DNA of 64,000 nt. It comes from Sorghum bicolor (lineage: Eukaryota > Streptophyta > Magnoliopsida > Poales > Poaceae). Position numbers and translations under genes: made by a program. This document shows, in pieces, positions 1 through 64,000 of the stretch. The stretch lies in contig NC_012877.2 in NCBI RefSeq assembly GCF_000003195.3, positions 19,618,294 to 19,682,293 on the forward strand, read 5' to 3'. Position 1 is the stretch's first letter; every line of letters starts with the position of its first letter. The notes below the pieces were generated by a model that worked only from the letters and a program-made list of their open reading frames with translations, did no database searches and was not told the DNA's origin.

Positions 1-499
1 CAAAAGAATCAAAGATGAAAGGAGCATCTTATGACTAAAGTAAAGGATCAAGGGACCACTCTTTTTCAAACTTTAGCTAGTGTTACAAGCATAGGACTCC
101 ATTGTGATTCAAATGGTGGCCAGCAGGAGGCAAGTGGGGCCAATACGGGGGTCGGCCGACCCCCACATTGGAGCTCCCAGAGCATCCAAGTGCTGGGTTG
201 GAACCTCTATGACTAGCAAGGTTGAAATGTGGTGAAGTGGGCCCCAAGGTGGGGTCGGGCGACCCCCCTTTGGGAGCTCCAGCAGCTCAAATTTTTATGA
301 CAAGTTATTCTCAAGATTTTATTTATTATGGCTAAACATTTTGTCGAAATAAGATATGCAAAATTCAAAGTAAGAATGCAATTGAAAAGTGAATAGTAGA
401 AATTGAAATGCAGAAAATAAATATGGGATAACTACTGATTTACCTTATCAGCAAGGGCTCCATGTTTTAGGTCCGTAGAGCAGGACCTCTCCATCTTGT
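1..499 (-). other. Non-coding internal region after gag-protease
   Basis: No convincing coding frame follows the gag-protease stop. The stretch is AT-rich next to the ORF. Farther left it carries two near-palindromic GC blocks of the GGTCGGNCGACC type (about 150-163 and 252-267), which recur inside this element's LTR near 3943 and 4045. A complete Athila element would normally proceed to reverse transcriptase around here, so either a spacer is present or the element lacks pol. Confidence 0.5.
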
Positions 500-2563
500 T
501 CATCCTTCGGGTGCATCAGATGGTCCCGGAGACGTGGACCTTGATTGCACCTCTTTCTCCCGCCATACTTGCTTGGTATTGATTTTTGGTTCAGCGGGTT
601 CCTCTTCTTTCTTTTCGGCCCTTTTGGCCGACTTACCTCTCTTGTCCCTTCGGCGTCGGATGTGGCGAGGCTTAGTCGGAGGTTCTTTGTCCTTCACCTG
701 CATGTTAGCTTTATAACCATTGAATGGACATTTTACCTTCCATCCTGGGAATTGGAGGTGAATCTGGCCGGACCCCACATAGATGACTGCATTGACCGTG
801 TTGAGGAATGGCCTTCCCAAGATGATCGAGACATCATTATTGGATCCCATATCCAAAATGATGAAGTCGGCAGGGACGTAGTCGTCTTGGACCTTTACCA
901 GTATGTCCCTTGCCAACCCCTCAGGGAACCTGATCGTCTGATCTGCCATCTGCAAACGAACAAATGTGGGGTGCAAAGGTCCCCCTAGCAAATTATCATA
1001 AGTTACCTTGGCCATGATGTTGACACCCGATCCAAGGTCGCAGAAGGCGTTGTGGAAGATTTGCGGTCCGATCTCACAGGTGATGGTCGGCAGGCCTGGG
1101 TCGTCCTTCTTGGTGATGAAGGGCGAATCCAGAAGATAGCTCCAGTTGGATTGTACCAGAGGCTTACCGAACCTCGTAGTAACTAGTTTAACTCCTTCAA
1201 TTGGGTCCTCAGGTTTCCCTGGGATCTTACCTTGCTCGAAGGATGGGACAGCTGCTGCTAATTGAGCTAATTGTGTTTCTAGCATTTTGTTAAAGCTCAA
1301 CTGATTTTTCATAGCAGAGTTAAAGCTATCCAACTTTTCACTTAAGTTTTCAAGGATCTTATCATTAGCCATCATTTTCTTGTTAATGCTATCATTGATT
1401 TTAGATTGGCCTAAGACAAGATCTCTAAGAGAAGGTTGGTTACCAAAAGAATTATTGAAATTTTGATTGTAACCATTACCTTGATTACCTTGGTAGAAGG
1501 GGCGCGAGTTCCATTGCTGTTGTTGGGGCCGGTACCCATTGTTGTTGTTGTTGATGAAGCTCACTTCCTCCTTTGTTTCAGGACAATTGTTTCCCGAATG
1601 ATCATCTCCTCCGCACACTTCGCACCATGAATCAGATTCAATGGCCCGTGCAGTGGCGTAAGGTTGAATGGTCTCTTGCTTGGAACTTTCTTCCATCTTC
1701 TTCATTAAGAGGTCCATCTTAGCAGAGAGCATGTCCACCTCATTCAAGGCATGGACACCTCTTCTCTTGGGTTGGAGGCGTTCCTCATTCCATTCTTGGT
1801 TTATAGCCATCTTTTCAATGAGGTCCTTGGCATCCTTGACATTGTGTTGCAAGAATGCTCCTCCAGCGGCAGCATCAAGGTGACTACGGGCCAAACCGGT
1901 CAGGCCATGGTAGAAACCTTGGATTAGGAGCCACTCCTCTATCCCATGATGAGGACAGGCGCGAATGTACTCCTGCAGACGTTCCCATGCTTCGGGAATC
2001 GTCTCATCTGCTTGCTGTTGGAAGCTGGAAATCTTTCCACGAAGGGCGCTGGTCTTGCCCATCGGAAAGAACTTCTTGAGAAATGCATTGGCGCACCTCT
2101 CCCACGTGGTCACTTCACCCTTGTTGGCGTAGAACCATTGCTTCGCCTTCCCCAATAATGAGAATGGGAAGAGGCGAAGACGGATGGCGTCTGCGGCGAC
2201 ATTCTTGATGGTTAAGGTGCCGCACACCTCCAAGAAGTGTTGGAGATGGGCATTGGCATCCTCGTGTGGCTTTCCACAGAAGGGATTAGCTTGCACCATA
2301 TTGATAAGCGCAGGCTTCAACTCAAAAGTCGCATCCCCCAAGTTAAGCTGCGGACCCGTGGCGACATTGTCAGCCGACGGCGCAGAGTACTCAGAGATGG
2401 TCTTCTGGGCCATAGCTTCTTTGATAACCGGTGCAGATACTCCTTCCTCTAACGGATTCAGGTTCGAGATGAACCTTTGAGGTGGAACTTGACGACGTCT
2501 AGTTCTCCTCAACAGTTGCTCAGGATCTTCAACGAAGTTTGACGGCAATTGGAAACCGCTCAT
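500..2563 (-). CDS. gag-pro: Gag-protease polyprotein of Athila/Tat-type element
   Basis: Intact 687-residue ORF with an ATG start about 117 bp downstream of the primer site. Residues about 90-260 form the retrotransposon Gag capsid domain (NPFCGKPHEDANAHLQHF, then LFPFSLLGKAKQWF). A CCHC zinc knuckle lies at residues 314-327 (C-x2-C-x4-H-x4-C), followed by Asn/Gln-rich linker. Residues about 490-600 look like a retropepsin with an active-site motif DLGSG at 509-513 and a later ILGRPFL. The tail from about 610 is very basic, then Glu-rich. The product would build the particle and cleave it in the cytoplasm. No frameshift or stop interrupts it, unlike most coding regions here. It ends without entering reverse transcriptase, so pol must be separate or missing. 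Protease assignment is from motif only. Confidence 0.85.
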   Translation of the reverse strand: MSGFQLPSNFVEDPEQLLRRTRRRQVPPQRFISNLNPLEEGVSAPVIKEAMAQKTISEYSAPSADNVATGPQLNLGDATFELKPALINMVQANPFCGKPHEDANAHLQHFLEVCGTLTIKNVAADAIRLRLFPFSLLGKAKQWFYANKGEVTTWERCANAFLKKFFPMGKTSALRGKISSFQQQADETIPEAWERLQEYIRACPHHGIEEWLLIQGFYHGLTGLARSHLDAAAGGAFLQHNVKDAKDLIEKMAINQEWNEERLQPKRRGVHALNEVDMLSAKMDLLMKKMEESSKQETIQPYATARAIESDSWCEVCGGDDHSGNNCPETKEEVSFINNNNNGYRPQQQQWNSRPFYQGNQGNGYNQNFNNSFGNQPSLRDLVLGQSKINDSINKKMMANDKILENLSEKLDSFNSAMKNQLSFNKMLETQLAQLAAAVPSFEQGKIPGKPEDPIEGVKLVTTRFGKPLVQSNWSYLLDSPFITKKDDPGLPTITCEIGPQIFHNAFCDLGSGVNIMAKVTYDNLLGGPLHPTFVRLQMADQTIRFPEGLARDILVKVQDDYVPADFIILDMGSNNDVSIILGRPFLNTVNAVIYVGSGQIHLQFPGWKVKCPFNGYKANMQVKDKEPPTKPRHIRRRRDKRGKSAKRAEKKEEEPAEPKINTKQVWREKEVQSRSTSPGPSDAPEG

Positions 2564-2680
2564 ACACTGTCAGGCTTCACAATAAAGGAAGACAAGACAA
2601 GTGATGGGTTATCCCTATCACTACTTGATAACTAGCAAACTCTGGATTCTCTTTTTGTTAAAACTCTTAGACAGACGCTT

Positions 2681-2698
2681 TCCCCGGCAACGGCGCCA
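2681..2698 (-). promoter_or_regulatory. Primer binding site, tRNA-Asp type
   Basis: On the minus strand it reads TGGCGCCGTTGCCGGGGA, the Asp-type primer site usual for Athila/Tat elements. It lies 8 nt past the LTR end, a slightly long gap. It primes minus-strand DNA synthesis. Confidence 0.85.
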
Positions 2699-2738
2699 GA
2701 AATGCTTGTTGACACTTCTTAACGCAACCACCGGATAT

Positions 2739-2760
2739 CGGCGACGGCGCCAGAAGTGCC
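2739..2760 (-). repeat. Second primer-site-like copy inside the LTR
   Basis: The 14-mer CGGCGACGGCGCCA (2739-2752) repeats the primer-site segment CGGCAACGGCGCCA (2685-2698) with one mismatch at a 54 bp spacing. The similarity continues into the next bases (GAAGTGCC versus GAAATGCT). It lies inside the LTR about 32 bp from its terminus. Confidence 0.6.
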
Positions 2761-3750
2761 CTGGTAGGGTAACTCTATTTACTATTGGATAATTCCGCAA
2801 GCGCACAGAATGTGCCGCTGTAGCACTTCACCAAGGAGTATTCCAAGGTATCGTAATTTATATTTTCCCAAGGGAAAGCGGCTAAGTGTGTTTAACAAAA
2901 AGGGGAATGAGATTCCTTGAGTTATCTAGTATCAACTAGTGAATAAGGGTGGTAAATAACGAATAGGAAGGGTAGTGGTGAATCCAAGGTCCTATGCTAA
3001 AGGTAAATGGTAGAGTTAGCTAGGTGGGAGGACAACGAGTGAGTAAAGGACTCCTATGTATCTAACTTGACTTCTGTGACTTACTTTAATAGATAATTGC
3101 CTTAACTACGCTAGAGCCTTACTAACTGTGTGCGAGGGATAGCCGAGCTGGTAAGACGCTTAGAAGGTTTTTCACCTAACCCCTTACCGAAAGCGACTAT
3201 TGGGCTTATGGACGCCTTACCTTTTAAGAACTAGCCTGTACGTGAGGAGAACCTAATGCCGCCCACGATCTGTCACCTACTAGGGAGTGCGCTCCTACTT
3301 TCCGTTCAAGCCAGCGGTAATCAAAGGTAATCTTAAGTATGAGCACCACGCTCACACTTAATCCTACAACGCTAACTAGTTGCAGCTAGCTAGAGCTCCT
3401 ATACAAGATAGGACGATGATGCACACACAGGAGTGGTTACAGGTCACTAACTTCACTAAGACAACTATATTACTAAAGTAAATGCACAACAAGACTAAAA
3501 GACTTGCACTAAGTAAGAACTCAGTAAAGTAAAGTAAGAATAATATATTAATAAAAGGAAAGTCTTACAAAAGTAGAAAGGTACAAGAGCTATACCAGAC
3601 TCTCCAGAAGACGACTCCGGAGACCCCGAGCTTCGCTCGACTCGACTCTAACTCCCACTCTAGACTAACTACTACTCTACTTGTATGCTTGGAACTTGTA
3701 ATGCACTTGGCCTTGGAATTGCACACTTGAAATGAAGGATGGAGGCTGCC

Positions 3751-3758
3751 TTTTATAG
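3751..3758 (-). promoter_or_regulatory. LTR TATA box
   Basis: Minus-strand TATAAAAG context roughly in the middle of the LTR. It is the likely core promoter that separates U3 from R for this element. Confidence 0.5.
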
Positions 3759-4323
3759 AGGGAGATGGAGTAGGGGTTACTCCATCGCCACGTCATCGAT
3801 CTACGTGACATCTTCTCTCCACCCTTGGATCAAACCGACCTCACAACCGCCATTTGATCAACGGCAGGGGCAAATCAACTTGTGGGACATGTGGGGAAGG
3901 TCGGTGGGAGGCCACCGACCCTGGAACCGCCTTTGATGTGGGGTCGGGCGACCCCACTTCTGGGCCTCTGGGCCCACCAGCAGTGTCCACAGGGGTCCCT
4001 TATGTCGGTGGACTAGGTGGCACACCTGGGTCCCACCAAAGAGGGGTCGGGCGACCCCCTCCCTGTGGGCCCAAGGTGTCACCAGTTGTCCCCTCGATCT
4101 CCTCTTGATGATTCTGATGTTGGCTTTGTCAAATAATGTCTTGAATTTGTTGTTCCTGCATAAACAAGCTAAGAGTACAAGTGGAACTAGTTATGGATAA
4201 AATATGTTCATGTCATGTCGTTTCCTCTTGCAACCGAGGCATGTTGACGGTGTTTTGTATGTGGATTTCTATGGTATATCCACCGTCAACATCCACGAAA
4301 GATCTGGAGCTGGGACCAGATCC

Positions 4324-4341
4324 AAATTGACGGCATCGTTG
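4324..4341. repeat. LINE target-site duplication, left copy
   Basis: AAATTGACGGCATCGTTG here and AAATTGACGGCATCATTG at 11467-11484 differ by one base in 18. The length and the adjoining short A-run on the right are what L1-type target-primed insertion leaves. Confidence 0.9.
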
Positions 4342-4648
4342 CTAGCCTCTCTCGTTAAGGAAGGCCTATGGCCTGCTCCGTGATTCTCGGATCGGCTGTT
4401 GAGGCGATCAGGAAAGCGATTTAGACCCGCTACGCTGCCGGCCGCCCGGCCGCAGCGTCCACGCCCCGGGTCTGCCATTGCAGGGTGGACCTGGCCACCG
4501 CCATATCGTCGGTTAGCCCGTTCAGGCACCATCGATGCTCCATACCGATAGGGTTTGCCGCGTAGGTTCCTAGTCGGGTTTCTTTGGTTCGTGGCTGTGT
4601 GTAGATTGCGCGGCGCACACTGTTTTTCTTTCTCCCTATCTGATCACC
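4342..4648 (+). other. LINE 5' untranslated region
   Basis: GC-rich leader between the left target duplication and the ORF1 ATG. It would hold the internal promoter of an L1-type element. I see no specific promoter motif. Confidence 0.6.
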
Positions 4649-5902
4649 ATGTCGGGATCGGGTTCGGGTGGGAAAGCTCTGGAGGGTAAGGGCGAGGGCT
4701 TAAACCCTAATGTGGAGGACATGTTCCGCAAACTCCAACTCACGGCGGAGGAAGAGGCGGTGCTGGACCTCAGCAGCGAGGATGAAGAGGAGACCATGGC
4801 ACCCGCGATGTGGGCGCTGGTGGAGAAGATTCTATCACCAGTTCCGATCCATGCCGAGACGATCCGTTCGGCAATGAGGCCAGCATGGGGAAACCCGGTT
4901 GGACTGAAGATCAAGACTGTAGGTGAGAAGGGAGACAACACATTCATGGTGGAGTTTGGAAGTGCCCGAGATATGGATCGGGTTTTGTCTGGAGCGCCAT
5001 GGATGGTGAAGAAGTATGCGGTGCTGTTGCAGGAGTATGATGCTACTCTCAGTGCTTCAAGCATTGTTTTTGACAGAATTGAGATGTGGGTGAGGATCCT
5101 AGACCTTCTGCTAGGATGGATGAATCGTGAGAAGGGAGCACGGGTTATGGACATGATCTGCAAGGTTGTCTCCATGGATGTGGACTCCGATGGCAAGGCC
5201 AGTGGAGCCTTCCTCCGGGCCCGTGTCTCCATTGAAATTGATAGACCAATCAGGAGGGGGATCTTCCTTAGACTGAAATGAGGAGAAGAACCCAAATGGT
5301 TCAAAGTACAGTATGAGAAACTGCCCTATATTTGCTTCTCATGTGGAAAGCTCGGTCATTCCGACTTGGAGTGTCCAAATCCTGCTGAACGGGATGAGGA
5401 AGGGAAACTCCCTTATGACGTCAAACTAAGGGCCCCAGAGGAGCGTCGCCGCCGGCCATAATCTTTTGCTGGGGCAGCTGCGGAGACTTTTGGGAGTGGA
5501 TCTTCCTATGGTTCCAAGGCTTCCAAGCCCTCAAACCAGGCAGGTGAGGGGGCACCGAAATCTAACTCGCGTGACTCAGCGAGCGTTGTGGGGCATTCGG
5601 AAGAGATGGAGGTCCAGTCACCGTTGAAAAATGATGGTGGTAGGAAGAAGGTGATTGAGGATGAGAAAGAACGGGGGGCGAGCAGGCATCTCAATCTCCA
5701 GGAGGTTGATGGTCAGCACTCATACCCGCGTAAGCGGAAGTCGAAGGTGGCTTCCACCGCCACTCTAACACCCGGGCTGGATCTCCCACCAGGCGCCATG
5801 TTAGCACTGGTGCCGGTGGGACTGGTTAACTCACTAGTTAGTAAGCTGGATGGTGGGGCGGACAGCAGTAGTGCCAGCATGTTGGAAACCCTCAAAAAAT
5901 AG
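4649..5902 (+). pseudogene. LINE ORF1 (DUF4283 plus CCHC knuckle), interrupted
   Basis: One frame of 418 codons from the ATG after a leader ending in CTGATCACC. Residues about 50-200 match the DUF4283 domain of plant L1 ORF1 proteins (MWALVEKILSPVPIHAETI, then APWMVKKYAVLLQEYD). A CCHC knuckle of the C-x2-C-x4-H-x4-C form follows at 5333-5374, then a basic low-complexity tail. Two in-frame nonsense codons break it: TGA at 5279-5281, just before the knuckle, and TAA at 5459-5461. The intact protein would coat LINE RNA as an RNP. ORF2 starts 65 bp downstream in another frame. Confidence 0.88.
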
Positions 5903-5967
5903 AAATGCGGCACATCAGACAATGCGCGATCCGCGGCGGCTGCGGGTGACAGCCCCCGCCGGGCACA

Positions 5968-8900
5968 ATGAATGTCCTCAGCCTGAACTGTCGGGGCTGC
6001 GGGCGGCCCGAGGCAGTTCAAGAGATCCACCAGCTGGTGGTGGAGAAGAAGCCCGCGGTGGTGTTCTTAATGGAGACAAGGATGGGGGAGGAGAAGGCTC
6101 TCGGCTTGGCTAGGCGTCTTGGTTTTCAAAATGCCATCGTTGTCAAGTCAGAGGGCCTTAGTGGTGGTTTAATGCTGATGTGGCATGGCAATGTCATGGT
6201 AGCGGAATTGACCAAATCGAGGTCGCATATTGACGTGATCTTGTCTTGTGATCACCTAAAAATCTCTCACTGGCGTCTAACGGGTTTCTATGGTGAGCCT
6301 AGATGGGAACGCCGGCGTGAGAGTTGGTACCTGCTGAGGTTTCTTCGAGCACAGTCGAGTGATCCATGGCTGTGTTTGGGGGACTTTAATGAGGTTCTAG
6401 CGATGGAGGAGCAGATGGGAGCTAATGAACGAGAAATGTGGCAGGTGACCGCTTTCCAGGATGTTGTTAATGACTGCGCCTTGACTGATCTTGGTTTCCA
6501 CGGCCTACCCTACACTTGGGACAACCGGCAGGAAGGCGGTCGGAATGTGAAGGTGAGGCTGGATCGGGCCTTGGGAGACAATAAGTTTATGGAGCTCCTA
6601 GGTGGATCGGAGGTGTTTCACCTCCCTACGACAGAGTCTGATCACGCTGGGCTTCTGGTGGAAGTAAGACATCAGGAACCAGGGGCGCAGACAAGGCGTA
6701 GGCGCCACAAGCCGTTCCGGTATGAGAACATGTGGAAAACCCGTGGCGATTATCATGAGTTTGTGAATAGGACCTGGGACCCGGGGCCTGGATCAGCAAA
6801 CTTGTCTACTGTGGCAAACGCCCTCTCAGCCTTGCAAGGCTCCTTTAAATCTTGGGACCGTGACATTTTTGGCTCTGTGACAAAGAAAGTGAAGGAGCTT
6901 AGAGCAAAGCTGGAGGAGGAAAGAAGGCACACTCTCTACCGGGGTCCTACGGATAGGGAACGATCAATTATGGCTCAACTAACCGAGGTCCTGGCAAGGG
7001 AGGAAGTGATGGCTAAACAGCGGTCTAGAATAACCTGGCTGCGGGAGGGCGATAGGAAGACTGAATTTTTCCAAGCTAAAGCCAAACCTAGAAGCAAGAC
7101 CAATCGAATCAAGCTGCTTATGGACGTGGATGGTCATGTGTTCACTGATCAGGAGGACTTGGAGAGATTGACGGGCGACTTCTACCAGCGCCTATTCTCG
7201 GCGCAAGATGAACTCCTTCCTGATTTGGTATGTAAACATGTTCCAAGGAAGGTAACACCAGTCATGTGTGAGCTCCTTGGTGCACCTTTCTCTGAACAAG
7301 AGGTGGAAGAAGCTTTATTTTGTATGGCACCAAACAAGGCCCCAGGTGTGGATGGTTTCAATGCTGGCTTTTTCCAAACGCACTGGGACCTGATCAAAGG
7401 GTGTGTCATGGAGGCGGTTCTGGGGTTTCTGAATGGAGGAGAATTACCTGAGGAAGTTAATAAAACCCTTCTAGTTCTAATTCCAAAGGTAACCAATCCG
7501 CAAGACTTAACCCAGTACCGGCCGATCTCTCTTTGTAACGTGCTCTACAAGATCTGCTCAAAGGCGATGGCAAATCGACTTCGGCGAATTTTGGATGAGA
7601 TTATTTCAATTGAGCAAAGTGCGTTCGTACCGGGTCGACTGATCACGGATAATGTACTGATCACGTACGAGTGCATACACTACTTAAGGAACAAGAAGGG
7701 CAAACAGGGTGATTGTGCCATCAAATTGGACATGGCAAAGGCTTATGACCGGGTTGAATGGCCATACCTGGAGTGCATCATGAGAGCGCTGGGCTTTCCT
7801 GAAGGTTGGATTGCCCTAGTGATGAAATGTGTGAAATCAGTGACTTTCTCAGTAAGAGTGAATGGAGTCTTCTCTCATGAATTCAAACCATCGAGGGGAA
7901 TTCGCCAGGGAGATCCCATTTCACCCTATCTGTTCTTAATCTGTGCAGAAGGCCTATCGTGTATGTTGAAGAACATTGGCCCACAATATGTCTCAAGGGG
8001 GGTGAGAGTTAGCCAAAATGCTCCAGGGATCTCTCACCTTCTATTTGCAGATGACTGTCTGGTTTTCACACAGGCATCAAAGAAAGGGGCGGATAGTGTA
8101 GCGTCGATCCTGGATGAGTATCATAAAGGGTTGGGGCAACTTGTGAATAAAAATAAGTCAGCCATCTTTTTTATCACCAATTGTGGAGAAGAGAATAAAG
8201 AGGAGGTTCATGCTGGTTTGCAAATTGATACGGAAGCTCTGGGGGAACGCTATCTGGGTTTACCCACAGCGGCTGAACGAGGAGCAACTGATGTCTTTAA
8301 CTATTTGCCAGCTAAGGTGCGTGTTATGATTGCAGGCTGGGCTGAGAAGGGGCTTAGCTGTGCAGCGCGAGAGGTGCTTCTAAAGGCCAATGTTCAAGCA
8401 GTGCCTACATACCCCATGTCGGTATTTAAACTCTCTCCGGTGGTGTGCCAAAAGCTAACATCGTCAGTCTCAAACTACTGGTGGGGGAGCTCGCTTGACA
8501 ATCACAAACTGCACTGGCTTAAGTGGGAGAAATTGACAAGATCAAAGATTGATGGTGGTATTGGTTTTCAGGATTTTGCCTTGTTCAATCAGGCTATGCT
8601 CGGGAAGCAAGGATGGAGATTGCTCTCAAGACTAGACTCGTTATGTAGCAAGGTACTGAAGGGGAAGTATTATCCACACTCTAACTTCCTATCAGCTACT
8701 AAGAAATGACGAAGCTCGGCAACCTAGAGGGCAATTTTGCATGGCCGGGATGTCTTAGCTCGGGGGCTAATCAAGAGAGTTGGGCCGAGGAATATTAGTA
8801 TCTGGGAAGATAACTGGATCCCTGGTGTGCGACCTCTCAAACCATTGGTTCGCATGCCTCGAACTACTGTGGAAAGGGTCCGGGATCTGTTCATATCGGG

Positions 8901-11447
8901 CACTCGTGTGTGGAATGAAGCGGTGGTTTTCGGCTCCTTTATGGTGCTGGAGGTGGCTGAAGTGCTGAAGATCAAACCGAGCACTCTAATTGAGGAGGAT
9001 GTGATCGCTTGGGCTCATGAGAAGTGTTGACACTTGCTAACACCACTTGAATACTAGGTTGTCATCCCCAGCATGGCACTAGAGTGTACTACGGTATTTA
9101 TACGCACACAGATAATCCGCAAGCGCACGTATACCGTTGTAGCTTTAACCCGGTTAAAGGTTTTATCGTATCCACAGGGAAACGGGAGAACCAACTACGC
9201 TCTAACTTAACCAAGATAAATAGATAAGTGTAAATAGGAAATAGGGTAGAATTGAATAAGAACAATACTAAAGGTAAGATAACAATGGGTGATTTTATGG
9301 GAATAGAGAGTAGAGCAATCTAATATATGGGCGATGGTAGCAGAATAGAGAGGATAACTATGGTTTCTCTACTTCAAAGGGGTACGTCTATGTCTGGGAC
9401 GAACCACGTGATAAGAATACACCACAAAGGATGCTTATCCATAGGCCGATAAACCCTACCCATCCTGCTAACAAGAGGTGGACTACAGGGGACCAACGTA
9501 GCTGTCACCTACGCGGCCTACCACACGATCCAGCTAGACAGGGGATATCGACAAGTAATCTAGGTCTAAGCACCATGCTTACACCTATACTACAACTCTC
9601 ACCTATAGCGTCCTATAGATTAAAGTACTCAAAAGAGTTGTGAACCAGAACATACGTGATTAGTAATTGCATAATGAATTAGAAGTAGATTACCAGAGTC
9701 ATCCCATGAGCAAGCTTGATTAGAGCTTGATCATGACGAAGTACAACCGGAGGAAGAACCGACAGGCCGGCCTCTCCTCTAATCCTCCTTTGCTCTCCAT
9801 CTCGCTACTATCTAGATCTACTCTAGTTTAGAGAAGAGAGGAGAGCTCTCATCCCTAAACCCTAGATTTTGCTCTGTCTATGAATAATGAATAATGATCA
9901 AGGGGTGCCTCCTCCAGGGGCCAGGAGGTCTGGTTATATAGTCCCCTCAAGTGAATCTAGGCCGTCGGATCAAACCGACATTGATTGAACGGTTATTCTT
10001 GATCCTTTAGGTCGGTGGAGCATAATCCGCGAAGTTGAACGTGATTGGCCGAAATAGGTGGGCGGGCGCCCTAAGGACTTGGGCGGGCGCCCTGTCCCTG
10101 AGCCCTCTCGGCTTCTGCTTTGTTCCTGTGGCTTCTGGAGTCTTCTAGATGATAGAAAATTTTGCGGCACGTTAAAATCTCTATGTAAACCCGACGTGTG
10201 GGTCTTTCTTCCTTATTTTCTAATAACCCCCTGCAGAAATAGACAAACACCAAAACTCGTGGAATTCTGTCAGATAAAACCCTAAGTCTGGGTGTTGGTT
10301 GCATTTGGATCCTTTTCTTTATTTATTTGATGATTATATTTGGTACTTAAGGACCGTCAACAAGAAGCATGGTGGGTATTCAGTTAAATCTGCCTACAGG
10401 CTTCTTAAGCACGATTAGTTGTAGAAGGCAATGGCTGATGATAGTAAACAAGCTTCAGCGTCAGGTGAACCCACTTTCTGGAAAGTGTTATGGAGAATGA
10501 ATGTGCCTCCTAAGGTTCGAGTCTTTTGGTGGAGAGTGTTACATAATTCTCTACCATCAAAGGCGGAGCTTAAGAGACGACATGTGGCTAGAGAAAGTCA
10601 TTGTGAAATGTGCGAAAGTCGAGATGATAGTCTATTCCATGTGTTCTTTGACTGCCCGATTGCGAAGCGATTTTGGGAGGAGGTGAAGAAGGAGACGGGG
10701 TTGGCAATGCCAAAGATATAGAGTGATACTTGGGCCCAGGATGTCCTCCGATTGAGATCAAGGATGATGATGCCGAGTGAAACAATCATCTGTGGTGCCT
10801 GGGCTCTCTGGACTGGCCGCAACACTCGTGGTCATGGGCGCAAATCTTGGGAACCAGGAGCTACTGCTAGGTTCGTTTCAAAACTGTTGGAGGACCTGGC
10901 ATCCCTGAAGCTAGCGCCTGTGATGAGGCCAGCGCCGGCTAAAGCGAAATGGGAAAAGCCATCACCAGGGTGGTTCAAGATAAACACAGACGCGGGCTTT
11001 GATCGGGAATCAAATTCGGGCTCGGCTGGTGTGGTTATTCGAAATGAAGCTGGTCTGGTGGCAGGTGGATCAGCAAGATGGATTGAGAATGTTCCTGACA
11101 CGCTCACAGCAGAAGCTATGGCGGCAAGAGAGGGTCTTGAACTTGTGGTGGAATTGGGACTCGACCGGGTGATACTTGAGGTCGATTGCCAAGAACTCTC
11201 GAAGCTGCTACTTAGTCAAAATTCGATCTCCTCATGTATTGAAGGCTTATGTTTTGATATAATAGAGCTAGGCAAGATGTTTAGTGAGTTTTGCATTAGA
11301 TGGGTCAGAAGGGACGCGAACTCGGTGGCAAACTTCTGTGCATCCATAGTTTCGCCTACCGATCGCTGCCACTTCTGGTTTGATAATGTACCAGGCTGGC
11401 TAGTGGTCCTAGCAGATGCCCATTGTAATCTGGCCATGAATCAATAG
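5968..11447 (+). pseudogene. LINE ORF2: endonuclease, reverse transcriptase, RNase H; broken
   Basis: Starts at ATG 5968 (MNVLSLNCRG). Residues 1-225 form an APE-type endonuclease with METR, GDFN (138-141) and a terminal SDH. The reverse transcriptase follows, with YRPISLCNVLYKI, the RQGDPISPYLF motif and FADD at 693-696. Nonsense codons TGA 8707-8709 and TAG 8725-8727 end the long open stretch. The frame resumes at 8728, is split by the solo LTR at 9025-10362, and continues through a zf-RVT region (about 10476-10690). A final part (about 10970-11380) is an RNase H domain with NTDAGF, TAEAMAA, LEVDC and RRDAN as the probable acidic sites. Further stops lie between 10411 and 10422 and at 10719. 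It cannot make a full enzyme. Confidence 0.9.
9025..10362 (-). mobile_element. Solo LTR, Athila-type, inside the LINE
   Basis: The left end is TGTTGACACTTG and the right end is GGACCGTCAACA. On the minus strand this reads TGTTGACGGTCC...GTGTCAACA, the same ends as the Athila LTR at 2707. It is flanked by a perfect 5 bp duplication AGAAG (9020-9024 and 10363-10367). It has no internal region, so it arose by LTR-LTR recombination after full insertion. A TATA-like TATATAACC lies on the minus strand at about 9932-9940. It interrupts LINE ORF2 between the reverse transcriptase and zf-RVT regions. Length is 1338 bp. Confidence 0.92.
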
Positions 11448-11466
11448 AAAGCTCTATTACTCAAAA

Positions 11467-11484
11467 AAATTGACGGCATCATTG
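11467..11484. repeat. LINE target-site duplication, right copy
   Basis: Matches 4324-4341 at 17 of 18 bases and overlaps the terminal A-run of the LINE. Confidence 0.9.
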
Positions 11485-12270
11485 TCCCCTTTCCAACGAG
11501 TCCAAGATCACCTCGTTTTGATGTCGTATGAAGAAGTTATGATCAAAACACTGACGACGTGTTTGCTGAATCCGAGAGTGACGTGGTAGCTGAGTTGGAG
11601 AAGAATTGCAACTTGGAAAATACAATGGTGTAAACGTATGCAGCGTGGCGATGTCCTCATCATCCTATATGCTAAACTTTTACCTAACTCTTGCCCTCAC
11701 TTATCTACCATTATTTCTTCCTTTCGGTAGAGAGACCCTTTTTGGAGATTAATGCCAAAGGGGGAGAAATATTGAGAGGGAGTGTAAGGGAGGAGAGATT
11801 GATATGTGGATTGAAAGGGGTAAAGGAGAGGCATATAAGATTTTTCAAATTTTTGTGTGGTGTGTGCAAGGATAGCTGATGCTTGATAAGGACCACTTAT
11901 ACTAGTGTGATGTTCTTGACTTGGGTGGTGGTTGCCTTTACTTTTGTGCTGCTCTGGCAAGTGCGGCAGTGCCGTCCTTCTAGTGCGGCGGTGCCGCCCT
12001 CAATTGGCCAGCAAACTTTGAGTGTATGACCTGCCATGAGCATCAGGTTTATCATGTTGACAGCTTGCACCCCACGGATGCTAAGATATAGAAGAGTTCC
12101 CATACTTCATCTTGAATATGTGCATTCGGCATTTAAGGCCAAAATTTAAAATCCAATCTATGCACACATTTAGGGGGAGCTCACTATATCATAGGATTCA
12201 AAATCTTAATGTTTATCAATCTCTTGTAAGCTTTAATTGTGTTGTCATCAATCGCCAAAAAGGGGGAGAT
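11485..12270 (+). other. Copia internal region before the 3' LTR, non-coding
   Basis: No protein is recognised. The stretch has purine-rich blocks such as AAAGGGGGAGAAAT near 11757 and ends in the polypurine tract, as seen between pol and 3' LTR in SIRE-type elements. A GC block of the GGCGGTGCCGCC type near 11984-11996 matches blocks in the LTR. Without the LINE it would join 4292-4341. Confidence 0.5.
12257..12269 (+). promoter_or_regulatory. Polypurine tract of copia element
   Basis: AAAAAGGGGGAGA one base before the LTR. It primes plus-strand DNA synthesis in reverse transcription. Confidence 0.8.
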
Positions 12271-15200
12271 TGGAAGTGCATCTAGCCTTTTGTGGGTTTT
12301 AGTGAATTGAATGACACCATGATTAAAGGTCTAATAAGTTTGCTAAGTGTTGAATAAGATATTGATTCTATTGCACATACTTGTGGATTGTGGATTAACA
12401 AGTATGTTCAAGGCTCAACAAGCAAGCAAACTTGATGATATGCCACATAGTGTTGAAATAAAGGCCAAATTGTGTATTGTTGTATTGGAGGATTATGGGA
12501 ACAATCTAGCTCAAGCAAAAGACAACAATGCAAATGAAATCTATGGAATGGCTTCTATGTTGTGAGATATCATAGCATCATGAGAAAGCAAGCATATTTG
12601 GCAAATAGCAAAAGAGACATGAGTTGATGTTCTTGGATTAGTCTCTACAATGGCTTGCTTTTCATGAACATGAAGATATTGATAGTGAACGAGCTTTGAT
12701 CAAGGTTGAAGAATGAATCAAGAATGCATAAGTGAGGAAATGACAAGCAAAGGTCAAATGATAAAGGACATGATTCATATTGGATATAAATTGGTCTCTA
12801 CATTAGTTTGCTTGTATGGATAAAGATTTGGTAAATCACTTTGCAATAGGTTTGATCAAGCTAGAAGTATGAAGATAAAGATTGAAGTGAGTATTGAGTG
12901 TCAAGCTAAAATAGAGAGGATATAAGGAACCATGAATTGGCTTGACCATATTGATGCTGATCCATATATGTCTCTATGTGAGTCAAACTGAAGCTTGATT
13001 GATCTCAATATTTATATCTAGAAGATATTCAAGCAAGGACACGATATTGAAAAATGGTTATTCAAGGGATGCTTAATGTGATAAGATTTGAGTATGGCTT
13101 GATAAGGTGAAGATAGCAAGGAAAGGGCTTTGAGGGACTAAGCAGAGGTGAAGGGACAAGCGACAGCTTAAGGACCGAGGTACCATGGCTAAGGTGAAGA
13201 AGAGAGTACTTGCATTGAGTCTAGGAACTAATCAAGCTATAAAGAGTCATATTGTGTTGAGGATCAAATCATTAGTGGAAGTGACTTGAAGCCATGGAGA
13301 TGAACTCATATTTGTGGAAATGGTTCAAGTCACGTGCTCAAGGTGTGTTTGCTCAAAGTAAGGAGACAAAGTTAATTGCAACCCTTTATGGAGTAATATT
13401 GAGAAGAAATGACATATGAATATATTGAAGACTCAAGTGGTTAAATTGGTTATATTCTCTTGTTCTTGAGTATAGGTATGTTGTACTATCAAGGAGGATG
13501 CAATACGAATGATAGACAAGTCTCAAGTGCTCAAACTAACCAAACCAAGTCCTAACATGAAAGAAAACACTTAGCACTCGAAACAAGCTTTCTAAAAAGT
13601 CCAAGATCATTGCAAACGGAGTTCGGAGTAAAAAGTTATGGCTTTTTCCGTGAAGTGACTTGTGCTGTTTTTGGGAGGGCGACAGTGCCACACTTAATGG
13701 GCGGCAGTGACGCCCCTGTACAGTCACAACAGCTAGTTGAAGTGGGATAAGTATATATACTCATCCCACGGCTCCTAGTCATGCTGCTGATGCTCCAGAC
13801 ATTCCCAACCCATTCCGAAGCCTCTCCCCAACCTTCTCTTTGTGAGAATGAAGTGCTTAGTGCACAATTAAGTGTTGGGGCTATGTGATTAAGTGTTAGA
13901 GAGCATATTAGAGCAATTGTAACCTTTGAGCATTTGCTGGGCTTCATCGATCTTTGTTGTGCATTTGTTACTCTTGGAGGTGAAGCCTCCTAAACGGCTA
14001 GGCGTCGCCCGGCGAGCTCCCGTGCTTGTGGTGAGCAGCGGGATAGTTTGTATCCCTCTCTTGCAGCTAGTGAAATAACCCCTGAGAACGAGGGCAAGGC
14101 AACTTGGTGGCAAGCCAATTCTTTTGTGGATACCTCAACAATGTGGACTTAGGCAAGCCTTGGTGGCGAGATAAACCATGGGATGAACATCGTGTCATCT
14201 TGTTCTTGTTTTACATGCTTGCAAGTTCATATTGTTGTTAAGGTACTTGTAGGGTTGTGGTCGATATACTTGGTGGTACTTGTTCTGCTGCATATAACTA
14301 CTATTTAGTGACTAACATACTTGTAGGAAGCTAGGAAATTTATCTGATCTAAATTTCCTTGATTAAATTTTGAATTGTGCTAAGTCCCCTGTATAAGGGC
14401 GGCAGTGCCACCCTCCAAGAGAGGCAGTGCCGCCCTCTAATCTGATAGAGTTTTGAGTTGAAACTATGCAGATTTGTCACTAGATACCTCTAGTACATCT
14501 TCACCAAGTTTGGGCTCTGTTGGACATACGGTTGTAGAAAGTCTTGACGGTAAATAAACACTTTTTAACCATCAACATACCATGAGAAAGGACTTAAATC
14601 AGAATATTATCTAGCTATAGGAGTTATCACTAACAGAATTCCACAAGTTTTGGTGATTGTCTATTTCTGCAGGGGGTTATCAGAGTAAGAACAAAAGGAG
14701 GCCCACATGTTAGATTTACATAGAGAGAATATGTGAAACGTGAACTCAGGAATACTCCAGAAGACTCAGTCAGACACCACCTGAAAGGTGGGGCCCACAT
14801 GCTATAGGGCAGGGGCGGCCGCCCAGGGGTTCAACCAATCAGGGTGAACCTCGCGGGTCCTACCTCCACCGACTTTGAGGATTAAGCTTAAGCGCACGTT
14901 TAAGTCGGTTTGATCCAATGGCTGTGGTGCTTCCTAGGGGGCTATAAATACAAGTCTGACCCCCTGGAGAGGAGTGAGTCAGATAATAAGAATTATCTGA
15001 GAAGAAGTAGACAGAGAGGGGTCCCTCGAATGGATCTATCTCTATAGGTTCTTAGCCACCATCTTAATTAGATCTCTATAGTTCTTTAGCATAGTTACAT
15101 AGGAATAGATCAAGAAGGAGTCAAGTCAATCTTGGAGTCTAGATCTATCTTCAGTTCTTGGTAAACTCTTATTCTCTTTGTTATATTTTTATTAGTTCTT

Positions 15201-16267
15201 GCTACTATGAATATAACTTTGATCTATTTGATTATATCGGAATTGACTTTATTCTATTTGCTTATGTTCTCAATTATATTATTATTAGTTTACTTTGATT
15301 ATATGCTTAGTGAAGTTAGATTAGAATTATGTTTATGCATAGGATGGTTTAGCGCTTACTCATTAGACCGATGGGTAAGTGATAGATATTGTGTAGGTGA
15401 GGTGCCTAGACCGTATTTATCTATGATTACCCCTTATAGTCCGAAGCTTGAGGTAGACCGCGAGAGTGACAGTCCTGTTGAGTCCTTTGTATTCCTTCTC
15501 CTAATTATAAGGATTGTAGAGCACCATTATTACAGGAAAGTGATTGCTATGTTCATGATATTTCTTGCTAATATCACTATGCATAGATATAACCTTTTCT
15601 AGTGATGATGCTAGGTGTACTTGCACTAATCATTGTATGCTTTGACAGTATAGTTAGAATACTTAGAATTTATTCTTGTAGATTGTTCTAATACCATGCT
15701 AGTGCTATAGACTTAGAGTAATCTAATTGAGATAATTACCATGTTTATCGTATGGCTATGAATTCTTATTTATCCTCTGTCACTTATTATTCATATTCAT
15801 ATATTTATCTTATGTGACACTTACCCTGCATGAGAGATAGATAAAGACATGGTTAAGGTATCCATGATTACATGTAGTGCTCATTGCTCATTATCCATTG
15901 CAAGTCCCTTTCCAGTGGCAAAAATATAAATAACGATAGCTGGAATACTCCTGATTAAAATGCTACATCGGTATTATCTGTACGCTTGTGGATCCTTTAT
16001 TTATTTATTTATTCCTAGAAAAGCATATAGATTTAATACCAGCACTTCTACATCATGTTAGGGATGACAACCTAGCTTATGTGATGTTAAGTAATTTTGA
16101 CGTCGTTGCTAGGGATAGGTTTAAGAGTCTATTTTTAGTAATTGCGTTAAGAAGTGTCAATAGAAAGGCAGTGCCACCCTAAGTTTTAATTTCTGTTTGA
16201 GCTGATTTTTTGTAGGCCTATTCACCCCCCCCCTCTAGGCCTTCTAGGCGACATCAAGGTCCTTTCA
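12271..16267 (+). repeat. 3' LTR of SIRE-type copia element (with nested solo LTR)
   Basis: Starts TGGAAGTGCATCTAGCC after the polypurine tract and ends GACATCAAGGTCCTTTCA. Without the insertion at 14542-16162 and its duplicated 5 bp it is about 2.37 kb. It has several GC palindromic blocks (GGCGGCAGTGCCGCC-like, near 13680-13715 and 14400-14440). A TATA-like TATATATAC lies at 13752-13760. The C-rich run near 16225 is typical of the U5 end of this lineage. No coding sequence is recognised across 12.3-14.5 kb. Confidence 0.75.
14542..16162 (+). mobile_element. Solo LTR, Athila-type, inside the copia LTR
   Basis: The ends are TCTTGACGGTAA and GAAGTGTCAATA, each one base off the family termini TGTTGACGG and GTGTCAACA. 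It is flanked by a perfect duplication GAAAG (14537-14541 and 16163-16167). Removing it restores a GC block in the host copia LTR. It shares long colinear stretches with the opposite-strand LTR at 57351-58983. A TATA box TATAAATA lies at 14943-14950. Length is 1621 bp, plus strand. Confidence 0.9.
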
Positions 16268-16342
16268 CCCACCTCAGCCGCGGCGTGGACCTCCAAATCC
16301 CAGCGCCGATGTGCACACGACACCGCAGGGCGCGGTGCAGAC

Positions 16343-16663
16343 ATGGACATGGACAGCGTGGAGTGCATCTTCCTCCCAGACGCTTCCATGGACGTGGACG
16401 ACATCGATGGCCACCCGCATCACGACCACCACGGCCATCTCGGCCTCCCACTCCACCCCGCCCACCTCCCATCCTTGGGCGCCAGCCGCACATTCCCCAA
16501 GGTGAATGCCGGGGGCGGCAGGGTGGGCCCGGCGGGAGCGGGAGCAGGAGCGGCGGGGGCAGTGAGCGCAGTGGGAGCAGGTGGGGGGCTGCCGACGACC
16601 AGCATGCACGAGCTGCTCGAGTGCCCCGTCTGCACCAACTCCATGTTTCCGCCCATCCATCAG
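16343..16663 (+). pseudogene. SINA-like E3 ubiquitin ligase, exon 1 fragment
   Basis: Opens at MDMDSVECIFLPDASMDVDD, the N-terminal signature of plant SINA/SINAT RING E3 ligases. A His-rich and Gly/Ala-rich segment follows, then the start of the RING domain (LLECPVCTNSMFPPIHQ, ending at residue 107). The sequence then hits CAG|GTTGGTG, a good splice donor. The rest of the RING and the SIAH substrate-binding domain are not found in the window. The exon itself has no stop or frameshift. The copia LTR ends 75 bp before the ATG, so promoter and most of the 5' leader have been displaced. In grasses this can be a broken gene or a transposon-captured fragment; I cannot separate these. An intact SINA protein would tag targets for proteasomal degradation. 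Confidence 0.75.
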
Positions 16664-17052
16664 GTTGGTGCCTTGCTCCCGGTGCACCGATTTTAGATGG
16701 GGCTGCGTGTGGATTTGGGGATCTCGGTGGGGGAAAGCCTCTGGCCTCTGGTGACCATTAGGGCGAGCAGCGTTGGGGGCGGGCCATCGGACGAGCAGCA
16801 TCGGGGCATGGCATGTGCGGCGGCGAAAGAGGGCGAGCACAACGGTTTGGGAGGTGACGAGAACTTCGGTCAGAACTTAGGCAAGCCTGACCAGCGAAAA
16901 ACGGACCCCCATCTCGTTTTAATGGAGCCAGGCTAGGACCTCTAAAGTGCCTTATCTAGGCATGACTTTGGGCTGTTTACAAGCAACCAAATAGCTAGAA
17001 GGTGGCTATCTGAAGCCTGGTTGGGAGTTAGCCACCCAACCAAACAGACCCT
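16664..17052 (+). other. SINA intron-like sequence and possible MITE remnant
   Basis: Starts with the donor GTTGGTG and is GC-rich without a recognised exon. The last 80 bp (about 16971-17051) begin GGGCTGTTTACAAGCAACC and end CCAACCAAACAGACCC. These look like degenerate terminal inverted repeats of a small MITE-like element; this is weak. Sequence resumes at 55233 after the copia solo LTR. Confidence 0.4.
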
Positions 17053-18043
17053 TGAAAGGTCCAAATGGCTAGAGGGGGGGTGAATAGCCTATTTAAAATT
17101 TCTACAAACTTCACTAAACAAGTGAGTTAGTAAAACAAAAGGCGAAGCAAATCTAGCACTAGCTCAACTAAGCTATGCAAGCCACCTATACAAATCTAGC
17201 AAGACGGCTAAACATTAAAACACAACAACTAAGAAGGCTACACAACAACTCTATACTAACAAGAACTAAGCTACACAAGCTAAACTAACAAGGTAGGCAA
17301 GTATGTAAAGAGAGAAGAGTGATTGTTATACCGACGTTGTAGAGAAGAGATATATCCAATCAATCACGTACACAATCACAAGAGAGACCTCGGCAAGAGA
17401 TGACACAAGATTTTTTACCGAGGTTCACTTGCTTCCCGGCAAGCTACTCCTCGTTGTGGCGATACACCCACTTGATGGATCGCGAGCTAATTGGCAATCC
17501 AAAGCCAAACCCTCAGCGGGTGCCGCACATCCACTCACAAGATGGGGATCCTCCAAGCCACGAGCAATCCACTAGAGTAGCCAATTGCGATCTCCCGCGG
17601 GGAAGGCTCAAGAACCCCTCACAAGTCACTTGGTGAGGCTCGAAACAATCTCCAATCACGAGCTCAACACCACCGCTGCTCCAAGCCGTCTAGGGCGTCG
17701 GGAAACACCCAAGAGTTACAAGAAATCCGCAGCAAACTCAAGAATCAAGTGCCACTAAATGCAACTCTCAAAGCAATGCACTTGAATCTCACTCAATCTC
17801 ACTAGGATGAGCAATCAAGCAAGGAGATGAGTGGAGGGAGTATTCTCTAGCTCAATGTATGCCTCAAGTATTCAAATGTGCAAGAGTTAACCCCCCAAAG
17901 CCGGCCACCAACTATTTATAAGCCCCTCAAAGAAACTAGCCGTTGGCTGTTTTTACTGGGCTCAAATCAGGAGCACCGGACGCTACTAAGTGAGCACCGG
18001 ACGCTCGACCCCCTGCGTCCGGTGCTCAAGGGAAGGCCACATG

Positions 18044-21000
18044 TGTAACAGAACCGACCAAATTATAAGAGATTAAGCCTAATAGTGACCATTTGCATAG
18101 TCGAACCATCACGCTTAAGCCCATATAATCCCGGTAGTCCGTGAAATCTCAAAGGATTTCAAACCACACATCGCATACAGCCAAGATCGTAATAAGTTTA
18201 GCGGCCGCCATCCACAAGTACATCCAGATTACAACATTCATGAAACACATCGGAGTACTTAAGTTATTACAAACCAAGTTCTTCAAGTAGCGGAAGCTTC
18301 ATAGTTCGAAATTACAACACACACGATAAGTCTGATACAGTGCCATAGTTCGGTCATTCCCACAAAAGCAAAGGAAGAGACGGAGTGACCATCGCCGTTG
18401 GTCTAGTCATCACCCATAGCTGGGTACAGACAGAGGATGCAATAACCATAGTACATTTGACCATCTGCAAAACAACATGGGAATAGGACCCTGAGTACGA
18501 GAAGGTACTCAGCTAGACTTACCCGTCATAAACTTAAAATAAAGACTCATCAAGGATCATGAAGGCTATTTAGTGGGGTAGCTGACAACCATTTTGCAAA
18601 GACCGCAAGGTTTTATTACCCTAACCTACATAAATCTTTTCTTCTTTTAATCTGCTCAAGTTGAAAGTATCATTACCTATTATCTAGGTTTGCTCCTGTG
18701 CTATTACAAGCAAGTATGAGACTATGATAGTACCTCATCATAGCATTTCTTGAACCATTCATCATTATAACCCAAGTGTTCCATAGTCCTTACTACGAGG
18801 ACGAAGCTCATGTCAAGTGCTCACTATCCAGGAGCGATGGCGATTCGAATCGATTTCTAACCAGCTGGCGAATTTATTCCCCACACAAACCACACTCACT
18901 GATCAAGTGAGCTACAGGTCACCGTGTTGCACTATCCAGGACCAATTCGCGGGTTCGACAGGCACCGCCCGTACCCGAGGACTGTTCCGGCGACCGAGGT
19001 ATCCAAGGTATACCAAGGTTGCGCGTCGCGCCCTCGTCGTTCTCCTCAACCATCACCAATACAGCGCGTACATCGAGCCGATTCCCGGCCCGGATAGTGC
19101 TCAGGCTTCGCGGTCGGAACGACTTATCCTTCCAGCTAAGTGTGGGGCATGCGTTCAACATGACAAGAGGGCCGTCAACGATCGGTCCTTAATCGACACA
19201 GGCAGGGGCACTATGGTCAACCCACCATAAGACCCTGCCCGGTCTCCAAATTCATTCCACAATTGGTCATCCTTTTCCCAAGCAACCAATGCTTAATCAA
19301 GCAGGTATCCACCTATATCTCGTAGGTGACAGGAAATCACCCGACTTCTACCGGACTAAGCAAGCTAAGCATAGACTCCGCGCCTATCTACATAGGACAA
19401 GGTAGATAAACGAGTAGGAATAACAAGGAATACATATGCAGCAACGGTATCAGGCAACTCCTACCACTTAAATGCAGTAGTAGAACAAGTATAGTGCATC
19501 ACATAAGTTAGCGAGAATAGGGAGACTTAGAATGCTCCGGGGCTTGCCTTTCTCAAACGTGCTGGGTCGGTGATCCGGACACTCCTGCAGTTCCTCTCCG
19601 GGTTCCGGTGCTTCCGGAGGTTCTTGCTCCTGAGTCTCCTCTGGCTCCTCGGGTCCCACCTCGTTCTCCTGCGAGCCTGTATGATGCATGTGTGCTCATG
19701 AGTGGAGTGTGAGATGCCCGAATGGATGCTTGTATGAGAAGGTACCAAAGGACCATGTCATGATGCATGGATGATACACTTGGTCATGCTCATCACAAGG
19801 TATGCAACATCATCCAAGAACAGGCACTTGGATTAAACATCTATTGCATTCTCTTTTACAATTATTTTTCAAATGCAATCAGTAACCCACACGATGCTTC
19901 AAAGATACACCAAACCCAACTTATTCCATTCAACCTAGATATGCAACCATTCATAATTTTCTTTATTCATTTCTAGGCTCATTAAAATCACATGCAATTC
20001 TGTTCATCAATAAATTCCAGAAAAATTACAGGAGACTACTAGCTAATCATAAAGTCTACTGTAAATTTTTCATAATTTTTTTGGTTACTTATTTTGAGCC
20101 ACAAAAATCACAAGATTAATTGATAAGGTATGTAAAATCACTCTACTGTGATATAAGTGTCAAACAACAGATTTCATATTTTTACAATTTGTCTAACATC
20201 ATAAGAAACACCCACAAAATTTTCCAGATTTATTGCATGACCCATTTAATTATTAAAAATCATAAAGCACTGCCATGCAAGCATTTAAATTACCATAAAT
20301 TCATTTATTCATCAAATAATATGTACCCACATTTTCCCAGTGAGCAAACACACATGCAAAGCCAACAAATCAAGTTTCACATTTTTCTGAGCCATATTTT
20401 ATTTACTATGCATTTTCCAAGTTTAACAAAATCATGGATAAAATATATTCACACAGAAAAGTTACTCCAACATGACATGCAATTACATCAAACTGTAGAT
20501 CTGGAAATATAGAGCACACCAAAATTTATTTCATTCAATTTGGAGCTGTAGAACTCAAGATATAGATTTTACAAACTTTAAATCAATTTCTGGAAAACAC
20601 TTTTTCAAGAAAACCGACGAAAAAGGCTACGCACACCCAGATCTACACCCACCGGGGTACCCCTGCGACTGGCAGTGGGTCCCCGACCCCACCAGTCAGC
20701 GAGACCGAGAGGGAGCTCACCTCCGACGAGCGGATTTCGCTGGCGGTGAGGTCTCCGGCCACGGGGTGAGCACCAACGTGCTCCCCGCAGCAAGACGCAC
20801 CCAGCGGTACCCTTGGATCGACCAGAGGACGGCCGGAACACCTCCGGCGAGCATGCATGGCGGCACGGCGGCGCTGCTCGTCGTGGCCAGGCTGCTCCGG
20901 TGCGGTAGAGCGTGCGCAAACGCCTCTCCGAGCTACCTCACCTTCCTACCGACCTAGCGCAACAGAGAACGAGCGAAAAGAGGCAGGGAAACGCTAGATC

Positions 21001-21966
21001 CGTCGCGGCGGAGTACTCCGGCGAGCTCGGGGTAACTCCGGCGAGCGATTCATGGCGCTCGACGGACTCTCACCTCGGTAGAACGTTCGCACGAGCTTAC
21101 CCTAGCGACGGCGAGTGCCCTGGTGCTCTCGGCGTCGAGCTTGAGGCTCTGGTGCGGCCGGCGACGAGCGGCGGAGCTCTCTCCGGCAATGGCGCGCGGA
21201 GGAGCGGCTACTGCTGCGCGGTGCGAGCGAAGGAGGAAGGAGAAGGAGGGCGCGGGGGAGACAGGATGGAGGGAGTGGCCTGGGAGCCTGCGCCGGCGTC
21301 CCGACCAGGGGGGTTAGAGGCCGGCCGCGGCGCGTCCAACGCCGGCGTACGGCCACCACGTGGCCGGCGCCGGGTGGGGCAAGGCGGGCGCCGCGCGCGC
21401 GGGAGAGAGGGGAGGGGGAGCGGGCCGCGCTGCCCAGCTGGGCCAGAAGGGAGGCGGGTCGGCCCAGCAGCGCCTGCCCCCTTTCTCCTTTTTTTTTTGA
21501 AATTCTTTTCTCAAATTCTTTCTAAATTCATTTGGACCAATTTCAAATCATTTTCACCTCTTGCTCCCAAAAACAAAGTTGTTCCAAAACAAAAACTCTA
21601 CAACTTTGCTTTAACAAGCAAGACCAAATTCCAAACAGAATTTGAATTACAAGTTAAAACTCAGTTCTAGGTTTTAAATAAATTCTTTTTGGATATTTTT
21701 GTATAAATTCCATTTCTCAATTTCCATAGCTCCAAAAATTGCACAAAAATATTCTAAATTCTTCTTACACATAAAGCAACCTAATTTGAATATTTCACAA
21801 TTTTAGAAGCAAGCATCGTATTTTTAGCATATTTAAACTCATGAAGTGAAGCACATCAAATCATAATTTGAGAAGAGTGTCATGCTCATGATGCTTATGC
21901 TTGATGGGAATGCTTATGCATGACTTTGATGAGACTAAGTGCATGCTTAACACCTAGGGTGTTACA
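18044..21966 (-). repeat. 3' LTR of minus-strand Tekay-type element
   Basis: 3923 bp, running from TGTAACACCCTAGG (right) to GGTTCTGTTACA (left) on the minus strand. It contains a very GC-rich block (about 20640-21480) and an AT-rich remainder. The ORFs seen in it are by-products of GC content. The TATA element present in the plus-strand LTR at 30899 is altered here. Confidence 0.9.
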
Positions 21967-24900
21967 GCCCTCCCCCCCTTAGGGAAATCTCGTCCCGAGA
22001 TTTTTGGGGTTACTAACCATTTCTTATGAAATTTTGGATAAACTGTTTTTAAGTAATCCTCTGTTTCCCAAGTGGCATCCCTATCGTCATGATGACTCCA
22101 CACCACCTTGTATGTTCGAACAACTCTGTTTCGGGTTACTCGCTCCTTGGTATCCACAATCCCCACTGGCTGCTCTTTGTACTCTAGGTCTGCTTTTATC
22201 TTGATTCCTCGAGGTTCAATTCTTTGCTCCGGTACTTTCAGACATTTCCGCAGTTGAGACACATGGAAGACCGGAAAGATCGAGCTCATCTCTTCAGGTA
22301 ACTGAATCTTGTAGGCCACTGGGCCTTTCCTTTCTAGCACTTGGTATGGTCCCACATATCTGGGTGCAAGCTTGCTTCGAACTCGGAAACGTTGAATTTT
22401 CTTCATTGGCGTAACCTTGAGATACACATAGTCGCCTACTTTGAACTCAAGTTTCCTTCTCCTCTTGTCAGCATAACTCTTCTGTCGTGATTGCGCTGCT
22501 TGCATATGTTGCTGTATAATCTGCACCTTTTTCTCGGCATCATTCACAAAGTCGATACCATAGTATCTTCTTTCACCAGGTTCCACCCAGTTTAACGGAG
22601 TTCGACATCACCGCCCATACAAAGCTTCGAACGGGGCCATCTTGATGCTCTCTTGATAACTATTATTATATGAGAACTCAGCCAAAGGTAACCATGATTC
22701 CCACGATCCCTTGGATGATAGCACACAGGCCCTCAGCATATCTTCTAACACTTGGTTTAGCCTCTCTGTTTGGCCTGAAGTCTGGGGATGATACGCTGTG
22801 CTTCTTATCAGACTGGTCCCCAAACTCTTATGCATGCGCTCCCAGAAGTGAGCAGTGAACTGCGGTCCTCTATCCGATATGATGGTTTTGGGGATACCAT
22901 GCAACTTGACGATCTCAGCCATATATATATCAGCATACTCGGGAGGTCTGTATGTGTTCTTGACTGGAATGAAATGAGCCGACTTGGTTAATCGATCTAT
23001 GATTACCCAAATCGAGTCATTCCCCTTCCTGGTTGTCGGTAAGCCGGTGATAAAGTCCATACTGACCTCTTCCCATTTCCACTCCGGAACTGATAACGGT
23101 TGTAACAGACCTGCAGGTTTCATATGGATGGCCTTAACTCTGCAACATGTGTCACAACGGGCCACATAAGCGGCTATTTCTTTCTTCATCTTGGTCCACC
23201 AAAAGTGGGGCCTTAGATCTTGATACATTTTGCTGCTGCCAGGATGAATAGAAAGCTTAGAGAGATGGGCTTCATCCATGATGCGATTCTTCAACTCCCG
23301 ATCTTTCGGGACCACTAACCGCTGTTGAAACCACAGTACCCCCTTCTCATCAACCCGAAACTGAGTCTTTGGGTCATCTTTGATCTTCTCTTTGATGTGG
23401 AAAATACCCTTGTCTGTTTTCTGACCTTCAATGACTTGACTCTCGAGTGAACAACTGAGTTGTATATGACATAAGACCTCAGGATGCATAAGATTGAATC
23501 CATCTTCAAACAATGGTTGCACCACTTGATAGTGCGGTTTACGACTCAACGCATCTGCTACCACATTAGCCTTGCCTGGATGATAGTGAACCTCCAGATC
23601 ATAGTCCTTGATTAACTCTAACCACCGTCGTTGCCTCATATTCAGCTCGGACTGAGTGAAGATGTATTTCAAACTCTTGTGATCGGTGTAGATGTGACAC
23701 TTATTTCCTAGCAGATAATGTCTCCAAATCTTCAAGGCATGCACCACTGCTGCTAACTCGAGGTCGTGCGTTGGGTAATTGACTTCATGCTTTCTCAGCT
23801 GTCGGGAAGCATAAGCTATCACCCTGCCATCTTGCATCAACACACATCCCAGGCCACTCTTCGATGCGTCACAAAACACATCAAAAGGCTTCTCTATATT
23901 GGGTTGCGCCAGAACGGGGGCAGTGGTTAGCAACTTTCGCAAGGTGCGGAAGGCTAACTCACACCCTTCCGTCCAGACAAACTTATGATCCTTTTGTAGC
24001 AAACTTGTCATTGGCTTAGCAATCTTGGAGAAGTCAGGTATGAAGCGACGATAATACCCGGCCAGACCAAGAAAACTTCTAACTTCCGAGACAGAAGTTG
24101 GTGCCTTCCAGTCCATGACTTCCTGCACTTTTGATGGATCCACAGCAATTCCTTCTTCAGATAGAATGTGCCCTAGGAAAGGAACTTTCTTCAACCAGAA
24201 CTCACACTTGCTGAACTTGGCATATAACTGGTGCTCTCGTAATCGTGTCAGCACGATTCTCAGATGTTCGACGTGATCTTGCTCATTTTCTGAATACACC
24301 AGGATATCATCGATAAACACCACAACAAACTTATCCAATTCTGGCATAAAGACTGAATTCATCAGATACATAAAGTATGCAGGAGCATTTGTCAACCCAA
24401 AGGACATGACAAGATACTCATACAACCCATATCTGGTGGAAAAAGCAGTCTTCGGGATATCTTGCGGACGAATCTTGATTTGGTGATACCCAGATCTCAA
24501 ATCTATCTTAGAAAACACTCTGGCCTTGGATAACTGATCAAACAGGATATCAATCCTTGGCAGGGGATACTTATTCTTGATCGTCACTGCATAGAGTGGA
24601 CGATAGTCCACGCACATGCGCAACGACTGATCCTTCTTTTTCACAAACAACGCTGGACAACCCCATTCCGACGAGCTTGGCCGGATGAACCCTTTTTCTA
24701 GTAACTCCTTCAGTTGCTTCTTCAACTCTGCGAGTTCGTTTGGTGGCATCCGGTACGGCCTTCTAGATATTGGTGCTGTACCTGGTATCAACTCGATTGC
24801 AAACTCTACCTCCCTATCTGGGGGAAGTCCTGGTAACTCCTCGGGAAACACATCAGGGAACTCACATACTACGGGTATGTGTTCTAGGGGAACTACCTGT

Positions 24901-26453
24901 ACTGCACACGAAAGACTGGCGAAGTCCAAACGCCGGGGTAACTTGACCTGAAACACACCCTTCCCTTGCGGCTCTCTGAGCGAAAGGGTTCTATTCCCAA
25001 CATCTATAACCGTGCCCCAGTCAGTCATCTTGTTCATTCCAATGATGACATCCAAAACCAGTCCTGGCATGACCACAAGGTTTACACGAAACCTCCGGCC
25101 ACTGATATCCAAAGTAACTCCTGTTACCATTTTATTAGTCAACACATCGGCTCCGGCTGAGCTGATGCGATAGCCATAACCTAACTCAGTAACTGGCTGA
25201 TCATGCTTTTGTGCAAATGCTTGGCTCATGAATGAATGCGATGATCCAGAATCAAACAAAACAACTGCGAGATGTTGGTTGACAGGAAACATACCAGCTG
25301 TCACCAGTTCTCCTTCCGGGATCTCCTCAATCGAGGTATGGTGCACACGAGCTGGATAGGTTGGCTGCTGCCTCTTGGGGTAGGGACATTCCTTAGCAAA
25401 GTGCCCCATCTTGTGGCAGTTATAGCACAGACCCTTGGGCGCATTGTTGACGGCAGGTGCTGCAGCTTGAATTGCCTTTGGCTTGGCAGGAGCTATCGCC
25501 ACCTTGTACGGCTTCTGCTGGGTTGGATGCCCGGTGTTCCTTCTCTGCGGCGGTCGGAACCTAGCACCTGGGGCAGGAGGACGATACTGCTGTCGCCCTG
25601 TCACTGGTGCCCTGGACTGAGATGATCCTGCTTCAAAAGCCCTTTTACGTGACTTGGATGCACTGTAGTTGTTGTTATTGTTCTCTTGGGTCAGACAGTC
25701 ACTGATATAGGCATTGAAAGTAGCCCTGGCCCCTGTACCCATGGTCTTCAGCATCTTTGGATTCAAGCCTCTCTGGAAACTAGCAATCTTCTTAGCCTCC
25801 GTGTTCACAAACTCAGGGGCATAGCGAGCGAGATTGTTGAAAGCGTGTAGATACTCCTTCACAGACTTCGTCCCTTAGGACAGCCTCATGAACTCCCCAA
25901 CCTTCATTTCAACCACACCAGGAGGAATGTAATTTCCCCAGAAAGTGGTGGCGAAGCGGTTCCAGGTGATTGGTGTCCCCTCTGGGTAGGTGGTACGGTG
26001 ATGGGACCACCAAATCCTAGCAGGTCCTTGCAACTGATGTGCCGCATACTCAGCCTTGAGTTCTTCTGTCATTCGGAGAAGACGAAACTTCTGCTCCATG
26101 GTGTTGATCCACTCATCTGCTTCGAGCGGTTCCAAGGCCTCCTTAAAGATTGGTGGCTTGGTATCCATGAAGTCCTTGAACGAGCTGTACTGGTTGACCT
26201 CCCGGCCACCCTGATTATCCCCACGACGGGTGTTGTCAGCTATGTTGCGCAAAGCTTCTTCCATGTTGCGCTGCATCTGTTCCATGTTGCGTTGGCTCCC
26301 CAGAAACTGCGCGAAAAACACATCCGCAGTGTACGGGGGAGGCGGTGGTGGGGGCGGTGTTGGTGCTCTGTCCTCATTCCATTGAGCCCCACCTCCGGAT
26401 GTACCTGCTCCAAGGCCCGGGTTGCTGTTACCCCCGCCACGTGTTTGCACCAT
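21954..26453 (-). pseudogene. gag-pol: Gag-pol of minus Tekay-type chromovirus, two nonsense codons
   Basis: A single long frame from an ATG at 26453 (MVQTRGGG), which directly follows an acceptor-like TATGCAG. In order: a poly-Pro stretch and gag capsid; CCHC knuckle [14 protein letters not shown]; protease DSGSSHSF; reverse transcriptase with FIDD; RNase H (FCDAS, DLELAAV, YTDHKS); integrase with an HHCC zinc site and D, D, E in SMDF, SDRG and HPQTSGQTE; a GPY/F module; and a C-terminal chromodomain-like segment. TAA at 25875-25877 falls within gag and TGA at 22608-22610 falls after the integrase core, where plus copies read Arg (CGA). An extra C and A near the 3' end shift the last codons relative to the plus copies. 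It keeps the full gag that the plus copies lack. Confidence 0.93.
21967..21980 (-). promoter_or_regulatory. Polypurine tract of minus element
   Basis: Minus-strand AAGGGGGGGAGGGC directly before the 3' LTR. Confidence 0.8.
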
Positions 26454-26776
26454 CTGCATATGCCAATGATAAGCAATCATTAGGAGTTGCCCTCAATGGT
26501 AGAAAATGTGTAAAATCGTGCCATACTGAATTTACTGAGGGAATAAATTCACACAATAAACAAAGGCACAACAACTCATCATCCACGCACAACATCACTA
26601 ACAGATTACTTAACATTCACGTAGCAAGGTTTGCATACATCCAACTTGCCAGCATACATACACTAGACTTTTAGCATTAACTCATAAAGTCTTACACAGC
26701 CCAGATCCAAAAGTACACGACATGCCATGCAACATACATCACAAAAGAGGAAGGACTAGCTCTAGAGCCCTAGCAT
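26454..26776 (-). other. Spacer between mimic ORF and gag
   Basis: About 320 bp, AT-rich and non-coding. On the minus strand it ends in ...CATATGCAG just before the gag ATG, which fits a 3' splice site. Confidence 0.5.
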
Positions 26777-27820
26777 CTACTCGCTATGGTCACTGTCCAT
26801 GCCGGAACCATCCTCATCTTCATCACCACTAGCAGCTGCTCCTATCTCGGGATCCGCGTCCATCTCGTCCTCAGAGTCTAGCTCAGCTACTCCAGGCAGG
26901 TGGTGAGGGTGGAGCTGGTTATGCAGCTGGTGGATCTCCTCATGCAAGTTCTCATTGTACTCCTCAGCATTAGCTAGCTGCTGCTCTAGCTCTAGCTGTC
27001 GGGCCCTCAAAGTGTCCTCCTCGTGCCAGGCTTCATTCCTCTGTCCAAGCACATGGACTAGCATGCGCTCGCAGTTCCTGTGAGCAGTAGTCACCCTGTC
27101 CTTCTGCCCCCGCACTGCAAGCAGGTCCTGACTCAGCTCACTGTTCTCCTGGACCGCCTGGTCTCTCTCTCTGGTCACACGGGCCAACTCTGCCTGTAGC
27201 CTCTCAACCTCAGAGTCAAACTCACGCTGCAACTGACGCTTCTCATCCTGGACGGTGAGAAGAGACCCGGACAAGCGACCCAAACAACGCTCCAGGCCTC
27301 CATAGGTCTTCATCAACGCGTACATGGCACTCATAGCTGCACTGTCACTGTGCTGGTCCTCATCCGCACTCCTCTCTAGAGCATTCACCTCGGACTGATC
27401 CCACACCGAAGTGTAAGGGTCACCCCGGGGAAACACCCCAGCGAAGGCGTGGGCCAGCTCCTGTGGAAACCTCTCCATGAGGTCCCTCAAAACTGCGAAA
27501 GTTGCCCTGCTGGCACCGTGGAAAGGCGTGACACCTCGGGACTCGTACAACCAACCGACCCAAGCAGGGTCTCCTCCACTGGTAGGGACAACTGCCTCGA
27601 TCCCCACCAGGGTCTCGTCACCAAGCGGCTCCTTATCCCAATAGTAGCGAGGCTCCCTTCCTTCGGGATACCCCATCGAACTGAGCACCCTCCAAAGCAA
27701 AGTGGGCATCCCAAACTCCTCCAGGAACTTGCTCTTATGTCGCGAGCTCCTAGCTGCCAACGGATGGCGAGGGGCCCGCCCACCAGTGGACTTGCGAGCG
27801 GTGAGCCTAGTGCGTGCCAT
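26777..27820 (-). CDS. Histone H3 tail-mimic coiled-coil protein of Tekay-type element
   Basis: Intact ORF of 347 residues between primer region and gag. I start it at the ATG, 27820; an upstream in-frame TTG would add only three residues. After Met the protein reads ARTRLTARKSTGGRAPR, with 16 of the first 21 positions identical to the histone H3 tail. It keeps R2, K9, S10, T11 and R17, while K4 and K14 are Arg. Residues 31-180 are a mixed region with no histone fold or other family that I recognise. Residues about 188-305 are a long heptad-rich coiled coil. Residues 312-347 are strongly acidic (SEDEMDADPE, then GDEDEDGSG). The acidic tail recalls histone-binding proteins. A role in chromatin targeting or in evading silencing is inference; no enzyme motif is visible. 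Confidence 0.85.
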   Translation of the reverse strand: MARTRLTARKSTGGRAPRHPLAARSSRHKSKFLEEFGMPTLLWRVLSSMGYPEGREPRYYWDKEPLGDETLVGIEAVVPTSGGDPAWVGWLYESRGVTPFHGASRATFAVLRDLMERFPQELAHAFAGVFPRGDPYTSVWDQSEVNALERSADEDQHSDSAAMSAMYALMKTYGGLERCLGRLSGSLLTVQDEKRQLQREFDSEVERLQAELARVTRERDQAVQENSELSQDLLAVRGQKDRVTTAHRNCERMLVHVLGQRNEAWHEEDTLRARQLELEQQLANAEEYNENLHEEIHQLHNQLHPHHLPGVAELDSEDEMDADPEIGAAASGDEDEDGSGMDSDHSE

Positions 27821-28440
27821 CTGCTGCAAATGGAATACCGTGGGTAAGAGTGAGGATTACCTTTAATTATTTTATTTAGAATTGGGACAGATTAAATTAA
27901 GGGGGAAAGTAAGCAATGATATGGAATGAACATGATGTATGCACGAACTTACGATCTCACAAACCTAGAAACAAGGGTTAACACTAAGCGGTATATGCGG
28001 TGGCATACAACGTTCTCTCATAACGTAACTAGCGTTCTAAGCGGGAACGTGGTTAGGGTACCTGCAGAAAACTCATTTCAGCCCACCCACAGTATGATCG
28101 TGCAGAACAAAATTTAAAACTATGCACTTCACATACACAGACACCCGTCCATGCATGTGACGTGTCACTACCCACATCATCGCCCTAATGACGGCATCGC
28201 CTCTCAGGACGGAATTCCCAGCATGCGGTACTGTTCCCGAGACACACCAAACATGTGTGCATGACACAGTACCTAGCAACACTCCCCTAGACCGGCAGTG
28301 TATCCGATCATGCTCTCACAGCTCCCACTTACCGTGGCGTAGAGGAAAAAGGGATCCATACATTACCACTCAAATGAATGGCACTCATACTATTGCACGC
28401 CGTATGAGCGACGAAAATAGAAATATGATGCATTCACCCC
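27821..28440 (-). other. Leader of minus element, truncated
   Basis: Non-coding leader upstream of the mimic ORF. It holds a donor-like GTAAGT on the minus strand (28332-28327) and an acceptor-like TTTGCAG just before the ORF. It stops at 28440, where the plus LTR begins. The first about 206 bp of leader, with the primer site, are missing compared with the plus copy (32361-32566). Confidence 0.7.
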
Positions 28441-31400
28441 TGTAACACCCTAGGTGTTAAGCATGCACTTAGCCTTGGCAAAGCAATGCATAAGCATCCT
28501 CATCAATCATAAGCATCATGAGCATGTCATTCTTTTCAAGTATGATTTTATGTGCATCATTTCATGTGTTTTAAATATGTTAAAAATATGATGCTTGCTT
28601 CTAAAATTGTGAAATATTCAAATTAGGTTGCTTTATGTGTAAGAAGAATTTAGAATATTTTTGTGCAATTTTTGGAGCTATGGAATTTGAGAAATAGAAT
28701 TTATACAAATTTTCCCAAAATGAATTTATTTAAAACCTAGAACTGAGTTTTAACTTGTAATTCAAATTTTGTTTGGAATTTGGTCTTGCTTGTCAAAGCA
28801 AAGTTGTAGAGTTTTTAATTTGGAACAACTTTGTTTTTGGGAGCAAGAGGAGAAAATGATTTTAAATTGGTCCAAATGAATTTAGAAAGAATTTGAGAAA
28901 AGAAATTCAAAAAAAAAGGGAAAGGGGGCAGGCGCTGCTGGGCCGACCCGCCTCCCTTCTGGCCCAGCTGGACAGCGCGGCCCGCTCCCCCTCCCCTCTC
29001 TCCCGCGCGCGCGGCGCCCGCCTCGCTCCACCCGGCGCCGGCCACGTGGCAGCCGTACGCCGGCGTTGGACGCGCCGCGGCCGGCCTCCAACCCCCCTGG
29101 TCGGGACGCCGGCGCAGGCTCCCAGGCCACTCCCTCCATTCTGTCTCCCCCGCGCCCTCCTTCTCCTTCCTCCTCCGCTCGCACCACGCAGCAGCAGCCG
29201 CTCCTCCGCGCGCCATTGCCGGAGAGAGCTCCGCCGCTCGTCGCCGGCCACACCAGAGCCTCAAGCTCGACGCCGAGAGCACCAGGGCACTCGCCGTCGC
29301 TAGGGTAAGCTCGTGCGAACGTTCCACCGAGGTGAGAGTCCGTCGAGCGCCGTGAATCGCTCGCCGGAGTCACCCCGAGCTCGCCGGAGTACTCCGCCGC
29401 GACGGATCTAGCGTTTCCCTGCCTCTTTTCGCTCGTTCTCTATTGCGCTAGGTCGGTAGGAAGGTGAGGAAGCTCGGAGAGGCGTTTGCGCACGCTCTAC
29501 CGCGCCGGAGCAGCCTGGCCACGGCGAGCAGCGCCGCCGTGCCGCCATGCATGCTCGCCGGAGGTGTTCCGGCCGTCCTCTGGTCGATCCAAGGGTACCG
29601 CTGGGTGCGTCTTGCTGCGGGGAGCACGTTGGTGCTCACCCCGTGGCCGGAGACCTCACCGCCGGCGAGATCCGCTCGTCGGAGGTGAGCTCCCTCTCGG
29701 TCTCGCTGACTGGTGGGGTCGGGGACCCACTGTCAGTCGCAGGGGTACCCCGGTGGGTGTAGATCTGGGTGTGCGTAGCCTTTTTCGTCGGTTTTCTTGA
29801 AAAAGTGTTTTCCACAAATTGATTTAAAGTTTGTAAAATCTATATCTTGAGTTCTACAGCTCCAAATTGAATGAAATAAATTTTGGTGTGCTCTATATTT
29901 CCAGATCTACAGTTTGATGTAATTGCATGTCATGTTGGAGTAACTTTTCTGTGTGAATATATTTTATCCATGATTTTGTTAAACTTGGAAAATGCATAGT
30001 AAATAAAATATGGCTCAGAAAAATGTGAAACTTGATTTGTTGGCTTTGCATGTGTGTTTGCTCACTGGGAAAAATTGGGTACATATTATTTGGTGTATAA
30101 ATGAATTTATGGTAATTTAAATGCTTGCATGGCAGTACTTTATGATTTTTAATAATTAAATGGGTCATGCAATAAATCTGGAAAATTTTGTGGGTGTTTC
30201 TTATGATATTATGCAAATTGTAAAAATATGAAATCTGTTGTTTAACACTTGTATCCCAGTAGAGTGATTTTACTTGCCTTATTAATTAATCTTGTGATTT
30301 TTGTGGCTCAAAATAAGCATCCAAAAATCATGAAAAATTTGCAGTAGACTTTATGCTTAGCTAGTAGTCTCCTGTAATTTTTGTGGAATTTATTGATGAA
30401 CAGAATTGCATTTGATTTTTAATGGGCTTAGAAATGAATAAAGAAAATTATGAATGGTTGTGTATGTAGGTTGAATGAAATAAGTTGGGTTTGGTGTATC
30501 TTTGAAGCATCATGGGGGTTGCTGGTTGCATTTGAAAAATATCTGTAGAAGAGAATGCAACAGATGCTTAATTTAGTTATTGTTCCCGGATGATGTTGAC
30601 TACCTTGTAATAAGCGTGACCCAGTGCATCACCTATGCATCATAACATGACTCCTTTGACACTCTCTCTTACAAGCATCCACTCGGGCATCTCACACTCC
30701 ACTCATGAGCATATATGCATCATACAGGCTCGCAGGAGAACGAAGTGGGACCCGAGGAACCCGAGGAGATAGAGGAGCAGGAACCTCCGGAAGCACAGGA
30801 ACCCGGAGAGGAATTTCAAGAGTGTCCGGATCACCGACCCAGCACGTTTGAGAAAGGCAAGCCCCGGAGCATTCTAAGTCTCCCTATTCTCGCTAACTTA
30901 TATAAAGTGCTATACTTGTTCTACTGTATTGCATATTAAGTGATAGGAGTTGCCTGATACCGTTGCTGCATGAGTACTCCTTGTTATTCCTACTCATTCA
31001 ACTACCTTGTCCTATGTAGATAGGCACGGAGTCTATGCTTAGCTTGCTTAGTTCGGTAGAAGTCGGGTGATTCCCTGTCACCTGCGAGATATAGGTGGAT
31101 ACCTGCTTGATTAAGCATTGGTTGCTCGGGGAAAAGAATAACCAAGTGTGGAATGAATTTGGAGACCGGGCGGGGTCTTATGGTGGGTTGACCATGGTGC
31201 CCCTGCCTGTGTCGATTAAGGACCGATCGTTGACGGCCCTCTTGTCATGTTGAACGCATGCCCCACACTTAGCTGGAAGGATAAGTCGTTCCGACCGCGA
31301 AGCCTGAACACTATCCGGGCCGGGAATCGAGCCGCCATGCGCTGTATTGGTGATGGTTGAGGAGAACGACGAGGGCGCGGCGCGCAACCTTGGTATACCC

Positions 31401-32360
31401 TGGATACCTCGGTCGCCGGAACGGTCCTCGGGTACTGGCGGTGCCTGCCGAACCCGCGAATTGGTCCTGGATAGTGTAATACGGTGATCTGTAGCTCACT
31501 TGATCAGTGAGTGTGGTTTGTGTGGGGAATACCTCGCCAGCTGGTTAGAAATCGATTCGAATCGCCATCGCTCCTGGATAGTGAGCACTTGACATGAGCT
31601 TCGTCCTCGTAGTAAGGACTATGAAACACTTGGGTTATAATGATGAATGGTTTAGGAAATGCTTTATGAGGTACTATCATAGTCTCATACTTGCTTGAAA
31701 TAGCACAGGAGCAAACCTAGATAATAGGTAATGATACTTTCAACTTGAGCAAATTAAAAGAAGAAAAGATTTAGGTAGGTTAGGGTAATAAAACCTTGCG
31801 GTCTTTGCAAAATGGTTGTCAGCTACCCCACCAAATAGCCTTCATGATCCTTGATGAGTCTTTATTTTAAGTTTATGACGGGTAAGTCTAGCTGAGTACC
31901 TTCTCGTACTCAGGGTTCTATTCCCATGTTGTTTTGCAGATGGTCAAATGTACTATGGTTATTGCATCCTCTGTCTGTACCCAGCTATGGGTGATGACTA
32001 GACCAAGGGCGATGGTCACTCCGTCTCTTCCTTTGCTTTTGTGGGAATGACCAAACTATGGCACTGTATCAGACTTATCGTGTGTGTTGTAATTTCGAAC
32101 TATGAAGCTTCCGCTACTTGAAGAACTTGGTTTGTAATAACTTAAGTACTCCGATGTGTTTCATGAATGTTGTAATTTGGATGTACTTATGGATGACGGC
32201 CGCTAAACTTATTACGATCTTGGTTGTATGCGATATGTGGTTTGAAATCCTTCGAGATTTCACGGACTACCGGGATTATATGGGCTTAAGCGTGATGGTT
32301 CGACTATGCAAATGGTCACTATTAGGCTTAATCTCTTATAATTTGGTCGGTTCTGTTACA
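28441..32360 (+). repeat. Plus-strand Tekay-type LTR 1, full length
   Basis: 3920 bp from an intact TGTAACACCCTAGG terminus to GGTTCTGTTACA. It holds a 738 bp GC-rich block (28986-29723) that LTRs 2 and 3 lack. A TATA box TATATAAA lies at 30899-30906. It joins the truncated minus leader exactly at its 5' terminus, which suggests a true insertion end. Confidence 0.92.
30899..30906 (+). promoter_or_regulatory. LTR TATA box
   Basis: TATATAAA within CTAACTTATATAAAGTGC. The same sequence is in LTRs 2 and 3. The minus LTRs read TATGTGA at this place. Confidence 0.5.
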
Positions 32361-32362
32361 GC

Positions 32363-32377
32363 TGGCATCGGAGCAAG
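32363..32377 (+). promoter_or_regulatory. Primer binding site, initiator-Met-like
   Basis: TGGCATCGGAGCAAG two bases after the LTR. It resembles the TGGTATCAGAGC initiator tRNA-Met site with two transitions. It recurs at 41627-41641. Confidence 0.8.
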
Positions 32378-33185
32378 GTTTAGCGAGTTACTGTTCATAA
32401 GTACGTTTTAAACAAAAATCTAAACCGGTTTAGTAAAAGATTTAATTAATTAATTAATAATGATCAAGGTGTTAAACTAAGTTTTGGGAAAATTATCTAG
32501 TGTGCCATGGTCATATCCTTTATGCCCAGTTAAGGACTCTAAGGTGGCTAGCTAAGTACTGACTTGGGGGTTAATGCATCATATTTTTATTTCGTCGCTC
32601 ATACGGCGTGCAATAGTATGAGTGCCATTCATTTGAGTGGTAATGTATGGATCAATTCTTCCTCTACGCCATGGTAAGTGGGAGTTGTGAGCGCATGATC
32701 GGATACACTGCCGGTCTAGGGAAGTGTTGTCAGGTGCTGTGTCATGCACACATGTTGGTGTGTCTTGGGAACAGTACCGCATGCTGGGAATTCCGTCCTG
32801 AGAGACGATGCCGTCATTAGGGCGATGATGTGGGTAGTGACACGTCACATGCATGGACGGGTGTCTGTGTATGTGAAGTGTATAGTTTTAAATTTTGTTC
32901 TGCACGATCATACTGTGGGTGGGCTGAAATGAGTTTTCTGCAGGTACCCTAACCACGTTCTCGCTTAGAACGCTAGTTACGTTATGAGCGAACGTTGTAT
33001 GCCACCGCGTATACCGCTTAGTGTTAACCTTTGTTTTCTAAGTTTGTGAGATCGTAAGTTCGTACATGCATCATGTGCATTTCATATCATTGCTTACTTT
33101 CCCCCTTAATTTAATCTGTCCCAATTTTAAATGAAATAAATAAAGGTAATCCTCGCTCTTACCCACGGTATTCCATTTGCAGCAG
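32378..33185 (+). other. Leader of plus element 1 with splice-like signals
   Basis: About 0.8 kb, non-coding. A strong donor-like ATG|GTAAGT puts an intron start at 32674. An acceptor-like CCATTTGCAG ends at 33182, three bases before the mimic ORF ATG. A TTAA repeat lies at about 32440-32456. Splicing would place the mimic ATG near the front of an mRNA. Confidence 0.55.
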
Positions 33186-34229
33186 ATGGCACGCACTAGG
33201 CTCACCGCTCGCAAGTCCACTGGTGGGCGGGCCCCTCGCCGTCCGTTGGCAGCTAGGAGCTCGCGACATAAGAGCAAGTTCCTAGAGGAGTTTGGGATGC
33301 CCACTTTGCTTTGGAGGGTGCTCAGTTCGATGGGGTATCCTGAAGGAAGGGAGCCTCGCTACTATTGGGATAAGGAGCCGCTTGGTGACGAGACCCTGGT
33401 GGGGATCGAGGCAGTTGTCCCTACCAGTGGAGGAGACCCTGCTTGGGGCGGTTGGGTGTACGAGTCCCGAGGTGTCACGCCTTTCCACGGTGCCAGCAGG
33501 GCAGCTTTCGCAGTTTCGAGGGACCTCATGGAGAGGTTTCCACAGGAGCTGGCCCACGCCTTCGCTGGGGTGTTTCCCCGGGGTGACCCTTACACTTCGG
33601 TGTGGGATCAGTCCGAGGTGAATGCTCTAGAGAGGAGTGCGGATGAGGACCCGCACAGTGACAGTGCAGCTATGAGTGCCATGTACGCGTTGATGAAGAC
33701 CTATGGAGGCCTGGAGCGTTGTTTGGGTCGCTTGTCCGGGTCTCTTCTCACCGTCCAGGATGAGAAGCGTCAGTTGCAGCGTGAGTTTGACTCTGAGGTT
33801 GAGAGGCTACAGGCAGAGTTGGCTCGTGTGACCAGAGAGAGAGACCAGGCAGTCCAGAAGAACAGTGAGCTGAGTCAGGACCTGCTTGCAGTGCGAGAGC
33901 AGAAGGACAGGGTGACTACTGCTCACAGGAACTGCGAGCGCATGCTAGTCCATGTGCTTGGACAGAGGAATGAAGCCTGGCACGAGGAGGACACTTTGAG
34001 GGCCCGACAGCTAGAGCTAGAGCAGCAGCTAGCTAATGCTGAGGAGTACAATGAAAACTTGCATGAGGAGATCCACCAGCTGCATAACCAGCTCCACCCT
34101 CACCACCTGCCTAGAGCAGCGGAGCTAGACTCTGAGGACGAGATGGACGTGGATCCCGAGATAGGAGCAGCTGCTAGTGGTGATGAAGATGAGGATGGCT
34201 CCGGCATGGACAGTGACCATAGCGAGTAG
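33186..34229 (+). CDS. Histone H3 tail-mimic protein, plus copy 1 (intact)
   Basis: 347 residues, no stop or frameshift, same architecture as the copy at 26777-27820: H3-like tail, central region, coiled coil, acidic tail. The tail differs by one residue (PRRPLAA instead of PRHPLAA), so it still keeps the ARKSTGG segment and K9. Other changes are few, for example GGWVYES for VGWLYES. It lies between primer site and gag. It remains open although the downstream gag-pol is broken by a deletion and stops. Confidence 0.85.
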   Translation: MARTRLTARKSTGGRAPRRPLAARSSRHKSKFLEEFGMPTLLWRVLSSMGYPEGREPRYYWDKEPLGDETLVGIEAVVPTSGGDPAWGGWVYESRGVTPFHGASRAAFAVSRDLMERFPQELAHAFAGVFPRGDPYTSVWDQSEVNALERSADEDPHSDSAAMSAMYALMKTYGGLERCLGRLSGSLLTVQDEKRQLQREFDSEVERLQAELARVTRERDQAVQKNSELSQDLLAVREQKDRVTTAHRNCERMLVHVLGQRNEAWHEEDTLRARQLELEQQLANAEEYNENLHEEIHQLHNQLHPHHLPRAAELDSEDEMDVDPEIGAAASGDEDEDGSGMDSDHSE

Positions 34230-34553
34230 ATGCTAGGGCTCTAGAGCTAGTCTTTCCTCTTTTGTGATGTATGTTGCATGGCATGTCATGTACTTTTGGA
34301 TCTGGGCTGTGTAAGACTTTATGAGTTGATGCTGAAAGTCCAGTGTATGTATGCTGGCAAGTTGGATGTACGCGAACCTTGTTGCGTGAATGTTAAGTAA
34401 TCTGTTAGTGATGTTGTGCGTGGATGACGAGTTGTTGTGCCTTTGTTTATTGTGTGAATTTATTCCCTCAGTAAATTCAGTATGGCACGATTTTACACAT
34501 TTTCTACCGGTTGATGGCAACTCCTAACGATTGCTTATCATTGGCGTATGCAG
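34230..34553 (+). other. Spacer between mimic ORF and gag, copy 1
   Basis: Non-coding, ending in GCGTATGCAG, an acceptor-like sequence directly before the gag ATG at 34554. Confidence 0.5.
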
Positions 34554-37500
34554 ATGGTGCAAACACGTGGCGGGGGTAACAGCAATCCGGGTCTTGGAGC
34601 AGGTACATCCGGAGGTGGGGCTCAACAGAATGAGGACAGAGCACCAACACCGCCCCCACCACCGCCTCCCCCGTACAGGGGCCAGGGCTACTTTCAATGC
34701 CTATATCAGTGACTGTCTGACCCAAGAGAACAATAACAACAACTACAGTGCATCCAAGTCACGTAAAAGGGCTTTTGAAGCAGGATCATCCCAGTCCAGG
34801 GCACCAGTGGCAGGGCGACAGCAGTATCGTCCTCCTGCCCCGGGTGCTAAGTTCCGACCACCGCAGAGAAGGAACACCGGGCATCCAACCCAGCAGAAGC
34901 CATACAAGGTGGTGATAGCTCCTGCCAAGCCAAAGGCAATTCAAGCCGCAGCACCTGCCACCAACAATGCGCCCAAGGGTCCGTGCTATAACTGCCACAA
35001 GATGGGGCACTTTGCTAAGGAATGTCCCTACCCCAAAAGGCAGCAGCCAACCTATCCAGCTCGTGTGCATCATTCCTCGATTGAGGAAATCCCGGAAGGA
35101 GAACCGGTAACAGCTGGTATGTTTTCTGTCAACCAACATCTTGCAGTTGTTTTGTTTGATTCTGGATCATCGCATTCATTCATGAGCCAAGCATTTGCAC
35201 AAAAGCATAATCAACCAGTTACAGATCTGGGCTATGGCTACCGCATCAGCTCAGCAGGGGCAGATGTGTTGACCAATAGAGTGGTCCGAGGGGCAACCCT
35301 GGATATAAGTGGCCGAGTTTTTCGGGTAAATCTAGTGGTCATGCCTGGGTTAGTTTTGGATGTTATCATGGGCATGAACTGGATGAGAGAATGGGATGCT
35401 GTCATAGATACTGGAAAGAGGATGTTATCTCTCAGAGAACCACAGGGCAGTAACTCTTTTCAAGTACCTCTGCCCCGTCGTCTTGACTTTGCTAGCATCT
35501 CCTGTGCTACGCACGTGGTCCCTTTACCACAGATCCCAGTAGTCTGTGAGTTCCCTGATGTGTTTCCCGAGGAGTTACCAGGACTTCCCCTAGATAGGGA
35601 GGTAGAGTTTGCAATCGAGTTGATACCAGGTACAGCACCAATATCTAGAAGGCCGTACCGGATGCCACCAAACGAACTCGCAGAGTTGAAGAAGCAACTG
35701 AAGGAGTTACTAGAAAAAGGGTTCATCCGGCCCAGCTCGTCGGAATGGGGTTGGCCAGCGTTGTTTGTGAAAAAGAAGGATCAGTCGTTGCGCATGTGCG
35801 TGGACTATCGTCCACTCAATGCAGTGACAATCAAAAATAAGTATCCCTTGCCAAGGATTGATATCCTGTTTGATCAGTTATCCAAGGCAAGAGTGTTTTC
35901 TAAGATAGATTTGAGATCTGGGTATCACCAAATCAAGATTCGTCCGCAAGATATCCCGAAGACTGCTTTTTCCACCAGGTATGGGTTGTACGAGTATCTT
36001 GTCATGTCCTTTGGGTTGACAAATGCTCCTGCATACTTTATGTATCTGATGAATTCAGTCTTTATGCCAGAATTGGATAAGTTTGTTGTAGTGTTTATCG
36101 ATGATATCCTGGTGTATTCAGAAAATGAGCAAGATCACGCCGAGCATCTGAGAATCGTGCTGACACGGTTACGAGAGCATCAGTTATATGCCAAGTTCAG
36201 CAAGTGTGAGTTCTGGTTAAAGAAAGTTCCTTTCCTAGGGCACATTCTGTCTGAAGAAGGAATTGTTGTGGATCCATCAAAAGTGCAGGAAGTCATGGAC
36301 TGGAAGGCACCAACTTCGGTCTCGGAAGTTAGAAGTTTTCTTGGTCTGGCCGGGTATTATCGTCGTTTTATACCTGACTTCTCCAAGATTGCTAAGCCAA
36401 TGACAAGTTTGCTACAAAAGGACCATAAGTTTGTCTGGGCGGAAGGGTGTGAGTTAGCCTTCCGCACCTTGCGAAAGTTGCTAACCACTGCTCCCGTTCT
36501 GGCACAACCTAATATAGAGAAGCCTTTTGATGTGTTTTGTGACGCATCGAAGAGTGGCCTGGGGTGTGTGTTGATGCAAGATGGCAGGGTGATAGCTTAT
36601 GCTTCCTGACAGTTGAGAAAGCATGAAGTCAACTATCCAACGCACGACCTTGAGTTAGCAGCCGTGGTACATGCTTTGAAGATCTAGAGACATTATCTGC
36701 TAGGAAATAAGTGTCACATTTACACCGATCACAAGAGTTTGAAGTACATCTTCACTCAGTCCGAGCTGAATATGAGGCAACGACGGTGGTTAGAGCTAAT
36801 CAAGGATTATGACCTGGAAGTTCACTATCATCCAGGCAAAGCTAATGTGGTCGCAGATGCTTTGAGTCGCAAACTACACTATCAAATGGTTCAACCGTTG
36901 TTTGAAGATGGGTTCAATCTTATGCATCCTGAGGTCTTATGTCATATACAACTCAGTTGTTCGCTCGAGAGTCAAGTCATTGAAGGTCAGAAAACAGACA
37001 AGGCTATTTTCCACATCAAAGAGAAGATCAAAGATGACCCAAAGACTCAGTTTCGGGTTGATGAGAAGGGGGTACTGTGGTTTCAACAGCGGTTAGTGGT
37101 CCCGAAAGATCGGGAATTGAAGAATCGCATCATGGATGAAGCTCATCTCTCTAAGCTTTCTATTCATCCTGGCAGTAGCAAAATGTATCAATATCTAAGG
37201 CCCCACTTTTGGTGGACCAAGATGAAGAAAGAAATAGCCGCTTACGTGGCCCGTTGTGACACGTGTTGCAGAGTTAAGGCCATCCATATGAAACCTGCAA
37301 GTCTGTTACAACCGTTATCAGTTCTGGAGTGGAAATGGGAAGAGGTCAGTATGGACTTTATCACCGGCTTACCGACAACCAGGAAGGGGAATGACTCGAT
37401 TTGGGTAATCATAGATCGATTAACCAAGTCGGCTCATTTCATTCCAGTCAAGAACACATACAGACCTCCCGAGTATGCTGATATATATATGGCTGAGATC

Positions 37501-38430
37501 GTCAAGTTGCATGGTATCCCCAAAACCATCATATCGGATAGAGGACCGCAGTTCACCGCTCACTTCTGGGAGCGCATGCATAAGAGTTTGGGGACCAGTC
37601 TGATAAGAAGCACGGCATACCATCCCCAGACTTCAGGCCAAACTGAAAGGCTAAATCAAGTGTTAGAAGATATGCTGAGGGCCTGTGTGTTATCATCCAA
37701 AGGATCGTGGGAATCGTGGTTACCTTTGGCTGAGTTCTCCTACAATAATAGTTATCAAGAGAGCATCAAGATGGCCCCGTTCGAAGCTTTGTATGGTCGA
37801 AGATGTAGAACTTCGTTAAACTGGGTGGAACCTGGGGAAAGAAGATACTATGGTATCGACTTTGTGAATGATGCCGAGAAAAAGGTGCAGATTATACAGC
37901 AACATATGCAAGCAGCGCAATCACGGCAGAAGAGTTATGCTGACAAGAGGAGAAGGCCGCTTGAGTTCAAAGTAGGCGACTATGTGTATCTCAAGGTTAC
38001 GCCAATGAAGAAAGTTCAACGTTTCCGAGTTCGAAGCAAGCTTGCACCCAAATATGTGGGACCATACCAAGTGCTAGAAAGGAAAGGCCCAGTGGCCTAC
38101 AAGGTTCAGTTACCTGAGGAGATGAGCTCGATCTTTCCGGTCTTCCATGTGTCGCAACTACGGAAATGTTTGAAGGTGCCGGAGCAAAGAATCGAACATC
38201 GAGGAATCAAGATAAAAGCGGACTTGGAATATAAAGAGCAGCCAGTGGGAATTGTGGATACCAAGGAGCGAGTAACCCGAAACAGAGTTGTTCGAACATA
38301 CAAGGTGGTTTGGAGTCATCATGACGATAGGGATGCCACTTGGGAAACAGAGGATTACTTAAAAACAGTTTATCCAAAATTTCACAAGAAATGGTTAGTA
38401 ACCCAAAATCTCGGGACGAGATTTCCCTAA
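34554..38430 (+). pseudogene. gag-pol: Gag-pol, plus copy 1: gag deletion and two stops
   Basis: From the gag ATG only about 40 codons of native gag remain. At 34673-34677 (GTACA) the poly-Pro region is fused to the end of the capsid, deleting 596 bp relative to the minus copy and shifting the frame. Downstream the pol frame has the CCHC knuckle, protease DSGSSHSF, reverse transcriptase with FIDD, RNase H, integrase and the chromodomain-type end. TGA 36607-36609 (Arg codon in the other copies) and TAG 36685-36687 (Trp in the minus copy) lie in RNase H. Loss of capsid means it could move only with helper Gag. Confidence 0.92.
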
Positions 38431-38442
38431 GGGGGGAAGGGC

Positions 38443-41400
38443 TATAACACCCTAGGTGTTAAGCATGCACTTAGCCTTGGCAAAGCAATGCATAAGCATC
38501 CTCATCAATCATAAGCATCATGAGCATGTCATTCTTTTCAAGTATGATTTTATGTGCATCATTTCATGTGTTTTAAATATGTTAAAAATATGATGCTTGC
38601 TTCTAAAATTGTGAAATATTCAAATTAGGTTGCTTTATGTGTAAGAAGAATTTAGAATATTTTTGTGCAATTTTTGGAGCTATGGAATTTGAGAAATAGA
38701 ATTTATACAAATTTTCCCAAAATGAATTTATTTAAAACCTAGAACTGAGTTTTAACTTGTAATTCAAATTTTGTTTGGAATTTGGTCTTGCTTGTCAAAG
38801 CAAAGTTGTAGAGTTTTTAATTTGGAACAACTTTGTTTTTGGGAGCAAGAGGTAAAAATGATTTAAAATTGGTCCAAATGAATTTAGAAAGAATTTGAGA
38901 AAAGAAATTCAAAAAAAAAGGGAAAGGGGGCAGGCGCTGCTGGGCCGACCCGCCTCCCTTCTGGCCCAGCTGGACAGCGCGGCCCGCGACCCACTGTCAG
39001 TCGCAGGGGTACCCCGGTGGGTGTAGATCTGGGTGTGCGTAGCCTTTTTCGTCGGTTTTCTTGAAAAAGTGTTTTCCAGAAATTGATTTAAAGTTTGTAA
39101 AATCTATATCTTGAGTTCTACAGCTCCAAATTGACTGAAATAAATTTTGGTGTGCTCTATATTTCCAGATCTACAGTTTGATGTAATTGCATGTCATGTT
39201 GGAGTAACTTTTCTGTGTGAATATATTTTATCCATGATTTTGTTAAACTTGGAAAATGCATAGTAAATAAAATATGGCTCAGAAAAATGTGAAACTTGAT
39301 TTGTTGGCTTTGCATGTGTGTTTGCTCACTGGGCAAAAGTGGGTACATATTATTTGGTGTATAAATGAATTTATGGTAATTTAAATGCTTGCATGGCAGT
39401 ACTTTATGATTTTTAATAATTAAATGGGTCATGCAATAAATCTGGAAAATTTTGTGGGTGTTTCTTATGATATTATGCAAATTGTAAAAATATGAAATCT
39501 GTTGTTTAACACTTGTATCCCAGTAGAGTGATTTTACTTGCCTTATTAATTAATCTTGTGATTTTTGTGGCTCAAAATAAGTATCCAAAAATCATGAAAA
39601 ATTTACAGTAGACTTTATGCTTAGCTAGTAGTCTCCTGTAATTTTTGTGGAATTTATTGATGAACAGAATTGCATTTGATTTTTAATGGGCTTAGAAATG
39701 AATAAAGAAAATTATGAATGGTTGTGTATGTAGGTTGAATGAAATAAGTTGGGTTTGGTGTATCTTTGAAGCATCATGGGGGTTGCTGGTTGCATTTGAA
39801 AAATATCTGTAGAAGAGAATGCAACAGATGCTTAATTTAGTTATTGTTCCCGGATGATGTTGACTACCTTGTAATAAGCACGACCCAGTGCATCACCTAT
39901 GCATCATAACATGACTCCTTCGACACTCTCTCTTACAAGCATCCACTCGGGCATCTCACACTCCACTCATGAGCATATATGCATCATACAGGCTCGCAGG
40001 AGAACGAAGTGGGACCCGAGGAACCCGAGGAGATACATGAGCAGGAACCTCCGGAAGCATAGGAACCCGGAGAGGAATTTCAAGAGTGTCCGGATCACCG
40101 ACCCAGCACGTTTGAGAAAGGCAAGCCCCGGAGCATTCTAAGTCTCCCTATTCTCGCTAACTTATATAAAGTGCTATACTTGTTCTACTGTATTGCATAT
40201 TAAGTGATAGGAGTTGCCTGATACCGTTGCTGCATGAGTACTCCTTGTTATTCCTACTCATTCAACTACCTTGTCCTATGTAGATAGGCACGGAGTCTAT
40301 GCTTAGCTTGCTTAGTTCGGTAGAAGTCGGGTGATTCCCTGTCACCTGCGAGATATAGGTGGATACCTGCTTGATTAAGCATTGGTTGCTCGGGGAAAAG
40401 AATAACCAAGTGTGGAATGAATTTGGAGACCGGGCGGGGTCTTATGGTGGGTTGACCATGGTGCCCCTGCCTGTGTCGATTAAGGACCGATCGTTGACGG
40501 CCCTCTTGTCATGTTGAACGCATGCCCCACACTTAGCTGGAAGGATAAGTCGTTCCGACCGCGAAGCCTGAACACTATCCGGGCCGGGAATCGAGCCGCC
40601 ATGCGCTGTATTGGTGATGGTTGAGGAGAACGACGAGGGCGCGGCGCGCAACCTTGGTATACCTTGGATACCTCGGTCGCCGGAACGGTCCTCGGGTACT
40701 GGCGGTGCCTGCCGAACCCGCGAATTGGTCCTGGATAGTGTAATACGGTGATCTGTAGCTCACTTGATCAGTGAGTGTGGTTTGTGTGGGGAATACCTCG
40801 CCAGCTGGTTAGAAATCGATTCGAATCGCCATCGCTCCTGGATAGTGAGCACTTGACATGAGCTTCGTCCTCGTAGTAAGGACTATGAAACACTTGGGTT
40901 ATAATGATGAATGGTTTAGGAAATGCTTTATGAGGTACTATCATAGTCTCATACTTGCTTGTAATAGCACAGGAGCAAACCTAGATAATAGGTAATGATA
41001 CTTTCAACTTGAGCAAATTAAAAGAAGAAAAGATTTAGGTAGGTTAGGGTAATAAAACCTTGCGGTCTTTGCAAAATGGTTGTCAGCTACCCCACCAAAT
41101 AGCCTTCATGATCCTTGATGAGTCTTTATTTTAAGTTTATGACGGGTAAGTCTAGCTGAGTACCTTCTCGTACTCAGGGTTCTATTCCCATGTTGTTTTG
41201 CAGATGGTCAAATGTACTATGGTTATTGCATCCTCTGTCTGTACCCAGCTATGGGTGATGACTAGACCAAGGGCGATGGTCACTCCGTCTCTTCCTTTGC
41301 TTTTGTGGGAATGACCAAACTATGGCACTGTATCAGACTTATCGTGTGTGTTGTAATTTCGAACTATGAAGCTTCCGCTACTTGAAGAACTTGGTTTGTA

Positions 41401-41624
41401 ATAACTTAAGTACTCCGATGTGTTTCATGAATGTTGTAATTTGGATGTACTTATGGATGACGGCCGCTAAACTTATTACGATCTTGGTTGTATGCGATAT
41501 GTGGTTTGAAATCCTTCGAGATTTCACGGACTACCGGGATTATATGGGCTTAAGCGTGATGGTTCGACTATGCAAATGGTCACTATTAGGCTTAATCTCT
41601 TATAATTTGGTCGGTTCTGTTACT
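38443..41624 (+). repeat. Plus-strand LTR 2 (middle), 738 bp deletion
   Basis: 3182 bp. The terminal TG is TA (TATAACACC) and the end is GTTACT instead of GTTACA. The deletion joins at 38987/38988 and removes the GC-rich block. It is preceded by the polypurine tract AAGGGGGGAAGGGC and followed by a primer site, so it serves as 3' LTR for one unit and 5' LTR for the next. Confidence 0.92.
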
Positions 41625-41626
41625 GC

Positions 41627-42448
41627 TGGCATCGGAGCAAGGTTTAGCGAGTTACTGTTCATAAGTACGTTTTAAACAAAAATCTAAACCGGTTTAGTAA
41701 AAGATTTAATTAATTAATTAATAATGATCAAGGTGTTAAACTAAGTTTTCAGAAAATTATCTAGTGTGCCATGGTCATATCCTTTATGCCCAGTTAAGGA
41801 CTCTAAGGTGGCTAGCTAAGTACTGACTTGGGGGTAATGCATCATATTTTTATTTCGTCGCTCATACGGCGTGCAATAGTATGAGTGCCATTCATTTGAG
41901 TGGTAATGTATGGATCAATTCTTCCTCTACGCCATGGTAAGTGGGAGTTGTGAGCGCATGATCGGATACACTGCTGGTCTAGGGAAGTGTTGTCAGGTGC
42001 TGTGTCATGCACACATGTTGGTGTGTCTTGGGAACAGTACCGCATGCTGGGAATTCCGTCCTGAGAGACGATGCCGTCATTAGGGCGATGATGTGGGTAG
42101 TGACACGTCACATGCATGGACGGGTGTCTGTGTATGTGAAGTGTATAGTTTTAAATTTTGTTCTGCACGATCATACTGTGGGTGGGCTGAAATGAGTTTT
42201 CTGCAGGTACCCTAACCACGTTCTCGCTTAGAACGCTAGTTACGTTATGAGCGAACGTTGTATGCCACCGCGTATACCGCTTAGTGTTAACCTTTGTTTT
42301 CTAAGTTTGTGAGATCGTAAGTTCGTACATGCATCATGTGCATTTCATATCATTGCTTACTTTCCCCCTTAATTTAATCTGTCCCAATTTTAAATGAAAT
42401 AAATAAAGGTAATCCTCGCTCTTACCCACGGTATTCCATTTGCAGCAG
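41627..42448 (+). other. Primer site and leader of plus unit 2
   Basis: Primer site TGGCATCGGAGCAAG at 41627-41641, then a leader matching 32378-33185, with the same ATG|GTAAGT donor and TTTGCAG acceptor motifs. Confidence 0.75.
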
Positions 42449-43492
42449 ATGGCACGCACTAGGCTCACCGCTCGCAAGTCCACTGGTGGGCGGGCCCCTC
42501 GCCGTCCGTTGGCAGCTAGGAGCTCGCGACATAAGAGCAAGTTCCTAGAGGAGTTTGGGATGCCCACTTTGCTTTGGAGGGTGCTCAGTTCGATGTGGTA
42601 TCCCGAAGGAAGGGAGCCTCGCTACTATTGGGATAAGGAGCCGCTTGGTGACGAGACCCTGGTGGGGATCGAGGCAGTTGTCCCTACCAGTGGAGGAGAC
42701 CCTGCTTGGGGCGGTTGGGTGTACGAGTCCCGAGGTGTCACGCCTTTCCACGGTGCCAGCAGGGCAGCTTTCGCAGTTTTGAGGGACCTCATGGAGAGGT
42801 TTCCACAGGAGCTGGCCCACACCTTCGCTGGGGTGTTTCCCCGGGGTGACCCTTACACTTCGGTGTGGGATCAGTCCGAGGTGAATGCTCTAGAGAGGAG
42901 TGCGGATGAGGACCCGCACAGTGACAGTGCAGCTATGAGTGCCATGTACGCGTTGATGAAGACCTATGGAGGCCTGGAGCGTTGTTTGGGTCGCTTGTCC
43001 GGGTCTCTTCTCACCGTCCAGGATGAGAAGCGTCAGTTGCAGCGTGAGTTTGACTCTGAGGTTGAGAGGCTACAGGCAGAGTTGGCTCGTGTGACCTGAG
43101 AGAGAGACCAGGCAGTCCAGAAGAACAGTGAGCTGAGTCAGGACCTGCTTGCAGTGCGAGAGCAGAAGGACAGGGTGACTACTGCTCACAGGAACTGCGA
43201 GCGCATGCTAGTCCATCTGCTTGGACAGAGGAATGAAGCCTGGCACGAGGAGGACACTTTGAGGGCCCGACAGCTAGAGCTAGAGCAGCAGCTAGCTAAT
43301 GCTGAGGAGTACAATGAAAACTTGCATGAGGAGATCCACCAGCTGCATAACCAGCTCCACCCTCACCACCTGCCTGGAGCAGCGGAGCTAGACTCTGAGG
43401 ACGAGATGGACGTGGATCCCGAGATAGGAGCAGCTGCTAGTGGTGATGAAGATGAGGATGGCTCCGGCATGGACAGTGACCACAGCGAGTAG
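42449..43492 (+). pseudogene. Histone H3 tail-mimic protein, plus copy 2 (truncated)
   Basis: Same ORF as at 33186, but AGA has become TGA at 43097-43099. The product would end after 216 residues, keeping the H3-like tail and central region but losing most of the coiled coil and the acidic tail. The frame stays open beyond the stop to 43492. One other visible change is Gly to Trp in SSMWYPEG. This is the only one of three copies that is broken. Confidence 0.85.
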
Positions 43493-43816
43493 ATGCTAGG
43501 GCTCTAGAGCTAGTCTTTCCTCTTTTGTGATGTATGTTGCATGGCATGTCATGTACTTTTGGATCTGGGCTGTGTAAGACTTTATGAGTTGATGCTGAAA
43601 GTCCAGTGTATGTATGCTGGCAAGTTGGATGTACGCGAACCTTGTTGCGTGAATGTTAAGTAATCTGTTAGTGATGTTGTGCGTGGATGACGAGTTGTTG
43701 TGCCTTTGTTTATTGTGTGAATTTATTCCCTCAATAAATTCAGTATGGCACGATTTTACACATTTTCTACCGGTTGATGGCAACTCCTAACGATTGCTTA
43801 TCATTGGCGTATGCAG

Positions 43817-46800
43817 ATGGTGCAAACACGTGGCGGGGGTAACAGCAATCCGGGTCTTGGAGCAGGTACATCCGGAGATGGGGCTCAACAGAATGAGGAC
43901 AGAGCACCAACACCGCCCCCACCACCGCCTCCCCCGTACAGGGGCCAGGGCTACTTTCAATGCCTATATCAGTGACTGTCTGACCCAAGAGAACAATAAC
44001 AATAACTACAGTGCATCCAAGTCACGTAAAAGGGCTTTTGAAGCAGGATCATCCCAGTCCAGGGCACCAGTGGCAGGGCGACAACAGTATCGTCCTCCTG
44101 CCCCGGGTGCTAAGTTCCGACCACCGCAGAGAAGGAACACCGGGCATCCAACCCAGCAGAAGCCATACAAGGTGGCGATAGCTCCTGCCAAGCCAAAGGC
44201 AATTCAAGCCGCAGCACCTGCCACCAACAATGCGCCCAAGGGTCCGTGCTATAACTGCCACAAGATGGGGCACTTTGCTAAGGAATGTCCCTACCCCAAA
44301 AGGCAGCAGCCAACCTATCCAGCTCGTGTGCATCATACCTCGATTGAGGAAATCCCGGAAGGAGAACCGGTAACAGCTGGTATGTTTTCTGTCAACCAAC
44401 ATCTTGCAGTTGTTTTGTTTGATTCTGGATCATCGCATTCATTCATGAGCCAAGCATTTGCACAAAAGCATAATCAACCAGTTACAGATCTGGGCTATGG
44501 CTACCGCATCAGCTCAGCAGGGGCAGATGTGTTGACCAATAGAGTGGTCCGAGGGGCAACCCTGGATATAAGTGGCCGAGTTTTTCGGGTAAATCTAGTG
44601 GTCATGCCTGGGTTAGTTTTGGATGTTATCATGGGCATGAACTGGATGAGAGAATGGGATGCTGTCATAGATACTGGAAAGAGGATGTTATCTCTCAGAG
44701 AACCACAGGGCAGTAACTCTTTTCAAGTACCTCTGCCCCGTCGTCTTGACTTTGCTAGCATCTCCTGTGCTACGCACGTGGTCCCTTTACCACAGATCCC
44801 AGTAGTCTGTGAGTTCCCTGATGTGTTTCCCGAGGAGTTACCAGGACTTCCCCCAGATAGGGAGGTAGAGTTTGCAATCGAGTTGATACCAGATACAGCA
44901 CCAATATCTAGAAGGCCGTACCGGATGCCACCAAACGAACTCGCAGAGTTGAAGAAGCAACTGAAGGAGTTACTAGAAAAAGGGTTCATCCGGCCCAGCT
45001 CGTCGGAATGGGGTTAGCCAGCGTTGTTTGTGAAAAAGAAGGATCAGTCGTTGCGCATGTGCGTGGACTATCGTCCACTCAATGCAGTGACAATCAAAAA
45101 TAAGTATCCCTTGCCAAGGATTGATATCCTGTTTGATCAGTTATCCAAGGCAAGAGTGTTTTCTAAGATAGATTTGAGATCTGGGTATCACCAAATCAAG
45201 ATTCGTCCGCAAGATATCCCAAAGACTGCTTTTTCCACCAGGTATGGGTTGTACGAGTATCTTGTCATGTCCTTTGGGTTGACAAATGCTCCTGCATACT
45301 TTATGTATCTGATGAATTCAGTCTTTATGCCAGAATTGGATAAGTTTGTTGTAGTGTTTATCGATGATATCCTGGTGTATTCAGAAAATGAGCAAGATCA
45401 CGCCGAGCATCTGAGAATCGTGCTGACACGGTTACGAGAGCATCAGTTATATGCCAAGTTCAGCAAGTGTGAGTTCTGGTTAAAGAAAGTTCCTTTCCTA
45501 GGGCACATTCTGTCTGAAGAAGGAATTGCTGTGGATCCATCAAAAGTGCAGGAAGTCATGGACTGGAAGGCACCAACTTCGGTCTCGGAAGTTAGAAGTT
45601 TTCTTGGTCTGGCCGGGTATTATCGTCGTTTTATACCTGACTTCTCCAAGATTGCTAAGCCAATGACAAGTTTGCTACAAAAGGACCATAAGTTTGTCTG
45701 GACGGAAGGGTGTGAGTTAGCCTTCCGCACCTTGCGAAAGTTGCTAACCACTGCTCCCGTTCTGGCACAACCTAATATAGAGAAGCCTTTTGATGTGTTT
45801 TGTGACGCATCGAAGAGTGGCCTGGGGTGTGTGTTGATGCAAGATGGTAGGGTGATAGCTTATGCTTCCCGACAGTTGAGAAAGCATGAAGTCAACTATC
45901 CAACGCACGACCTTGAGTTAGCAGCCGTGGTACATGCTTTGAAGATCTAGAGACATTATCTGCTAGGAAATAAGTGTCACATTTACACCGATCACAAGAG
46001 TTTGAAGTACATCTTTACTCAGTCCGAGCTGAATATGAGGCAACGACGGTGGTTAGAGCTAATCAAGGATTATGACCTGGAAGTTCACTATCATCCAGGC
46101 AAAGCTAATGTGGTCGCAGATGCTTTGAGTCGCAAACTACACTATCAAATGGTTCAACCGTTGTTTGAAGATGGGTTCAATCTTATGCATCCTGAGGTCT
46201 TATGTCATATACAACTCAGTTGTTCACTCGAGAGTCAAGTCATTAAAGGTCAGAAAACAGACAAGGGTATTTTCCACATCAAAGAGAAGATCAAAGATGA
46301 CCCAAAGACTCAGTTTCGGGTTGATGAGAAGAGGGTACTGTGGTTTCAACAGCGGTTAGTGGTCCCGAAAGATCGGGAGTTGAAGAATCGCATCATGGAT
46401 GAAGCTCATCTCTCTAAGCTTTCTATTCATCCTGGCAGTAGCAAAATGTATCAAGATCTAAGGCCCCACTTTTGGTGGACCAAGATGAAGAAAGAAATAG
46501 CCGCTTACGTGGCCCGTTGTGACACGTGTTGCAGAGTTAAGGCCATCCATATGAAACCTGCAGGTCTGTTACAACCGTTATCAGTTCCGGAGTGGAAATG
46601 GGAAGAGGTCAGTATGGACTTTGTCACCGGCTTACCGACAACCAGGAAGGGGAATGACTCAATTTGGGTAATCATAGATCGATTAACCAAGTCGGCTCAT
46701 TTCATTCCAGTCAAGAACACATACAGACCTCCCGAGTATGCTGATATATATATGGCTGAGATCGTCAAGTTGCATGGTATCCCCAAAACCATCATATCGG

Positions 46801-47693
46801 ATAGAGGACCGCAGTTCACCGCTCACTTCTGGGAGCGCATGCATAAGAGTTTGGGGACCAGTCTGATAAGAAGCACGGCATACCATCCCCAGACTTCAGG
46901 CCAAACTGAAAGGCTAAATCAAGTGTTAGAAGATATGCTGAGGGCCTGTGTGTTATCATCCAAAGGATCGTGGGAATCGTGGTTACCTTTGGCTGAGTTC
47001 TCCTACAATAATAGTTATCAAGAGAGCATCAAGATGGCCCCGTTCGAAGCTTTGTATGGTCGAAGATGTAGAACTCCGTTAAACTGGGTGGAACCTGGGG
47101 AAAGAAGATACTATGGTATCGACTTTGTGAATGATGCCGAGAAAAAGGTGCAGATTATACAGCAACATATGCAAGCAGCGCAATCACGGCAGAAGAGTTA
47201 TGCTGACAAGAGGAGAAGGCCGCTTGAGTTCAAAGTAGGCGACTATGTGTATCTCAAGGTTACGCCAATGAAGAAAGTTCAACGTTTCCGAGTTCGAAGC
47301 AAGCTTGCACCCAAATATGTGGGACCATACCAAGTGCTAGAAAGGAAAGGCCCAGTGGCCTACAAGGTTCAGTTACCTGAGGAGATGAGCTCGATCTTTC
47401 CGGTCTTCCATGTGTCGCAACTACGGAAATGTTTGAAGGTGCCAGAGCAAAGAATCGAACATCGAGGAATCAAGATAAAAGCGGACTTGGAATATAAAGA
47501 GCAGCCAGTGGGAATTGTGGATACCAAGGAGCGAGTAACCCGAAACAGAGTTGTTCGAACATACAAGGTGGTTTGGAGTCATCATGACGATAGGGATGCC
47601 ACTTGGGAAACAGAGGATTACTTAAAAACAGTTTATCCAAAATTTCACAAGAAATGGTTAGTAACCCAAAATCTCGGGACGAGATTTCCCTAA
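43817..47693 (+). pseudogene. gag-pol: Gag-pol, plus copy 2: same gag deletion, two stops
   Basis: Shares with copy 1 the 596 bp gag deletion (junction GTACA at 43936-43940) and a Trp-to-stop TAG (45948-45950) in RNase H. It has its own TAG at 45015-45017 (Trp in copy 1) at the start of reverse transcriptase, and reads Arg where copy 1 has TGA at 36607. Domain order is unchanged to the chromodomain-like end. Shared lesions show that the two units are duplicates rather than independent insertions. Confidence 0.92.
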
Positions 47694-47705
47694 GGGGGGA
47701 AGGGC

Positions 47706-50417
47706 TATAACACCCTAGGTGTTAAGCATGCACTTAGCCTTGGCAAAGCAATGCATAAGCATCCTCATCAATCATAAGCATCATGAGCATGTCATTCTTT
47801 TCAAGTATGATTTTATGTGCATCATTTCATGTGTTTTAAATATGTTAAAAATATGATGCTTGCTTCTAAAATTGTGAAATATTCAAATTAGGTTGCTTTA
47901 TGTGTAAGAAGAATTTAGAATATTTTTGTGCAATTTTTGGAGCTATGGAATTTGAGAAATAGAATTTATACAAATTTTCCCAAAATGAATTTATTTAAAA
48001 CCTAGAACTGAGTTTTAACTTGTAATTCAAATTTTGTTTGGAATTTGGTCTTGCTTGTCAAAGCAAAGTTGTAGAGTTTTTAATTTGGAATAACTTTGTT
48101 TTTGGGAGCAAGAGGTAAAAATGATTTAAAATTGGTCCAAATGAATTTAGAAAGAATTTGAGAAAAGAAATTCAAAAAAAAAGGGAAAGGGGGCAGGCGC
48201 TGCTGGGCCGACCCGCCTCCCTTCTGGCCCAGCTGGACAGCGCGGCCCGCGACCCACTGTCAGTCGCAGGGGTACCCCGGTGGGTGTAGATCTGGGTGTG
48301 CGTAGCCTTTTTCGTCGGTTTTCTTGAAAAAGTGTTTTCCAGAAATTGATTTAAAGTTTGTAAAATCTATATCTTGAGTTCTACAGCTCCAAATTGACTG
48401 AAATAAATTTTGGTGTGCTCTATATTTCCAGATCTACAGTTTGATGTAATTGCATGTCATGTTGGAGTAACTTTTCTGTGTGAATATATTTTATCCATGA
48501 TTTTGTTAAACTTGGAAAATGCATAGTAAATAAAATATGGCTCAGAAAAATGTGAAACTTGATTTGTTGGCTTTGCATGTGTGTTTGCTCACTGGGAAAA
48601 AGTGGGTACATATTATTTGGTGTATAAATGAATTTATGGTAATTTAAATGCTTGCATGGCAGTACTTTATGATTTTTAATAATTAAATGGGTCATGCAAT
48701 AAATCTGGAAAATTTTGTGGGTGTTTCTTATGATATTATGCAAATTGTAAAAATATGAAATCTGTTGTTTAACACTTGTATCCCAGTAGAGTGATTTTAC
48801 TTGCCTTATTAATTAATCTTGTGATTTTTGTGGCTCAAAATAAGTATCCAAAAATCATGAAAAATTTACAGTAGACTTTATGCTTAGCTAGTAGTCTCCT
48901 GTAATTTTTGTGGAATTTATTGATGAACAGAATTGCATTTGATTTTTAATGGGCTTAGAAATGAATAAAGAAAATTATGAATGGTTGTGTATGTAGGTTG
49001 AATGAAATAAGTTGGGTTTGGTGTATCTTTGAAGCATCATGGGGGTTGCTGGTTGCATTTAAAAAATATCTGTAGAAGAGAATGCAACAGATGCTCAATT
49101 TAGTTATTGTTCCCGGATGATGTTGACTACCTTGTAATAAGCATGACCCAGTGCATCACCTATGCATCATAACATGACTCCTTTGACACTCTCTCTTACA
49201 AGCATCCACTCGGGCATCTCACACTCCACTCATGAGCATATATGCATCATACAGGCTCGCAGGAGAACGAAGTGGGACCCGAGGAACCCGAGGAGATACA
49301 GGAGCAGGAACCTCCGGAAGCATAGGAACCCGGAGAGGAATTTCAAGAGTGTCCGGATCACCGACCCAGCACGTTTGAGAAAGGCAAGCCCCGGAGCATT
49401 CTAAGTCTCCCTATTCTCGCTAACTTATATAAAGTGCTATACTTGTTCTACTGTATTGCATATTAAGTGATAGGAGTTGCCTGATACCGTTGCTGCATGA
49501 GTACTCCTTGTTATTCCTACTCATTCAACTACCTTGTCCTATGTAGATAGGCACGGAGTCTATGCTTAGCTTGCTTAGTTCGGTAGAAGTCGGGTGATTC
49601 CCTGTCACCTGCGAGATATAGGTGGATACCTGCTTGATTAAGCATTGGTTGCTCGGGGAAAAGAATAACCAAGTGTGGAATGAATTTGGAGACCGGGCGG
49701 GGTCTTATGGTGGGTTGACCATGGTGCCCCTGCCTGTGTCGATTAAGGACCGATCGTTGACGGCCCTCTTGTCATGTTGAACGCATGCCCCACACTTAGC
49801 TGGAAGGATAAGTCGTTCCGACCGCGAAGCCTGAACACTATCCGGGCCGGGAATCGAGCCGCCATGCGCTGTATTGGTGATGGTTGAGGAGAACGACGAG
49901 GGCGCGGCGCGCAACCTTGGTATACCCTGGATACCTCGGTCGCCGGAACGGTCCTCGGGTACTAGCGGTGCCTGCCGAACCCGCGAATTGGTCCTGGATA
50001 GTGTAATACGGTGATCTGTAGCTCACTTGATCAGTGAGTGTGGTTTGTGTGGGGAATACCTCGCCAGCTGGTTAGAAATCGATTCGAATCGCCATCGCTC
50101 CTGGATAGTGAGCACTTGACATGAGCTTCGTCCTCGTAGTAAGGACTATGAAACACTTGGGTTATAATGATGAATGGTTTAGGAAATGCTTTATGAGGTA
50201 CTATCATAGTCTCATACTTGCTTGTAATAGCACAGGAGCAAACCTAGATAATAGGTAATGATACTTTCAACTTGAGCAAATTAAAAGAAGAAAAGATTTA
50301 GGTAGGTTAGGGTAATAAAACCTTGCGGTCTTTGCAAAATGGTTGTCAGCTACCCCACCAAATAGCCTTCATGATCCTTGATGAGTCTTTATTTTAAGTT
50401 TATGACGGGTAAGTCTA
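47706..50417 (+). repeat. Plus-strand LTR 3, truncated
   Basis: Shares with LTR 2 the TATAACACC terminus and the 738 bp deletion (junction about 48250/48251). It stops at a point equivalent to 31890 of LTR 1, missing the last 470 bp, and is joined to an inverted LTR with 3 bp shared (CTA, 50415-50417). Confidence 0.9.
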
Positions 50418-53400
50418 ATAGTGACCATTTACGTAGTCGAGCCATCACACTTAAGCCCATATAATCCCGGTAGTCCGTGAAATCTCGAAGGATTTCAAAC
50501 CACACATCGCATACAGCCAAGATCGTAATAAGTTTAGCGGCCGCCATCCACAAGTACATCCAGATTACAACATTCATGAAACACATCGGAGTACTTAAGT
50601 TATTACAAACCAAGTTCTTCAAGTAGCGGAAGCTTCATAGTTCGAAATTACAACACACACGATTAAGTCTGATACAGTGCCATAGTTCGGTCATTCCCAC
50701 AAAAGCAAAGGAAGAGACGGAGTGACCATCGCCCTTGGTCTAGTCATCACCCATAGCTGGGTACAGACAGAGGATGCAATAACCATAGTACATTTGACCA
50801 TCTGCAAAACAACATGGGAATAGGACCCTGAGTACGAGAAGGTACTCAGCTAGACTTACCCGTCATAAACTTAAAATAAAGACTCATCAAGGATCATGAA
50901 GGCTATTTAGTGGGGTAGCTGACAACCATTTTGCAAAGACCGCAAGGTTTTATTACCCTAACCTACATAAATCTTTTCTTCTTTTAATCTGCTCAAGTTG
51001 AAAGTATCATTACCTATTATCTAGGTTTGCTCCTGTGCTATTACAAGCAAGTATGAGACTATGATAGTACCTCATCATAGCATTTCTTAAACCATTCATC
51101 ATTATAACCCAAGTGTTCCATAGTCCTTACTACGAGGATGAAGCTCATGTCAAGTGCTCACTATCCAGGAGCGATGGCGATTCGAATCGATTTCTAACCA
51201 GCTGGCGAATTTATTCCCCACACAAACCACACTCACTGATCAAGTGAGCTACAGGTCACCATGTTGCACTATCCAGGACCAATTCGCGGGTTCGACAGGC
51301 ACCGCCCGTACCCGAGGACCGTTCCGGCGACCGAGGTATCCAAGGTATACCAAGGTTGCGCGCCGCGCCCTCGTCGTTCTCCTCAACCATCACCAATACA
51401 GCGCGTACATCGGGCCGATTCCCGGCCCGGATAGTGCTCAGGCTTCGCGGTCGGAACGACTTATCCTTCCAGCTAAGTGTGGGGCATGCGTTCAACATGA
51501 CAAGAGGGCCGTAAACGATCGGTCCTTAATCGACACAGGCAGGGGCACTATGGTCAACCCACCATAAGACCCTGCCCGGTCTCCAAATTCATTCCACAAT
51601 TGGTCATCCTTTTCCCAAGCAACCAATGCTTAATCAAGCAGGTATCCACCTATATCTCGCAGGTGACAGGAAATCACCCGACTTCTACCGGACTAAGCAA
51701 GCTAAGCATAGACTCCGCGCCTATCTACATAGGACAAGGTAGATAAACGAGTAGGAATAACAAGGAGTACATATGCAGCAACGGTATCAGGCAACTCCTA
51801 CCACTTAAATGCAGTAGTAGAACAAGTATAGTGCATCACATAAGTTAGCGAGAATAGGGAGACTTAGAATGCTCCGGGGCTTGCCTTTCTCAAACGTGCT
51901 GGGTCGGTGATCCGGACACTCCTGCAGTTCCTCTCCGGGTTCCGGTGCTTCCGGAGGTTCCTGCTCCTGAGTCTCCTCTGGCTCCTCGGGTCCCACCTCG
52001 TTCTCCTGCGAGCCTGTATGATGCATGTGTGCTCATGAGTGGAGTGTGAGATGCCCGAATGGATGCTTGTATGAGAAGGTACCAAAGGACCATGTCATGA
52101 TGCATGGATGATACACTTGGTCATGCTCATCACAAGGTATGCAACATCATCCAAGAACAGGCACTTGGATTAAACATCTATTGCATTCTCTTTTACAATT
52201 ATTTTTCAAATGCAATCAGTAACCCACAGGATGCTTCAAAGATACACCAAACCCAACTTATTCCATTCAACCTAGATATGCAACCATTCATAATTTTCTT
52301 TATTCATTTCTAGGCTCATTAAAATCACATGCAATTCTGTTCATCAATAAATTCCAGAAAAATTACATGAGACTACTAGCTAATCATAAAGTCTACTGTA
52401 AATTTTTCATAATTTTTTGGTTACTTATTTTGAGCCACAAAAATCACAAGATTAATTGATAAGGTAAGTAAAATCACTCTACTGTGATATAAGTGTCAAA
52501 CAACAGATTTCATATTTTTACAATTTGTCTAACATCATAAGAAACACCCACAAAATTTTCCAGATTTATTGCATGACCCATTTAATTATTAAAAATCATA
52601 AAGCACTGCCATGCAAGCATTTAAATTACCATAAATTCATTTATTCATCAAATAATATGTACCCACATTTTCCCAGTGAGCAAACACACATGCAAAGCCA
52701 ACAAATCAAGTTTCACATTTTTGTGAGCCATATTTTATTTACTATGCATTTTCCAAGTTTAACAAAATCATGGATAAAATATATTCACACAGAAAAGTTA
52801 CTCCAACATGACATGCAATTACATCAAACTGTAGATCTGGAAATGTAGAGGACACCAAAATTTATTTCATTCAATTTGGAGCTGTAGAACTCAAGATATA
52901 GATTTTACAAACTTTAAATCAATTTCTAGAAAACACTTTTTCAAGAAAACCGACGAAAAAGGCTACGCACACCCAGATCTACACCCACCGGGGTACCCCT
53001 GCGACTGACAGTGGGTCCCCGACCCCACCAGTCAGCGAGACCGAGAGGAAGCTCACCTCCGACGAGCGGATTTCGCCGGCGGTGAGGTCTCCGGCCACGG
53101 GGTGAGCACCAACGTGCTCCCCGCAGCAAGACGCACCCAGCGGTACCCTTGGATCGACCAGAGGACGGCCGGAACACCTCCGGCGAGCATGCATGGCGGC
53201 ACGGCGGCGCTGCTCGCCGTGGCCAGGCTGCTCCGGCGCGGTAGAGCGTGCGCAAACTCCTCTCCGAGCTTCCTCACCTTCCTACCGACCTAGCGCAATA
53301 GAGAACGAGCGAAAAGAGGCAAGGAAACGCTAGATCCGTCGCGGCGGAGTACTCCGGCGAGCTCGGGGTAACTCTGGCGAGCGATTCGCGGCGCTCGACG

Positions 53401-54302
53401 GACTCTCACCTCGGTAGAACGTTCGCACGAGCTTACCCTAGCGACGGCGAGTGCCCTGGTGCTCTCGGCGTCGAGCTTGAGGCTCTGGTGCGGCCGGCGA
53501 CGAGCGGCGGAGCTCTCTCCGGCAATGGCGCGCGGAGGAGCGGCTGCTGCTGCGCGGTGCGAGCGGAGGAGGAAGGAGAAGGAGGGCGCGGGGGAGACAG
53601 GATGGAGGGAGTGGCCTAGGAGCCTGCGCCGGCGTCCCGACCAGGGGGTTGGAGGCCGGCCGCGGCGCGTCCAACGCCGGCGTACGGCCGCCACGTGGCC
53701 GGCGCCGGGTGGGGCAAGGCGGGCGCCGCGCGCGCGGGAGAGAGGGGAGGGGGAGCGGGCCGCGCTGCCCAGCTGGGCCAGAAGGGAGGCGGGTCGGCCC
53801 AGTAGCGCCTGCCCCCTTTCTCCTTTTTTTTTTTGAAATTCTTTTCTCAAATTCTTTCTAAATTCATTTGAGCCAATTTAAAATCATTTTCACCTCTTGC
53901 TCCCAAAAACAAAGTTGTTTCAAAACAAAAACTCTACAACTTTGCTTTAACAAGCAAGACCAAATTCCAAACAGAATTTGAATTACAAGTTAAAACTCAG
54001 TTCTAGGTTTTAAATAAATTCTTTTTGGATATTTTTGTATAAATTCCATTTCTCAATTTCCATAGCTCCAAAAATTGCACAAAAATATTCTAAATTCTTC
54101 TTACACATAAAGCAACCTAATTTGAATATTTCACAATTTTAGAAGCAAGCATCATATTTTTAGCATATTTAAACTCATGAAGTGAAGCACATCAAATCAT
54201 AATTTGAGAAGAGTGTCATGCTCATGATGCTTATGCTTGATGGGAATGCTTATGCATGACTTTGATGAGACTAAGTGCATGCTTAACACCTAGGGTGTTA
54301 CA
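50415..54302 (-). repeat. Minus-strand Tekay-type LTR at right end
   Basis: Matches 18044-21966 in the same orientation but lacks the first 35 bp. It is the outer right end of the composite, next to the ACGTG flank. In element order it would be the 5' LTR of the minus element. Differences from the left copy near its start are nearly all C-to-T or G-to-A. Confidence 0.9.
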
Positions 54303-54351
54303 ACGTGTCCTTCAGGAATCTCGCGTGTCAGATTCTAACGGCTACCTGCAA

Positions 54352-54613
54352 CACACCGGACGCTCTGCAAGTCCACACCGGACGGTCCGGTGCTCACCGG
54401 ACTCGTGCGCAGAGAGGGTGTCAAACTCGCGACCTCACCGGACGCTGGGCACCGGACGGTCCGGTGCTCACCGGACTCGTGCGCAGAGAGGGTTGCAAAA
54501 ACCCTCACACCGAACGCTAACCACCGTACGCTCTCAGAGTGCGTCCGGTGCTCCACCCTAGCAGGGTCAAGCATACCGGACTCTGAGGCCAGCGTCCGGT
54601 GCCTCCGCACTCA
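54352..54613. repeat. CACCGGAC / GTCCGGTG motif cluster in copia LTR
   Basis: At least eight direct or inverted copies of CACCGGAC-type words, including two perfect palindromes CACCGGACGGTCCGGTG. A related group lies at about 17970-18030 in the other part of the same LTR. Such blocks are familiar in panicoid copia LTRs. Confidence 0.7.
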
Positions 54614-55232
54614 GCGTCCGGTGAGTGTTTCTCAGTGAGAAAACACTCCCGCGACTTCACCAAATTTCCTACCGGCGCAATAGAAAATATACACTTATTT
54701 TTCTCAAATGCGCCGAATCCCGCCGAGCTTGCGAACCCAAACCCCTCTCAACCCTAGGAACTCCACCTCCTTTGTAAATGTGCTAACACCAACAAGTGTC
54801 CACCGCCAAAGTGCATGTGTGTTAGCTTTTCACAAACATTTTCACCAAAGGAGTTAAGTTAGCACTTTACTAGATCCTAATGCATATGCTCAAGATATGG
54901 ACCTAGTAGCACTTGATTCGAGAGATGACCGTGATTTTCCCTCTTGATAGTCGGCTATCTATCCTAAACCCGGTCAATCACTTCTCTACTCATCTTAGAC
55001 CGGTAAAAGTAAAACCCTATGTTTATACCTTTGCCTTGATAACTTTTGCTCCTCGTCTATCATCATGATCTCCACATCAAGCTTCATCTCTTTATAGTCA
55101 TGTGGCCACCTTTCCATGCCGCCATGCACCTTCATCACATGTGTTGCTATGCCTAACTCACATCACTTAGACATAAGGCATTAGCAACTTGGTGTCATTA
55201 ATTACCAAAACCAAACTTGGGCTTTCAACCCT

Positions 55233-57350
55233 ATGTAGCCTTGGAATAGCAGGACATCGGGGTTGAGTAAAAGTCACTCCACTTTGCTGCAACGAGAGAG
55301 TTTGGAGCCTTGGTGGCACATTCTTGTATCGACATCTGTCTCAGTGCATTTTGTGGAAAGGCCCTCGAACTTTCTAGGAATTAACCCACAGTCCAAAGTC
55401 GAACCAACAGCCTCGCTCGTCGCTCCCACACGCGCACAGGCAATTTGGGTGGCGTTGAAAACCCTAGCCGCTGCCATCTCCCCTCTTCGTCTAGCCACCG
55501 ACATCGCTTCACTCCGCTCCTCTCCACCTTGCTGTGTCGGACGAACGCACCCAAATCTATGGGGAGGTGGCATTCAGCCATGGCTACGTCGTGGTAGATT
55601 GCAGCCTTGGTGGAGCCCTGCTCAATGCTGTCGCTGGAAAATGGGGAGCCACATGAGGTCGCCGTCGTTCCTAGAGCGCTTCATGTGTCCGCTCGGGCTC
55701 CTATCGAGCGGATCTGGCTGGATCCACATCTGGCAGGCCTCCACCGGCTTTGTCCACCACGGGACCTCCTGCGGCGCATGTGCTCTCCTAAAGCTATGGT
55801 AAAGAGAACTATAAGCTCACCACACTAGATTGTTCACGCATGTCTGATTAAGGGAACACAATGCCTACTAATTCAGTCGTACATCGAATTGGTTAATCTA
55901 TAATTTGATTTTGAGAATTTGTGTTTGTTTTCCGGGGATTGCAGTTTGATCTGGTCAAATTTGGTGATGGGAAAGCTAATTCATAAGGGGACTAGATTCC
56001 AGTTTGGCTAATCTGGTCTATGACGAACTGCACTAGCAGAACGAGCGAACAATGGAGTTGTGAATAAAAACGTGATGTTTTGTTCTGTTTCGTCATTTTG
56101 TGGTATGTTTTTAGGTTGAGAACCAATTCATTGTCTCTATGTATATTCTGTTAGAATGAAATTGTTATTAGTGTTTTTGGTGAAGTTTTAGCCTATGATC
56201 CCCTTGCATGTAGTGTTCTACCATGTTATGGATTACAGTTCAACACTACCTTAACTTACTTTTCTTGTAAGAGCAATAGAAAATTCATCTATGATTCTGC
56301 GTAAGTCTGAATAAGCTATGATATTGCAAAAAAAACATTGCCCTTTGTTTTGGAAATTATGTATGTGCTCTACTTATGATTTGAATCAATTGTTGTCTCT
56401 TCTTGATTTTAATTTTAGGATGGTAGAGGAAAAAGTGTAGTACATTTGCACTCGAGTTTCACTATAGTAACATGATTAGAAGAGTTTCTATTGTCATGCA
56501 AGTTTTTTTCAGAGTTACTGCTTACCTCATTAGTGTTGTTTTCGAATGTTCTAATGTATTCTTGAGGAATGCCATACCTAATTAGATCAAAATAAATTAG
56601 TTCCAGTCTATCCTTATATGTCTTTATTACTCTTTTCTTTGATTCTATGCACTGCACTCAGAGCTTGCAAGTTCATAAATTGATATACTATGAAGTCCTG
56701 GAAACATCTGACTCAGTTACATTCAGAAATGATAGCCCAATCTTCTTTTCGAAAAGCTTTATTTTGGAATACAAATGCTTAATACTGATGTGTGCCAAAT
56801 ATACAAGGAGGGGATGGCCATGCAGAATGTGCATCACTAATAGTTCCAAACATGTAATTAATCTGATTTGGTTGATGATATGACTTCCTTTTTGTTAGTT
56901 TTTTTGCCTTCCATCGGCAATTATATGCCACCTTCAACCAAAGTGTTGCCTAATGTAAAGGTCTTCAAGATGTCTGATGGTGTTTGTGCTTTAATTTATA
57001 TTCAGTTATTAAGATAGTCCAAGATATCTGATGAAGTTAACGACTAGTTCTTTCATTTCTGTGAAATGAGTCCATCAACTGAGGTGAAACTGCTTGCTCC
57101 AAAACACAAATTAATGTTTCTATCTGACTTAAGTTTTTTTAGGATTGTTGCACATTGACAGTCTTAGGATTGTTGCATATTGACAGTCAGCAATAGTGTC
57201 GAAGGAGCACAAGAGGTATGTTCAGGAGCTTGAGCATATGTTGCTTGGGGAATGAGGACCCTAGGTGGAGGTGTCCATGGCTAGGTCGCTGGATACCATG
57301 ATGTGTGAATTTCCATCGAATTCAGTCAAAACACTTCTGAGTTATGCGAC
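55233..57350. other. Unassigned sequence, possibly a low-copy gene fragment
   Basis: Before the copia insertion this joined 17052. About 55440-55800 is GC-rich and has the look of a cereal 5' leader or first exon (AACCCTAGCCGCTGCCATCTCC). Overlapping ORFs there match nothing I know. The rest is AT-rich and intron-like. A short coding-like piece near 57199-57250 reads SKEHKRYVQELEHMLLG. No SIAH or RING exon is visible, so I cannot tie it to the SINA fragment. Confidence 0.35.
57139..57188 (+). repeat. Two-unit 25 bp tandem repeat
   Basis: TTAGGATTGTTGCACATTGA followed by CAGTC, then the same 25-mer with one C-to-T change. Confidence 0.85.
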
Positions 57351-58983
57351 TGTTGGGTATTCTTAACGTCATTGCCAAAAGTAGACTTAGTTTTCTAATT
57401 CTGATAACGGCGCCAAAAATGCCAAACCTATCCTTCATACCACTTAAGCCAAGTTTTCATCCCCAGCATGTCATGAGAGACGCGGTATTGAAATATGCAA
57501 TTGCTCATCTAAATAAATAATGAATGGGATCTGCAAGCGCACAGATTAATACCGATGTAGCATTTTAACCGGGAAGTATTCCAGGTATCGTTATTTATAC
57601 TTTTACCACTGGGAAGGGATTAGTAACCATCAATGTTGATTATAGAATGGAATATAAGATTGAGTATCTATCATTGCATGTATAATTGAGAACATTTATC
57701 TACCTCTTTCATACAGGGATAAGTGTCACATAAAGGATATATAAAGTAATGAATAGTGATAAAGATAATTAATCTGATCAGCATAACTTAGCCACATATG
57801 AATATGATAAGCACCTCAATTAGATATTCCAACAAGTCATTAGCATGGAATTAGGATGAACTACAAGAATATTTTCTAAGTTATTCTCAACTATATAGTC
57901 TAGTATATCATAGTTAGTGCAATTATACTTATCAATCATTGCGAGAAAGGACTACGCCCATGCATAGTGATGTTAGCAAGGAATATGAGAAACATCGTAG
58001 TCACTCCCCTGTAATAATGTTGCTCTGCCAGCCCAATACACGAGAGGGGGACTATATAAGAATCAATGGAGCTGTCACTACCACGAACTACCCCACGATC
58101 TGGCATATTGGGTACAATCGCAGATAAATATGGTATAAGCACCATGCCTACACAATATCTATCAATTACCCATGGATCCGATGGATAAACGCTATACGAT
58201 CCTAAACATGTATATAATTCCAATCTAACTAAGCCAAGTATATAACTAGGATAAACTAAGAACAATATAATTACGAATATAAACAAGTAGAGCAAAGTCA
58301 TAAGCAATATATTGAAGTAGAACAAAGTCATATTCATAATATTGAAGAACAAAGATGAACAATTGAAGAACAATAGAGAATTACCAAGAATCCTCTTGAC
58401 AGATCTGGAAACCAATCGAAGATTGACTCCTTCTAGTTCTAATCCTATGTAGCTTTGCTAATCTAGATGTCTAAATGATGTGGTGGCTCTAGGCTTGATC
58501 AGAGGCTTCTTCTCCCTTGATGAATAATGAATTAGGGTTGAGAGGCTCCCTCCTCTAGGGGCCAGGGGGGTCTGGTTTTATAGTCCTTCCAAGTGAATAT
58601 GGGCCGTCGGATCAAACCGACATTGATTGAATGGTTATCCTTGATCCTTTAGGTCAGTGGAGCTTGATCCTGAAAGAGAGTCCTGATTGGACTCCAGAGG
58701 TGGGCGGGCGCCCTAGGCCAGGCCCCGTTCTGCCTCCGCTTCGTACTCGTGGCTTCTGGAGTCTTCTAGATGTAAGATAATTGCGTGGCACGTTAATATC
58801 TCTATGTAATCCCGACGTGTGGGCCTTTCTTTCGTATTTCCTAATAACCCCCTGCAGAAATAGACAAACACCAAAACTCATGGAATTCTGTCAAATAAAA
58901 CCCTAAGTCTAGATGTTGATTTCATTTAGATCCTTTTCTTTGTTTATTTGATAATTAAATTTGATACTTAAGGACCGTCAACA
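57351..58983 (-). repeat. 3' LTR of another Athila-type element
   Basis: The left end TGTTGGGTATTCTTAACG and the right end GGACCGTCAACA match the family termini. A polypurine tract AAGCTTGGGGGAGTT (minus strand, 58998-58984) adjoins the right end, so this is a 3' LTR whose internal region lies right, cut by the next element. A primer-site-like ATAACGGCGCCA (57404-57414) is embedded near its left end. A TATA-like TATAAAA lies on the minus strand at 58576-58582. Confidence 0.8.
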
Positions 58984-58998
58984 AACTCCCCCAAGCTT
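58984..58998 (-). promoter_or_regulatory. Polypurine tract of Athila-type element
   Basis: Minus-strand AAGCTTGGGGGAGTT immediately before the LTR. Only about 29 bp of internal sequence remain before the next LTR. Confidence 0.7.
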
Positions 58999-59012
58999 AC
59001 CTCTTGCTCGTC

Positions 59013-61746
59013 TGTCACACCCATATTTTAAGAACAAAATAGGATGCATAAAAGACTCATATGTGCCCCAGAAACAGTCGCACACATAAGTAGACAAATC
59101 TCAAATGTACCATCGCAGTGTTTATTACATAGCGGAATATAAAATATCACATAGTCTCATACAAAAATGATAGCATAAAGTAAACAACGCTCTCGACGGA
59201 AGCTCCACACAGGGACACTGTTGACTGGTTGACTCCAAACCTAGTACTCATACCGATAATCCTCATTCCAGTCATCTTCATTATCATACCCTGAGGTGTT
59301 GGGAGATTGCAAGAGTGAGCACATATCGTACTCAACAAGTATAACCAGGGGTTCATGAGGCTCAAATAGCTGACACTGGTTTGACTGCAATTAGCTTTTA
59401 ATAGTGGATAGCATGTTCATAATTAATGAGCAATTGTCAAGGAAGCATAAATAATCCATTAATCCCATGATCAAATGTAAGCATAGTTAATCTCATAGCA
59501 TAAATGATAATCAAATGAACATAATAACATAACAAGCTCATCATCTTAATGTAGATGTCCCCAAGGCCGCTCCTGACCGTGAGCTCGGCTAGTATACCAG
59601 TTTTACACTCTGCAGAGGTTGTACATCTTTACCCATGAGTCATGATTTACCCTTTCGCCCGAGGTAGCTAATCTCTTAACCCCCTTCCCAGGGAGGTCGG
59701 CAGGGATCACTATGAAGCCTTTCAAAAGTTCGTCTAACAAGTTAGGGCCGCAAGGTTTCCTTTGCGCGCAGATATAGAGCCCCCCTTCCGATGGCACAAT
59801 GACTCGCAGCCTATACTCATACAGACAGAGGCCACACTATACCCAAAACGGTTCAGCCCCTCCGCCCTCTCGGGTAACCGCTAACAAGCTAGAAAAGGGC
59901 TTCATACTGAGCTAAAGCCAGAGCCATAATAGCCCTCATGGTTGCACTGTTATCCCGGGTGATCACGTACAGACAAGATCTCATACAGTTATTTGTCATT
60001 CTTTTATGTTCATTGCATAGCTATTAATCATCTTACAAGATCATGGATTATATCAAGCACTAGCACATCTACACCAAATGCATATCAAGTAGGTAGCAAG
60101 GAATACAGGTAACAATCATCTATGATTTTGCTAAGGTCGACAAGGTGATAGCATGCATATGATATATATATATGTATCTATAAGTGAATAGGTAACAAGG
60201 ATGATCCCAAGTTATACTTGCCTTGCTCAAAGCTCTCCTGAGCCTGCTGGTCCTCAAAAGCTTGGTCTTGGTCACCAACGTACGGCTCACCGTCTAATCC
60301 CAATCATCAAACAACAACACGCAAATCCAATGTAGACAATCATACACGAAGCAAACAAGATATAATTAGAACAATACACCAAACAGTGGTAAAACAAATA
60401 TAAAAGTTTATCAAAATATTCTACGCAGCGCTACGATCACACAAACGTAAAGTTCACGAAAATCGGAATTAAAACGTGAAAGATATGAATTTTCTAAGAT
60501 TTCCTATAGCGAAATAATCAATTAAATAGTACTGCAGAATTAAAAAGTTTCCAAACAGTAAACTAATATTTCTAACGTGTAGAGATCGTAAATACGAAAC
60601 CAATGGAATTTGAATGGACAAAAACGGAGTTAAAATGATCATTTTATAAGCATTATAAATTCAGTGGCAAAACTGTAAATATTAGAAACATAATCTGAGC
60701 TGAACCGATCCTGAATACGCTTTCAAACTCAGAAAGCGTAATCCATCAAAGGCGCTAAGGGCTGCGGGTGGATTCCTGGAAAGTCCCAGGGACTCTTTAG
60801 CAAAATATACGCCGAACCGGTATCTTCTAATCCTGGCCTTGGATTCTCCATCGGACGGCTGACGATCGCCAGGGGGAAAACAGCGGCGGCCGGCCGCCTG
60901 AGCACAGGAACGGCGCGGCGGCGCCATGGACAGGCTCATCGGAGCTCTCGGTTTTCCCGCTCCCGAGCACCAAAATGCGAAAGAACAACTCCGGGAGGTC
61001 GAGGGGGAGGAGGCGAACCCACCTAGGCGGTTTGCTCGAGCCGAGAGAGGGCGAGGAGGGTGTGCCACGGCGGCGGATGAAACTTCGCTCGGCGAGATCC
61101 GAAACGCAATACTCGAGGCGGCTAGGGCTTGGAAAAACGCTCGGGTGGAAAAAAACAAGGCACGGGGCGTCACGGGGAACTATATAGGGGTTTGATTCGC
61201 GCCAAACGGCAAGAAATCACGGCCCCAAGATCCGGTTTGGCGTGGAGTTTGTGTCCAGCTCGAGCACGGCTGGGGGAGGGAGACGGCGCTGACGCGCGGG
61301 TCCCGCGTCGCAGTGAGAAGGGCGGGGAGGGAAGCTGGGCCGCTCGCTGGGCCGACGCAAGGGGACAGGGCGCGCGCGGCCTGGCCTGCTGCTGGGCTGT
61401 GAGCGCTGGGGAAAGTGGGCCGAGCGCGATGCGGGAGAACAGGCCGGGGGGAAACCGCTGGGCTTCGGCCACTGGCCCAGGCCGAGGTCAGTGGTGTGCA
61501 TTTTTTTTTTCTTTTTTTTTTCCAAAGTCTTTTCTAAATAGAGTTTTGAATGTAATTAAATTTTAGCCAAGGTAAATCAACACAAAGTAAAATATGATCC
61601 AGCATGAATGCACAGTCAAGGTTACTAAACCTATGATAAATTTTATGTCAACAAGATTATTCATTCACTAAATTAAATACCCACAAAAATACTTAATTAA
61701 ATCAAATTAAATCCTATTAATTCAAAATCAAATTTTGGGTGTTACA
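59013..61746 (-). repeat. 3' LTR of right-hand chromovirus
   Basis: Runs from TGTAACACCCAAAATTTG (right) to GGGTGTGACA (left) on the minus strand, about 2.73 kb. The left end is less certain than the right. A polypurine tract AAGGGGGGTAGAGTT lies at 61761-61747. TATA-like CCCCTATATAG is at 61181-61190 on the minus strand. A GC-rich block at about 60830-61490 gives chance ORFs on both strands; I do not annotate them. Confidence 0.8.
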
Positions 61747-61793
61747 AACTCTACCCCCCTTAAAATAATCTCGTCCTCGAGATTGAACGGTGC

Positions 61794-64000
61794 TTACTCG
61801 AACAGATATGAGTATGACTTCCTCAGATCATCCTCTCTTTCCCAAGTTGCCTCTGCTTCCGAATGCCGATTCCACAGTACTTTGCACATTCTGATGACCC
61901 GACTTCTAGTGACTCTCTCCGCTGTCTCCAATATTTTGATCGGATACTCTTCATAAGTGAGGTCACCTTTAACAGAGAGTTCTTCCAACGGTAGTTGCTC
62001 CTCAGGTACACGCAAACACTTCTTAAGTTGTGACACATGGAACACATCGTGCACACCAGACAAACTTTCAGGCAATTCCAACCGATATGCTACTTCTCCA
62101 CGCCTTTCTAATACTTTAAACGGACCAACATACCTTGGAGCTAGCTTTCCCTTCATATTGAACCTCTTCACACTTCGCATAGGCGACACTTTCAGATAGA
62201 CATAATCACCCACTTCAAAAGCCAGCTCTCTCCTACGCGTATCTGCATAGCTTTTCTGACGAGATTGAGCAATTCTCAAGTTATCCCGAATAGTCCGCAC
62301 TTGTTGTTCTGCATGTCTAAGCACATCTGTCCCAAACACCTGAGTCTCTCCCGTCTGATTCCAAAACAAAGGTGTCCTGCACTTCCGACCATATAGGGCC
62401 TCGAACGGTGCCATCTTAAGACTTTGCTGATAGCTGTTGTTGTAGGAGAATTCTGCATATGGCAAACTCTTGTCCCAACTAGCCCCATACTACAAAGCAC
62501 AAGCTCTCAACATATCCTCCAATATCTGGTTGATCCTCTCAGTCTGTCCATCTGTCTGTGGATGATATGCTGTGCTGAAATTCAACTTAGTTCCCAATGA
62601 ATCATGCACTGCTTTCCAAAAGTGAGATGTGAATTGAGTACCCCTATCTGACACAATCTTCTTAGGTACCCCATGCAAACAAACAATTCTCTCCATATAC
62701 AGCTCAGCTAGGCGTTCTCCAGTGTACTTAGTTTTAACAGGTATGAAATGAGCCACTTTAGTCAAACGATCTACTATCACCCATATTGAGTCATACCCTC
62801 TCTGTGTTCGTGGTAAACCCACTATGAAATCCATACCCACTTCTTCCCACTTCCATTCCGGAATCTTCATTGGTTGCAACAGTCCAGCTGGCCTCTGATG
62901 TTCAGCTTTTACTCGCTGACAAGTATCACACAAAGCAACATACTCCGCTACATCTCTCTTTAAACCATACCACCAGTATTTTTGTCTCAGATCTAGATAC
63001 ATCTTAGTGCTCCCAGGGTGAATGGAATATGCTGACTCATGAGCCTCTCTCAGGATCATATCTCGTATGGCCTTTACTTCCGGAACACATATCCTTTTTC
63101 CAAACCACAATACACCATTGTCATCTATTCTGAATCCTGGTGCTTTGCCTAGTACCACATTCTGTGCTATCTCCTTTAGTTTCTCATCTTCCAACTGTCC
63201 TTTCAATATCTCTTCCTCTAGGGTAGGAGTGATCTCAATTTCCATAGCATTTACTACAATTCCCAAGTTCAAATATGCAAATTCAGCACACAACTCCTCA
63301 GACTCAGGTGTCGCCCGAAGCTCATTAGCATATTTCTTTCTGCTAAGTGCATCAGCTACGACGTTCGCCTTTCCAGGATGGTAATGCACTTCCAAGTCAT
63401 AATCCTTTATTAGTTCCAACCATCTTCGTTGCCTCAAATTCAGATCTGTCTGGGTGAAGATGTACTTCAGACTCTTATGATCAGTGTATATGTCACTCTT
63501 ATGCCCAATCAAATAGTGTCTCCAAATCTTCAATGCATGAACCACAGCTGCTAACTCCAAATCATGAGTAGGATAATTCAGTTCATGTTTCCTCAACTGT
63601 CTAGATGCATAAGCAACAAATCTACCTTCTTGCATAAGAACACAACCCAAACCCAGACGAGAAGCATCACAATAGATAGAGAAACTCTTACTCAGATCTG
63701 GCAAAACCAACACAGGGGCAGTAGTCAATCTCTTCTTGAACTCCTCAAAACTAGCTTGACACTTATCAGACCACACAAACTTAGCATTCTTCTCCAATAG
63801 AGCAGTCATAGGCTTTGCAAGTTTTGAGAACCCTTCAATGAATCTACGATAGTAACCAGCTAAACCAAGAAAACTGCGAATTTCACTTACATCTGTAGGT
63901 GGTTTCCAATTCAACACATCTTTCACCTTACTAGGATCCACTGCAATACCACCATTAGAGACAACATGACCAAGAAAAGAAACTTCCTCTAACCAAAACT
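61794..64000 (-). pseudogene. pol: Pol of right-hand chromovirus, partial, one stop
   Basis: Open to the window edge, so the N-terminal part (gag, protease, most of reverse transcriptase) is missing. From 64000 down it has the end of the reverse transcriptase ([16 protein letters not shown]), RNase H ([23 protein letters not shown]) and an integrase zinc region ([19 protein letters not shown]). The integrase core follows ([25 protein letters not shown]), then a GPF module and a chromodomain-like C-terminus. A TAG at 62490-62492 after the integrase core replaces a probable Gln codon. It resembles the Tekay-type proteins at 21954-26453 but is clearly another family (LTR and protein differ). Confidence 0.9.

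What the first reader, a model, noticed from the sequence alone, without database searches (positions are those of the whole stretch)
26777..27820. Retrotransposon ORF whose ATG opens into a histone H3 N-terminal tail mimic
After the initiator Met the protein reads ARTRLTARKSTGGRAPR. It matches the H3 tail at 16 of 21 positions, including R2, T3, T6-G13, A15-R17 and L20-A21. K9 with its ARKS context is kept, while K4 and K14 are Arg. The rest is not a histone: it has a central region, a coiled coil (about 188-305) and an acidic tail (312-347). Known H3-tail mimics elsewhere bind or saturate H3 readers and writers. Here the mimic could recruit or decoy H3K9 machinery, or steer particles to heterochromatin. 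The similarity is direct; the function is inference, and I cannot say whether it has been described.
Basis: partly seen in the sequence, partly recalled or inferred. Interest (0 to 1): 0.93.

Follow-up and report, generated by a model that had tools for sequence, protein, structure and literature searches.

The report
Jumping gene wearing a histone tail
A family of grass jumping genes makes an extra protein whose first two dozen residues copy the control tail of histone H3 and have been kept across related elements, which suggests that the element uses a forged histone tail to engage the plant's own gene-silencing machinery.

Summary
Confirmed. The ORF at 27820-26780 (-) starts Met-ARTRLTARKSTGGRAPRHPLA, 16/21 identical to histone H3 1-21. 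It is ORF0 of a Tekay-like Ty3 chromovirus with about 3.9-kb LTRs; the window holds three ORF0 copies, the 709-Mb genome at least 117. The tail is no accident of this copy: 57 of 245 proteins examined (243 relatives, two window copies) carry it (10-19 matches of 21), and none of the other 188, which begin further in, was seen to reach that region without it. Among six subfamilies the tail is 77% identical, the next domain 59%. K9 is kept in 56/57 and K4 in 53/57; K14, K18, K23 and K27 are almost always gone: methylation sites kept, acetylation sites erased. The middle domain is a dsRBD fold (two models), followed by a long coil and an acidic end; a shorter form joins tail to coil directly. Prior art: H3 similarity of grass chromovirus extra ORFs was, as I recall, noted in 2011 (paper not held); the dsRBD likeness was published in 2024. 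New here: the free N-terminal tail, its lysine pattern, its conservation and the joint architecture. It most likely engages host H3-tail readers/writers as decoy or tether; no binding or expression evidence exists.

The parts
26777..27820 (-). ORF0 (347 aa plus stop), extra ORF upstream of gag, same strand as gag-pol
   Evidence: 117 scored copies in the genome
27740..27820 (-). Histone H3-like N-terminal tail (Met + positions equivalent to H3 1-26); closest match in H3 1-21
27449..27715 (-). dsRBD-fold domain (residues about 36-124), alpha-beta-beta-beta-alpha
   Evidence: domain alone (from the 33186 copy)
26912..27340 (-). Long helix / predicted coiled coil (residues 161-303)
   Evidence: pLDDT 89-98 over most of it
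26780..26887 (-). Acidic C-terminal tail (residues 312-347)
   Evidence: sequence
27821..27832 (-). CATTTGCAGCAG directly before the ORF0 ATG: 3' splice-site-like context (inference)
   Evidence: same in 3 window copies and in L001-L020; residue before Met is Q in 36 of 36 relatives with upstream residues
25875..26480 (-). gag 5' part (Retrotrans_gag); likely ATG at 26453, also directly after ATGCAG; the gag-pol reading frame is interrupted after it
22608..25862 (-). pol: zinc knuckle, protease, RT, RNase H, integrase
21954..22586 (-). Integrase C-terminal part with SH3_Tf2-1 and a weak Chromo match (about 22020-22151), Tekay-like (type II) motifs by eye
18044..21966 (-). LTR at the 3' end of the minus-strand element
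50410..54302 (-). LTR taken as the 5' LTR of the minus-strand element (lacks about 30 bp at its inner end); separated from the internal part by a plus-strand array (inference from self-comparison)
   Evidence: 98.7% to 18074-21966; K2P 0.0122
33186..34229 (+). Second ORF0 copy, open, same tail except R for H at H3 position 18
42449..43099 (+). Third ORF0 copy, same tail as the second, frame broken
28440..50417 (+). Plus-strand tandem array LTR-internal-LTR-internal-partial LTR of the same family

Best explanation
ORF0 is an accessory protein of a grass Tekay-like retrotransposon, probably nuclear. It carries a histone H3 N-terminal tail, most simply taken from a host H3 gene, at its own N-terminus. 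Removal of Met would expose the same Ala1-Arg2-Thr3 end that H3 presents (inferred). A dsRBD-fold domain follows, then a long coiled coil that would display several tails together (inferred), then an acidic end. The tail keeps the methylation sites (K9 in 56/57, K4 in 53/57) and has lost the acetylation sites, so it imitates an H3 tail that can be methylated but hardly acetylated. Most likely it acts by binding, and being modified by, host proteins that read or write the H3 N-terminus and K9. I lean to an anti-silencing decoy that draws H3K9 writers/readers, and perhaps Dicer/DRB partners of the dsRBD-like domain, away from the element, over a tether that brings particles to heterochromatin. 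That it is an H3-tail mimic kept by selection I hold at about 0.8; that the decoy mode is the main one, about 0.35; the figure below is for the statement as a whole.
For: Identity 16/21 here and up to 19/21 in other subfamilies; PDB best hits are H3 tails. 57 of 245 proteins carry the tail (10-19 of 21 matches) and none of the other 188 was found to reach the region without it. Mean pairwise identity over 15 pairs of six subfamily representatives: tail 242/315 (77%), linker 121/220 (55%), dsRBD 717/1215 (59%). K9 56/57, S10 55/57, G13 56/57, P16 56/57, L20 57/57, A1 53/57, K4 53/57; K14 in 1/57, K18 0/57; K23 and K27 0/57. A short ORF0 without the dsRBD keeps the tail (46 of the 57). pN/pS in 50 unique copies: H3 1-13 0.03, tail without position 18 0.09, dsRBD 0.11, whole 0.13. 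dsRBD fold in two models; among the listed matches are plant silencing proteins DRB7.2, DCL4, DCL3 and HYL1.
Against: No expression, modification, binding or localisation data. The whole tail shows pN/pS 0.41, above the rest, mostly from an R/H polymorphism at H3 position 18. Copies were picked by protein score, which lowers pN/pS; the six representatives were picked because they show the tail. 188 of 245 retrieved proteins begin downstream of the tail (fragments or internal gene-call starts), so an internal start at M38 is not excluded. P0107 has N at position 9, P0011 has R3/R4/H8, and R2 and R8 are changed (mostly to C or H) in 16 and 12 of 57. Many short-form entries are 105-129 aa, perhaps decayed copies. 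The dsRBD lacks the recalled RNA-binding KKxAK lysines. A basic tail could also serve only as NLS or nucleic-acid binder.
Confidence: 0.4

Rival explanations
1. Tether rather than decoy: the tail, methylated at K9, is bound by host heterochromatin readers and brings ORF0 and the particle or integration complex to heterochromatin, a safe insertion site.
For: K9, S10 and G13 are among the most constant positions of the tail; chromodomains of other elements are described as targeting heterochromatin, and the partner of plant type II chromodomains is unknown (passages, PMC6317226; PMC3350952).
Against: Retrosat2 and its homologs are described as dispersed rather than concentrated in specific regions (abstract, PMC3485330). 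No link of ORF0 to the particle is known to me.
Confidence: 0.25
2. The tail is a ligand of the element's own type II chromodomain at the integrase C-terminus, coupling ORF0 to integrase.
For: The same element encodes a Chromo-like domain with Tekay motifs by eye, and the partner of type II chromodomains has not been found (passages).
Against: Type II chromodomains lack cage aromatics for methyl-lysine (passages); the Pfam Chromo match is below its cut-off; related dicot elements lack an ORF0 like this one (passages).
Confidence: 0.1
3. The H3 likeness is an inherited remnant used only as a basic nuclear-localisation or nucleic-acid-binding segment; reader/writer mimicry plays no part.
For: K14, K18 and K23 are mostly replaced by R or H; Poaceae 5' extra ORFs are predicted nuclear (section read, PMC11728184).
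Against: Non-basic residues A1, T6, A7, S10, G13, P16, L20, A21 (53-57 of 57) are at least as constant as R2, R8 and R17 (41, 45, 34 of 57), which charge alone would not require.
Confidence: 0.2
4. Chance resemblance.
For: None found.
Against: Random maximum 9/21 in 200,000 draws against 16-19/21 seen; retained across subfamilies.
Confidence: 0.01

Closest known systems
Grass Tekay-type chromoviruses with ORF0 (RIRE3, RIRE8, Retrosat2, sorghum Sb7)
   Same: Ty3/gypsy pol, LTRs above 3 kb, extra ORF upstream of gag on the same strand (PMC3485330 passages). Sb7 or a close relative may be this very family (inference).
   Different: PMC3485330 proposed hydrolase/acyltransferase-like functions for ORF0 and does not use the word histone; here ORF0 is H3 tail + dsRBD fold + long coil.
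5' additional ORF proteins of Tekay elements in maize and sorghum Sb7 (PMC11728184, 2024)
   Same: Same position; Foldseek likeness to a DRBM protein; suggested RNA-silencing role (passages and section 9).
   Different: No mention of histone (0 occurrences); no tail, short form or segment-wise selection in what I read.
Extra ORFs of chromoviruses with partial similarity to histone H3 gene (Steinbauerova et al. 2011, Genetica; abstract recalled, paper not held)
   Same: By recall, Poaceae 5' extra ORFs with H3 similarity explained by capture of a host gene.
   Different: As far as recalled, not described as a conserved free N-terminal tail mimic with a lysine pattern; I could not read it.
Histone H3-tail mimics of other proteins (viral proteins, G9a self-methylation, ligase 1; recalled)
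   Same: ARKS/ARTK-type motif imitating H3 K4 or K9.
   Different: By recall those imitate a few residues; here about 21-26 residues starting at the native N-terminus, encoded by a plant retrotransposon.
Anti-silencing proteins of Arabidopsis VANDAL transposons (a passage in PMC11728184 and reference titles seen)
   Same: Transposon-encoded accessory protein aimed at host silencing (proposed here).
   Different: DNA transposon, sequence-specific, no histone mimicry known to me.

Membership tests
Tekay-type chromovirus with ORF0 | Ty3/gypsy pol order with RT, RNase H, integrase | tested here: met
Tekay-type chromovirus with ORF0 | Chromodomain after integrase with Tekay motifs | tested here: inconclusive
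   Pfam Chromo 20.3 bits, below cut-off 25.1; TWE motif and RVTRNR read by eye against motifs in PMC3350952
Tekay-type chromovirus with ORF0 | LTRs longer than 3 kb and ORF0 upstream of gag, same strand | tested here: met
Tekay-type chromovirus with ORF0 | RT phylogeny within the Tekay clade | not tested
   no tree was built
Histone H3 | Histone fold after the tail | tested here: not met
   no Pfam histone match at E up to 0.1; model shows a dsRBD fold and a long helix
Histone H3-tail mimic | H3-like sequence at the protein's own N-terminus after Met-Ala | tested here: met
Histone H3-tail mimic | Kept across divergent relatives | tested here: met
   57 of 245 proteins carry it, none of the other 188 was found to reach the region without it; 77% v 59% identity among six representatives
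Histone H3-tail mimic | Bound or modified by H3 readers/writers | not testable with these tools
   needs biochemistry
Double-stranded RNA-binding domain (dsRBD) | alpha-beta-beta-beta-alpha fold matching solved dsRBDs | tested here: met
Double-stranded RNA-binding domain (dsRBD) | Sequence-profile match | tested here: inconclusive
   no dsRBD family for the domain itself (0 families) nor among the 25 of 35 Pfam families shown for 28 members at E up to 1
Double-stranded RNA-binding domain (dsRBD) | KKxAK lysines that bind RNA (motif recalled) | tested here: not met
   read by eye in the alignment: the helix starts TPxEGASRAAF or similar

The most novel reading that the evidence does not exclude
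A retrotransposon has turned a captured host H3 tail into a multivalent, methylatable but non-acetylatable decoy, joined to a protein-binding dsRBD, to disable both arms of plant silencing at once: H3K9 methylation and small-RNA processing.
Probability: 0.25. Interest if true: 0.93.

Novelty: new variant of a known kind. Interest (0 to 1): 0.72.

Why it matters
If the tail works, it is the longest and most exact H3-tail mimic known to me outside histones, encoded by a high-copy plant element. It would give a candidate function for ORF0, for which the 2012 Retrosat2 paper saw no obvious one, a natural probe of which H3 positions the silencing machinery reads, and a directly testable case of a transposon imitating the histone whose modification silences it.

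Tried and rejected
Chance resemblance. Searches of viral contigs and plasmids found no relative at their sensitivity. Pfam and PDB sequence profiles did not find the middle domain; only fold comparison did. Own-genome searches with relatives P0156, P0033, P0009 and P0011 returned matches at 51-62% identity that look like the window's family by place and identity; no second subfamily was evident among the scored matches (150, 150, 126 and 123, of 2479 to 3259 candidates). One hit, L071, is a copy with an internal deletion. So codon tests between subfamilies could not be done. An H3-gene comparison to test capture at DNA level did not complete. Nothing on an H3 mimic in a plant retrotransposon showed in the listings of ten paper searches; the library lacks most subscription papers, among them the 2011 Genetica paper.

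Full report
What is there. The ORF at 26777-27820 (-) is real and 347 codons long. It lies just upstream of gag on the same strand, in a Ty3/gypsy element with protease, RT, RNase H, integrase and a weak chromodomain match. The LTRs are about 3.9 kb and begin TGTAACACCC. The two LTRs taken as the element's own (18074-21966 and 50410-54302) differ at 47 of 3891 sites, K2P 0.0122, about 0.5 million years at the recalled rate 1.3e-8. By self-comparison a plus-strand tandem array of the same family stands between its 5' LTR and its internal part, and holds two more ORF0 copies, one open and one broken. The gag-pol frame of the minus element is interrupted. The window's genome has 709 Mb in 846 contigs; size and ten large contigs fit sorghum (inference). 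It holds 117 scored ORF0 copies at 97-100% identity, 105 of 117 without internal stops (a lower bound, best-scoring copies only).

The tail. After Met the protein reads ARTRLTARKSTGGRAPRHPLA, 16 of 21 identical to H3 1-21. Against PDB sequences the best hits are H3 tails, E 5.5e-4, although the query is a 347-residue protein (60 of 132 hits shown). Random 21-mers of the same composition reached at most 9 of 21 in 200,000 draws.

Relatives. Three searches of 5.8 billion proteins gave 243 relatives (the last two list 120 of 286 and 120 of 212). With the two open window copies, 57 of 245 carry the tail at 8/21 or more (in fact 10-19). The other 188 begin further in, being fragments or internal gene-call starts; none was found to reach the tail region without a tail, the furthest (P0004) beginning at residue 21. 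The closest to H3 are P0194 and P0238 (19/21), P0184 and P0185 (18/21). Forms with and without the middle domain both have it: 11 long, 46 short; many short entries are only 105-129 aa. Position by position: A1 53/57, R2 41, T3 48, K4 53, T6 53, A7 54, R8 45, K9 56, S10 55, G13 56, P16 56, L20 57, A21 55; but K14 1/57 (R in 55), K18 0/57 (H in 49), K23 0/57 (R in 46), K27 0/57. The methylation sites are kept and the acetylation sites lost. In the window's subfamily K4 is also lost, leaving K9 as the only lysine among the first 26 positions.

Conservation. Among six subfamily representatives (15 pairs) tail identity is 242/315 (77%), linker 121/220 (55%), dsRBD 717/1215 (59%); 2 of 75 blocks of 21 columns downstream of the linker reach the tail's level. 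Representatives were chosen because they show the tail, which favours it. In the window's genome, of 70 loci (overlapping between searches) 67 gave an ORF0 by motif scan, 60 without indel, 50 unique; pN/pS is 0.03 for H3 1-13, 0.41 for the whole tail, 0.09 without position 18 (an R/H polymorphism), 0.11 for the dsRBD, 0.13 overall. The linker, at 0.03, is as low as the best part of the tail. The loci came from protein-score lists, so these ratios are biased low. An earlier motif scan of the first 50 loci found the tail in 49 (the missing one was not pursued).

Start context. CAG stands directly before the ATG of ORF0 (3 window copies and L001-L020) and of gag (3 window copies), and Q precedes Met in 36 of 36 relatives with upstream residues. 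These look like 3' splice sites placed at the start codons; untested.

How it may work. Shown: an H3-like N-terminus, kept across subfamilies; predicted dsRBD fold and long coil. Inferred: removal of Met to expose Ala1, oligomerisation, nuclear action, binding by H3 N-terminus and K9 readers or writers. I favour the decoy (0.35) over the tether (0.25), a basic nuclear segment (0.2) and a chromodomain ligand (0.1).

Prior work. PMC3485330 (abstract, passages and section 14) describes ORF0 of Retrosat2, RIRE3 and RIRE8 as fast-evolving, grass-specific and without obvious function, and proposes hydrolase-like activity; 'histone' does not occur. PMC11728184 (passages and section 9) reports DRBM likeness for the maize and sorghum Tekay 5' ORFs and suggests RNA-silencing modulation; 'histone' does not occur. 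PMC7264820, PMC6317226, PMC9289625 and PMC8616336 were searched by term; none of the passages shown mentions H3 in ORF0. From memory, the abstract of Steinbauerova et al. 2011 says that part of the chromovirus extra ORFs, in Poaceae only, resemble the histone H3 gene; it is not held. The bare similarity is therefore probably known. The free-tail mimicry, the lysine pattern, the conservation, the short form and the joint architecture I did not find in ten paper searches.

Noticed in passing
28440-50417: Tandem LTR-internal-LTR-internal-partial LTR array (plus strand), 99.4% self-similar at an offset of about 9.26 kb, lying between the apparent 5' LTR and the internal part of the minus-strand element.
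   Followed up: partly
27821-27832 and the bases just 5' of the gag ATG at 26453: Both start codons directly follow a 3' splice-site-like ...TGCAG(CAG)/ATGCAG; may allow ORF0 or gag to be made from differently spliced RNAs.
   Followed up: partly
H3 position 18 of ORF0 in G000 copies: R/H polymorphism (R 26, H 23, Y 1 of 50 unique copies) in an otherwise nearly frozen tail.
   Followed up: no
L071:1001-1522: Copy with an internal deletion in dsRBD and coil that keeps tail, coil end and acidic end in frame (173 aa); its translation is identical to database protein P0214.
   Followed up: partly
P0026-P0041 and similar: Short ORF0 class (about 194 aa when full): tail joined directly to the coil, no dsRBD; not evident as a family of its own among the 150 scored matches in this genome.
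   Followed up: partly
P0042 (Miscanthus floridulus): Annotated plant protein joining a retrotransposon integrase end (SH3_Tf2-1) to an ORF0 coil end; perhaps a gene model across nested elements.
   Followed up: no
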